Source: Chrysoperla carnea (Eukaryota; Arthropoda; Insecta; Neuroptera; Chrysopidae). Taken from it: DNA of 64,000 nt. Position 1 is the first letter of the stretch; each line of letters begins with the position of its first letter. The stretch lies in the NCBI RefSeq assembly GCF_905475395.1, contig NC_058338.1, positions 13,778,935-13,842,934 of the forward strand, given 5' to 3'. Positions 1 to 64,000 of the stretch are shown one piece after another. A model generated the notes under the pieces. That model had not been told where the DNA came from. It saw only the letters and a list, made by a program, of their open reading frames with translations, and ran no database searches. A program made the position numbers and the translations under genes.

Positions 1-302
1 ATATTCATGCAACGTTGTCAAATTTGTTTGTAAATTATTTTCAATTAGTAAATATTGTTTTATCAATTTTCGATTTCTTAAAATTTTCGATATGTATCTT
101 TTAAAATGAAAATTGCTATTGCTTTTATCTATTTTCGAATTATAAATTTTTCCACCTATTAACAGTTTTTAAAATTTTTTAGAAGTTCTTTAGAAAAATT
201 GTGAGAATTTCTCTCATCACGAGAGTAAAAGTGTAAGCAAAAGAATATTAACTTCGGAAAATTTCGAGCCTGCTTTCGTATACTTGTCTTCACAAAGTTG
301 TT

Positions 303-551
303 GTGGCTATTATAGGACACTGGTTGGGCGGCAGGCATGTTAAACGCCTGGGTCTGGAAGTGTATCACGACTACTGCAGGAACTGTCACAGTGGTGAGGG
401 GGAGGGGACAATGTCTCATCTTCTCTGTCACTGCCCAGCTCTTGTCATGAGGAGATGGACTTACTTGAGCCGGCCTGTCTTTGACGACCTCTCCGACCTG
501 AGTCCGTCGACATCAAAGTTCTTAAACAGCTCTAAATGGTTCACGGAGTAG
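303..551 (+). pseudogene. Non-LTR retrotransposon reverse transcriptase, C-terminal remnant
   Basis: An 82-codon open stretch ending in TAG. It reads like the very C-terminal part of Jockey/R1-type pol proteins: an 'IIGHWLGGRHVKRLGL' motif, then Cys-x2-Cys (YCRNC), then 'HLLCHCPAL' giving the CCHC-like tail, and a short Ser-rich end with 'SSKWF'. This is seen in the sequence; the family assignment is from known tails of insect non-LTR elements. No RT or endonuclease domain precedes it, so it is a 5'-truncated dead copy, as usual for LINE insertions. No poly(A) tail is obvious after the stop. Confidence 0.7.
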
Positions 552-1203
552 TGGCAATATTTCTAAGCGGTACAAACTTAGTACACATTGATATATATTT
601 CATATATACAGGGTATATAAATTATATTTTTTATTGTAATAAACATGACGATGATTGTACTAGCTATATGCACAGCTAAGTTTAAATTATCTCGAAAACT
701 GAACTGATTTTGACAAATTTTATTTATAATTATATCTCGTACGAACCCATCACGAGAATCGAACGAAAAAAGAAACTGATTTTTTTTATCGTGTATTGTC
801 TCCAAAGATTATTTTTTTAAATATCTTATTCCTAGTGCTGTTTATTTTAAATGAATCATAAATTTTGATAACCAATCTACAAATTTTGTTTCGATTTCAA
901 AGGGTTTGTTTTTATCAGATAAAAAAAAGGTATTCAGTTTAAAATAAGTTTCAAGAACAAACTTGGTATTGACTTTCTTAACATTGTTTATTCTTCATGA
1001 GTTAGTCGATATACGTTATCATCAAGTAAGATAAGAAATTATTATTTTGAGTTGGTTTAAGTATTTGTTATGTTTTCTGAATTTTGACAGTTTGTTTAAA
1101 CTGTTTAACAAATCATTTTTTTAATTAAAACTTATTTTAAGGTTCTGCATTCAATAAAACTTCTTGGAATACCTAAAATATCTCTAAAAATTACAAAATA
1201 AAT
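552..1203. other. AT-rich stretch without recognisable gene
   Basis: I see no coding signal or known repeat here. If the minus-strand exon at 1210-1283 is real, this is the start of its following intron, which runs past the left window edge. Confidence 0.5.
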
Positions 1204-1209
1204 ATTTAC

Positions 1210-1283
1210 CTATCAACAACAACTTGCCGTTTATGTGGAAGTACATCAGCAGAAGACATTGGTGATAAGCCTTGTGGCGGCAT
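1210..1283 (-). CDS. Probable first coding exon of mastermind-like protein (partial)
   Basis: On the minus strand an ATG in a good context (A at -3) opens 24 codons that end 'LPHKRQVVVD' plus AG, directly followed by a consensus donor GTAAAT (1204-1209). The end resembles the conserved N-terminal basic helix of Mastermind proteins (R-Q-A-V-V-D-R-L-R-R-R-I-E), with the exon boundary falling inside the Arg codon before the Leu. Mastermind binds Notch intracellular domain and CSL and activates transcription. The next exon with the rest of the helix would lie left of the window. The frame stays open upstream of this ATG for about 140 nt of GC-rich sequence, so a longer N-terminus is possible. The match is short, so the name is tentative. 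Confidence 0.4.
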
Positions 1284-1440
1284 ATTTGGTACGGGGGCGT
1301 TTGGCACAACAGAGAGGGCTCCCGGGTGGCGGGGGATTCCTCCCCCAGCGTCGAGGCATCCTCCCGGGGGCCCGCCGGCCACGCCACGGTCCAGCGTGGT
1401 GTACCCAAACCCGGTTCTATCCACCCTCCTTGTCGATTAT
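1284..1440 (-). promoter_or_regulatory. GC-rich island, likely 5' UTR or N-terminal coding of the mastermind-like exon
   Basis: This patch is strikingly G+C rich (runs such as CTCCCGGGGGCCCGCCGG) against an AT-rich background. On the minus strand it lies directly upstream of the exon at 1210-1283, and a pyrimidine-rich tract ending in TAG (about 1450-1475) could be a splice acceptor opening it. It could be 5' UTR, coding, or a CpG-like promoter segment; the sequence does not decide. Confidence 0.35.
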
Positions 1441-2185
1441 AAACCACTATTTAGAAAAATACAAAAATAAAACTCAAAACAAAATTTTACTTGTTTATTT
1501 AAACAAAATCCCAACAATTTTTTTTTTACATTTCCACTATTTTTATTAAATTACGGTTCGTTATCGAATGCATACCGAATAGCATATTAATTTTAATTTA
1601 TGATACGACCACATTTTTATTTACATTTTTTTTTTGCACTGAGTTCGTAATCACAAAACTTCAAAGGTTCAAATGTTCAATTCAAAACACTAACAGGTTG
1701 TATCAGTCAATATATGAACTTCACATAAAAAATTTGTTAACATTGTCGAGTATAAAAATTTTTAATGTTCACATAGAATTTTCTATTAAATTATTACTAA
1801 ATGATCCTCTTAAAACTTCTTAATACGATGAATAACTCAATGGGTTTACTCTTTTCAATCAACTCTTGTACTGTTTTTAAAACATGCAAAGTAAAAATAA
1901 TATTATAAAAAAAAACTGTTTTTAGAATCACATAATATATTTTATTTAATTTACGTCTTTGTTTGTACTAATTCACACGAAAGTCTATTTATTAATTATT
2001 GTTTGTAATTCTTTTGTATTGGAGTATCCATCTTTCACAATATTCTTGATGTAATTTGTTCAATCACTGAAATACTTTCGCTACATATACAATATACACT
2101 ACTAGTTGCGGACGCTAGCGGCCATTTTAATAATGCATCAGGGTCGCCACCTGCAAAACGTCAAAACTATTCATATAACAAAATT
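1441..2185. other. AT-rich stretch without recognisable gene
   Basis: No coding signal or recognisable repeat apart from low-complexity A/T. It may be the upstream region of the minus-strand gene at 1210. Confidence 0.5.
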
Positions 2186-2788
2186 ACGGAAGCCTGAATG
2201 GTTCACAATCAATTTATGAGAAAGTGGCGTTACACTAGCTTATTTTTTAAATGTGGACTACCCACAAGTATAAAACCAACTTTTAAAAAGCCACTATTTC
2301 ACTTTCAACAAGTGCACTTGTGACTTGTGGTGTTATGGAAACGAACCTTTTTGAAGATGTCGGTATTTTGTAATGTGCAGATTTCTAATTATAACGTCAT
2401 AATAAACAATAATAATAGAAATGTGTAGATGCAAAAGAAAAACATCAACAATTAAAGAATTATATTTTTTATATAATACTAAAGAAAATTTTGAACTAAC
2501 TACATAAGACAAATTATAAACATTTTCATATTATTATTAAATCCAGACAAATAATTATTAATAATTACAGGCAGTTTCGGTAGTGTCTAATTAAAGGCTC
2601 GTTTCCATAAAATTCGTTCTTCAAAAAGGTTCATTTCCATAATACCACAATCACAAGTGCACTTGTTGAAAGTGAACTAGTAACTTTTTAAAATGTTGAT
2701 TTTACATTTGTGGGTAGTACACATTTAAAAAAAAGCTAGTGTAGCGCCACTTTCTCATAAATTGATTGTGAGCCATTCAGGCTTCCGT
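2186..2788. repeat. Foldback (long inverted repeat) element, about 0.6 kb
   Basis: Positions 2186-2356 and 2619-2788 are imperfect reverse complements over about 170 bp. Shared landmarks are ACGGAAGCCTGAATGG (left) versus CCATTCAGGCTTCCGT (right), and CAAGTGCACTTGTGA versus TCACAAGTGCACTTG. The 260-bp spacer is AT-rich and has no open frame of note. This is the layout of a non-autonomous foldback transposon or MITE. No clear target-site duplication was found at the outer ends. Confidence 0.75.
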
Positions 2789-2917
2789 TGTGTAAAAATC
2801 GTTGTATAAAAAAATTTTTTTTTTTTTGTTTAATTATTCCGTTACATAAAAATATACTGTTATTAATCAGAGACTTATTAAAATTTGTTACATATGTAGG
2901 TACTTATGGTATATTGA

Positions 2918-3185
2918 ATGAAAATAAAAAATGAAAATACATTCTCTATTTTGGTTTTGGGTCAATTGAATATTGTTTTATATCAAAATTTAATAGATTT
3001 TATGTCAATAAATTATTTAAAAGCGGAAATATCTAAAATTTCATCTCTTTCACTGGATAAAAATCTAGTACAAATTACTTATTTTCAAAGAAAGTTAAAA
3101 AATCGTCGAAGTTCTTTGAGTCAAGGAAACTATTGAACTAACATATAAAGAGCTGGTCAAACTATTAGAAGTTCATCTTATCATC
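2918..3185 (+). pseudogene. Degenerate gag-like retroelement remnant, 5' part
   Basis: A 72-codon open stretch followed by stops and then 'TYKELVKLLEVHL' in another frame. Both pieces resemble the capsid (retrotransposon gag) region of Ty3/gypsy elements, where a 'Y-x-E-L-V-x-x-L' segment precedes a 'P-K-x-N-V' segment. The remnant is interrupted at 3185 by the younger LTR element and resumes at 8267. Frameshifts and stops show it is dead. Confidence 0.45.
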
Positions 3186-5138
3186 TGAGACGATACTCAT
3201 ATTTGGTTTCACACATGGAGTTCGGCTTAGGCTACATTATACCCACCGAACAAAAAAAGAAAAAAATTTACAAAAAATTTACAAAAAAAAAAACAAAAAA
3301 ACAAAATGTCAGTAAAATATTTAAAAATTTATTTAAAATTAAAATACAATTTTTTTCATTACAAATCATAAAAATAAAAAAATGGCCGAAAGTGGATACC
3401 CGGATGGCCAGGCACACGACGCACAAACAGAGAATCGCACGCAGCATCGCAGGCGGTAAACACGGCGCGAAAGGTCGTGATTGGATCACGGCGGCACCAG
3501 GCACTAATAAAACAAAAAAACAATGAGTCAACAAATGACCTGATGGTTTCTTGATGAAAAAAATACTTTAACTTTAACCTTTGCATCGAGCAAGTAAAGA
3601 GCTCGGAATTATTATATTGATTCGTGATCAAAAAAAAAAAATAATCAATCGACATCGATTATTAAACAAGTAAAATAAAATCGACATTAATTAAAATTGG
3701 ACCGACATCGTGGATTTAAAAAAATTAATAAATCAACAACGATTAATAAACAGAAGTAAAATAAAATCGACATTAATTAAAATTGGACCGACATCGTGGA
3801 TTTAAAAAAAAAAAAATTAATAAATCAACAACGATTATTAAACAGAAGTAAAATCAAAAATCGAACTTTAATCAAATCGGACCAACATCGTAATTATAAT
3901 TAATGGATCGACAACGACTTATTAATCAGAAACAATAAAACAAAAAAAAAAACAACGACCGGTACTCACGAGTAGTGTCCTGGTGATACAAGTTTCGAGT
4001 GGACGACCGCATGGTTATTTCATCTTTTGTTGTTTGGAAATTCAACATCGCCCATCAGCGGCAACACCACCGCATGCAGGCCGATTCGATCAACACAAAT
4101 TATGGAAGAAAATCTGGTATACCTCGAGGATCACCCAGTGATTCCGCTGTGTGCTGCTGCGTTCTCTCCTGGCCGTCCGGTTGTTCAACCCCCGGTTCCA
4201 TTCGTGAATGACTATGTAAGTTGTATTTATCTTTTGCCTCTTTATCAATTAATTTGCCGGCCAAAAAGGACATATTCTAAAATAAATTGAAAAAAAATGA
4301 CATTAATAAAAGGTTGGAGGTGTAACAAACATTTTAAAATTAGGAAATCATATTAGTTAAGTTTTTTTAATGCGTGGTGATTCCTGGTGGATCTATTAGT
4401 CAAGCCGTCGAGTGGCCCTTGTCAATTTGGTGCTGGCCAATAGCCGCCTATTAACGACAAGGGTCAGCCACTCTCCATTTCGCGGCGCTAGGTGGTGGTG
4501 AAGACGATCTAAATTGAATCGAAGACCCATACACCTCGCCCGTGCTGTTGCGGCAAATGGCTCTTGTCCGAATATACATACATATTTTTATTCAACAAAA
4601 AAATAATATAATAAATGTCTGTATGCGCTTTTAATTTGGAAGGAAATTCACCAGGAACCACTGTTGTCAATGTTAGTACTAACGTATGTCCCCTTTTAAA
4701 CAAATATTAAATTTTTTTTTTTAATTTTTTTTCAAATACAAAATTCTTAGGTTAGGTGTCAAAATAAATTATGCTAAGTGTTTATTTTTGTTTACTATAC
4801 ATTTGATAAAAAAAATAAATAAATAAAATAAAATTGTGAATAGTAGAAACATTAAAGGAAATTTTACAAAAAAAAAAATTAAATGAACATAATTGAATTT
4901 AATTGAGATCACTTACGTTTTCTTTTTGTTAATCCAATCGTCGACACACAACACGTTGTATTCAATATCACTATTGACACTTTAAGTTGTAATACAGTAG
5001 AGCCAACTTCACATAACTAATATTGATTTAGTAGATCCTCGCTTGAATTTACGCGCCATAACCCGTCCGATCAACAAAAGACTTCCACTGCGACACCTTC
5101 ATAGTTCGTTTCTCTTACTTAAATTGAGAATCGTTTTA
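3186..5138 (+). repeat. 5' LTR (1,953 bp)
   Basis: Begins TGAGACGATACTC and ends GAGAATCGTTTTA. It contains about three tandem, degenerating copies of a roughly 86-bp unit (3640-3900; landmark GACCGACATCGTGG) in A-rich sequence. Short open frames inside (for example 3359-3655 on the minus strand) are identical in both LTRs and have no family resemblance, so I do not call them genes. Confidence 0.88.
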
Positions 5139-5156
5139 TGGTAGCATAGCGTATGG
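5139..5156 (+). promoter_or_regulatory. Putative primer binding site of the LTR element
   Basis: The interior starts TGGTAGCATAGCG directly after the LTR; TGG pairs with the CCA end of a tRNA. I cannot say which tRNA primes. Confidence 0.6.
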
Positions 5157-5346
5157 TAAATGGCGTAATTTTCAATCGTCGTTATCTAAGACAACTTGAA
5201 AATGAACAACGTATTAATTGTATAATCTTATAAAATTAAAATTTTCTTCAATTACTTTTAACTTTAATTAAGCTTAATTCTACAAATCCTTTTCTGTTTT
5301 CTATAACACTTACATATACAATCGTTGAACAATCGCGGAGTCTAAC

Positions 5347-5673
5347 ATGCCGGACACCAGGAGCGGACGCATATTCACACCCGCCACCAGCTGTAATCCA
5401 CAACCCGAGGTGACTTCTCCGGGCTTCGCAACGCCGCCAACAACAATGCCAGAACCCAGCGCACCGCCGCTGAATACAGTAGTCAACCAACTTCCATGGC
5501 TCGATTTCACGACGGCGTCTTCAACATCGACATCCTCAACGTCAACAGCCCCACCAACTTCGACACATCAATCTCCTCCATCACGTGTGTTTAACCCTAT
5601 AAGAACCCAAACCGAACTAAGTGCTGACATGCTGACAACCAACACCGTCTTCAGGCCATGGAGAACCAATTAA
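5347..5673 (+). CDS. Hypothetical 108-aa ORF in the LTR element (gag position)
   Basis: Open frame starting MPDTRSGR with a composition dominated by Pro, Ser and Thr (an S/T-rich tract near residues 58-75). It has no capsid domain or CCHC knuckle, so if it is a gag start then the rest has been deleted. It overlaps the next frame by 16 nt, which is compatible with a gag-pol arrangement brought close by deletion. Function unknown. Confidence 0.4.
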   Translation: MPDTRSGRIFTPATSCNPQPEVTSPGFATPPTTMPEPSAPPLNTVVNQLPWLDFTTASSTSTSSTSTAPPTSTHQSPPSRVFNPIRTQTELSADMLTTNTVFRPWRTN

Positions 5674-6180
5674 TAAATATGGGTGAGTGGTTATGTAGTC
5701 TAAGCCGAAATATTCTCCAATCGCCCCACGCTCAGGGTCATTACAAAACCTCCAAAAACAAAAAAAAACCTTTAGAAACCCTATCACCTTCTGATGACGC
5801 TAAATTTCACCTTTTGGACGAAGTGCCCCAAAGCCTTGCCTCTCTGCGAAAACATCAGGAAGAAGATGAAAAGCATGGACTCATCCTCTCCAGAATTGAA
5901 TCTGGAGAGGATGTCATAGGTTATGCCCTCAAATCTGACGTCCTGGTGGAACTCGTGGGGAAGCATCGCCTAAGAAAATTTCCGTCCCCAAAGCCGTGCC
6001 TCTCTGCGAAAACATCAGGAGGAAGATGAAGAGCATAGACTCATCCTCTCCAGAATTGAATCTAGGGAAGATGTCACAGGATATGCCCTCAAATCTGACC
6101 TCCTGGTGAAACTCGTGGGGAAACATCGCCTAAGACGAATTTCCGTCCCCAAAGCCATCAGAAACATAATAATGTCCCTT
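5658..6180 (+). pseudogene. Ty3/gypsy pol remnant (pre-integrase linker), with internal tandem duplication
   Basis: Reads 'LRKHQEEDE...LSRIESGED...GYALKSD' and later 'VPKAIRN', the pattern found between RNase H and the integrase HHCC zinc domain in gypsy-type polyproteins. The segment 5826-5985 is repeated at 5986-6148 (about 160 bp, over 85% similar by eye), and the two copies are in different frames near their junction. A stop follows at about 6202. It is non-functional; the zinc finger and catalytic DDE core are absent. Confidence 0.65.
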
Positions 6181-6302
6181 TACCACGTCACCAATCTCAT
6201 GTGAGCTCGAGTGCGTAGACAACTTGTACGCGATATAAAGCCCACATTGAAGCGTTAAGCCCTATAATGAAAGAGTAGAGGAAATGCCGTAGCATTTTAG
6301 CC

Positions 6303-6314
6303 AGTGGGGGTGGA
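6303..6314 (+). promoter_or_regulatory. Putative polypurine tract of the LTR element
   Basis: AGTGGGGGTGGA lies directly against the start of the 3' LTR, where plus-strand DNA synthesis is primed in LTR retrotransposons. It fixes the element's orientation as plus. Confidence 0.65.
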
Positions 6315-8266
6315 TGAGACGATACTCATATTTGGTTTCACACATGGAGTTCGGCTTAGGCTACATTATACCCACCGAACAAAAAAAGAAAAAAATTTAC
6401 AAAAAATTTACAAAAAAAAAAACAAAAAAACAAAATGTCAGTAAAATATTTAAAAATTTATTTAAAATTAAAATACAATTTTTTTCATTACAAATCATAA
6501 AAATAAAAAAATGGCCGAAAGTGGATACCCGGATGGCCAGGCACACGACGCACAAACAGAGAATCGCACGCAGCATCGCAGGCGGTAAACACGGCGCGAA
6601 AGGTCGTGATTGGATCACGGCGGCACCAGGCACTAATAAAACAAAAAAACAATGAGTCAACAAATGACCTGATGGTTTCTTGATGAAAAAAATACTTTAA
6701 CTTTAACCTTTGCATCGAGCAAGTAAAGAGCTCGGAATTATTATATTGATTCGTGATCAAAAAAAAAAATAATCAATCGACATCGATTATTAAACAAGTA
6801 AAATAAAATCGACATTAATTAAAATTGGACCGACATCGTGGATTTAAAAAAATTAATAAATCAACAACGATTAATAAACAGAAGTAAAATAAAATCGACA
6901 TTAATTAAAATTGGACCGACATCGTGGATTTAAAAAAAAAAAAATTAATAAATCAACAACGATTATTAAACAGAAGTAAAATCAAAAATCGAACTTTAAT
7001 CAAATCGGACCAACATCGTAATTATAATTAATGGATCGACAACGACTTATTAATCAGAAACAATAAAACAAAAAAAAAAACAACGACCGGTACTCACGAG
7101 TAGTGTCCTGGTGATACAAGTTTCGAGTGGACGACCGCATGGTTATTTCATCTTTTGTTGTTTGGAAATTCAACATCGCCCATCAGCGGCAACACCACCG
7201 CATGCAGGCCGATTCGATCAACACAAATTATGGAAGAAAATCTGGTATACCTCGAGGATCACCCAGTGATTCCGCTGTGTGCTGCTGCGTTCTCTCCTGG
7301 CCGTCCGGTTGTTCAACCCCCGGTTCCATTCGTGAATGACTATGTAAGTTGTATTTATCTTTTGCCTCTTTATCAATTAATTTGCCGGCCAAAAAGGACA
7401 TATTCTAAAATAAATTGAAAAAAAATGACATTAATAAAAGGTTGGAGGTGTAACAAACATTTTAAAATTAGGAAATCATATTAGTTAAGTTTTTTTAATG
7501 CGTGGTGATTCCTGGTGGATCTATTAGTCAAGCCGTCGAGTGGCCCTTGTCAATTTGGTGCTGGCCAATAGCCGCCTATTAACGACAAGGGTCAGCCACT
7601 CTCCATTTCGCGGCGCTAGGTGGTGGTGAAGACGATCTAAATTGAATCGAAGACCCATACACCTCGCCCGTGCTGTTGCGGCAAATGGCTCTTGTCCGAA
7701 TATACATACATATTTTTATTCAACAAAAAAATAATATAATAAATGTCTGTATGCGCTTTTAATTTGGAAGGAAATTCACCAGGAACCACTGTTGTCAATG
7801 TTAGTACTAACGTATGTCCCCTTTTAAACAAATATTAAATTTTTTTTTTTAATTTTTTTTCAAATACAAAATTCTTAGGTTAGGTGTCAAAATAAATTAT
7901 GCTAAGTGTTTATTTTTGTTTACTATACATTTGATAAAAAAAATAAATAAATAAAATAAAATTGTGAATAGTAGAAACATTAAAGGAAATTTTACAAAAA
8001 AAAAAATTAAATGAACATAATTGAATTTAATTGAGATCACTTACGTTTTCTTTTTGTTAATCCAATCGTCGACACACAACACGTTGTATTCAATATCACT
8101 ATTGACACTTTAAGTTGTAATACAGTAGAGCCAACTTCACATAACTAATATTGATTTAGTAGATCCTCGCTTGAATTTACGCGCCATAACCCGTCCGATC
8201 AACAAAAGACTTCCACTGCGACACCTTCATAGTTCGTTTCTCTTACTTAAATTGAGAATCGTTTTA
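6315..8266 (+). repeat. 3' LTR (1,952 bp)
   Basis: Collinear with the 5' LTR, offset 3,129 then 3,128 after a one-base change in an A-run near 3625/6750. It ends GTTTTA, followed by the CATC target duplicate. Confidence 0.88.
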
Positions 8267-8461
8267 CATCTAGTACCCAAGAAGAATGTTCTCGTAGCCG
8301 GATCGCAGCGTCAATTTTTACCAATCTATCAATCCGGTCAACAGTCTACTGTCCTGCGTGAAATCGAAAATTGTGAATTCTCATCTCATATTCTCGATCG
8401 ACCACTTTTATCAATACAACTGTTTCTACGCTATGCCGATAACTTACACAAAATTAGTTGA
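8267..8461 (+). pseudogene. Degenerate gag-like remnant, 3' part
   Basis: After the LTR element the reading continues 'LVPKKNVLVAGSQ' and 'NCEFSSHIL', which fit the part of a gypsy-type capsid following the piece at 2918-3185. The frame is broken and no CCHC knuckle follows. Confidence 0.4.
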
Positions 8462-9185
8462 CTTATTTGATTGTCGTTATAGAATAACGACTTATTTAAC
8501 CAATCAGCGCGCTATTTGCATTTCGTCATGCGCTAAATTACGATTTGTCTGATTAGCATTGTTAATTACTAACGAAAGTATAGGCATAAGATTGTAAAAC
8601 AATCAATCTATCGTTAATTAGTTAACAATCTGACTAGATTTATTATAAACTAACGATTCTTAAATAATTTAGTGGCATATTCATAAAGCGTTTATGAATG
8701 CTATTATAATTAAATGCCATCAAAATATTAATAATATATATTATGAGTTCTATTTTATTTATGATCTTTTGTAAATAAATGGGAAATTTTGAGGTTATGT
8801 TTATGAATTTAATCAACAGCTGATCATTGACGTTAAATTTTAGTCAACTGAGTTTTTTGAAAAGTTTTTATGATTTTTTATTATTAAATACGTAATAAAC
8901 TTGATCAATAAAATATTATATAGTGCTATTTTTAAAAGTCAAAACCATTCAAAAATCATTGCTATGATTGGACTAAATTGTTTCCCGTCTCGATACTGGC
9001 TATACTACCTTAGACCTTGATATACAAATATTTTAGAAAAACATCTCATTTACCTATTTTGCCTAGATAGGTATAGTTATATAAAACTATACACGAAAAT
9101 ATTTTGAAACTATTAAATATTTCTTAAAAAGTTTTTCTTTTCACATAGAATTTTAATTAAAATTTTTTTCTGGTAGGTAGCTAAG
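8462..9185. other. AT-rich intergenic stretch, nothing recognised
   Basis: No gene, RNA or repeat recognised before the carbonyl reductase promoter. Confidence 0.5.
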
Positions 9186-9194
9186 TATATAAAA
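9186..9194 (+). promoter_or_regulatory. Likely TATA box of carbonyl reductase gene 1
   Basis: TATATAAAA preceded by GGTAGCTAAG. The same arrangement (GTAGG then TATATAAAA) stands before gene 2 at 12869, suggesting that the core promoter was duplicated with the gene. The ATG is about 650 bp downstream, with a good acceptor (TTTTTCTTAG, ending at 9833) just before it, so a 5' UTR intron is likely, but I could not fix its donor. Confidence 0.5.
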
Positions 9195-9841
9195 CGGGGA
9201 ATACAGTGAAAATAAATGTTTATAATTAAAACATAAATACTCAAGTGTTATCAAGTTTACAAATAGAATTTTAAGCGATGAATCATCTTAGTTATCAGAG
9301 ACTACTTTACCGATCTATTCTCTGTTAGTTATGTTGTATAATGAATCCATCAAAAGTATCTTACTAATAAAGTAACTAAAATCCATTACAGGTATTGATA
9401 ATCGTACCATTATCGTTAAGAAACTATTAAAAATCTTTGTAACCCCTGGTGGAAAAAATATTTGAAGAAAGAATAAGAAATTCTGAAAAAGTCTTAGGAA
9501 CTTTGAATTTCTCAACGTTTTCGGACAAGTCTAATTCAGAGTTCTTAATACTTTTTTTAAGTTTCTAAGACTTTTTCAGAGTTTCCTAAGACTTATTATT
9601 TTTTCCACCAGGGTACACTAAACTCATTTGTAGAATTTAATCAATATCAAGGGAAGTCGGCAAATTTTGGATCGAATCAACGTATCTTTGGATAAAAAAG
9701 AGCTGAAAGAGTTTTTTTCCGTAAATTCTGTACACATACTTACCTATGTTTTATGTACCTATACTTAGCTAACACAGAATCCGTACCGATTTTAAAAAAC
9801 AATATACGTAAAATATATCTTAATTTTTCTTAGGTACAGAG

Positions 9842-11695
9842 ATGAGTGCCAAGCGTGTAGCTGTTGTAACGGGCAGTAACAAGGGCATTGGATATGCAAT
9901 TGTTAAAGGATTATGTGAGAAATTCAATGGGGTTGTTTACTTGACTGCTAGAGATGTTGAGCGCGGACAAGAAGCTGTTAAAAAGTTGAATAGTTTAGGT
10001 TTTAAACCAGAATTTCATCAATTGGATGTCAATGATGTTCCCAGTATTGATAAATTCCGTGACCATATTAAAGAAAAATATGGAGGAATTGATGTTCTTG
10101 TAAATAATGCTGTCATTGCATTTAAGGTAAGTTAAACCTTTTCCTTAAATAATTAAAATTCATTATTAAGCGAAAAATTTGACGTCATTACTATTTTATA
10201 AAATAATTAAACTAAGTTTAATATTTACTTTTGATAGGAAGTGGATTCAACGCCATTTGCTGTTCAAGCAGAGGTCACAATTGATGTTAATTATTTTGGT
10301 TTACTTCGTGTCTGTAACTCCTTATTCCCAATTTTGAGACCACATGCTCGTGTTGTAAATGTTTCTAGTGCTGTTGGTCATTTATCCTGTATTCGAAGCG
10401 TAGAATTACGTCAACAATTCGCTGACCGAAATTTATCTGAAGAAAAACTTTCTGTATTAATGAGAAAATTTGTTAGGTATATACATCTAATTTCTGGAAC
10501 TATTTTTTAGAACAATTATTCTTAAGTCTATTTTGCTCGACTTTTCACTTCTATCGAAATATATTATTACTTTCTTTTTTTTTGCCATAAGAGGTGAGAG
10601 TTTTGGCAAAAATAGGCCCTTTTTTATGTAGAAATAAATATATAGGATATCCCAGGAGTAACAGACGTCTTTGTTGCATCGTATAGAAGCTCTAAACTCG
10701 TACTTGAAACATTTCTAAGAATACTTTACATTAAATTACTTTTTTCCTTAAAGCCTTATTCAAACTGAATCTACCATAATCCTGTCCACAATCATTTTTA
10801 GATGTATTTACGGTTGAATTTTTCGCTTAGTAAATAATTTTGAATCAAAACGGTTACAAAAATGAAATAGATATCTCTGCTTTTAGTTAGGTACGAGATA
10901 CAGCTCCGTTTCCGGTTCAAGCTCAAGTAACAATTGAAGTCAATTATTTCGGTTTGATTCGTGTTTGTAATTCTTTATTTCCAATTTTAAAACCACATGC
11001 ACGTGTAGTTAATGTTTCTAGCTCTCGCGGTCATTTATTTCGTATTAAAACTGATGAACTCCGTCAAAAATTTGCTGATCCAAATTTAACAGAAGAAAAA
11101 CTTTCAACATTAATGCGACAATTTGTTGGGTATGTTTAGGAAATCTTAGAAATTCTACTTAGATTTCACAAAGTTTAATGTTATATTTTACATTTTTTTC
11201 AAACAAAAGTTTTGAGAAGAGATTAAACCTTCCCCGTCGACTCGATTACTATAGTTTATTACAATTTTTTGTTTAACAAAAATAATTATTATACTAAAAT
11301 GATTGTTTTCAAAGTTTGATCGATTTACGAAAGGAACGAAACATAATACAGCATGCGGTAAAATTTGAATTTCTTATTCTGATTTCAGTGATGCAAAAGA
11401 AGGTAAACATTTTGAAAGAGGTTGGGGGAATTCAGCGTATGTAGTATCCAAAGTGGGTGTAAGTGCTCTTACATTTATACAACAACGAGAAATGAAAACA
11501 CCAGGTGTAGTTATAAATGCTGTACATCCAGGATATGTTGATACTGATTTGACTAGCCATAAAGGTCATTTAACAATTGAACAAGGAGCTGAAGCACCAT
11601 TATTTTTAGCATTACAACCAGTTAGCGAAAATGAAATTAAAGGAAAATTTGTTTGGAATAATAAAACTGTTGTAGATTGGTATAGCAGAATGTAA
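9842..11695 (+). CDS. Carbonyl reductase [NADPH] 1-like SDR, gene 1 (3 coding exons, alternative exon 2)
   Basis: NADPH-dependent cytosolic short-chain dehydrogenase/reductase that reduces aldehydes, ketones and quinones. Exons: 9842-10126, 10238-10476 (2a), 11389-11695; 285+239+307 nt give 276 residues, the usual CBR1 length. Visible: cofactor motif TGSNKGIG (10-17), VLVNNA (85-90), catalytic Ser in VNVSS (about 138-139), Tyr192 and Lys196 in YVVSK. Family resemblance to animal CBR1 is strong, including FHQLD and the end of exon 1 (IAFK). The residue after NNA is Val, where CBR1 usually has Gly or Ala. A second, frame-compatible copy of exon 2 (10891-11129) lies in the following intron. Exons 1 and 3 are very similar to gene 2 at DNA level, with about 100 nt identical at 10011-10110. 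Confidence 0.92.
10891..11129 (+). CDS. Alternative exon 2 (2b) of carbonyl reductase gene 1
   Basis: 239 nt, the same length as exon 2a, with acceptor TTTTAGTTAG and donor GG|GTATGT. Phase is 0 in and 2 out, identical to 2a. It encodes a full alternative of residues 96-174, including the catalytic Ser segment (VNVSSS). Use of both copies (478 nt) or neither would shift the frame of exon 3, so the layout demands mutually exclusive splicing. 2b starts VRDTAPF, closer to animal CBR1 (V-x-D-x-x-P-F) than 2a. Alternatively it is a leftover of unequal recombination, but its frame is fully intact. Confidence 0.8.
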
Positions 11696-11715
11696 TTTGT
11701 TTAATTTTTTTTATA

Positions 11716-11721
11716 AATAAA
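11716..11721 (+). terminator. Poly(A) signal AATAAA of carbonyl reductase gene 1
   Basis: AATAAA about 20 nt after the stop, in a context (ATAAATAAAT...TTTTCTAAAAT) shared with gene 2 at 15206, so the 3' UTR was duplicated too. Confidence 0.6.
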
Positions 11722-12159
11722 TGTAATTTTCTAAAATATACGCTTCCTTTACTTCAACAAAGTAAATAAGAATATAAAAATTACTGTATTCCTTTAAGAC
11801 GGTAACAATTTGAATTTGATTAGTACCAAAAATAGCCACCAGTCTAACGCGCGAAAATAAAATTTGCTTAACAATATAGAATCATATTCTGTTTCATAAA
11901 AATTGATTAAAAAAACAAATCATTTGCCTAATATTTTCAATTCAAGACTAATTTGATCAAATTAAAAAATAATTTAATGTAGGCCATAATATAACCTAAA
12001 ACTATTGACAATCACTCATAATCTCATATCAAAATTGTTTTCATAGATTTTATATCTGAAAATGTAATCAGACTTAAGAAGTTTAGACTAGTAAGTTAGA
12101 ATAATTTTATTGAAAAATTTTAGTAAGTTAGAATAATTTTACTAAAAAATTTTAGGCTA

Positions 12160-12650
12160 TATTTATTATACCATGCATATATGTAATATGCAAGGTATAC
12201 TAAGTTTAGTCCCAAGTTTGTAACGCTTGAAAATATTGATGCTACGAACAAAATTTTGGTATAGGCGTTCCTAAAATCACCTAATTAGTCCATTTCCGGT
12301 TGTCCGTCCGTCCGCCCGTCTGTGGGTACGATAACTCAAAAACCAAAAAAGGTATCAAGCTGAAATTTTTACAGCGTACTCAGGACTTAAAAAGTGAGGT
12401 CGAGTTCGTATGGGTCCGTAGGACCCATCTTGTAAACCGTTAGAGATAGAATAAAAGTTTAAATGTAAAAAATGTTCCTTATCAAAAAATAAACAACTTT
12501 TGTTTGAAACATTTTTTTCGTAAACATCACTGTTTACCCGTGAGGGCTCAAATTAGGCGTAAATTGTATAATATGTCTTATATAAATTGTATATGTTTGT
12601 GCATGGTATTTCAACAATTAACTCAGTCAATTGTTTGTTTTCACTTGTTT
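12160..12650 (+). repeat. Dispersed repeat family A, full-length-like copy
   Basis: Starts TATACCATGCATATATG and ends TTGTTTGTTTTCACTTG; it includes a TCCGTCCGTCCGCCCGTC pyrimidine stretch and 'AGTTTGTAACGCTTGAAAAT'. A second copy with an internal loss of about 190 bp is at 16133-16496, and fragments are at 24123-24290 (inverted) and 30635-30690. No ORF; class unknown. Confidence 0.7.
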
Positions 12651-12868
12651 TTTCTTTAAAATTAAATCTGCTATTATCATTCGCACTATTCGCAGTCAAT
12701 CCTATCTTGAAGAAGGAATAACATTGATATAATTTGTTTATAAAATAGTTATCTCACCCTTTATCCTTTTTATCGACCTAAGTAAAGTAAATAGACACGG
12801 AAGTGGTTGGAAACTATTGAATATCTAAAAAGTAAATAATATTTATCTTTTTTTCTGATAAGTGTAGG

Positions 12869-12877
12869 TATATAAAA
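12869..12877 (+). promoter_or_regulatory. TATA box of carbonyl reductase gene 2
   Basis: TATATAAAA, about 80 bp before the start codon at 12958 and about 1.2 kb after the end of gene 1. Its surroundings resemble the gene 1 promoter at 9186. Confidence 0.55.
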
Positions 12878-12957
12878 AGAGACATTTTCAAAATAAGTTT
12901 TAAAGTTGCAAAGTTTTTCAGTGAATTTCAATTTTTATTTAAATAATTTTGTATATA

Positions 12958-15167
12958 ATGTCAGGTGAGATTGGCAGTCGGCAACCACTTTAAAATTTCG
13001 CTTTAAGGATTTTTACAAGATTATTGATACATAATACCTTTCATGCTCGTCAATAATTAAAATTTCAAAAAATTATTTAAAACAATTATGTCTTTTTCTA
13101 AACATAAGTGTTTTTATACAGGGTGTACCATTTTAATATATTATGGGTAATAGATGGCTTTTTAGTTAGCCAATCAAAAAATAAAGTTGTGCAGAGTTTG
13201 GCGGGGGACATCATGTTCTCACATCAGATTGGACCTAGTTCTCCGGATTGCTAGATCCTAAAAGGTAACACATAGAATAACACTTTAAATTAGAAAGTTG
13301 ATCCTCATAAAACAACTAACATTTTATCGAAAATTGTTAGCTTTTGTAGAATATTGTAATAAATGGAAACAAAACACACTAGCTACAAAAAAATTATTTT
13401 GCCAAAAGTTATCAAGGACAATATAGGAAATTCGCCTGTGTCCATGACTTTGACCTAAAATTCTAGTTTCAAGGTCATTTGATTTTGATCTTCGAATGAT
13501 CTTAAAAATTTACCTGGACTTAAAAGTTATTAACACAAAGGAAAGAAATTTATTTTTCTTGATAACTTTTGTCAAAAAATTTTCTAAAGCTAGTGTATTT
13601 TCGATTAAATACAATAATGACTCGGAGATAATGAGTCGCATTAGCTCCGAAAGCCTACGATTTTCGAAAAAATGTTTTGAATAAAAAATGCCAGTATTTT
13701 TATGAGGATAAACTTTCTAATTTAAAGTATTACTCTATCTCTTACCTTTTAGGATCTAAATTAACTATTAAAGCAACCCGGAGAACTTGACCAATCTGAT
13801 GTCAGAACATGATGTCTCACATCAAACTCTATTTGCGTTGTTATTTTTTGATTGGCTAACTACAAAACCAGTTATTAGCCATAATAGATTAAAAAAGGTC
13901 CACCCTGCAACAACTGAGTGTAGGATGATCTAAAAAGTCTAAAAAAACTTCTTTGGCCTCCAAAAATTTACATCTTGAGGCTAGATTTTTACTTGGCTTA
14001 ATTTATCGTCTTCTCAAGGCCTTCATTGAAAAATTATCTTCTAATATTTGTATGTTCGAAATTACTCTTCAATAATAATGTAAATAATATTTTTTAGAAA
14101 AGAAAATGAGCGCTAAACGTGTAGCTGTTGTCACTGGCAGTAACAAAGGTATTGGATATGCGATTGTTAAAGGATTATGTGAGAAATTCGATGGCGTAGT
14201 TTACTTGACTGCTAGAAATATTGAACGTGGACAAGAAGCTGTGAAAAAATTAAACGGTTTAGGTTTTAAACCCGAATTTCATCAATTGGATGTCAATGAT
14301 GTTCCCAGTATTGATAAATTCCGTGACCATATTAAAGAAAAATATGGAGGAATTGATGTTCTTGTAAATAATGCCGCCATTGCTTTTAAGGTAAGTTAAG
14401 CTCTTAATTTATCACATTTAAATCATAAAAATTGATTACTTAACGAAAAATTTCTAATAATTTTGTTAGAATGAGGATACAACTCCTTTTGCTGTACAAG
14501 CTGAGGTCACAGTTGACGTTAATTATTTTGGTTTACTTCGGGTCTGTAAATCGTTGTTCCCAATTTTGAAACAACATGCTCGTGTTGTAAATCTTTCAAG
14601 TTCCGCTGGTCATCTTTTCCGTATTCCGAGCGCAGAATTACGGCAAAAATTTGCCGATCCAAATTTAACAGAAGAAAAACTTTCAACGTTAATGCGACAA
14701 TTTGTCAGGTATGCTTAATAGGAAACAGTAAAAGTCGTATTTACTTGGTTTGTTTGAGGAAAATATTATTAAAAATAATTTTAAAGTAAACGTGCAAACG
14801 AAATAAATGGGACTGAGAAACGTTGGATTTTAAAATTTGAACATTATATTTTGTTTTTAGTGATGCAAAAGAAGGTAAACATTATGAAAGAGGTTGGGGA
14901 AATTCAGCGTATGTAGTATCTAAAGTTGGTGTAAGTGCTCTTACATTTATACAACAACGGGAAATTAAAACACCAGGTGTAGTTGTGAATGCTGTACATC
15001 CAGGATATGTTGATACTGATATGACTAGCCATAAAGGTCCCTTAACAATTGAACAAGGCGCTGCAGCACCATTATTTTTGGCATTGCAACCAGTAGGTGA
15101 AAATGAAATCAAAGGAAAATATGTTTGGTGCGATAAAAAAATTGTCGATTGGTATAAAGAAATGTAA
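12958..15167 (+). CDS. Carbonyl reductase [NADPH] 1-like SDR, gene 2
   Basis: Core exons 14106-14390, 14470-14708 and 14861-15167 (285+239+307 nt, 276 aa from the inner Met). A mini-exon 12958-12964 (ATGTCAG, donor GTGAGA) would splice to acceptor TTTTTTAG at 14097 and add five in-frame residues (MSEKK) before the Met shared with gene 1; this fits the TATA box at 12869. Motifs: TGSNKGIG, VLVNNAA, VNLSSS, YVVSK, all intact. Single exon 2. Its 5' half is closest to exon 2a and its 3' half to exon 2b of gene 1. The intron at 12965-14097 holds a palindromic MITE. Function as for gene 1: NADPH-dependent carbonyl reduction in the cytosol. Confidence 0.9.
13119..13907. mobile_element. Palindromic MITE (family B), 0.8 kb
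   Basis: Ends CAGGGTGTACCATTTTAAT and ATTAAAAAAGGTCCACCCTG; arms of about 190 bp pair, and pairing continues inward (GTTATCAAGGACA versus TGATAACTTTTGTC), so the whole element can fold as one hairpin. It contains no transposase. Relatives are at 23695-24122, 37391-37597 and 55830-55895. It lies in intron 1 of carbonyl reductase gene 2. Confidence 0.75.
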
Positions 15168-15205
15168 TGTAAACAAATGTAATTATTTGTTCTATTATTT
15201 TCATA

Positions 15206-15211
15206 AATAAA
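15206..15211 (+). terminator. Poly(A) signal AATAAA of carbonyl reductase gene 2
   Basis: AATAAA about 40 nt after the stop, in sequence homologous to the gene 1 3' end. Confidence 0.6.
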
Positions 15212-16132
15212 TACGATTTTCTAAAATTAGTCGTTATAATTTTCTTTTTTCGTATATCTGATCACCATATTAAAAAAAAAAGTCTATGTGATTGTTTTTT
15301 TTTATTCTAAATGGAGCGGGAGAAATACTTTTTGCATAATTTTGCTACTCTGAAAACTATATTGTGCTTTAAAATGTATTTTAGACTTTTAAAAATTAAG
15401 AGAATGAATTTTTTCTAGTAATATGATTTTACCAACTTGTTTAATATTTCTTCCACCCTCGTACTATCCTTTCCCGATTTAAGCGAAATATGAATTTATA
15501 ATCAAATAACTTGTCGAATCAGATGTTTTTATTTAAAAAAAACTTCTATAGGTATTATTTTAACCGCTAGATAGAGTATAAAATTACTTAGCCGGTACTG
15601 TGAAAATCAATTCTGAGAATAAAAAGCTGAACTGTTTAGCCTTTTACGATGTGACGTTGTTAAGTTTTTTTTCAGATGGTAGCACGGCGTTAACTGACCA
15701 TTTGGCCCAATTTAAAGCTGAAACTCAGCGTCAAGCGTCAGCCTGAAAATAAACCATTATACTAAGAATTCTGGTGGTATTATTTTGAAATAATAAATTG
15801 AAAAAAGAAATCAATTGTTAAATTTATTTATAGAAACTTTATTTAAATTAAAAAATATAAAAATAACATATACTCTATAGAAAAAAAACATACGATAATT
15901 TTATTTGGAAAAAAAAAGAATATGTTAACATTAGGTCCCTATACAAAGTTTATTGGATATGGAAAGATCTTCGCATCGAATCTCGCACCTTATTTGATCC
16001 AAGTATTTGGACGGTATATTTCTAATTCTAACGATAACAAATACTTTTTAAACTAAACTGTTTTGTCAAAATATTTGTCATAAAAATATAAAAAAATGAC
16101 ATTTTGAATTGTTAAAAATTAAGAGGAAAAAA
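15212..16132. other. AT-rich intergenic stretch, nothing recognised
   Basis: No coding signal, RNA or repeat recognised. Confidence 0.5.
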
Positions 16133-16496
16133 TTTTTATACCATGTATATATGAAATATACATAGTATATTAAGTTTCGTCCCAAGTTTGTAACGCTTAA
16201 AAATATTGATGCTACGAAAACGTTAGAGATAGAACAAAAGTTTATATGTAAAAAATGTTCCTTATAAAAAAATAAAAAACTTTTGTTTGAAACATTTTTT
16301 TGTAAACATCACTGTTTACCCACGAGGGCGTTAATTAGGTGCAAATTTTATAGTATGTATTTATATAGTGTTTATTTAAAAGTGAATATCTTTTGTTATT
16401 TACGTGACGTCAAAAAAACAAACTATTGTGCATCAACACTGTCTATTCATGGTAGTTCAACAATTAACTCAGTCAATTGTTTGTTTTCACTTGTTT
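16133..16496 (+). repeat. Dispersed repeat family A, internally deleted copy
   Basis: Starts TATACCATGTATATATG and ends TTGTTTTCACTTG. Compared with 12160-12650 it lacks about 190 bp (the CCGTCCGTCC part) and carries an insertion around 16370-16430. Confidence 0.7.
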
Positions 16497-17181
16497 AATA
16501 TAAATTAATATTATTTTTTAATATGGACACCTCTATGTGTATAAGACATGTTTGGTCTCCGTATAAGAATCATTTGAAAAGATCTTTCTATATCCAATTA
16601 GTCTATCGATTTTGATTCAATATATATGTGTCAATTTTTGTGAAAACCTGGGATGCCGAAGTTTATAACTGTGTTATTTTAAAAAAAAATCAAAAAAGAA
16701 AACAATACTACTTTAAAATAAATTTCAAATGTTTTTTCACTTATCGTCAAAAATTAAACTGCATTTAAAAAAATATCAAAATAATAAAATAAATTCTCAA
16801 TTTTTTGAAAATCATAAGCAAATCTTATAATAACACATTGGGTTTTTAATGTACATAATTCAATTTATGTACTTTAGAATAACTTATATTTATCAAAATT
16901 AAGATCGAATCAATTAAATCACGAGAGATTGGCTTCTTGTCAATTGATTTCTGTATAATCAAAAATTTAAATTAACTTTTCTTGCACATCAGAAATATTA
17001 AATTATTTCTTGTTTATGAACATATTTCTAAACAATTCTAAAATAATTAAATTGTATATTTCCAGGTACAACGACGCCTTGCTTACAACTTCTTAACATA
17101 AATTCTTCGTAACTGTTGTACACAGGAACTTAATCACAATAACAAAAAAAAAAAACTCATTTGACAAATAAAAAAAAAAAA

Positions 17182-19286
17182 TTAATTCACCGCTGAAATT
17201 CCAGGAATATGGATTTTGTATTGCGCTTCGTCTTCTTTTTCAATAACATCTACTTCATAGCGTTCTAACTCAACTAATGAATTTAAGAAGTCTTCCGCAC
17301 TAACATCCGATGGAACGTCTAAATGGGGAAAATATTCATTAAAATATAATAATAAATATATAATGGAATAATTTAAAAATAAAAGAATCATTGCTAGCTA
17401 GCAAATCCGAGAAGCAACGACTTGACTAGGAAAAAAATATTCAGCTGGTTTTAATACGATGGAATTACTTTCGAAAAAATGAAAAATACCAATTTTTTTG
17501 CAAATTAAGACTTTTAATGACGTATAAGAAGATTTTTGGGGTGGCTAGTCTCAAATTTTCAGCTAATATTTTAATTTGTTACCCCTTCCCAATTTGAAAA
17601 AAAAATCATTTTTATGAAAAATTTAACCCTTTTCTAGAAATATAAAGGAGTTTTTAAAGTCGCTGATTTCGAATTTACGATCACAATGATTCAATTTTTA
17701 AGATATATTGTTTCAAAATTAATAATAAGTGTACGTTCGTAAAACCACTTCACGCGTGCCATTGGTTCACCATCCCTGAGGTAGGATATCACTTTTTCTT
17801 AAAATATATCATGATATTTGAAAATAAACTTACCCATTACAGTACAAATTAATGCAATTGCTGGATCCTTTAAAAATTGTTTAGGTAATTTACGTATATC
17901 TGTAAATTTCACTTTCTCATGGTTACCGAAATCAACAAACATTATTATAGCTGAATCATCTTCGTTATCATTTGCTAAACATAATCCCCGATACCAAGAG
18001 TCTTTAATAAAAATTAAAAAAAACTAATAAAAATAAATATAATAATAAAATTGTACGTGTTGTTAGTGATTGAATATTCACGTTCCTCACATAAATTCGT
18101 TTATAAGGATTATTCGTTTTGAAATTTTCGAACACAGGTGTCTCGGAACATATTTTAGTTCGGATATTATATCGTATTCAGAGGCGAATTATATACAAGA
18201 TAAAGTAGGCATCTACCTTCGGGCGCGCGCGTGGAAGTTTTTAAACAAACATTGATTTTGATATTTGTACAGTTACAAGTTGCCTCAAAAATATTTTTGG
18301 CAAGATAAATTTTATATGGTTTTTTTACAGTAAACTTTCTTTTTCAAGCAATTTGATCAATTTGAACACTGAAAAGTTAAAAATAGAGCAAGTACGTTCT
18401 TATTGAACAACGATAGCTCAAGTCGGAGAACTGTCTCGAACAAACTCAATTTTACAGGTTCTCTGAAATAACGAATTTGAAACTAAAGAACTAAAAAAAG
18501 ACCTTTATTGATAGATTTTTATTACGGGGGGCGCCTACGGTCGCAAGATGTCTTAATCCGCCTCTGATGATATTACAAAAGTTGTGTTATTCTTGCGTAA
18601 GATATGTCAGTCAGTGTTGTAGTAGCCAATTTTCTTATAATAGCATTACCGGTATATTTTTCTTATAAAATATTTAGATTTTTTATGTACCTTCAAATTT
18701 TGCAATACACGGTGCACCTAGATCTGGTTTATATGAAGTTTCCTCATCATTGATTTCCAAATAATTATGAATTTCTAGAGTTAAATCCTGTTGAACATGC
18801 AATAAATTTTCGGCATCATCCGGATAACACACAATAACTCTTTCTTCTGCCTCAAGTACATTTTGGAAAATTATCTGAAAAAAATTTATATTCGTTTATA
18901 AAAATAAAATAGTTAAGATAAAAATCAAACCAAAAATTTCGTATTATTTGCGAACCATTGCGATACCATATATGTGTTTTACCACCTTTTGATAATTTCA
19001 TTTATCAGCTGATAACAACTATTAATTAAATTAATTTTTGTTGTGTCGGCGGGAATCGAACCCGCTACTCTAGGCATACCGCGCACGGATTTGGTTACGC
19101 CTTAACCAACTGAGCTACTAAGGTTGACTTCATTAATATTGGTCTTACAAATCGCATAACTGCCGAAGTTCAAAATATATCAAAACGTTTGAAACATACA
19201 ATCAAAAGTAAGGAGATATATAGCTGAACAAATATTTGAAAAATAAAAATTTATTGCGTTTTTGGTGTAACACAACTTTCGAACTT

Positions 19287-19319
<33 letters not shown>

Positions 19320-22300
19320 CATACCGTAGTTTTTCCTAATGGTAAATCCACAAACGGAATATCCACAGGTGCATCACTAACAGTTTCTTTTGTCTCTGTA
19401 GGAGTTACTTGATTCGATTTCGGTTGGCTAGATGATATTGATGGAATTGTAATGTTCGTCTCTGTAGGAGTTACTTGATTCGATTTCGGTTGGCTAGATG
19501 ATGTTGATGGAATTGAAATATTCTCAGAGGATCTTTGTGTTGGTTTAACGTTTTCTTCCACAACTTCTTTCGATAGTACTTTTTCAACTTCTTTTGGTAA
19601 TACTGTATCATTATTTTTATTATTCTCTCTACTTAAACTAAGTAATTTTTCATTAAAATTTTCAAGATCATTTATTAATTGTACGCCTTTCTGCAATGCA
19701 TTTAGAATCTAAAATAGAAATTTTTGTTAATTATTTAACTTAAGTCACTTCATTTTAAACCTCCCTATTCAAAAAGAGGGGTTTTATAAGTTTGACCGCT
19801 ATGTGTGTGTGTCTTTTTTGCTTTTCGGTGGACAATTTTTATATACAGAGATGATTCTCCGTACCTCTACCCTCTATAAAATAAACATAGAATTTACTTA
19901 CCATTTTAAATTTAGGTTTAGAAGCCATACATTGATCTAAATATTTCGCTTGCGCCAATGTGAAAGGTTTATTTGGTAAATCATGTAATTTAATTTCAAC
20001 AAGGGCACGTGGAATATCTAATAATGATTGCGATAACATTTTAGTTTCATTGATATTGACTTCTTCTTTATTACCATAATCAATATATAATACGGTTGCT
20101 ATATTCGTATCATTGTCTATTGATAAGATTTCACCACGATACCATTGTTGATCTTCACTGTATTGAGCTGCTACACATTTTCCAATTTTTGCCAATTTTA
20201 AATTCATTGGCGCCACTAAAAAAAAGGAATAGGTTTTAAAAATAGTAACAGTGGTCAACAACTATTAGAATGCAATAATTTTTAAAACTGTTTACAATCT
20301 GCTCCTCGTTATATTTCTAGGCCTAGAAACGGAAAGTACTATACTAAAATCCTCGATCTTTTATATCTATATCTATTTCATATAACATACGAATAGATAT
20401 TTTCGACGATATGCACGTGGAGTTAAGAAATATGAAAGGTTATTTTCAATGTCCCACTATTTCGCTGCACTGTTTCGGTGTGAAGCGATTCATTATTAAA
20501 ATTGTACTGAATTTACGTTTCAAAAACATGTATAATCAACTCAATCCATTGAAAATGCAAATGTTGTTAAATGTTTGCATACCGACATAAAGGATGGTGC
20601 ACCCTGTATATATTGTTAAGTATGGAAAATTAAATAAATAATAGGGAATATTCATGAAATTTAAATTTGGTTCAAATATTTTTCTTCCGTGACTTTAATA
20701 AATATAAAAAAATACATGAATATACCCTATTAAAGTCCTTTATACTTACATTTTGAAACTGATTGAATTAACTCAGTAACTTTTTTTAAATGTTGTGCTG
20801 ATTCACGATATTTAACAAACACAGTTTGTTGTGATTCAATAAATGCAACCATTACAATTGATTCTGATGGTAAATTTACTTTTGGTATAATACCATCATA
20901 TTGCATAAAGCTTTGTTGTTGATTAGTCGCTGTATTATAATTTGTTTGATTATTATTTGTATTATAGATTTGTTGATTATTAAAATCTTTTTGTTGTCTA
21001 TAATTGGTATTTGAACTTTGTTGATTATCAAACGATTGGTTATTATTTCTATTATGCGTTTGTTGAGAATCAAATGGGCGGTTATTAATTTTATTACGAG
21101 TTTGTTGATTATCATATAATTGATTATTTCTATTATGTGTTTGTTGATTATCAAAATTTCTTTTTTGATTGTAATTTCGACCAGAATTGGATTGATTTTC
21201 ATTAACATCTGTTTGTTTAAAGTTTTTGTTTGGATTTGGTTGATTATCCACATTTTGTATACCATTTGAATCAATATGATTGGTAGAATCTTGTTTCATT
21301 GATAATATCCAACTAGATAATTTCAATTCACAAATATTTTCTTTTGTTTTTCGATCTTTTAATGTACATTTTACATATGGTATATTCGTTGTTCCTTCAA
21401 CATCCACTTCTGTTATTATAAAACTATACGTTTTATCCTAGTTGTTAAAAAAAATTATTATTTGTTTCATCTCTAATTTCTCTTTTAAAAGAGATCGTTT
21501 CTAAATAAAGCCTTATGTATATCTCCCGTTGTTAATTTGTTTTTACAAAAAATGAGTTTTATAAAACGTATTTCAATTTTCTATATATAATAGTTTTCTG
21601 ACTATAAAATTCTAAGGTTTAGTTACATTTAAGCTTGAGAATTTCACCATTAATTGACATGCGGTTCAAACAAACTTGAGCGTTGATTATAAAATTAAAA
21701 AGTTAATCTTACCTCCGCAAATAACTTCATAAATTGTTGTTGATTACATAATACATCGATGACTTCGCATAAACATGCAAAATCTGGAATTCTTACATGT
21801 TCTGGTAATAATTTACAACATTTTGTAACATTATTCATATAAATACCATCATCGATTAAAGCAATACGATATCCATTGCTTGCATTCAATTTATCCATCA
21901 CGTAACCACGAGACCAACCTTCATCAACATCATTTTCAACACAAACTAAATCACCAGCAACGGGCCTAAATTTTTTTAAATGTAAAATAAGTGTTGTAAG
22001 AAGATAGCGTTTCAATTAATCGATAAAAATCGATACAGAAAATCTCATAACTTACTGAATATATTCTGTTGGATACTTTTCCCAAATATTCTGTATTGCT
22101 TGAACATAATTTGAAAAATCATCACCCATAATTGTCAGTTGGGCTATACATGACTTTGAGTCAACAACAGTTTTCAATTTTAATGTGCCTCTATGCGCTA
22201 ACGATAAAGAGTTTATAATACATTCGCGTTTATCATAAACCTTTTTGCCGGGCGTAGCAGATTGCTTAGAATTCAAACTTTTGTTAGCTTGTGTAAATGA

Positions 22301-25300
22301 TGATACCTAGTTAAAATAGTTTGATTAGAATCAGAAAAATTTTTATTTAATTATAGAATAGATAAGAAAGTATAGAAAAGAAAAAAAATTAGACAGACAT
22401 AAAATTAAATATAACTCAAAATGTTTTTTTAAAAACAATGCTCCTAGCGGGAAGATATCTATTACGTGCTTTGCATATGGACTTTAAAGCAACCAGCGAT
22501 AAAACGGGAAAAATTTGAGTTATCATACATGGCTTAATAGAAACCACCTTTTTTGCCTTTAGGACTTTCAAACAATATTTCATGCAATCATGCAATCGCC
22601 GACAACTAAAAGCGAATGAATATCTACTTACTACATTTTTTTACAAACATACACTTTAACAACATATAAATCAAACTAAACTAATACCACAATATGAAAA
22701 CATCTTTCTAATAAGGCTCGAATTATGGACCTTGGATTATCCAGATAGCTCTTGCTAACTAAACTGTGAAAGTTTTGCATTAAACATTATCATATGACTG
22801 GAAAAAGTCATACAATTACAATTAAAAATAACGGGCGTTGTTTTTTGCAAAGTCAATATAGAAATTTCGCCTTAAATTGAATGAAAAAATATTCTTTCAT
22901 GTACAGATAGAATTTTACATTCAATTTACAACGGATCTATTTGAAAGTCGAAGTCAAATTTTAGGTCACCATAAGATGTACTTCTTTAACCTAACAATTT
23001 TCGCTTGAAACATTTTTCTGTATACAAGTTTACAAAACTTTTCTAATTTTCCATTACAGATTAAAATAGTCTACCCTGAACTTTCTCTCCTGACAACAAC
23101 TTACTAATGAATTTTGTTAGTACTATATACATATACATGCTACGAAATACAATAAAGCACAGCCGAGCAAGTCATTATCAAACGTAACTAAATTGATAAG
23201 GCTCTCCCTCAAAAAGCCATAATTTGTGATTTAAAGCGCATTTTTATTTAATATTACTTACTTGCTTTGTATTGTTTAAAAATTTATTTTCAAAATTTTT
23301 AATAACATCAGTAGTTGAAGAAATTTCACAATATGTTATGTTATTGTTCTACGAAAACAAATTTTACTGTAGTAATTCAAATGTCTTATTATCAAGTTTT
23401 ACTGTACCTTACATTTGACATTGTTCTGATATTAATTTTTTCTAGTGTATTTAATTGTTCTAAGTTTAATGACGAATTAGAAATCTGTATTGCCTGTGCA
23501 GGAATTTCATACAAACATTCCGGCATTTTAACAAGAGCATCAATACAAGTAATTTGATTTCCATAATCAATTAAACGTAAAATGTTTATATCTGATTCGT
23601 GTTTATCAATAACTTGAGCACGATACCTAATAAAAAGATTCTATTATTTAATCAATTTAATAGCAAGACTACTAAATAAAAGTCTCAACTATTATACAGG
23701 ATGGGCCATTTTTATCTATTATGGATAATAGCTCGTTTTGTAGTTAACCAATCAAAAAATAACTCAAATAAAAGTTGCAGAGTTTGATGGGAGATATCAT
23801 GTTCTGACATCAGAAGGGGCCTAGTTCTTCAGCTTGCTTTAATAGCCAATTTAGATCTTAAAAGATAAGAGTTAGAATAGTACTTTAAATTTGAAAATAT
23901 ATCATTATTGCATTTAATCGAAAGAAAAATGCATTAGCCAAAAGTTGTCAAGGGCATAGAAGATATTTGACTCTGATTTTCAAATGATCTTGAACATTTA
24001 CCTGGGTTTACAAAGTTATTAACACATACAATGACCTCTATTGTCTAAAAAATGTTTCTAAACTAAAAATAATGACGATAATGATTTTATCCGTAAGCTA
24101 ACGATTTTCGAAAAAATGTCATTAACAAGTGAAAACAAACAATGGAACGACTTAACTTTTGAAATACTCTGTAAAGAAAAGTGTCGAATATCAGTGCTTG
24201 CATCGTGACCACAGACGGACAACTGGAAATGGACTAATTAAGTGATTTTATGAACACCTATATATTGTTTTGTGTTTTTTCACAAACTTACCAGATCCCG
24301 TTACCATTAAATTCCACAATGCAATAACAATTTATATGAATATCATATGCTGGGATAATACGATGTTTAGGTGCCTCAGCAAGTAAATCGTTAATTTTAT
24401 TTAATTTTTCATTATTTGATGTCAAACTAACCCAAATTTCATTTTTTTTTGTGTTTATATATTGTATTGTAGCCTAAATTTTAGAAAAATATAACAGTTA
24501 ATGATGCACACAAATCACGTAACGCCTTTTTCTCGTGTAATAAATAGATTTTTTTTTATAAAATCAGATAAATCAGAGAAATTTTGCAAAACAAATAAAA
24601 TCATTGATACTGGCAAAACTTCTATTTCTGCCATTTATAACGACGAAAAAATCATATATCGAAATTACATCAAATCAACATCTACCTAGTTTTGAGCTTG
24701 AATGGCTATAAATAATCAAGAAGTATACAGACGCAGGCTTAAGAATAATCAGTAGGAATCGCTTGAAAGTTGTTTATAAACAAAGCAGCAAAAACAGCTA
24801 AGAACATTGTTTTTCGAACGAAAATAAACATGTAAAAAATTACCTGAACAAATCGATCCGTTGGGACTGTTTCAACAAGAATACTTTGTTGTTTTGAAGA
24901 AAAACTACGAATATTTTCTTTATTTGCCGACGACACTCGACTAATACGCTCTTGTACATTTGTTGATGTTTTTTGATAACCATTCGACGATGTCGAACCA
25001 AGACTGTGTCGAGTATTTCTATCCTTATGATGTATGTTAGAATTATGTTGCACGTTCATACTATATCTAGATTGTCGTCCATTAGTAGTACTATTAAAAC
25101 TTTGTTGTCTATGTAAGGACTTATCACGTCTGTGTTCGGATTTATCACGTCTATGTTCGGATTTATCATGTTGGCCTAAAATTTCAGATACGCGTGATCG
25201 AGATTTATCACGCAATCGCTTTTTGTCTAAACGAAGTTCTTCATCTTTGGCATCACTTCAAAAACAATAAAAATTTAAATTTATATTTATTATTCGTGCA

Positions 25301-27411
25301 TAACAATTATTTAAATGGCTACAAAATACGGATGTTGGTTTTTTTTCCACCAAAAACTTGGATATGACAAAGGAATTACTACCAGAGGAAAAGTTACCGA
25401 AAAATTGCATTAAACCAAGTGTTATTTTAGCCGCAAACTATTTTTAACCAAATTTTAAGTTCTCACTGGAAAATGAGACAAATTTTTTTTTTTTTAAATC
25501 CCAATCCTGATTGTTTCCTAATTTTTGCTTTTTCACGGGTAAGGGCGTAGTTTTTGTGTAAAGAATAAAAACAATACTTATTTTCGATATTTTTCTGGAT
25601 TAATCAAAATGGGATCATATGACACTTAAATAATTTTAGAGCTGGGTCTCATTGAAGGGTAAAAATTATCTTTTAAATCTTACCTTAAGTATGAGCCTTG
25701 TTCTGAATTATAGTTTAACAAAACATCAGATTCGATTTCTTCTAATTCGGTATCACTGCCACAATAATCACTAAGAGCTCCTAAGTCATTTCTATAACAT
25801 GATAAAAATTCGATTAATAACAAAATTAAAAAAAAAATTCTACGACAATTCTTCAAGTATTTTAAAGTGGCAGAAATAGAAAGATAGCTCGGAAATAATC
25901 TTCTTTATAGAAAATAATTAATACATACGTCAATTTACTCTTTTCCAATCGTAATTCACGCATTTGTAAATTAATAATTTCCAAGCGTTTTGCTTTATAT
26001 TGCAATTCTAAGCTCAATCTTTTCAGATCTTTTTCGCTCATCGGAACTACTTCAGGTTGCCCAACATACACACTATAATAAAAAGGTGGTTGCTTATGAA
26101 ATGCAGCAATACAAGCACGTGCATCTCGTCTAGATCCAAAATAGGCGAAACCATATTCGCCACTTTTGGGTACATTCACTTTAAATGGTTCGATTACCGA
26201 AGCAAACATTTCTTCAAGTTCTTCCTGTAAAAGATTTAATGTTTCATATATTCTAATATTAGTGAATACACAAAAAAAAATCAATCAATTAAACATAATA
26301 CGTATCAATCCATAGCTTATGAACGTATTCTTTGGACAATTTTAAGTCGAAAGTGCCTCATATACTTTTACCCAAAGACCGAACAGTTACGTACCCAAAG
26401 ATAAGTCAAGAAGAGTAAACTAATTAGTAAATTAATCTGATAGGCCTTTTAATTTTTTTTGGCTCCGTTTAATTTACGATTAATTTAATTGCTACGTTTA
26501 CAAATCAAGAATATACCGATATTAACTTTGTTTTCCGGATATTGTAGCGGAAATGCAAAAGCGTCAGTGCAGGAATATCAGCGGCGGTTTCCTGATCGAA
26601 GAACTCCTAATAAAAAAAGTGTTCTAAAATGTGAATCGTCATTTGACAGAAAAAGGAAAGTTTTCCTAAAGCTAATGCAGACGTCGTGTACAGCAAGAAC
26701 TTTCCGACGACGAAGCTATCCTTAACATGATCAAAAACACTTCCTTTGGACAGTTGTCACGTTTGAAGCTGTCATATTTTGACATTTGACAAGTAAAACC
26801 TTCGTCATTACTGAAAATGGAACGATAAACGCTTCAATAACGCATTGAATTTGTTAAAAATCACTAGAAAAATTTGTATGGCCGGAATTGGAAGATATTG
26901 ATGATAACACAGTTTGTTTTGAACAAGACGGCGCTACGTGTCACACAAGGAACGAAATCATCGCAATTTTGCAAGAAAAGTTTCCCGACTTTGTTATTTC
27001 TCGAAGAGGTGATCACATTTATTTTTTACGTAGATTACAAATTTTTAACAGATACCCTCTTCAATATTTTTGTAAATTTTTATAATTACAGCGGCTATAT
27101 CTAAGATCAAGATTTATATGGCTAGCGTTTCAACCAGCAAACAAGCTGCAAGTTGGAATATTCAGATTTTTCAATACATGTACCATCATTTTACTTATAT
27201 TTTAATATTTTAGATAAATTAAATATATATTACCTTGTCTAAAGGAGGATTTTTTTCGCCCGCCCGATGAACAAATACTTTATATAAAACTTCCTGCCTA
27301 AAATATTTTGAAAGAAATAAAAAATTAAATAGTTTTAAATTTTGTATAAAATAAAAATTGAATATATTACCTGCCACTCGCAGCATACGAAGAAGCCTCG
27401 GAGCTGCTCAT
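17182..27411 (-). CDS. RRM plus four-Tudor protein, Vreteno/TDRD1-like (16 exons, 1,260 aa)
   Basis: Exons in transcript order: 27371-27411, 27234-27297, 25929-26224, 25684-25791, 24844-25255, 24292-24473, 23413-23626, 23262-23348, 22056-22306, 21713-21965, 20750-21437, 19902-20215, 19325-19708, 18691-18874, 17834-18001, 17182-17318. Together 3,783 nt, one unbroken frame. Domains: RRM (about 17-95; RNP2 YKVFVH, RNP1 EYGFAYFG), charged coiled coil (100-130), acidic stretch, KSEHRRD repeats (about 180-205), Tudor 1 (WYRAQV, DYGN 388-391), Tudor 2 (553-636, core degenerate), Asn/Gln-rich linker (about 690-800), Tudor 3 (WYRGE, DYGN 911-914), Ser/Thr-rich linker with two 22-residue repeats (971-1098), Tudor 4 (WYRG, DFGN 1183-1186). 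Tudor modules bind dimethylarginine on Piwi proteins; RRM plus Tudor points to germline or somatic piRNA biogenesis. No MYND finger seen. Vreteno is my best match, but four Tudors exceed the fly protein. Confidence 0.85.
19041..19127 (-). repeat. tRNA-derived SINE head (A and B boxes)
   Basis: Reverse complement contains A box TAGCTCAGTTGG and B box GGTTCGATTCC with a good T stem (GCGGG/CCCGC). The 5' end (GTCAACC) cannot pair with the 3' acceptor strand (CGACACA), so this is a SINE promoter region or tRNA pseudogene, not a working tRNA. It lies in intron 13 of the Tudor gene, same strand. A related fragment is at 56866-56915. Confidence 0.65.
23695..24290. repeat. Truncated family B MITE joined to inverted family A fragment
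   Basis: 23695-24122 matches the left arm and centre of the palindromic MITE at 13119 (ends CAGGATGGGCCATTTTTATC). At the point where its right arm should begin, sequence switches to an inverted family A end (ACAAGTGAAAACAAACAA). This is a nested or recombined pair of elements inside intron 6 of the Tudor gene. Confidence 0.6.
26315..27090 (+). pseudogene. Broken DDE transposase with DUF4817-type N-terminus, in a Tudor gene intron
   Basis: 26525-26640 reads 'YCSGNAKASVQEYQRRFPDRRTPNKK', the helix-turn-helix (DUF4817) start common in insect Tc1/mariner-like transposases. 26888-27050 reads 'CFEQDGATCHTRNEI...FPDFVISRRGD', the catalytic F-x-Q-D-G-A-x-x-H block that normally leads to W-P-P-R-S-x-D-L. 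Frameshifts and a large loss separate the two. The start (26315-26375: TTTGGACAATTTTAAGTCG) matches the termini of the TIR element at 34663, so this may be the decayed coding member of that family. Antisense to the host gene. Confidence 0.65.
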
Positions 27412-28855
27412 TTTGTGGAATATTTATTTCTTTTTATTACAAGAATTATTTATTTTGCTTTCTAACCAAGAATAAATACACAACAGACAAGTTAAGAAAA
27501 TGTTTTGAAAAGAATTACAAAAAAATATATCTGAAATTTAAAACTTCCGTATCCTATTTATTGTCATTTTAACACATGCGTATATGAATCACTTAAGGGG
27601 CGGGATATTTGAATTTTAAACATAAAAAGATGGCTCAGTCATATTTTGGCTAGTTATTTGAAGACTTGAAGAGAGTTCCAGAAATTTGTCTTAGGTGTGT
27701 CAATTAGTAAATTCGGCTCAAAACTCACATTTTTTATGACAAATTAATTACAAATAATATTGATAATTATCGATTTTATTGATTTCTTATCTCTAATATT
27801 TTATTACCTATTGTTATTTCTGATTATATAGGTATGTGCCTATAGTATTAAAATGTCAAGTAATTAGTATTTCAGCTACTAAAGTATACCAAATTACAAC
27901 TGCTTTACTTCAAATATAAAACCAATATAAAATCAACAAACTTGGACAACATTTGCTATAAAAACCTAGGGCACCAATTATTAAATCCGGCACTGTTTGA
28001 GACTAATTTTATTATCAAAAAAATCATTGGTGTATGTATACTAATAAAGAAATATAGTTTTTATATCAATTTTTTGGCCATAGGTATTGTTCGCAAAAAG
28101 TATAGTATGACGAAAATTAGTTATTTATCCAGACTTAGTGTGGCGCATTAACTTATTTTTCCATACGCAGTATGGCAGAAGACTATGAGTGTACCGAGGG
28201 AGAGGGCAGCTGCACACCCTGGATATGGACTTGCCATTGATTAAGTTATCCAAGTATGTGTTTACGCCAAAATACTGTCCAATATTTTTCTGATTTACTC
28301 CCTTCTAAACAAAAAATTTATACAGTTGACCCTAAAGACAATCTTGTCTGGTCCTTGTTAACGAAGCGACTCAGTCAATATTACTTATTTGTTAAACAAA
28401 ATTAGTTTAAACAATATCCTACCGAGTTACCCATAGGTAACCTGCACGTTTACCTTCAGGAACATGTTTTAAACGGGATTTTGGCGAATTTTGCCGGATC
28501 TATAGCCATTATCACTTTTCGGACTAAAAAACTAAATAAGTACGTGTTTATGGAATTTTACGGATATATATTGGATTGTTTGTGATTTTTGATTGTTAGA
28601 CGTGAAACAATCAAACATGACGCCATTGAAATTCATAAATACATTCGATTCAAATAATAATGAAGCCGTATTTTGGCTTCTAATGTTCAAAACGTGCCAG
28701 GGAACACTAATAAACTCTGCTTAATAGTCTCAAAAAATAATTGTTCATAATATGTTATCGGAAAACAGTGCAATAATTTTTTTATATAATGTTAAAAAAT
28801 TTTTGTTTATAAGTACACTCTTTGGTTTTGAAAAATTTTAATGCTTATCAATTTT
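27412..28855. other. Intergenic stretch between the divergent Tudor gene and protease 1
   Basis: It must hold the promoters of both genes (Tudor minus, protease 1 plus), but I see no confident TATA box or other element. No coding signal. Confidence 0.4.
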
Positions 28856-28901
28856 GTATATGCAGAGCAGCCGCTACGGTTTTGTAATTTTACAAAACAT
28901 A

Positions 28902-31137
28902 ATGGTTTTCTATTTAAAAGTATTGTGTATTTGTATTTTAAATATTTCTTGTAAATTCTATTTTGTGTATGCTATTGATGATTCGTGTAAGTGATTTTCA
29001 ATTAATTTGTTTTCCTTTACAAAATTTTCCAAAACCAAAATGAAAAAATAAACATATATACCTACGTTTTATTTTTTTTGTATGACCTTATAATTTATTT
29101 AAAGTATGATTTTTAAATTAACCAAGGTTTTTTTGATTTTAAAACGGCGACAAAATTGTTTATTATCATCGTGCTTCAATGCTTACATTCAATGAGACAA
29201 AAAAGAAAACTTGCAATTTAAGTAATTTTTTTGGTTTTAAATTAATAATTTCAATTTGATATTAATTATTAATAAAGAAGAGTTATATTTTTGAATAAAT
29301 AGTAGTGAGGTATTTAAACCCGTGGAGGCTGTGAACCAATCGGAATCACGCTAAATTTACATTTTTCAGTTTGTTTCTATGGAAAATTACGTTTAGTTAG
29401 ACAAACCACTAATCATTTTGCATGTTATTTTATCATTTCTCCGTGCGATGGCGTTGCTAAAACGATGTGTTGACGTCACTGGCGTTTGAATTTATAGTTT
29501 AGAAAAGCCATTTTCAAATGTAAAATTTTATGAAAAATTAATTAAAAAATTTAGTTATTATTATTATTTTTTTAATATTATCATTTTTAGCTCCCGAAAG
29601 TCATCCAAATTACGATGTAACATTACATCAAAATTGGAAATTGGTAAATTCAGCCGACTGTGGTGCGAGTGCTTCTGATCGCATTATTGGTGGGGTGAAT
29701 GCATCGTTGGGTTCATATCCATGGATTGCACGAATTGGATATTCGGGGAGTGGTCTCAAATCAGTACAATTTCGTTGTGGTGGCTCTTTGATAAGTGAGT
29801 GGTATGTGGTCACAGCTGCTCATTGTGTCACAAACCTTCCAAATGGCATGGAATTGTAAGTAAAAGTTTTATTCACTTGCTATGGAATTAAAGTAAGAGA
29901 TATTATGTTATAATGAAAAGCACCCCTCAGAATTGAATACGTCTATATTAGAAAATAATGTTTAAAATTTTGTCTTCAAGCTTTTAATTCAATGCTTATA
30001 AAATTATGATTTGAGTGGCAAGTTTAAAATGCAGGTGGAAAAACAAATCTGTAATCATTTTTTCTCATCTTTAATTGTTTATAGCTTTTACATTATTTTA
30101 TGTGGGAAAAACGCTTCTGGCACATTCCGAATCCAACGAGCTATTACACGTATTTTTACGACCAGTTTTTCTATATTTCTCCAATTTGAATTTGTCAACT
30201 ATGACTTCTTAGGAATGATATAACTCTCTATTAAAAAATTTTTTTGCTTTAATTTAAAAAAAAATAAATTTATTCAAAATGTTTCGAGATTTTGTAATAT
30301 TCAATTTTGTTTTTTTTACTCTAATATTAGAACAACGATTCGATTGGGTGAACATGATACGGAAACGGATGTGGATTGTGATAAGAATATGTGTGCAGCA
30401 CTACCTCAAGATTTTACGCCAACCAAATTAATTGTTCATCAAGATTATGGTAATCCAAAATATAAAAATGATATTGCACTAATTCGTTTGGATCGAGGTG
30501 TTGACATGAATGGTAAGTTAAAGTTTCGGCTCCGGGTAACAGCAATAGTTTTTTCCCCGCTAAAATGTCTCTTTTATTTAATATACTGATATGCGACGAT
30601 TTTTTTAAACGTTTTTTATTGTTTTTGACTCTCTGACAGGGTATTTCAACAATTAACTCAGTCGATTATTTGTTTTCACTTGTTTAGTAACATATTTATT
30701 ATTTTGTGTATGTAGGCTGGGTAAATCCATTATGCCTTCCATATGGTGAGCTATTAACCACAGATCTTGTAGCGAAAGTGGGTGAAGTCGCTGGTTGGGG
30801 TATATACGATCTAGCAAATCCACAGCCAAGTCGTTTTTTACAGTATGTTAAATTACCAATTGTACGACTTGAACAATGTATGGAACACTTTAAACATCAT
30901 GCCACCCTCGATGCTCGTCAAATGTGTGTCGGCGGTCGAGTGGGTCGTGATTCTTGTGGAGGTGATAGTGGTGGGCCTTTAATGAAAGTCGAAGCTGTAG
31001 ATGGACCACCAAAATATTTTTTTATTGGTGTTGTATCATTTGGAGCGAAACATTGTGGTAAAACTGCAATGCCTGCAGTATACACAAGAATTTCAGCGTA
31101 TGTAGATTGGATATTGGATAATATGCTACCGCTTTAA
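28902..31137 (+). CDS. Secreted trypsin-like serine protease 1, no CLIP domain (317 aa)
   Basis: Exons 28902-28986, 29591-29855, 30331-30512, 30716-31137 (954 nt, in frame). Signal peptide on exon 1 (MVFYLKVLCICILNIS). Short pro-segment with one Cys (52), probably disulfide-linked to the protease domain, then the activation site DR|IIGG (59/60). Catalytic triad His106 (TAAHC), Asp164 (NDIAL), Ser262 (GDSGGP); Asp six before the Ser predicts cleavage after Arg/Lys. The S1-pocket wall reads P-A-V-Y instead of P-G-V-Y (Ala at chymotrypsin position 226). Unlike its CLIP neighbours it lacks the intron between the activation site and TAAHC. An extra loop Cys pair (C133, C138) is shared with the CLIP genes, so it likely derives from a CLIP protease. 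Role unknown; extracellular cascade or digestion are both possible. Confidence 0.9.
29312..29395. repeat. Dispersed repeat fragment (family C)
   Basis: Segment with CCAATCGGAATCACGCTAAAT in intron 1 of protease 1; an inverted copy (TTTAGCGTGATTCCGATTGG) is at 45398-45482. Confidence 0.6.
30635..30690 (+). repeat. Family A repeat end fragment
   Basis: TTTCAACAATTAACTCAGTC...TTTTCACTTGTTTA matches the 3' end of the copies at 12160 and 16133. In the last intron of protease 1. Confidence 0.6.
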
Positions 31138-33977
31138 TTTTTTGTATAAATGAATTATGGTTGTTTATTATTAAATTAAAAGGCTGCCTAGAACCCATAA
31201 GGTTTAAAAATTCTAAGGCCCAATATTTTTAGAGCGGGAAAAGGTTTTTTTGGTGACAATACTTTGAAAACTGGCAGATTTCAATTTTAATACTTGGAGT
31301 GAGTATAATACGTGGATTCCGCCTGCTAAAAAAGAACCATTAATGATAATAATAAAAATTATTTAAAGAAAAAATAGGATAATTTTTTGCGTAATATAGC
31401 TACAATTATGAGAATATGGAAACAATTGTCGGTGAAATGATCCTTTCAAAAATTTCTTTTATGCTAACTTTGCAAAATGTAAAAAGCTCAAATTTTTAAC
31501 CTTATAAAATTCAAATTGTAATTTCTAAAAATTAATTTTTTATTATATATTTATGTAGTTAATAATTATTGTTTAATTTTTGTAGATTAATAAATTAAAA
31601 TAAACCTGTAAGAATTTTTCAATTTATCGAGTTTTATTTGTATATATTTTCATGCCTTTTTTAATATCCACATTTGACAGCGAAGAAACAAATTCCATGA
31701 GGTTTTAGCAAAATGCGAGCGGCTTCTTTTATTTTCCTGTATTAGGCGATTTTTGTAACATATTTTATTGTACTAGTTAAACTTTGCAACAAATTCTTTC
31801 ACTATTTAAAAACAACAATTTCCTTTATATTAATTTTAGTGTGGGCAATAAAACTAACGATAAGTATTAGGTGTTGCCTAACAATCAAATTATTATACCT
31901 TATTTATAATAATATTGTTAAAAGTTGAAATTATTTTTTACTCGACCTGTTTTTAAAACAAATAGGCCTGCTGCTTTAATTTGAACTCCTCTGTATATGA
32001 GTCTTTTTCGTAAAAGATTTCGGGAATAGGTGATCAACCTTTTAAGTTTATTTTGTAAAAGATCCCTATTTTTTAATCGAGATATTTTTATTTATTTATT
32101 TATTTTTTTCAAATGACAAACAGTAATTTTTGTTTTTCGGCTATGACTTGAAAAGTTATAGTCACTCGTGTCTAAATTATGGATATTGAACTGATGTATA
32201 ACTTCCATTACAGATTACAGCACAGGAAAAAGTAACATATGTACCTAATTAAATTGGGAATTCCATGACGGATTTAAAGTTTAATATATATTTGTTTATT
32301 AACCCATTAATATCATTGACAAGAAACTGGGAAAATTTAAAATTATTTAATTTACGACGGTTTTTTTAACTTTCTTCCGCGAATCCTCAAAAGTAAATAT
32401 TTTTGCAAGCTATAGAGGAATTCAACCGGTTAGTATTTCGAAATATAAACATTTATTTTTCAATTTTCCTCACGAAATTTTAAATCTACAGTCAAGATAT
32501 ACTTAGGATCAATTTCATTGTGAAAAAATACTTTTTTGAAGTATATACAAATAGCGTTTGGATACTTTCCCGATTTTTATCTCGAAAACTGAGCTGTGTA
32601 CGAAACAAATTATAAGAGTACCTACTTTTTATAACTCGTTAAAAAACCTAAAACAAACAAAAATAATATATAAAGTTTATTTTTTATCTTTTGTTCAATA
32701 ACGTTTAGACAAACTTTTCTTTTCAAAAACTCGCCCGAATTTAATTTTATTCAACAAAAAATGCACCCAAAAAATCGTGTTCAAAATGTTAACATATATG
32801 GAAAAAAGATACGATTAAATACGACTTTATGGTCGGCATGATTTCGAAACGCAAGCCTAGTATTTCGCCATTTGACTAAAAATAAACATGTATATCACTA
32901 ATTATATTCTTTAATTCTTACTTTGTATATTTTAATTAGTAGAGGAAGTTTGGCATTTTTCTTATGAAATACTGAAAAAATGTATTACCAAACGTCTATT
33001 GGGAACCGTAAAAACAAACAAATTTGCATGTTGTTCTATTTTTTTAAATTCTCTTCAACCAGTGGCGGATTTAACAGACGAGCAAAAGAGTATTTCCCTC
33101 CCCCAGAGAATTCAAAAAAATGTGAAAATCAGTGCATCTGGCAAGATGTAAAAATCATTAAAATTGTCCGGCTATTGAGGTAAAATTTTTTTATAGGCCC
33201 CCAAGTAACATAAAATTCAGCTTTTGTACTATAACGAAAGTATAGCTATAATTTATCACAATTTAGGGGTGTCTGGCTGGCATTAAGGAATTTAAGGTAC
33301 TATTTTATACACATTTACTACCAGTTACCTGCCCAAGTAACCACAATCCAATTTATATATTCACTGATCGTCTTTACCTGTGTTGGAGGCATACACAGAT
33401 AAACTTTCAGCCTTTATAAAATAATGAAGGTCTGGCCGTTATGGGCTCTTGGGATATAAGGCCTGATTGAAGTATTGAATTTTTTATGTAAAGGACAGAT
33501 TTACACAGGTCTATTTGAACAACAATGTGTCGTATGATGTGTTTATTGTGTATCAATTACACATGCCAAGTAATTTACTTATCCTGATTTCCCCGACACA
33601 AAATTTAGTTAAACACGAGATATAAGCAGCTATTGGATATAAATGACGTTTTATCTGGTCTTCAAACATAAAAAACCAATGATAGCATAATAAATAAAAC
33701 AAAAAAAATTTATTTAAAATCAGTTGATGGAACTTCAGCAGAAATCAGACATAGAGAAATCCATCATTGTTTTCAACAACATATAGTGAATTAGTGTGAT
33801 CATTAATCCATAACCCCAGCCAGTGTTTGTTGTCTATTTCATGTGTGAATGTTAGTACCCGAGGCTATTTTAAACAATAATTTTTAAAAATCAATGTTTT
33901 CTTTGCTAATCATTTTCCTGAATCAATAATACAACTTCAGTTTTAATTTTATAGTTGAAATAAATTGTGGAAGCAAA
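31138..33977. other. Intergenic, AT-rich, between protease 1 and protease 2
   Basis: Probable 3' UTR of protease 1 at its left end (ATTAAA about 31170). Otherwise no gene or well-defined repeat recognised. Confidence 0.5.
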
Positions 33978-36900
33978 ATGAATATAAAATTTCATTTACA
34001 AAAGTGGATATGTTTTCTAATTCTTGTGTTTGGAACTGTGAATGCTCGTAAGTTATCAAATTGTGTTTTTTTTTTATAAATCTTTTGTTGGTAATTATTC
34101 TTCTATATGACCTTCATTCAATTAAATTTTTTAGCAAAAACAAAAATTGTATTTGCTTTTTGAAGTTTGTACCTACCTAATATCGCACAAATAAACAAAT
34201 AACAATTCGTACCAAATCGTCCATAAAAATTTGGGTACAATAACGTAGGTATATTGTCGATTGAAAGTGCGTTTATCCCCACTACTATTCTAGGATATGG
34301 CACGTAAAAATAACCATGGCAAACCATTAATTGGCAAACCATTGGTTCCTATTTTTGTCAATTGTTTGAAAATCGTTTATGCACTTATCGTTTACGAATC
34401 TAAACTGCACCTAAAAGGCTCTTAATTTTTACCTAATCAAAATCAATATTTTTAAGTTGGACTAGCCAATGACCGACCATTTGCTTGCGGCGTATATAAA
34501 GATACGTATTGTTTTTTTATCACTTTAAAAATAATGAAATAAGCAAATTTTCATTTAAAAAAAAAATTAAATGTGAAGAGGTGGGTAAAAAACAAAACAA
34601 GTTTTAAAAACAATAATATGTATTTACTAAAAAAAAGAAGTTGTTGCAGGTAGTAGGCAAGGGTATACAGAGTGTCCGTGACTCGATGGGCATAGCTTAA
34701 GATCGAATTCTTAGGACTAGTTTAAGTCGAAAGCAGGGACGTAACGAGTGATCATAGCGCCAGTGGCAAGTTTTTAGGTTGCGCCTTATATATCTAGATC
34801 GGCTCTAACGATTCTGATGAAAATTAGTATACTGATATAGTATATTTAATATAAGAGTAAAGGAAAAATTAGGGAGAGTCATATCACATCCAAATTTTAT
34901 CCAATTTTGATAAACAAAGTATGTAATCCTACTAAAGTTGGGTCATACTCTTCAAATTTGTCATCAAAATTAGCCTAGCTCTAATAGGTTTCAAGAATGT
35001 GGAATCATGGTCCCGGAACCAAGCATATAAGTGATAGCTAGCGAAAAATTTACATCACAACTGAAAAGAATGGCCCAAAATTAGTGGGTTTCAAAAAAAA
35101 TTCCAATAAGATCGGATCCAATTTGCCTGTGTTATCAAAAAAATCAAATTTTTGAACTTTATGACGTCATCAAAATCCAAAAAATTTAATTTTGCTCTAT
35201 CACCTTCAAATTTTATCCAATTTTGATAAACCAAGTATGTAATTCTACTAAATTTGGGCCATACTCTTCAAATTTGTCATCAAAATTAACCTAGCTCTAA
35301 TAGGTTTCAAGAATGTGGAATCATGGTTCCGGAATCAAGCATATAAGTGATAGCTAGCGAAAAATTTATATCACAGCTAAAAAGAATGGCCCAAAATTAG
35401 TGAGTTTCAAAAAAAATTCCAATAAGATCGGATCAAATTTGCCTGTGTTATCAAAAAAATAGAATTTTTGAACTTTATGACGTCATCAGAATCCAAAAAA
35501 TTTAATTTTGCTCTAGCATATCCAAAATTTATCCAATTTTGATAAGCCAAGTATGTAATCCTACTAAATTTGGGTCATACTTTTCAAATTTGAGATCAAA
35601 ATTAACCTAGCTCTAACAGGTTTCAAGAATGTGGAGCCCTGCTTCCGGAATTAAGCACATAAGTGATAGCTAGGGAAAAACAGACATAACAGCTGAAAAG
35701 AATGACCCAAAACAAATGGGTTTCAAAAAAAATTCCAATAAGGATCAAAACTATAGGTATAAGGCACTTTCGAATTAAAATTGTCAAACGAAAACGCAAA
35801 ACGCTCTTAAGTTATGTCCATCGAGTCACGGGACACTTTGTATACGACTTGCGTTGTAAATGACGTCATACAAATTTTTAAACTCTTTATTTTAGGACCA
35901 AATATTATAATATTTCAGACCATATATTTTTCTGGTAGTTCATTGTTTAAAGGATTGAGGAAATATGAAAAAATATCTAAAGTTCAAATTTTAGTGTCAT
36001 CAAGCTAAACTTATTATTTTTTCGTGAAAGTTTTAAGAAATAATGTTGATAATGTATCTATATTACTTTATCCGCAGCATTTTATAAAAACTACAATGCA
36101 AGCAAGTAATGATCTATTATCACTGTCATGGCTATATGAAGAGATCAATGTCAAAGATATTAACATGTAGATTTGTATATTTAACAATAAATTTTGTTAC
36201 TTAACTTGCATGTTGGAAATTTTAATAAAAATCATTATGACGAGAATATTTCGTCATCAACGAAATAACAATATTACAGTTTTCAAAATTTCCTTTAAAT
36301 CATTATCTACTATGTTTTGGTCGTAACTAAATTTACTTTATCTTCTATTTTTTTTATATTTATTTACTTCAGATGAAGAATTCTCATTTTTCGAATAGAA
36401 AAGTGAAGTTGGCTTTTGAAAATCTTTAGAAATACGCAAAATATGAACGTTTAAAACTCCTAATTAAACAAAGAGGAAAATATCGACTAATGACGTCATT
36501 GCACGGTATCGCCATAGAGATTACGTTTAAAACTTTATGTTTTTCAAAAAAGAGACAGACAACAATCTTTGAATGTTTATTATTTATGTTTAACTTCTTC
36601 ATTTTGAAATCAATTTTAATTTAGCAACGTAGATGAAGATTAGTGGTTTCTGTAGTGGCCCAGGTTAAATCAAATGTATGCCGTTAGAGAGAACTTTGAT
36701 CCGCCGAGTATTTATATTTATCATCATTCTCATTTATTATTAGATAATTTCTAGGAATGAATAATAAAAAATGAGAATAATGAGTAACTGCAATTTTTAG
36801 AACGCTCCCTCCGGCTATGAAAATTTTCTATACCTAATAAAAAAAAGGACGGGTGCGAATTTAACAACAGCTTCTCAAAATCTCATATTTAACAAAAAGA

Positions 36901-39900
36901 GTGGCCAAAATGTATACTGTGGCTACACCCCTACAAAAACCAATGAAAAAATAGTTAAAGTGAAGATCCAAGGACGTGATTTTTTCAAAATTTACTCCAT
37001 TTAACTAGAATTAAACATTATATATACATACATAAAATTCGTGTAATTTACCTACTACCATTGTTCTTTATTTGTAAACAAAGATTACTGATTATGAATA
37101 TGGAAATCCCAAAATGTATTTACATTATTTAGAAATAATTGGAGATTAATAATTATATTTCATGTAATATAAATATTTATTTAAAATATTTTTTAAATTA
37201 GTAAATTTAATTTTCTCTAAAAACTTAAGTATTGCTTTGATTTACCCTACCCCGACTTAATCTTCCTGTTTTATATCGCTTTATACATTATCTCTAATAT
37301 ACCTTTACGATTTATGAGGTTGTTGCTGTTGTTATCTATCGCGCAAGTTCTTGGTATTACTGTCGATACTCAAGAAATCTGTAAGTGTTGTTCTATCTCT
37401 TACCTTTTAGGAACTAAATTGACTTTTAAAGCAACCCGGAAAACTGGGTCCAACCTCAAGTCAGAACATGCTGTCCTCCATCAAACCCTGCAACTTTTGT
37501 TTAAGTATTTTTTGGATTGTTTAACTACAAAAAGATCTATAAGCCATTATCGATTAAAATGGTCCACTCTGTATAATTTCAACCGTTACAATATAATTAT
37601 CATTTCCGACAAAACAATTTGTTACCAGAATTAATTGTATCATTAAACCGCGAAGATCCGTTCACAAAAATAAAATTATTTAAGTATTTTTAATTAAATT
37701 AAAATTAATTTCTATATGCTTTACGCATATTTCTTTCTGAAATAAAACTTACTTTTTTTGTTTATAGAATGGATAACGGAAGATGAGGATACTTGCCAAA
37801 CTCCAAATTATGATGCTGGACTTTGTATTAACATCAGAAATTGCCCACCATTATTGAACCTTTTACGTACTAAACCAATTCCACGTGAAACATCACAATT
37901 TTTACGTCAATCACAATGTGGTTTTGAAGGACGTAATCCAAAAGTATGTTGTCCAAATAGTGGTCAAACAATAGGACGTCTAACAACACCAAAACCTCCA
38001 ACACCAGAGTATCAAGAAGGACAAGCAGTATATTCACGTTTGTTACCAGATGTATCAGTATGCGGTTTGGGTACAAATAATCGTATTTATGGTGGTGAAG
38101 TTGCCGAAATTGATGACTTCCCATGGATGGCGTTATTAGAGTACAAAAAACGTATGTGGCTATGTTTTCCAAAATAATATTATAGGGACTTGTAGGAACT
38201 GGAGTTCAAATTTTTCCATAACCGTATAGCTAGGTACCTCTACCGATGATATTTAGCAAAAGAGTAAGCTAGAATGCCAAGGGTAGAGAAGTTATAGATG
38301 TTCTAAAAAGAATTGCCCAACGGTTTTGATATCTTGAGTGGACGATAAATAATAATTATTTACGATACAAGTAGTTAAGAATTATTAAGGATGGATTCTT
38401 TTGAAATGAACACACTGTATAAACGCACTCTTTTAACTTTTTCAGGAGAAGTTCTTCTGTAGTTAATGCTGGATAACCGAAAATGAGATTAATCTCTCAA
38501 TAAACTTGTCTAAGTGAGAATTAAAAACCTCTAGATTTGGTGGTCTCAACTGGAGCGTTATAACTGCGGTTGCTTGTAACCTCAATCGCTTTAGAACAGA
38601 CTTTCATGGTTTCATTCCATAAATCTAAAACCCTTGTTTTATAATGAAAGTCGAATATAATTTTTCTTTCCATAAATGAGACATAATTTCTAAGCTCTAG
38701 GACAATTTTAGTATTAACAAGACAGGATATTTTTTATACATAATAAAGTATTTTTATAATCTCTAAACCACCGAAAATACGTTACAATTAAAAGCATTAA
38801 TGATAAGATACTTATCACAATTTTCTTATCTAATATTTTTTATTTCTCAGCAAATGGTCGTGGTTTTTATTGCGGTGGTGTTTTAATTAACAAACGATAT
38901 ATTTTAACAGCGGCACATTGTGTTGTTGGCAAAGATATTCCAAAAACTTGGAAATTGTAAGTTTAGAAAGAATTTAAAATCTAATTAATTATTTTAAATA
39001 ATTTATGAATTTCGCTTTTTGTTTGCAGAGATAGTGTACGTTTAGGTGAATATGATACATCCACAGATGTAGATTGTGTACAAGATAATTATCAGGGTAG
39101 TCAATATTGTTCTGCACCACCAGTAAATGTAAAAATCGAACAAGCAATTCCACATCCAAATTACAAACCAAGAGACCAGAATCAGCATAATGATATAGCA
39201 TTGTTGCGTTTGGCTGAAGATGTTGAATTTACAGGTAAAAAAATTAACTTGCATACTTTTGCAAACAACTTTTTAAAACATTGAGAAAATCTTCCCGCTA
39301 GACAGAAGCAAAACAGATCGGATTTAAATTTAGAAATCTAAGTGAATATTTAAAATTGTTCAATAGATTAAGACGAAATTTTGATATTTGTCCAAGTTTA
39401 AAGTTAGAAGTACAACTCATTTTTGGATTTTGGATCCATTCTGAAAAATAAAATGATGATAAGATCGTGATCTTTGATCATATTCTCAAAAATAATTATT
39501 TTCAAACTTTTGAATGCACCTTAATACGTATTGATAATTGACGAGATATTACATGCCCGTGTGCAGGAATTATCAAAAGGGGCTCAAAATTTGATTCATC
39601 ATGTAAGGTCATAAAGTCAATAATAACAAGAAACTCTTTTTTCGAGTAAGAGAACTTTTTAATATGTCAAAATGTGATATTCAGTCACTGTTTTTAAATA
39701 ACTTAATTCTGCGAGGTACAGCAAATTTTTTCCCCAAAACTTTGTGCACATCGATATCCACCTACACCGCGATGTATATTGAGTGAGGCTAAATCATTTA
39801 CCCGACTGTCAGACATTGTCGATCTAAGATATGTTTTGCGTTCATTCGTCGCTGTTGTCACAGGTAAAACTGCCAGAACGCTTTTAGTTTAACAGGTAAC

Positions 39901-40676
39901 TTTAATAGCATCCTTATACTCACATTTTTGTTCTCAATAATTTCAATAAGTGTTTTTTTACACAAAAAGCGCCGAATATCCATGATCAACAGTCTCAAGA
40001 TCAAAAATCAATAAATGTCAACAAATATCGAAACAGCTTGAACAGCTAACTAGTCAGTCTTACCCAAAAGTAAAATTCAAATATCAATATCTTTCCTGGA
40101 AAATCAGATTTCACGTTGATAATATAAATCAATAAATGAAAAGTATCCGCAAACGGAATTCTTCCATTATTTGCTTTTAGAAACTGTGATTTTTTCAAGA
40201 AAGATCTATTATTTATTTTTGTATTTAATGATATTTAAATAATTTTTTTTATCCTTTCAGATTTTGTACGGCCAATATGTTTGCCTCAATCAACGCAAGA
40301 TATTCAAAACACGTATGAAGGAAACAATCTATTTGTAGCTGGATGGGGTAAAACTGAAACACGATCAGCTAGTACAAAGAAATTAAAAGTGCGTGTCCCA
40401 GTAATTAATGCTCAACGTTGTACTGAAACATATCGTGCTGCATCCGTTCGATTTGCAGCATCTCAAATGTGTGCCGGTGGTGAAAAGGGTAAAGATTCAT
40501 GTCGTGGAGATAGTGGTGGACCTTTAATGTCGTTAAACAATAATGATTATACGAATTGGTATGCAGTGGGTGTTGTATCATTTGGACCTGCAGATTGTGG
40601 TTTGGAAGGGTGGCCTGGAGTTTATACACGAGTTGGAGATTTCATGAATTGGGTTGTAAATACAATTCAACCGTAA
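33978..40676 (+). CDS. CLIP-domain serine protease 2 (CLIP-B type, 393 aa)
   Basis: Exons 33978-34047, 37768-38151, 38851-38956, 39029-39234, 40261-40676 (1,182 nt). Exon 1 carries a signal peptide (MNIKFHLQKWICFLILVFG) and ends C|GTAAGT; joined to exon 2 it gives QWITEDEDTCQ. CLIP domain C33-C85 has six Cys in the CLIP-B spacing ending VCCP. A linker follows, then the activation site NNR|IYGG (129/130). Triad His174, Asp242 (HNDIAL), Ser340 (GDSGGP); Asp334 gives trypsin-like specificity. Extra loop Cys pair C203/C214. CLIP-B enzymes such as Easter or prophenoloxidase-activating enzymes act in haemolymph Toll and melanisation cascades, activated by upstream cleavage; that role is inferred from family. 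Intron 1 (3.7 kb) holds a TIR element, an orphan signal-peptide exon and a MITE arm. Confidence 0.9.
34663..35846. mobile_element. TIR element carrying 316-bp tandem repeats (1.2 kb)
   Basis: Left end GTATACAGAGTGTCCGTGAC and the reverse complement of the right end GTATACAAAGTGTCCCGTGA match over about 40-80 bp (continuing ACTCGATGG-CATA-CTTAAGA and TCGAAAG). The interior is 2.7 copies of a 316-bp tandem unit. No transposase. Solo ends are at 60636-60712, and a related end lies beside the DUF4817 transposase remnant at 26315. It lies in intron 1 of protease 2. Confidence 0.75.
34892..35745 (+). repeat. 316-bp tandem repeat, about 2.7 copies
   Basis: Units start AAATTTTATCCAATTTTGAT at 34892, 35208 and 35524 (spacing 316 both times). 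Copies are over 90% alike by eye and share TCAAGAATGTGGA and ATAAGTGATAGCTAG. Satellite-like array confined within the TIR element. Confidence 0.85.
37314..37380 (+). CDS. Orphan signal-peptide exon upstream of protease 2 exon 2
   Basis: ATG opens 22 codons (MRLLLLLSIAQVLGITVDT...) that make a textbook signal peptide and end T|GTAAGT, phase 1 like all first exons of this cluster. Joined to exon 2 of protease 2 (starting AA TGG) it would create TAA, so it cannot feed that gene. It may be the first exon of a lost neighbouring protease copy, or an unproductive alternative start. A MITE arm begins 11 bp downstream. Confidence 0.5.
37391..37597. repeat. Family B MITE, single arm
   Basis: ATCTCTTACCTTTTAGGAAC through AAATGGTCCACTCTGTA matches the right arm of the element at 13119-13907 (13730-13907). 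The other arm is missing. Confidence 0.65.
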
Positions 40677-40803
40677 ATTGGATTTTTTTTATACGTAGAC
40701 TGTTTCAGCGAAGAAGTTAATAGACTCAAAAGATCCTATTTATACAATTACAAAAAAGGTGCGTGTATTTATGTACGCGCGTGAAAAGTTATACTTCTTC
40801 GGT

Positions 40804-40809
40804 AATAAA
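40804..40809 (+). terminator. Candidate poly(A) signal of protease 2
   Basis: AATAAA, 128 nt after the stop codon. Confidence 0.4.
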
Positions 40810-42320
40810 AAATATAATAATTTATAAATAATGTAAACAAATAACATGTAATCATGATGCGAAATTACTATACGAAACTATAATTTCGATTATATAAGCT
40901 TATCTATTGATATTGATGGCAATCAATCGTTGACTATTGCGAGTTATATTTTGTTTGTCGACTAGTTTCATGGTGTAAAAAAATTGTAACTAACTTTAAT
41001 GTGTAGTTTTCGTGTCACTTTCTCTTAAGTTATTGCTCCTTTTACTGAAACATCGTATAATTGATAAGGCTCTGAGATTTTCTGAGTAATATTACAAACA
41101 AGTCGTCTTATTTGAGCTTGTTTCACTTAACTTTTCAGTATGGCTGTGGTATCGAGTTATTTTTATATAATTATAAAAAATATTTTTATATAATTATACT
41201 CGTTTTTTTCACTATATGTAGCTGATAATCGATTCTCAATTTAAAGATTATTTCAGATCTTTTAAAAAATTATTAAAAATCAAATTTCTGAAATTTTCTA
41301 TAAGTGAAGAAAACAAGTATAAGGAAAGCTAAAGTTTTAAAAATGTAATTTTTTTGCCATAATGTTTCATTTTTGAAATATATAAATAAATTTAGTAAAA
41401 TTGCAGTATTTTTTTTGGTTCGTAAAAGTTCCTAAGAAGTATTTTCCACTGTGGTAGTCGAGTTAAGATTCACATGTTTCGACTGTAACGCCATAAAAAT
41501 GGTATAAAGACTTACAGATCGTTTATTCCTTATTCGATTTTTAAGCTTTATCTCTTAATCTGTACAAAGATATAGAAAGATTTCTGAACTAGTTGTCAAG
41601 CAGGATGGTTTTTTTTGTTTTTGCGATTCTTATTAGTCTAAATAATCTATAGACACGAAAACCTGTTTGATTTTGGGATTAAACGACCAGTTTCTGATCC
41701 CTCTGTACGATTTTAATCGATATCTAAGAAGCTAAATGTTCTATCGTCAAATGGACCCAATCAGTGCAATCTTTGTGTCAAAAATACTCTAGAAAATGCA
41801 TTTGATTCAAATCGAAGACAATTTGAAATTATTCCGAAATGAAACCAATTTGCGTGTTTTTCTTATCAAAATTAACCTTTAAACCAAGTTTCCTCGAATC
41901 TATATTTTAAAAAAAACTACTCACCTTTTAAAACTACCTACGCGCTTAAAGAGTGCTGACCTGTGCGATTGGAATTTCACGACGTAAAAACCAATGATTT
42001 TCGTATTTCAATTTGAACCGTACAGATAACAAAGCCGTATAATCTGAATTATTGAATAACCAGAATTCGGAGTGCGAGTGATAGATAATATTGAGAATTT
42101 ATGTATAAATTCATCATTGCGGGGTTTATGTAAATATTTACTTGTAATAGAAAATTTGTTTTCCTTATTTCAACAAAAAAAACTTATATAGTGAGTGTAT
42201 ACTGACAAACAAAATAGGAAAGTTTCAGTTGTTCATATTTCTAAATTTTTTTTATACATTTGTTTAAATTGCTGATTTTAACTATTTTGAAATTGTCGTA
42301 CTATTAAGCAAAATCGAGTA
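40810..42320. other. Intergenic, AT-rich, between protease 2 and protease 3
   Basis: No gene or defined repeat recognised; the right end should hold the promoter of the first exon at 42321. Confidence 0.5.
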
Positions 42321-45300
42321 ATGTTTGGCAAATTCTTGTTGTGCGTCTTTGTAAATTATTGTTTCAATTCAGTTGCGTGCAAAAGTATGAGTGAAAATCA
42401 TCTTCCGTATCAAGCTTGGACACATGAAGGTAGTATATTAAGGAAAACTAATTTTATATAGAATTTTTTATAGATTCTTTTAATAAATTGAAATTTTGAA
42501 GATTTGCCGACGTTCATTTAATCATTTTATCTTAAACTGTGAAACAATAATGAAGTGAAATTTCTATGATTATTTTTGTTGCAATTTGGAGGATAATTGA
42601 TAATCGGGTCTCGAATTTATGGAAATATTTTTATTAAAAGGCAGTCACTGTCAGCATAAAGAAGTTTATTATCAATAAGAAAAATAACTAATAAATTTCA
42701 CGGTAAATAGAAAGACTAACAGGTTGTGGTTGGGGCAACTTTCCCTTACTAACTTACTAATTAGCATACTTAAATGAAAATTGACCTTTTAATACTTGAG
42801 ATGTGATAATTTTGATATTTTTGTTGTTTTACATACAACATATTTTTCACTATAATTAAAAGTTGTAAATATCAAGAAATATTCAAGAGAATACCAAGAA
42901 ATGTTTAGTATCCAACATAAAAGAAAAGTTTAAAATTATGTTAGCAACAAAGTGAAAATTTCTAAAGTAATTGTCGGACTAGAAACTATTTTTTTGTCGG
43001 ATTATTATTTATTATTCAACAATTAACTTGAATTTACAAAATATGTTGACATTAAAATTACCTATTAGCTTTGAATACACAATATGTTTACTTTATAAAC
43101 AGTGTCGTAATTATTGTTTTTTTGACGATTATAATTCATTTTTTGAAATTTATTTGTGGAAAAGTTAACTCAGAAAAAATTGCTTTTATTGTGAAATTTT
43201 AAAGTTATCGTTAAGGATGCATGAACATAATTTTCACTTGGAATGAATGAAAAGAAATTAAGAAAAAACTTTTTAATAGGAAGTAAACATATTAGCAATG
43301 GCATAGAAAAGAAAATAACCAAGTGTCTCCATGCATATAAGGGATGTCTGAGCAGGGTAGATTTAGGGTTGAAATTATTTTTATCTTATTTTCAACTTAG
43401 ATGATGAATTTTTTTATAACTTGATGAATGTAGATGGAAAATAAGAATACAATTTTTCAATATGTGCCTTGGTTTTCGAAACATCGAAAGCTGAATAAAT
43501 TTTCAATTTTCGACATTTTGAAAATAACGCCAGATATCGAAAAATTTTATTCTTACATTTCCTCTTACATCGTCAAGTTATAATATAATTTATCATCAAA
43601 ATTGAAAATATATATTTTTTAAATTTGTGCCCCCACTACCGTGCTCATACATCCTTAACTAGTTGAAGAATTAATAAAGTAATACAAAAGAAAGCAATGA
43701 CTATGCGAAAATTTGAAGTAGTTTATGCAAAATTTGAAGAAGATTGGACCAAAGAATCATATTGTCCCATACAAACTTTGACCCCGTATTTCAGACTCTT
43801 AGGGGTAGATTTTCGGCAAATCTACAATTTTCTTATCGGATGCCTACGTCATACTAAAAACACCCCCCAAGTTTCAGGTCTCTACAATTTCTTTAGGCTA
43901 TTTAGCCTGCGCGTTGATCCGTCAGTCAGTCAGCCATTCAGGGTAAAGTATTTTATATGTATAGATGTTGGTTCTAGGTATAATCGAAACATTCATATAT
44001 TATTCAAGATTTTAATTACGACCCTGTTTAATTTTATTGATAATCAGTAATTGGTTTTTTTTTTTTAATTTCTCCATAAAAAGTGTTGGTAATTTGTAGA
44101 TTGGTATCATAATAATTATTTCTTAGCTTTAATCATGTAAGTAAACAAAAAAATAAAAAAAAGCGTTAAAGTGACAGTTGAAAGTTTTTTGAAGCTTTTG
44201 TTTTTACCCAAAAATACTAAAAAATGTTCATAAATTATGATTTTTACAAACAAATATTTACAATGCATGTTTTTATTAATTTATTTGTTTATTTTAATTA
44301 AATGTGACGGAGATTTTCAATTTCTTGGTAAGTATTATATTTTATTAAACTTTATTTACATAAAATTACCTAGTATGAGATAAAAAACCCAAAAATATTA
44401 AATAATATTCAAAAAAACTTTCGGTGCTGAATTGATAATAGAAGAACTGCAAAACATTTTAAGGAAGGTATTGGAGACAGCGTGAAAATTGAGTAACAAA
44501 TTTTTTTGTAATGCCCGATTATAAAACTGAAGACCATGCTAAAGGACCACGATCCTTCAGACCTTTCATCGAATGTTTAGATTTGTTAAATTTTGTATAC
44601 CTTCGATTATTTTATGCTTGTTTCAAAATGCCTTCGATTTATATTAATTTAAGTTATAAGTTTCAGGCGGTTTCATTATATTTCACCTAAGTAATAAATA
44701 TGAAACCTGTTGAGATTTTAACACAGTAGATAGTATTTGTAGCCTAAAAAAATATTGTTGTATTGGGATGATACTTTCCACCATCAGATAAGCGGGAACG
44801 TTATTGGCTGTATATCACGACTCTTCAGACGATATCATTTTATGTAACAGGTAAAAACTGTTACGTCTCAAATATCGCCCTAAAAATGTCTAACAGGCCG
44901 TAGATTGGAATGGTTGAATCGCTATCATTTCAGAGTATAAAATTCAGGTTGAATTTTATTGAGTCAAAATCCATTTAGATAATCAGATCATGTTACCAAA
45001 GTATCAGATAGTAGACCCACCAAAGTATCAGATAGAGAACGTTAAATCTATATTAATCCACTTATTTGGGTATTTTCGCAGTTGTAGGAGGGAAGTTTGG
45101 TGGAGATTACTTTTTTTGTTATTTCCTCCTAAAATGTAAAAAATTGTCTGATGGTAAACTGTTGAAAAATTAATTTTCAATTCGCAATTTTCCATTTATT
45201 TAATTTTTACCGAGAATATTGAAATTATATCTTTCCTTCTCTCAAACCTCTCATTTGCTACTCACTGATTTAACTTCCAATCTAATGGAATCGGTTCTTC

Positions 45301-48300
45301 ATTGTACCAGAAGTAACAATTTCAAATTATTCTAAAATCTCAAATCCGGAAAAATAAAATATAGAACTTAGAAAGTAAGGGTATTATAACGCAATTTTCC
45401 ATAGAAACAAGTCGAAAAATGTGAATTTAGCGTGATTCCGATTGGCTCACAGCCTCAACGGGTATAATTACGTCACTACCGTTTATTATTTTTTATTATT
45501 AATGAATTAATTAATACTAAAATGGACTTATTTTTAAAAAAATTTCTAAAATATACCTACTTTAGATGAATTTAGAAAAAAATTTATGTCTATCATCTGT
45601 CTATCAGAAAGTTAGAAATTTATAAAAATAATAAGAAAATTTTTTCTTGCACCTATTATATAAAATTCAGATTAAAATATCTTGACAGCAAGAATTAATT
45701 TGCTAATCAACAGAATCAATACTTGGAAGTTTCCACTTATTGAAAATAATACCTAACATAAAATTTGTTTGAAAGTGTTTTTGAATTTTTTGTTCTTTTA
45801 TTTTAAAATAAACTTAAAATTAGTCATATTTAATTTTGCATGTTTAAAAACAAATATCCGGCATAAAATCAAATATTAAATTTGCATAAATACATTTTTA
45901 ATTATTTTTAACAATGTTGTATTATTCTAGGTAACCAATCATTATAACAATCTTTTTTTTCTGTGATATTTTTTCACACTTTTCTATAAAACATGCAAAA
46001 ATTTATTGTATTTTGCTTTTAAAATTTGTTGTAAATATTAACAACAAAAATCCCAAATCCCAAAGAAAATTGTACTTAGACATTTACGTTAAAGTATTTA
46101 AATACTTTCAACTCCTTTTCTATATTGATACATCGAATCTGCACATGATAAATGTAGCGCTTACTTTTTTATTTACAATTTTTCTGAAAATTTAAGATAT
46201 TAATTTTAGAAATCAAATACTTGTTTTATTCTTTCAAGAATTTAATTTTAGCTACCTATTTTTACTTTTTACTGTATTAATTAATTGTATTATTAGTTTA
46301 AAAAAGACATACTTATTCTGATTAAGTAGTCAACCTAATATGTGCGTACCTACATTTGGTTTGATCAGGATATTTATTATGACAACATAAAATTTCCTAA
46401 TAATTTAAAATATCTCTATTATCTTTAACTTCTGATAACTCACTTCCACATTTTTTTAAATGAAAAAACATACAATTTTGATAAAAAATTCAAATTGACA
46501 AATTATAAAAATATTTTTGAATATTCTAAAAAATTAATGGCAAGTTAAATTGCTTAAAAAAAGTGAAAATGGTCTGTTTTTGATGTCGTTTTTTTTTGTT
46601 ACTCTTTGTTTAGTTTTACCTCACAATCAGCAAACAATTACGTGCGATAATTAAAAATGTTGAATTGATGATTTAAAACATAAAATTACCGTTTTGCAGC
46701 GCGGAATCAGAAAACGAAGAGTTGAAAGAACGAAGGAGGGAACATTCTGTATTTTATCTTCACAGAAATTAGTATTTTGTTTATCAAAATAGGCAATATA
46801 TTATTTAAATGTTCATTGTACCGGTTTTAAAAATTGACTTTGGGGAATTTTGCAACCTGAGAAGCAAGTATATATTATACATAGCAGTAAAATTGAATGG
46901 CTTTTTTTCAGATTACAAAAAGAAAGGGTCACCTTGCACTTCAACTAAATAAATAAAACTTACCGACTGAAATGTTAACCAATAAAAATGTCTAGAAACA
47001 AGCGAGGCGAACAACAGTCTTATAATCTAAAAAATGTTTTCTTTAAATTTCGAGATTCGCGTTAAATTTTAATTAATTTTAAATGTACAGGTTAAGAATC
47101 GTAGCTTTTGCTTCGAATTTCCAGGCTTTTAAACAAGAGATTATATTTTCTACTCCTTCTAAGGATTTGAATTCTGAATAAGCTAGAAATTTATAACGAA
47201 TTTATAATAAATTTTCAAAGTGTCTAGTAAATTAACTTTCGCATCAAAATTTTCGACTTAGCTAAGGTCGATTTCATAAACTTGAAGTCGTTAAACTAGA
47301 AATGTTAATAGTTTGTTTTCATATTACTTCGTCATTTTAGTGATAGGGTAGATGTTCTAAAAAATTTTTCTTCAATGTAGTTTCATGTTTATTGAAAACA
47401 AGAGGCGTAAACCAATAAAAGTTTGCCTAAGGAATGCATAAGCCTTTAGGAGTATTAATAAATTAAAAATAGTATGTTTAATTCTTTGTAAACTGCTGCT
47501 TATATCATGAATGCAATGTGATTATACCTTATATTCGAGAAAATGTATCTCTGGTAGACACAACAACTTCTCCAGTGCAGAGAAAAATTTTATACTCAAA
47601 CTTTTACGTCAATAAAGCATAAAAAATATTATCGAAAAAAAAAAATGCTCACACAGGAAAAGATTTTCCAAAGCTTAATTGATTTTGGTTTTTTTATTAG
47701 TTAGAATCAGAATATTCTAATAAGTCAGTGAAAACGAAGGTGTGGTCATTTTTGGATCTCCAAAGCTGTACAAATTTTCTGTTCCTTGAATTCGTATGGT
47801 CTAAGATTGAATCTTCAACAAGATACTCATAGTGTAAAGTTAAGCAATTAAATATAAGCAGGCGGCATAGTAGGCTTATATACGATGATTCCTATTTAAT
47901 AACCCTAGTGGAAACAGGTATTGTATGAACGTGATATGTGCAACATTGCCAGTAGATGCTTCAGAACTCACAGTTGAGTAATTCCCTTTTAAAGCACTCC
48001 CCCCCCCCCCCGGGAATTTTGGGAATTGTTTTCGACGTACAGTGAAAATATAGAACTTTAAAAACCGGCTAAGTGGGCGAGCGAGTAGAGACACAATCGC
48101 TTTTAATCGTTTGACTACTGGATGATTGTAGTTCATTCCGTTCAAGTGAATCGGCTGAACCGGTTTCGAGTTATGATGGAGGAAAGTTTAAAAACATAGT
48201 TTTGACAAAAACGCGTTTAAAATTTCAGTTACATATCTAAAGTTGCCAATAATGACTACGAATTAAAATAAAAACAGGTTACCAACATACATAGTCTACA

Positions 48301-51300
48301 CGTGTTAAGGAATCAATTTATGGAAAAAAAAATCGATTTTTCCATCACAAGGAGGGATTTCCTTAAACCAGGTCAGTGGTTCAGATATAGCCCACTGGCA
48401 TTTGCTAAACCCAAACTTGTTTTGAGTTTGGCAGTCAATACTAGCCTTCTGGGTGTTGAAGTGAAAGAATACTGGCTAATACTATTGGTCGAATCAACTA
48501 TCTCCTTGCAATGACGTCAATATCCACGATAATTAAAAATGTTTAATTGTTCTCCTTAACACCATATCCGGCTATCCGTTACATCACTAAATATATGCAT
48601 GAATTAAAATTATATTTTTCCCCATTTCAAGTTTATTTAAGATTGTTTACCGATATATACAATTCTCATTAATAAACGCAATCTTGACTGACTGAAATAA
48701 TGAGTGTTCTTCTAAAGTCACTGGAACTTAAGCTATAGTGCTACACAACAGTGATTTAACATTACAAGTTATTTTGTTTATTATTATTATTTTTGAATTA
48801 TTAATTATTAATTCAAAGTGAACTTGTTGGACTAGACATTTTTCAAATATATTAAAATGATTGTATGTGTAATTAATAATAAGTTGTAATAATTCATAGA
48901 TTTATTGTTATTTTTTAATAATTATTAAAAAATTCACTACGTAAAGTGATAAAAAAGTGATTTGTGTGTTGATAAGAAAACCAAAATGTGCGCACTTAAA
49001 CATTTTTCGTTCAGTGAAAATTTATTTAATTTATTTTTATTTATTTTATTTTTTAATATACATTTTACAAGTAAGATTTTTTTTTAATTTATCCTTAAAT
49101 CGGGTGTACGAGCATCAATCAATCCTGGAAATTTTAGGGGAGGGGTCGGCCGATTATTTAAATAAATAAATGACTTCGAAAGTAGACATATTGGTCTTAT
49201 GGGAAAACGGTAGATTGATGATATGTTTTCATAGATTTCTCCAAAATTTATCAAAGCTTATTTGAATTAAAGTTAAAACTTTACTAAATTATTGAAAAAA
49301 AAAACCGTTGTGCCCGACAAATTTTTCGATATCTGGAGTAATTTTCAAAATATCGAAAATTGAAAATTTCGTTTAATTATTTAGCTTTCGATATTTCGAA
49401 AACAAAGGCAAATATAGCAATATTGTATTCTTATTTTTCCTCTACATTCATTAAGTTATAACAAAATTCATCATTAAAGTTGAAAATAAGGTAAAAATAA
49501 TTTCAACCCTTTATCTAAAATTGCTTTGGTGCTCGTACTACCTTAAAGATATGGATTAAAGATAGATAACGCTTCCGTAATAGAAAGGTAGCCTCCCGCT
49601 GTAATATAGTAGGAATTTGAAGGAATTAAGTGGAGGAAATGAAAGTTCTTTCATGTAGACATACTGCTGAAGGGGAAGGGATTTCGAACTCAGCTACAAA
49701 TTTTCCTTCTTCGGGAGTATCTAGGCATTTAATTTATGCGATGGGCTGTGATATCAAATATCTAAGTAAAATTGGCAAAATAGATAAATCTACAGGTGAT
49801 GTTTTGTATCGAAGAATTTATAATAAACATGATTTCTGAATTACTTTAAAATTTCCAGTTTGATATCATTCTTAAAAATGTTAATTCAATTCCAGGGGAA
49901 AGTTTTTAATTTTTTTATGTATATCAAAACTTAATAAATTTTGTTTTAATTGACTTTGAAGTATATGGGGTGTGAAAAAAGGCTTACATATGAACGAAAA
50001 CTTATGATTGCTTATTTGCAAACCAAACATTTTCAAACGGGCAAGATATCAATTTGAACAAGCCAAACTAATGCGTAGAAGAAAATCTATACGAAACATC
50101 ATATAATTTTTGCTTAAAAAACTAAAAACTTTATAATTAAAAGGTTAAAGGTTATTTATTTATGTTAAATTGACCTTCGTTTTTTAAATAAATACTCAAA
50201 AATTGTAACGAGGCAAATCAGAAAAATCAGGACTGCAGTTCATGGTTAAGTATGATTGTGGCAACTGTTTTGGGGATGGGCCATCCCAAGACCATTAAGA
50301 CGGGTGTGAAAATCTAAAAATAAATATTTCATATAGAATAGAAACAGAAATTTCATACTTTTTCATGATTTTTCCCTACAAATTGAGACCTATCCATTTA
50401 TTGAGCCCTATTGCCCTTCCTTTTTTTCAATAAGCTATTTAGTCGATTGAGTAAGGCATATGACCAAGGGAAAAACCCCGCGCTAGTAGATTTTTATGGA
50501 GGCCGTAGGTGGAAAATGTTTGCCTGAGTGTACTCAACAAAATCATGTCCAAGCGAACTTGTGGTTTTTGGATTTACGCCCATAAAATGGGGCAGAAGTA
50601 TCCTACTCCCGGACATCATATTCGCTTTAATTAACATTTGAAAAAACTATTGGGTTTTATATTTTTGAGATTTGGTAAAAGCGTCAACGTTCAATAAAGG
50701 CTTAGAATCGTCCAAAATATATAAAATATAATATTTTCTTAAACTGTTAAATAAAGACAATATGGTGGCCGGAAGTAGGATACTTCTGTTCCACTTTATA
50801 TACGTAAATCGAAAAAGCACGCCGACTCTCTTATTAAAAATCTATTGGCCCGTAGTTTTTTCCCGGGGTCAGACTATTTTTTCGGTTTTATTTCCTTGAT
50901 TAAATATAAGAGACTCATTTATTTTACCTACACCTGAAGGCGAATAAATTTTTATAAATAAATAGTTCTCCAAATTTATACGGATGAGATACTATTATTT
51001 ATATTTTAAATTAAAACTTGTTATATTTTAATGCAACTAAAAAAATTATTTGAATTGGGAAATTTACTATTTTTAATTTTGTTTTCCTTATCTAACCTAA
51101 ATGTCATTAGTATAAATTAAGTATTAAAATTACTGTATTATTGACTTAATACAGTTTGAATGATAGACATTTAAAAAAAAATATTAGCGTAAAAATCTCT
51201 GCGTACAGGTACAAAAAATCAATTAAACTAAGAACATAAATATTTCACAATTTCTTAGAAACCTGCATGCTGAGTCAATAATAGCAGCCAAAACTGGTGG

Positions 51301-54300
51301 CTAGAAATGGCAGACAGTGTTAATTACTGGAGAGTAATGACTTTAGGCTTATACACGACCACACAGTAATGAATTTCATTCCCTTAAATAAGCTAATGGA
51401 AATCAGTTGCCAGTTTTAGTGCGAACGTGGTGAAGACAAAGAGGGGATTGATGAAGCGTTTAAGAAAGATCATATTTGCCCAGTTTTGTGCTTCGATTTT
51501 CCTGGTCAATGAACTTTGCCTTTATAATATCACAAGCAGCTTAGATATCAAATTTAATTTTAAACTTACTTAAAAATGTAACCGTTCGAGCGCGTTTCGA
51601 CCCATACATGATGTCTAATTAGGTGCAATTTATTCCTAAATCTGATATTTTTTAATATTTATTCTCATTTCTTATCTAAATTTTGCATCTCTTGACTTGA
51701 TCAAATACATTTTCCAATTAACTTCTAAACGCTAGCAATATATCAAAACCTAACTAGGATTTAGTTCTATATCTATTATTTTAGTGTTTGGAAGAAGTTC
51801 TACTATAATTATTACAAATATTTATAAAATTTATATAAACAGTTTAATTATTATTGATAAAATTCAAGGATCTTAAATTAGGAGGGTTATTCTTGTTATA
51901 AAAATGACCCCAGCAGATAACATATTCTGAAAATTAAAACATCTTTTTCTTGATACTTAAGTAAAAATATTAAAGGCAGTACCTATCATAAAACTCGAAA
52001 TATATTTTACTTTTTAGACTGAAACCTAAATTTTGGTTTAAAATTAGAAATCGTCCAGCGAAACGAGCTGGTAACTGCTATCTTTATCAATTATAGCCTA
52101 TGTGATATTCTGATGTATCAGCTACATTCATAAGTTTCTTTAAAATCCATCCAGTAGTTTTCAAAATCGTCCAAGAGGTAACTGCTAGCGTGTGATGTTA
52201 TGGGCTATCCAAAATTCAACACTAAAATAATTTTATAATTCGAACCAGAAGTTTAGCGTATTTTTAGACGTATTTCAATGTTTTAAGTCCTTTGATGCCT
52301 GTTTTTACCCAAAAGTTTTATAAACATCCATCTCTTCCATATGTGTTCACACATTTACCTCAAATATCTCTCTCTTTGTTAACTTGAAGAAATATTAATT
52401 GGAAATCCTTAGCAAACTACTAATCTCTTCTACCAAAAAAATTCCTCCGAATATGTTAAGAAGTAGAGTATGTTACTATACAATTTAATCGATATAATTT
52501 TTTTTGCAGAACCACAAAGTACGTGTCAAACCCCAAGTAATCAACCCGGTCGTTGCATCAATATCAAACAATGTCCGCAATTATTACAAGTATTACGAAA
52601 GCCAAAACCATTACCCCAGAGTGATATAGATTTATTACGTGAATCACAATGTGGATTCGATGAGCAAAATCCCAGAGTTCCTAAAGTCTGTTGTCCCACA
52701 GACACAAATGACGGCAATGATGAAAACTCACCGCCAGATGTTACACAACATCGAAATGTTGGACGAATAAACGGTAGAAACTGTGGTACAATTAATAATG
52801 ATAGAATTTTTGGTGGTAATAAAACAAATTTATTTGAATTTCCGTGGATGGCTTTAATTGCATATCAAACAAGTAAGTATTTTTAGATAATAAGTTAAAC
52901 CATGTTTGAATTGGGAAAAGTTTGAGATCAAAAACTTGAACATGATGATTGGTTGCTCAGCATTTTATGACAGGGATATGAGAAATAATATAATTCTTAT
53001 ATCGCTAATTTTAATTTTTTCTCCGAATCATGACTCTCTTACTAAGAATAAACAAGGCTTCTAATTTTTTCAAAATTCCTTATATCTTTCATTTAAATTG
53101 AGTCTAGATAACAATAATTAATCGGCTTGGAATCGTTAACAAAGTTTTATGGATTTTCAGATGGAAGATTATCATTTCGATGTGGAGGGACCTTAATTAA
53201 TGACCGATATGTATTAACAGCAGCTCATTGTATTACTAATTTACCAACGGGACGAGTATTGTAAGTTCTAAACTATTATAGAATATTTTTTAAACTAAGA
53301 CCGATGCTAAGGACGTTTTTTTTAAAGAAAAAGCAAAGGAGGGGTGTCGATAAACCTCATTATCGCCGCAGATAACGGCAATAAAATCGTTGACTTGTTT
53401 TTTCGTTATTCTGGGACGAAAATGAAGCCTTATCAATCTCCTCAATGGATGCAGAGCAAACATATTTCTCAAAATTATGCATATTATGTTAATTTATATA
53501 CAGGTTTTCTTGAAATTCACTGGTGGTCAAAGCATGGTTTTAAACTAAATAGTTAGGACTCTTGTTAATAGGCCAACATTTTTTGTTATAAAATCGCCAA
53601 AAGCTCAAAAATAAAAACCAATTAATCAAAAGATAAAACAGAAAATTGTTAGTGCTTTTTGGTTACTCATCATTGAGAAAAAATATCGACCTGAAACTAA
53701 TACTCGCCTACGACTTATAAATGTTATTTCTTAAACTTAAAATTTTAGAGCTGGCGTTCGATTAGGTGAACATAATATTGAAACTGACATAGATTGCCAA
53801 AAAATTGATAGAAATAAAGAAGAATGTGCGCCTCCTGTCCAAGATTTTACAATTGAAGAAGTCATTCCACATCCACAATATTCTCCTACCAAATTTACAA
53901 ATGATGTCGGATTATTGAAGTTAGGAGCAACACCTAATTTTACAAAAAGTATGCAAAAACAAAAGAAATAAACTTTAAACCATGTTCTAAATTATCAAAT
54001 CTTTTATTTTATAGAAAATATAGGAACTATATGTTTACCGGTGGGTTCTTTAGCTGATTTTGTGGATGATGCGGGAATTGTAGCAGGCTGGGGTGCAACA
54101 GAAACTGGTAAGTTATCATCGTCATTAATATATGAAAACAATTAGCATGAAATTTAAAGTTAACAATTTTAATCGCTTCAATTTTTGGTAGATTCTTTTG
54201 CGCTTTGACGATCTATGTCTTCTAAAAAAAAATCAAATATTGATAATTAAAATATCTTTGTCTAATAACTGTTTATACAGATCCTTTGAGTGCTGAATTA

Positions 54301-55519
54301 AACATAGAAGAAGTTCGAGAAGGCAAGTAGACCCTTGGGATTTTTCAATTTAACAGAGAGTATTTTCAATTTTCATAATAGTGAATCTATCCTAAAAATG
54401 TATTATTTAAGGATGTACAAGCACCAAGGCAATTTTAAATAAAAAGCTTAATTCTTTTTATATGAAGTTGGACTAAGTCTAAATCAATTCTTAAAATTTT
54501 TGGGGGGTTATCTGATTATTTCAATAAATAAATTACTTTAAGAGTAGGCATATTTAAAACATTGGCTTTATGGTGAAACGGTAGAAAAACTATTCGATGG
54601 AAATTAAAAAAAATTATTGAAAATAAAAGAAACGCTTTGTTCCCTACGAATTAAGGATATATGAGCAGGAGCATGATAGTGACGTGACAAATTTAAAAAA
54701 ATGTATATTTTCGAAAAGTGTGAATTAATTTTTTCGATATCTGGAGTAATTTTCAAAATATCGAAAATTGAAAATTTTGAATAATTATTTAGCTTTTGAT
54801 ATTTCGAAAACCAAGGTAGATATTTAAAAATTGTATTCTCATTTTTCGACTACAATCATGAAGTTATAATAAAATTCATCATCAAAGTTGAAAATAAGGT
54901 ACAAATAATTTCAACCCTAAATCTAAAATTGCCTTGGTGCTCGTACTACCTTATTTAAGAAGTTCTATTTTTACAAAATTCAGGCTCATATTAAATAGAA
55001 ACAGATTTGTCATCTCATAATTTATTCTTTTTTGAATATCTAATCCTATAAATAACTTAAGTTAAATCTAGGGGGAGGTTGAATCTATATCACTGACATT
55101 TTAGCTTGCAGAGGTATTTGTACCATTAATTTCCTGATCATCTTTTGAGCATGTTTTCTTAACATTTACATATCAATGTTTATTACTATTTTTTTACTTT
55201 GGTTTCAGGACAAAGTAGTTTGGATTTATTAAAAGTACAATTACCCATTGTACCAAATTCAGATTGTGAAAGTATTTATAGCCGTCAAACAACGATTACC
55301 CATCGACAAATGTGTGCGGGAGGTGTAAATGGACGTGATTCTTGTGGGGGTGATAGTGGTGGCCCGTTTATGTTTGCAGGTTTTGTTCATAATACTCCCG
55401 CATACGTTCAACATGGTATTGTCTCATTTGGACCACGATTTTGTGCTACGGAAGGTCGACCAGGAGTGTATACTCGTGTGGTGCATTACTTGGATTGGAT
55501 ACTGAATAATATTAATTAG
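42321..55519 (+). CDS. CLIP-domain serine protease 3 (CLIP-B type, 391 aa)
   Basis: Exons 42321-42429, 52510-52872, 53161-53260, 53749-53948, 54015-54107, 55209-55519 (1,176 nt). Exon 1 encodes a signal peptide (MFGKFLLCVFVNYCFNSVA) plus 17 residues and ends G|GTAGTA, giving Glu with exon 2; another first exon at 44267 fits equally (375 aa). CLIP domain C42-C98 (six Cys, VCCP), acidic linker, activation site NDR|IFGG. Triad His (TAAHC), Asp (NDVGL), Ser338 (GDSGGP), with Asp six residues before it: trypsin-like. Pocket residues PGVYTR are normal. It has one more intron than protease 2, within the WGATE loop, and a 42-nt candidate cassette exon there. Intron 1 spans about 10 kb filled with MITEs. 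Likely an extracellular zymogen in a Toll or melanisation cascade, by family. Confidence 0.87.
43338..43658. repeat. MITE family D
   Basis: Ends TAAGGGATGTCTGAGCA and TGCTCATACATCCTTAA are inverted. The centre has TCGAAAACATCGAAAG-type motifs. Relatives at 49098-49557, 54409-54952 and 58584-58835. Confidence 0.65.
44267..44327 (+). CDS. Alternative signal-peptide first exon of protease 3
   Basis: ATG opens 20 codons (MFLLIYLFILIKCDGDFQFL) ending G|GTAAGT. Phase 1 and the last base G match exon 2 at 52510 exactly, giving ...FLEPQSTCQ. Hydrophobic core and small residues fit a signal peptide. Either this or 42321-42429 could be the real start, or both through alternative promoters. Confidence 0.55.
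44328..45397. other. Intron 1 of protease 3, left part, nothing recognised
   Basis: AT-rich; no coding signal or known repeat. Confidence 0.45.
45398..45482. repeat. Dispersed repeat fragment (family C), inverted relative to 29312
   Basis: TTTAGCGTGATTCCGATTGG and the following CTCACAGCCTC...GGGT mirror the segment at 29312-29395. Confidence 0.6.
45483..49097. other. Intron 1 of protease 3, middle part
   Basis: AT-rich, no gene recognised. A run of 13 C (47999-48011) flanked by GGGAATTTTGGGAATT is the only sharp compositional feature. Confidence 0.45.
49098..49557. repeat. MITE family D, 460 bp
   Basis: Ends GGGTGTACGAGCATC and TTGGTGCTCGTACTACCTTA are inverted; the centre TTTTCGATATCTGGAGTAAT matches 54733. 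Confidence 0.65.
49558..50454. other. Intron 1 of protease 3, nothing recognised
   Basis: AT-rich; short open frames without family resemblance. Confidence 0.45.
50455..50876. repeat. Foldback element, about 0.4 kb
   Basis: Left arm (GACCAAGGGAAAAACCCCGC, then CAGAAGTATCCTACTCCCGG) and right arm (CCGGAAGTAGGATACTTCTG, then GTAGTTTTTTCCCGGGGTC) are reverse complements over most of their length, with a loop of about 110 bp. MITE-like and non-coding. Confidence 0.65.
50877..52509. other. Intron 1 of protease 3, right part, nothing recognised
   Basis: AT-rich; no coding signal or defined repeat. Confidence 0.45.
54281..54322 (+). CDS. Candidate 42-nt cassette exon of protease 3 (GC donor)
   Basis: After a good acceptor (CTGTTTATACAG) 42 nt stay open and end GAAG|GCAAGT, the consensus of a GC-AG donor. 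Phase is 1 on both sides, so inclusion adds exactly 14 residues (DPLSAELNIEEVRE) between WGATET and GQSSLDL without changing the frame. The insertion falls in the loop after WG, near the autolysis loop of the protease fold. Read through the donor, a TAG follows at once. It could also be a relic of a duplicated exon 6. Confidence 0.45.
54409..54952. mobile_element. MITE family D with target duplication
   Basis: Element AAGGATGTACAAGCACCAAG ... TTGGTGCTCGTACTACCTT with about 30-bp inverted ends, flanked by ATTT on both sides (54405-54408 and 54953-54956). It sits in the last intron of protease 3, 86 bp after the candidate cassette exon. Confidence 0.75.
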
Positions 55520-55546
55520 ATTAATAGTACTTCTTATTAATTATTA

Positions 55547-55552
55547 AATAAA
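55547..55552 (+). terminator. Poly(A) signal of protease 3
   Basis: AATAAA, 27 nt after the stop codon. Confidence 0.55.
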
Positions 55553-55829
55553 ATTAATGAACATATTCACAAAATTTCCCATTTTTTGCTATAAATTGTG
55601 TTGTCAATCATTCTTTTAGCGAATGTAGCAAGCAAAAAATTAGTCAAATTATGAAAATCAAAAAGTTTCGTTTAAAAGTAAATAGTGAATCGAATTATTT
55701 ATAATTTATACTTATAAATTAAGGCCCTTTTTTACTTAATATGTAGATTTGCTTCTTTTTATATTTTTCATGTGCATAAAAAGTTTTTGGCGATTTATCT
55801 CTAAAGTTCCTAACAATTTAATAAAGTTT

Positions 55830-55895
55830 TTTTTTGATTGGTTAACTACAAAATGAGCTTTTATCCATTATAGATTAAAATGACTCACCCTATAT
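55830..55895. repeat. Family B MITE end fragment
   Basis: TTGATTGGTTAACTACAAAA ... AGATTAAAATGACTCACCCT matches the outer right end of 13119-13907. Confidence 0.55.
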
Positions 55896-56865
55896 TACCT
55901 ATAGAGTGGGTCAGTGATAAAAAGATTTGGAAAAATTTCATTTTATAGAGTTTTTAAAATCACCTACTTCTCGGTTCCGCCCCATGAAACATAGTACTCT
56001 TTATTGATTAATGAAGTTTAGTAAGTACAATACATTTAATGATACGATAAAAATGCAAGAGTCCCGGAATCATTAACTTAATATTAGCTCGAACTATCAT
56101 CTTTTATTTAATTCGAAAACTATTTTATTTCGATAGTTAGTACCTAGGTATATCATTATTTATTAAAAATATGTTTGATTTTTGTATCACAAGAATAAAA
56201 AATTTATAAAAATTCGTATAATTTTATATTAGTTTTAATGTTAACTAGGTCGTCCTAGCAAAATAAATTGTGTGTTTATTATTTCCATATTATCCTTCCG
56301 CGTTCTAGTTATCACTTCATTACCTTCATTTAACTCCCCTTTTGTTCATGATTTAATGGGCTTTAATTTTTTGACGCAGCCAGTATTTTTTTGAAAATAA
56401 AATGCAGCCTATGTTACTTGCTAATAATGTAGCATTCTATGGGTGAAATAATTTTTTAAATGGGGTAAGTAGTGGACTGAAAAATGGCGGATTTTTATAC
56501 AAACTTTAACCATCATTTCCCCTTTCATCCCCGACACTTAAAGTATAAAAAAATAGACTCTTGAAATTTCAAACTATTATCATTAGTGTTTTACTCCGAG
56601 AGTTGATACGTCAGTCGGGACATTGCCTTTTATATGTATTTCAGGGTGTATTTCAAGGCTGGGAGGAGATTCTTTAGCATTTAGTCAAGTTTGGAAACCA
56701 TGACTGGTCCAGTTATCCATGCTAACATAACATAGTTTCAAGTTTTCAAGCGTCAAATTTTGGTTCGAGCTTGGACGTAAGTTAAAAAAATAATTTCAAC
56801 CTGAATTGACTCCTTTGATAACCTGACGATTGTTAGGGGAAGGTGTTCTGTAATGATGCGTACAA
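55896..56865. other. AT-rich intergenic, nothing recognised
   Basis: No gene, RNA or clear repeat. Confidence 0.45.
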
Positions 56866-56915
56866 AATTAGCTACGTCTTAGCCAACTGAGCTACTAAGG
56901 TTGATTACTGACTGT
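56866..56915 (-). repeat. tRNA-derived SINE fragment (A box part)
   Basis: TTAGCCAACTGAGCTACTAA is the same as the A-box end of the SINE head at 19041-19127, minus strand; no B box is present here. Confidence 0.55.
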
Positions 56916-57331
56916 AAGGACAAAGTAACTTATTAAAGTAGATTTTTGCATTCAAAAAAAAAAAAAAAAAACTAAAATTTGACACGTGTTTTAAAGTTGT
57001 GAAGTCTATTATTCCCAATAATTTTGAGTAGATAATTAAAATCATTAATTATATTATTATTTATTAGACATTAATTACTTACCAATTGAAATCATTCATT
57101 ACTTTCAAGGCTTTAAAAATTACAGAGATATCTCTAAATATTTCCCAGAAATATTTTGCTTATTGAAAGATTAGCCAGCAAGCAAGCAGTATTGGCTTGC
57201 GAACGTGTTTTAAGTGGCGAGTTTAGAGTTTTATGTTTTTTAAAATTGGGCGCAAATTAAATTAAATTCTTGATTGTGTAAAAATTTATAGAATTTATTG
57301 ATAAGATTGAAAATTACAAGAACAGGGTTGT

Positions 57332-57415
57332 ACTTATTCAAATAAGTATAAGTAATAACAATAACAAGTATTAATAACAATATACTTATTCAAATAAGTA
57401 TAAGTAATAACAATA
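57332..57415 (+). repeat. Two tandem copies of a palindromic 50-bp unit
   Basis: ACTTATTCAAATAAGTATAA occurs at 57332 and again about 50 bp later, each containing the small palindrome ACTTATTCAAATAAGT, followed by TAATAACAATAA. Confidence 0.6.
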
Positions 57416-57429
57416 ATTATATATTATGT

Positions 57430-57745
57430 TACGGTTAGAACTCTTAGTCGGTGCATGAACAAACTACAGTTATGTTACTTAAATTTGGTTGCGGGTTCGA
57501 ATCCAGGCAGTGGCCGTCTGATCAATTATAATTTAATGGTGCGGTAAATTGATCACATCGCTTGGATAATAATGAATTGATGTCGTCGCTTGGATAAGAA
57601 CGAAGTAATCGACTCTACCCACATCATAAAAATTAAATTGTAATCGGTTGTAGTTTAATAAATAAAAATTAAAAATAATGATGTGGACGGCCTCTGTTAC
57701 AGGCATATATGTCTGAGGAACGGAGGCTAAACCCCATTATTATTA
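57430..57745 (+). repeat. tRNA-derived SINE, near full length
   Basis: B box GGTTCGAATCC (57494-57504), degenerate A box about 57436-57456, a body with GCTTGGATAA twice (direct sub-repeat), a conserved-looking 3' part (GGACGGCCTCTGTTAC ... GGAACGGAGGCTAAACC) and an ATT-repeat tail (CATTATTATTAT). The head differs from the SINE at 19041, so it is a second SINE family. Confidence 0.65.
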
Positions 57746-58583
57746 TAAATGTTGATCTCTTTTTATGCCACAGGCACAACTCCTATTTTTAAATAATTCT
57801 TCGAAAAATTATTTGGCTTATCAAAATTGGACAAACTTGCGTGCAACAGAACAAACTCAGTTTTCATATCCAGTGAAAATGTGACTTTTTGAATAATGTT
57901 TTGATGCGATAAGTAAAATTGAACCAAAATATTGGAAATTGCGACTCAAAAATTGGATTTATAATATAGCTTAAAAAAATTGAAAATAAAAAAATTTGTC
58001 ACTGGCATGGGCAACTACAACTTTATCATTCGTACTTTCCCCGTAAATAATAAATTTTTGAACTGTATCAAAAGGTCATCGTAAGATGGTGGGGATTCAT
58101 AAATCTTTGAAATTGGTATAGTTGAAAATTTGTTTACGAATTGAATTGGTGTTAGGGCGATGCCTTTTAGGAGTGATAACTATTTTTTTTCTTCGGCTGT
58201 TATTTGTATCATTGTGGGTATGTAGAAATTATATGTGTTTTGTGCAATTTTTATGATTTTGCGCACTTTTAAAGAGTCTCCAAATTGAATTAGAGGGTTA
58301 AAAATTTGAACGTGATTTGTGTTGATGTTGAATAAGTGCTTCTACTGTTCGCAGCCATTTTTCTCCCAGTCCCACTATTTTGATAATTTCAATTTTATAT
58401 TTTAACTCTTCTCAGTTATTATTACGCTTTATTTATTATACTACAGTTATTAAAATGGAGGGAAATATGACCATAATATCGGGGCTCTTACGCACACGAT
58501 TGTTATTTTTGATTGTGATGAATTTGATGTATATTATGATCAAGTAGTAATTTCAGGTAAAAAAATAAAAATTATATATATTT
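57746..58583. other. AT-rich intergenic, nothing recognised
   Basis: No gene or repeat recognised. Confidence 0.45.
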
Positions 58584-58835
58584 TGATGGTGAATTATGGT
58601 TTAACTAGACGATATAAGACGAAAAGTAAGAATGATATTTTTCGAAATCTGCCGTTATTTTCAAAATATTGAAAATTACAAATTTTCTTTAATTTTTCAG
58701 CTTTTGATATTTCGAAAAACAAGGTAGATATCGAAAAATTTGTGTCTTATTTTATAATAAAATTCATCATCAGAGTTGAAAATGAGATAAAAAAAATTTC
58801 CACCCCTGAAACTACCCTGCTCGAACATCCCTTAT
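58584..58835. repeat. MITE family D, partial
   Basis: Shares the TTTCGAAATCTGCCG / AGCTTTTGATATTTCGAAAA centre and the right end CTACCCTGCTCGAACATCCC with 43338-43658; the left end is eroded. Confidence 0.55.
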
Positions 58836-59125
58836 ATTGATGGAGGGAGACACTTGGCTTTTTCCTTTTCTGTGTCATTGCTTATATGTTTACTTTCTAT
58901 TAAAAAGTTTTTTTTAATGTGTTTTCATTCGTTCCAAGTGAAAATTATCAAAAAACTTCGAAATATATCTATTTTTGAGTATATGTTTTGTATTTTATAT
59001 CGATTTATAGGAAGTTATTGCTATCGAAGCGTATTGTAATGGGTCCGATTTTCGAAATCGAAATTTTCAACATATCTTTACGTTTCATGGTTAGGACATG
59101 GAATTAAAAACAATTCGGAGAAGAA

Positions 59126-59128
<3 letters not shown>

Positions 59129-59162
<34 letters not shown>
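59129..59162 (+). repeat. (TG)17 microsatellite
   Basis: Uninterrupted TG dinucleotide run. Confidence 0.95.
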
Positions 59163-59163
<1 letters not shown>

Positions 59164-59164
<1 letters not shown>

Positions 59165-59372
59165 GAGGCGTCGATTAAAGCATTTTAAAGGCAATATGAT
59201 CCGAAAAGAATTCCATAAGATTCGGTCGAGCCGTTTCGAATAGGGCGAGCTTTTTCTGAAATTTTATCCTGATCGATTTCGCCTGAACAAAAATTGATAT
59301 CGACTTCGTTGAGGTGCCGATCGAAGCGTATTAACGACAATCGATCCGAAAGAAATTTCATAACATTCGGTT
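59164..59372. repeat. Degenerate tandem duplication, period about 146 bp
   Basis: GAGGCGTCGATTAAAGCATT...ATGATCCGAAAAGAATT at 59164 recurs as GAGGTGCCGATCGAAGCGTA...TCGATCCGAAAGAAATT at 59310. Non-coding by appearance. Confidence 0.5.
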
Positions 59373-60097
59373 TATGCTGGGAGTTATTTGTGTGGACCTT
59401 TAGGGTCGCACCAGACCCTACCAACAAAATTGCTTGTTTAAATTTGCATGAATACCTAAGCTGAAATTTTTACTACATATTCTTTGAGTAAAAGTTTGCC
59501 TATAAAAAAATTTTGAGCCTTTAAATCAAGCATTGTTTCTATCCTCATACATCCAACATCATTAAAGTATTTATCCAGGATAGAAGATAGTTGTGATCCC
59601 TATAAAGAAGGTTGCAATGACGGCCATACCAATCATTGTCAAGGATTTGCCAAGGTTGGCAGAACGATTGTACTAAAATAAATAATTATTTTGAAACAAA
59701 TAATGCGGTTTAACTGTGTTGTATTCATTATAATCCCCGTTCGTTTTAATGAAACAAAAAAATACAATATAGGTTTTTCACATAATTAAAAACAAAACTT
59801 TTTTTTGTTGTTGTTTATAATAAATAAATTAATTCAGAATTTATTATATTAATCTACCATGTAGACTCTCTTTATTAGTGTGCTACGGTGATGTATTCCA
59901 AATATAAATTACTTTAAAATAGTAATAAAAAATTTACTTAAGTACCACAGTGGTTACTTAAGCTTAGTTTTATTGTGTTTTTGGGTAAACATTTTTGTGT
60001 TAACTATTATTTGGAAATATAACAATTAAAATTCAATCACAGAACTGTGTATCAGTGACAAAGTGATATTTTTAAGTGACAAATCTTTATATTCAAA
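59373..60097. other. AT-rich intergenic, upstream of protease 4
   Basis: No gene recognised; should hold the protease 4 promoter. Confidence 0.45.
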
Positions 60098-63000
60098 ATG
60101 TTAATGAATGATTTTATTATAATTGTATGTATTTTATTAAATACCAATGGTGAGTTACATTCAGTTTTAAGTCGGTCATAAGAGACATTTTTAATCGTTC
60201 AATTATATATTTTTAAGTAACTTACCTACGTCATTAAATATGCCTTAAGGTATTTATTATGATTTAAAATTTAACTCAAAAATAGTAATGATTGTTTTGA
60301 AAAGAAACAAGGTTAAAGGTCGTTTTAAATCATATAGAATAGAAGAGTATAGGAAATCTTAATTATTATTTATTATCTCTATTGGCGTCATATGTGTGAA
60401 GGAAATATGGGGGACATTGTTATAAGTTATTATTTTCATTATTATATATAATTCTTTCGATTAATTGTTGAATAAGGCTTTGTGGTTTGTAATAAAATTT
60501 CCATTTTCTTAAGGAAAAATTATTAGTTTTTTTGGTGAATCACAATTTAGTCATCATATTAAGTCAAGTGTGTGATCCAGTTTACATCTGTGCAGATAAG
60601 AAACATATAATGAAGAAAATAGCATAAAATACATTGTGTCCGTGACTCGATGAGCATAGCTTAAGAGCGTATTCTTTGGACAATTTTAAGTCGAAAGTGC
60701 CTTGTATACTTTAGTCTAAAATCAATTGTTAAATAGTACAACAAAATTAAATTAAATATCATAGTAAAAAAGAAAAAATTAATGCATCTTTGAAATTTTC
60801 CACAGTTTCCACAAAAAAGTCGACCTCTCAGGGGCGTACCTAACTCTTATTTTGGGGAACTTTTAATCAGATTTTTACAAATTACAAAAAAACTATGCAG
60901 TAAATGAAAAAAAAGTAGAAATACAAGTTCTAGCTGAAATATTTTTGCAGGTTTTCGTTTTTATTCAATTTTTCTAGATTCAAAATTGACCGATTTATCG
61001 CCTTTAATCCGATTTAACATCCCCTTTTATACGTGAGGATGTCTCCAAGTATTTTCTGGAATATTTTTTTGTTTTTTTTACAATGTTTCACATAACCACT
61101 CAACTACCGGGCGTATCTAATTTTGGGCGTTCCTAAAAGTAATTCCCAAGATGAAGACTGACGAAGACTGGGATTCTGACATTTGATTTTTTTCCCTATT
61201 AATGTATGAATCAATTAAAATTGCTTATTTGAAAATGAGGACACCATAAAAATCACGCTCAGCTTGTAATTGTAGCTTTAGCTTTACAATTAAAAGATAT
61301 AATTCGACAATTTTTTGATACATTTTGGTATAGGCAATATATATACATATATATTTTTATTTTCTTTTTGTTGTAAAATCCTCTGATTCAGTTAAGTTGA
61401 CGCCAATCTAATTTACTTGAAAAAACTAGAAATTCTTGTTACGTTCATGGTGAGTAGTATTATTAAATATCACTCAGGATAAATTCAAGGTAAAATTTAT
61501 ATCAACATTATATTTGCTTACATTCAATGAATATACCTTCCTATAGTTAGATTTTAGAGCAGGCGCTAGATAGAGTTGAGTGTAAAGTTCACCGTTTTTG
61601 AGCTATTAACAGTTTTATGATTGGAAAAACTCCAGAAAGGTTATTTTTAAAGCTGAAAATAAATGCAAATAAATTAAATTTTTGAGCATCACCGTTTTAA
61701 GAGTCACCATTTTATAACTTTATTGTGTGCCCTAAACTTTATTGTGTGTCTCTTTATCCAAATCCGCATTGCTCATAGAGGTGGAAGCGAGTTTCTCTCT
61801 GTATTACTCGTATTTTTTGTTGTCACTGTCTTACTCGTATTTTAGATACAGAAGTATGAGGATTTCTCTAAGGGCAAACATGGCTTAGACTCTAAGCCAT
61901 GTTTGCCTATGCCTGGTATAGAGCGTTGTATCCAAACGAATTCATATTTGGTATGAAGAACTGTTTTTTACAGTGTATACACGCCAACTTTATCTGTCTC
62001 TGTCTGCTTCTCAAGAGCTGCTATACGCGCCTACTTTATCTGTTCTTTGCTCTAATGCGACCAGGCGTTTGGCCGCGACTTTACAGCTCTATGGTATTAT
62101 CTCTAATTAATCTTGTAATTAATCCAATCATTTCAAGACAAAATAGTGAACGATTTGATTTTTCCAGGCATATTAGCTGCACCACAATCACCCATAGCCA
62201 CATGCCCAGAACCAACAAGATGTATGAAAATTACCGAATGTGAAAGCGAACAATTAAACACGAATTTTATGTTTCCATGTGAAATTTCAACAAAAAATGG
62301 AAAAAAATCTGATGCATTAACTGTATGCTGTAATAAAAAAATTGAGTTACATGTCGTTCAGTTAGAAAATACTACTTCTCCAACAATTATTCCACCGCCC
62401 ATAATTACGCGATCAAATGAAAGCAATATATCCATAAAGGATGGCGAGTTAAAACCTTCTATACCAACAACAACAAACTCCAGTAATTCATCGAAAATAA
62501 ATCAAACATTAGATTTCAGTGAGGATGATAGTTTATTTCCAATTGATTGTGGATTAGGTTTGGGAAATCGTATATCCAATGGTGTGAATGCAACGATTGG
62601 GGAACATCCTTGGATGGCTTTACTTGGATATACAAGTAAGTTGATAAATTAAAATACAAAGGAAATAGGGAGAGATCCTAAAATAAGAAGTTTCTTTGAT
62701 TATTTGAATATTTTTTTGGAGAATAAAAATAGAAAAATGGTAAATCATAAATAATTTTGAGTGTAACATATATAACATTTTTAATTGTGCCGTAATCTTA
62801 AAATTGATGAATATTTATTGAGGACGATAGTCAAATAAGAAGATTATTGAATAAAAATGAAAAAATCATTTTATCTGATACTTAAAGAACCTTACAAATT
62901 GAAATTTTCAAGATCGTCCTCTTTTTTTTTGACGCATTACTAAAATTTTTTTAGGTCTCCTGAAAGAGAAGTTCCTGGCTATAAAAATTTTGTGAACCTA

Positions 63001-63940
63001 GTCAATAGCTTTTCAAATTTCAAACCGTTCTGAAATTAGATTCTAGACATTAAGTGTTTTCGCGGTGTTTTATGTATTTGATTAACGACTCTTTTGAATG
63101 TAAATGCTTAAAACGGATCAGTAAAGCTTTGCTTTCTTAAGCGAGCGGTGTGCAAAAATCCCAGCATTAATTTTAAATACTTTTTCATCACTTTTATTTC
63201 CAAATATTCGAAGTAGTTAACTCAAGTACTAACAATATTGTAATTACTGCATTCACTTCTTATTTATATTTTATTTTTATGTTTAGTGCCTTCATTGAAT
63301 ATCTTGCAATTTTTCTGTGGCGGCTCATTAATAAATAATCGTTATGTGTTAACAGCTGCACATTGTATTCATTTACAAGGAGTTACATTGTAAGTAGAAA
63401 ATTCACCGAGAGCCTAATCGAAAATTTTCCTCTGATCGTCTAGAGAGATTCTCGAAGTATTTTTGACAGCACGGCCGTTTTTTTTCTCATACCATTTTTT
63501 CGAAGGGTGAGAAGTCATCGCGATCAACTTGGAATAATTTTATATACAGGGTATTCTTAAATAACCGAACAAGTCAATAACTCAATTGAAAAGTCGACTC
63601 AAAACTAATAGAAACTTCCAAATCATGCGCCTAAAAAAGGGTTGTTAGTACGGGTTTCTTCAAAAGTCTCTCTAAACAATCCAGAAGAAACAATGCACTC
63701 ACTGATTTAATAACATTTTTTTATTATGATTTATCTATTTTTAAATTAGAACAACAGTTCGTTTTGGTGAAAATAATCTTGAAACAAGTGTAGATTGTTT
63801 GTCAGATCAAGAAGACAGTATATGTGCTGATCCAGTTGTGGATATACCAATTGAAAAAATTATAATACATCCAAAATATGGAAAATCAACAAAAAATGAT
63901 ATTGCCTTGTTAAGATTATCTCAAAAAGTCAAATTCACAG
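60098..63940 (+). CDS. CLIP-domain serine protease 4, 3'-truncated by the window end
   Basis: Exons 60098-60149, 62168-62635, 63287-63389, 63750-63940, continuing beyond 64000. Exon 1 is a signal peptide (MLMNDFIIIVCILLN) ending G|GTGAGT; it joins exon 2 as G-ILAAPQ. A compact CLIP domain follows (C30, C36, C42, C55, C71, C72), then a long Ser/Thr/Asn-rich linker with many N-x-S/T sequons, then GNR|ISNG as the activation site (the usual form is I-V/I/Y-G-G). His of TAAHC and Asp of KNDIALL are present; the serine exon is outside. Extra loop Cys pair as in the other members. Exon phases 1,1,2,1 match protease 2. Probably a haemolymph cascade zymogen by family; activity cannot be judged. Confidence 0.85.
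60636..60712. repeat. Solo end of the 34663-type TIR element
   Basis: TGTCCGTGACTCGATGAGCA ... TTTTAAGTCGAAAGTGCCTT matches the left end of 34663-35846 and the segment at 26315. In intron 1 of protease 4. Confidence 0.65.
60713..62167. other. Intron 1 of protease 4, right part, nothing recognised
   Basis: AT-rich; open frames here show no family resemblance. Confidence 0.45.
62636..63286. other. Intron 2 of protease 4, nothing recognised
   Basis: AT-rich; acceptor TTTATGTTTAG at its end. Confidence 0.5.
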
Positions 63941-64000
63941 GTTAGTTTGAAACAAAGTTTATACATTTATTTCAAATATGTACTTTATGTGAATTAAAGT

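What the first reader, a model, noticed from the sequence alone, without database searches (positions are those of the whole stretch)
10238..11129. Mutually exclusive exon pair in a carbonyl reductase gene
Exons 2a (10238-10476) and 2b (10891-11129) are both exactly 239 nt, enter in phase 0, leave in phase 2, have good splice sites, and encode alternative versions of the segment containing the catalytic Ser. Because 239 and 478 are not multiples of 3 in combination with exon 3's frame, only one copy can be used per mRNA. That would give one SDR gene two substrate-loop variants. I know of no common description of this in CBR1-type genes.
Basis: seen in the sequence. Interest (0 to 1): 0.75.

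Follow-up and report, generated by a model that had tools for sequence, protein, structure and literature searches.

The report
Lacewing enzyme gene with swappable exon
A green-lacewing carbonyl reductase gene carries two alternative copies of the exon that forms part of the enzyme's active site; the same layout survives in a second gene on another chromosome, together with a matching pair of intron sequences that could act as the switch between the two copies.

Summary
Exons 2a (10238-10476) and 2b (10891-11129) are homologous, 239 nt each and open. Either alone gives a full 276-aa CBR1-type reductase; using both, or neither, shifts the frame. The genome matches Chrysoperla carnea. A paralogue on contig C6 has the same 1-2a-2b-3 layout; the two 2b copies group together (bootstrap 100) and independent exon duplication is rejected (AU p 0.0004). 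So the exon pair predates the gene copy, and both exon pairs show an excess of synonymous change between the genes. New here: intron 1 holds a 31-nt element complementary to one just upstream of 2b (25 Watson-Crick and 4 G-U of 31 positions; 0 of 2000 shuffles as good), and its cores are the longest words shared with the paralogue's introns 1 and 2. The helix would loop out 2a, as in docking-site/selector control. It is weaker in the paralogue, and only one selector was found. The exons differ at position 141, a known specificity residue of human CBR1. No RNA data were available: use of both exons, exclusivity and helix function are inferred. Mutually exclusive exons are a known kind; this gene family appears to be a new host.

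The parts
9842..10126 (+). Exon 1 coding part (285 nt, 95 codons) of CBR1-type gene g1
10153..10183 (+). Docking-like arm in intron 1, ending 54 nt before exon 2a (the 25-nt arm 10155-10179 ends 58 nt before it); core 10166-10180 is identical in the C6 paralogue
10238..10476 (+). Exon 2a, 239 nt, phase 0 in, phase 2 out
10681..10773 (+). Short dispersed genomic repeat inside the 2a-2b intron (about 80-90 nt; 43 other matches listed, where 40 of 1706 candidates were scored); probably not part of the switch
10813..10843 (+). Selector-like arm upstream of 2b, complementary to 10153-10183; core 10817-10829 is identical in the C6 paralogue
10891..11129 (+). Exon 2b, 239 nt, phase 0 in, phase 2 out
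11389..11695 (+). Exon 3 coding part including the stop; holds the catalytic Tyr/Lys (YVVSK) and the substrate-binding loop region
14106..14390 (+). Exon 1 of tandem neighbour g2
14427..14453 (+). Docking-like element in g2 intron 1 whose core lacks one G; no selector found in g2
14470..14708 (+). Single exon 2 of g2: 2a-like over most of its length, 2b-like at its 3' end
14861..15167 (+). Exon 3 of g2

Best explanation
g1 is a three-part CBR1-type short-chain reductase gene whose middle exon was duplicated in tandem before the gene itself was copied between C2 and C6 (C6 is probably the X chromosome). One copy is used per mRNA. In the pre-mRNA the intron 1 element (10153-10183) can pair with the element upstream of 2b (10813-10843). 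The helix puts exon 2a, with its own splice sites, in a loop and brings the exon 1 donor next to the 2b acceptor, so 2b is chosen; when the helix is open or masked, the nearer 2a acceptor is chosen and 2a is joined to exon 3. Transcripts with both exons stop early, well upstream of the last junction, so nonsense-mediated decay would remove them. The two enzymes share the nucleotide-binding part, the catalytic Tyr/Lys and the substrate loop, but differ around the catalytic Ser and at specificity position 141. Shown by sequence: exon anatomy, frames, age order, excess of synonymous change, complementarity and its retention in the paralogue. Inferred: use of both exons in mRNA, the helix as switch, decay of double-exon transcripts, different substrates.
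For: Frames and full-length products. Same layout in the C6 paralogue with both copies open. The two 2b exons split from the other exon 2 copies with bootstrap 100, and the tree pairing exons within genes is rejected, AU p 0.0004; dS 0.27 between the 2b copies against 0.85-0.86 between 2a and 2b within a gene. Fewer nonsynonymous than synonymous changes: Fisher p 0.011 for 2b-2b and 0.0002 for 2a-2a. Helix: 0 of 2000 dinucleotide shuffles reach the g1 score; the homologous arms in C6 are the best-scoring stem near the exons, 5 of 2000 shuffles. The longest exact words shared by the two genes' introns 1 and 2 are 15 and 13 nt; they are the two arm cores and complementary to each other. Arms 22 of 25 identical between genes (88%) against 45-69% in the seven other intron stretches compared. 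One A-U pair of g1 (10155/10841) is G-C in C6 (5227/7331). Arms of one gene pair better with each other (-24.6 and -19.1 kcal/mol) than with arms of the other gene (-16.0 and -17.4). Position 141 is named critical for specificity in CBR1/CBR3 (PMC2741203 passages) and reads V, R, A, C in the four isoforms.
Against: No transcript evidence. In C6 the helix is shorter (16 bp plus a 5-bp outer part), and over the full long introns 8 of 30 shuffles score as high; with looser scoring the C6 pairing was not significant (128 and 243 of 300 shuffles); a repeat listing of L009 (25 longest of 429 pairs shown) has longer but less complementary arm pairs between the same introns. Only one selector was found: the stretch between docking arm and 2a shows no significant similarity to the stretch before 2b, so nothing found explains what skips 2b when 2a is used. 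Only two genes support the pairing, with one two-sided change. The docking arm also has a 14-nt match in intron 3 of g1 that is not significant (189 of 2000). The 2b-2b selection test is modest. In CBR1, changing Met141 alone to Gln or Ala lowered activity only modestly, so a swap at 141 need not change substrates much by itself.
Confidence: 0.7

Rival explanations
1. The exons are mutually exclusive, but exclusivity rests on frame and decay of double-exon transcripts plus protein splicing factors; the complementary intron arms are conserved protein-binding elements or coincidence.
For: Double inclusion stops early. C6 helix weaker and not exceptional over full introns or under looser scoring. 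Only one selector found.
Against: The two longest conserved intron words are complementary to each other, and one pair changed on both sides; 0 of 2000 shuffles in g1.
Confidence: 0.2
2. Only one of the exons is used; the other is a silent relic of the tandem duplication.
For: No RNA evidence; tandem neighbour g2 has a single exon 2 and an intact frame.
Against: Both copies are open with AG/GT sites in two genes, and both pairs show an excess of synonymous change.
Confidence: 0.08
3. The exon pairs arose independently in g1 and C6.
For: Position 137 is V in both g1 exons and I in both C6 exons (translations), as local conversion or chance would also give.
Against: 2b exons group with bootstrap 100; tree with within-gene pairs rejected, AU p 0.0004.
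Confidence: 0.01
4. The layout is an assembly artefact or a collapsed pair of tandem genes.
For: Tandem gene g2 starts 2.4 kb after the g1 stop.
Against: 2a and 2b differ by 23% and the same order recurs on another chromosome; tblastn found no extra exon 1 or 3 between 2a and 2b.
Confidence: 0.01

Closest known systems
Docking-site/selector control of Dscam1 exon 6 (PMC6071210, part 1 of 5 of the text read; PMC8042237, passages)
   Same: Docking-like element in the intron after the upstream constitutive exon; selector-like element upstream of a variable exon; homologous exons; the helix would loop out the exon in between.
   Different: Two exons instead of 48; one selector found instead of one per exon; the gene is a metabolic enzyme; no RNA evidence here.
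Two mutually exclusive exons of PKM (PMC5620227, abstract and passages)
   Same: One of two exons is chosen in a metabolic enzyme gene.
   Different: Other enzyme family; the switch proposed here is intronic pairing.
Human CBR1/CBR3, monomeric carbonyl reductases (PDB 1wma, 2hrb; PMC2741203 passages)
   Same: Near full-length sequence match of isoform b, E 4.9e-76 and 9.6e-73; catalytic Ser139 and YxxxK retained.
   Different: In humans the specificity difference lies between two genes, CBR1 and CBR3; here one gene would make two forms by exon choice.

Membership tests
Tandem-duplicated mutually exclusive exon cluster | Neighbouring homologous internal exons of equal or similar length and the same phases | tested here: met
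   239 nt each, phases 0/2, 76.6% and 74.5% identical in the two genes
Tandem-duplicated mutually exclusive exon cluster | Splice sites on both exons | tested here: met
   AG...GT at all four exons by inspection; strengths not scored
Tandem-duplicated mutually exclusive exon cluster | Exactly one exon per mRNA | not testable with these tools
   Frame breaks with both and with neither, but no RNA data
Docking-site/selector RNA-structure control | Conserved intron element complementary to a conserved element next to a variable exon | tested here: met
   two genes of one genome only
Docking-site/selector RNA-structure control | Competing selectors, one for each variable exon | tested here: not met
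   Only the 2b selector found; no significant similarity between the stretches before 2a and before 2b; no conserved stem around 2b seen (no shuffle control for C6)
Docking-site/selector RNA-structure control | Helix changes exon choice | not testable with these tools
   Needs minigene tests
U2/U12 spliceosome incompatibility MXE | U12-type donor on one side | tested here: not met
   Donors GTAAGT, GTATAT, GTATGT in g1 and GTGAGT, GTATTA, GTAGGT in C6, by inspection; U12 consensus recalled
CBR1-type monomeric SDR | SDR domain and near full-length match to carbonyl reductase | tested here: met
   PF00106 E 5.5e-35 (isoform a) and 2.9e-34 (isoform b); 1wma E 4.9e-76 over 4-272 (isoform b only)
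CBR1-type monomeric SDR | Catalytic Ser139, Tyr193, Lys197 retained | tested here: met
   Alignment and the five translations; numbering and roles from PMC2741203 passages

The most novel reading that the evidence does not exclude
A detoxification-type reductase whose substrate range is switched by RNA folding: a single long-range intronic helix decides which of two active-site exons is used. The device was old enough to be carried whole to a second chromosome, and was lost in a tandem copy by recombination between 2a and 2b, which fused them and left a docking site without a partner.
Probability: 0.45. Interest if true: 0.68.

Novelty: new member of a known kind. Interest (0 to 1): 0.55.

Why it matters
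Structure-controlled mutually exclusive exons have been worked out in genes such as Dscam1, 14-3-3 zeta, Mhc and MRP1 (PMC6071210). A small enzyme gene with one docking element, one selector and two exons, plus a sister gene that keeps the layout and a neighbour that lost it, would be a minimal test case for how such switches arise and decay. The swapped segment covers a known specificity position of carbonyl reductases, which act on xenobiotics, in a predator used in biological control.

Tried and rejected
Chance or artefact: made unlikely by the C6 copy. Independent exon duplications: rejected. Steric exclusion by a short intron: the 2a-2b intron is 414 nt in g1 and 1831 nt in C6. U12 introns: donors do not fit by inspection. 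A pairing of the 2a donor with 10798-10824 (I2): no counterpart seen by eye in the C6 sequences; not pursued. A second stem around 2b (bidirectional model): the best g1 stem, 11 bp, is not exceptional (207 of 500 shuffles) and the C6 stems lie elsewhere (no shuffles run). A selector before 2a: the regions before 2a and before 2b are not significantly alike (464, 391, 169 and 118 of 500 shuffles). The arms as part of a transposon: the 15-nt core occurs 26 times in 559 Mb against 9 for the reversed control, more than the control but not a high-copy repeat. Further exon copies: tblastn of all exon translations against the window, L009, L010 and L011 found only the known exons with E below 0.1. 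Hybrid origin of g2 exon 2: 12 a-type and 4 b-type of 16 diagnostic sites, permutation p 0.019, but the flank just after the exon does not favour 2b over 2a, so only suggestive. 'Decay' of the g2 docking element is a weak claim: it could still pair with the g1 and C6 selectors at -16.4 and -12.5 kcal/mol. A first complementarity scan with loose scoring merged AT-rich flanks: g1 0 of 300 shuffles, C6 128 and 243 of 300; the stricter scan was run after seeing this. A draft note that the intron repeat 10681-10773 is absent from the C6 locus was wrong: one search finds copies just upstream of the C6 gene. One search translated a wrong frame and was not used. Gene order among g1, g2 and C6 was not resolved: exon 1 and exon 3 distances disagree, and three placements of g2's exon 2 stay in the 95% set. 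A broad paper search (20 of 46 papers listed) gave general MXE papers.

Full report
Setting. The window lies on contig C2 (100,744,152 bases) of a 559 Mb, 337-contig genome. These figures fit the Chrysoperla carnea assembly, 337 scaffolds with chromosome 2 at 100.74 Mb (PMC10116181, first of two parts of the text read); the total differs slightly (559,487,470 against 560,248,701). The organism is therefore inferred, not stated by a tool. C6 (38.56 Mb) fits the X chromosome (38.62 Mb), also an inference.

Gene g1: exon 1 9842-10126, exon 2a 10238-10476, exon 2b 10891-11129, exon 3 11389-11695. Each exon 2 is 239 nt and open. 1-2a-3 and 1-2b-3 both give 276-aa proteins with one terminal stop. 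Using both exons stops at codon 188, inside 2b and about 200 nt before the last junction; using neither stops at codon 96.

Paralogues. A protein search of the genome gave 19 matches from 27 candidates: 11 fall in three CBR1-type genes and 8 are weak matches (E 6.8e-7 to 6.8e-4) elsewhere. The three genes are g1; its tandem neighbour g2 (14106-15167), with one exon 2; and a gene on C6 (L009: exon 1 2256-2540, 2a 5309-5547, 2b 7379-7617, exon 3 9235-9541) with the same 1-2a-2b-3 layout and again 239-nt exons.

Age and selection. The two 2b exons are 87.9% identical and the two 2a exons 80.8%, but 2a and 2b of one gene are only 76.6% (g1) and 74.5% (C6) identical. In the unrooted tree of the five exons the two 2b copies separate from the rest with 100% bootstrap, and the tree that pairs exons within genes is rejected (AU p 0.0004). 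The exon duplication therefore most likely came before the gene duplication. Synonymous distances are 0.27 (2b-2b), 0.52 (2a-2a) and 0.85-0.86 (2a-2b within a gene). Nonsynonymous change is below synonymous in both pairs (Fisher p 0.0002 for 2a-2a, 0.011 for 2b-2b). g2's exon 2 is nearer to 2a, so g2 most likely lost 2b; its 3' end carries b-type states (4 of 16 diagnostic sites, among them the last three; permutation p 0.019), which suggests, but does not prove, a 2a/2b fusion.

A candidate switch. An inverted-repeat scan of g1 listed first, of 18 pairs, 10155-10179 (intron 1) with 10817-10841 (just before 2b), 88% complementary. Extended to 31 positions it has 25 Watson-Crick and 4 G-U pairs; duplex energy -24.6 kcal/mol for the 29- and 30-nt arms given. 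With strict scoring 0 of 2000 dinucleotide shuffles of the two introns reach it; intron 1 with 3 and intron 2 with 3 show nothing unusual (189 of 2000, 207 of 500). In C6 the homologous arms pair over 16 bp plus a 5-bp outer helix, -19.1 kcal/mol. They are the best stem near the exons (5 of 2000 shuffles for 111 x 414 nt, 2 of 500 for 200 x 500 nt), and the best of the full introns under this scoring, but there 8 of 30 shuffles do as well. An earlier scan with loose scoring gave 0 of 300 for g1 and no significance for C6 (128 and 243 of 300).

Retention of the arms. Of exact words of 11 nt or more shared by the two genes, the longest in intron 1 is 15 nt (the docking core) and the only one in intron 2 is 13 nt (the selector core); the 13-mer is the reverse complement of part of the 15-mer. 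The other two words listed are 11-nt matches, one in intron 1 and one in intron 3. Arms are 22 of 25 columns identical each; seven other intron stretches compared give 45-69%. One pair is A-U in g1 and G-C in C6. Swapped arms pair less well (-16.0 and -17.4) than arms of the same gene. The 25-nt docking arm ends 58 nt before exon 2a in both genes; the selector arm ends 49 and 47 nt before exon 2b. g2 keeps a docking-like element with one core base missing and no selector; it could still pair with the other genes' selectors at -16.4 and -12.5.

Mechanism. The helix would place 2a in a loop and the exon 1 donor next to 2b: helix closed, 2b; helix open, 2a. This matches the upstream-docking arrangement described for Dscam1 exon 6 (PMC6071210, part 1 of 5 read; PMC8042237 passages), except that there each variable exon has a selector and here only one was found. 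What skips 2b when 2a is used is not explained by any element found; decay of double-exon transcripts would be a backstop.

Protein consequence. Isoform b matches human CBR1 over residues 4-272 (E 4.9e-76), without a gap up to residue 142, so human numbering carries over that far. Ser139 and YxxxK are kept. Of 79 complete exon 2 codons, 13 positions have non-overlapping states in the 2a and 2b pairs: 96, 97, 103, 107, 118, 140, 141, 146, 148, 149, 150, 155 and 172 (numbering of the lacewing proteins). Position 141 (Met141 in CBR1, Gln142 in CBR3) is one of three positions named as critical for specificity; the other two, 229 and 235, are in the exon 3 part (PMC2741203 passages). The same passages say that Met141Gln and Met141Ala alone lowered activity modestly, with larger effects in combination. 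Position 141 reads V (g1a), R (g1b), A (C6a), C (C6b). Different substrates are a prediction.

Literature. Mutually exclusive exons with carbonyl reductase gave 3 papers; passages of all three use the terms in unrelated places (one table in PMC12807931 lists CBR1 for expression, and 6 of 6 places were shown). With short-chain dehydrogenase: 4 papers, judged unrelated from their listing. Lacewing with carbonyl reductase: 0. Carbonyl reductase with exon duplication: 0. Lacewing with mutually exclusive exon: one paper, on C. carnea venom genes, which holds neither 'reductase' nor 'dehydrogenase' but names public long-read RNA data. Only open-licence PMC papers are covered, and RefSeq isoform annotation was not seen.

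Noticed in passing
window 10681-10773: Short dispersed repeat inside the 2a-2b intron; 43 other matches listed genome-wide (40 of 1706 candidates scored). Relatives (79-82%) also lie upstream of the C6 gene, L009 1911-2090 in reverse orientation, but not in its 2a-2b intron beyond a 19-nt match.
   Followed up: partly
window 14427-14708: g2 has a docking-like element with one core base missing and a single exon 2 that looks like a 2a/2b hybrid (p 0.019).
   Followed up: partly
window 30224-62652: CLIP-domain and trypsin-like protease exons (Pfam CLIP at 37746-38177 and 52467-52886, Trypsin at 30691-31137), possibly a tandem cluster of clip-domain serine proteases; the ORF at 62119-62652 had no Pfam match.
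   Followed up: no
window 19839-20261 (-): Tudor-domain exon; nearby minus-strand ORFs may belong to the same gene.
   Followed up: no
window 3149-3526 and 6293-6655: Two ORFs whose translations are identical over their last 112 or so residues, likely a repeated mobile-element fragment.
   Followed up: no
L009 3064-3163 and 3210-3309: 99% complementary 100-nt inverted repeat in intron 1 of the C6 gene, probably a recent small mobile element.
   Followed up: no
exon 2, CBR1 position 137: Val in both g1 exons and Ile in both C6 exons, against the exon tree; chance or within-gene conversion.
   Followed up: no
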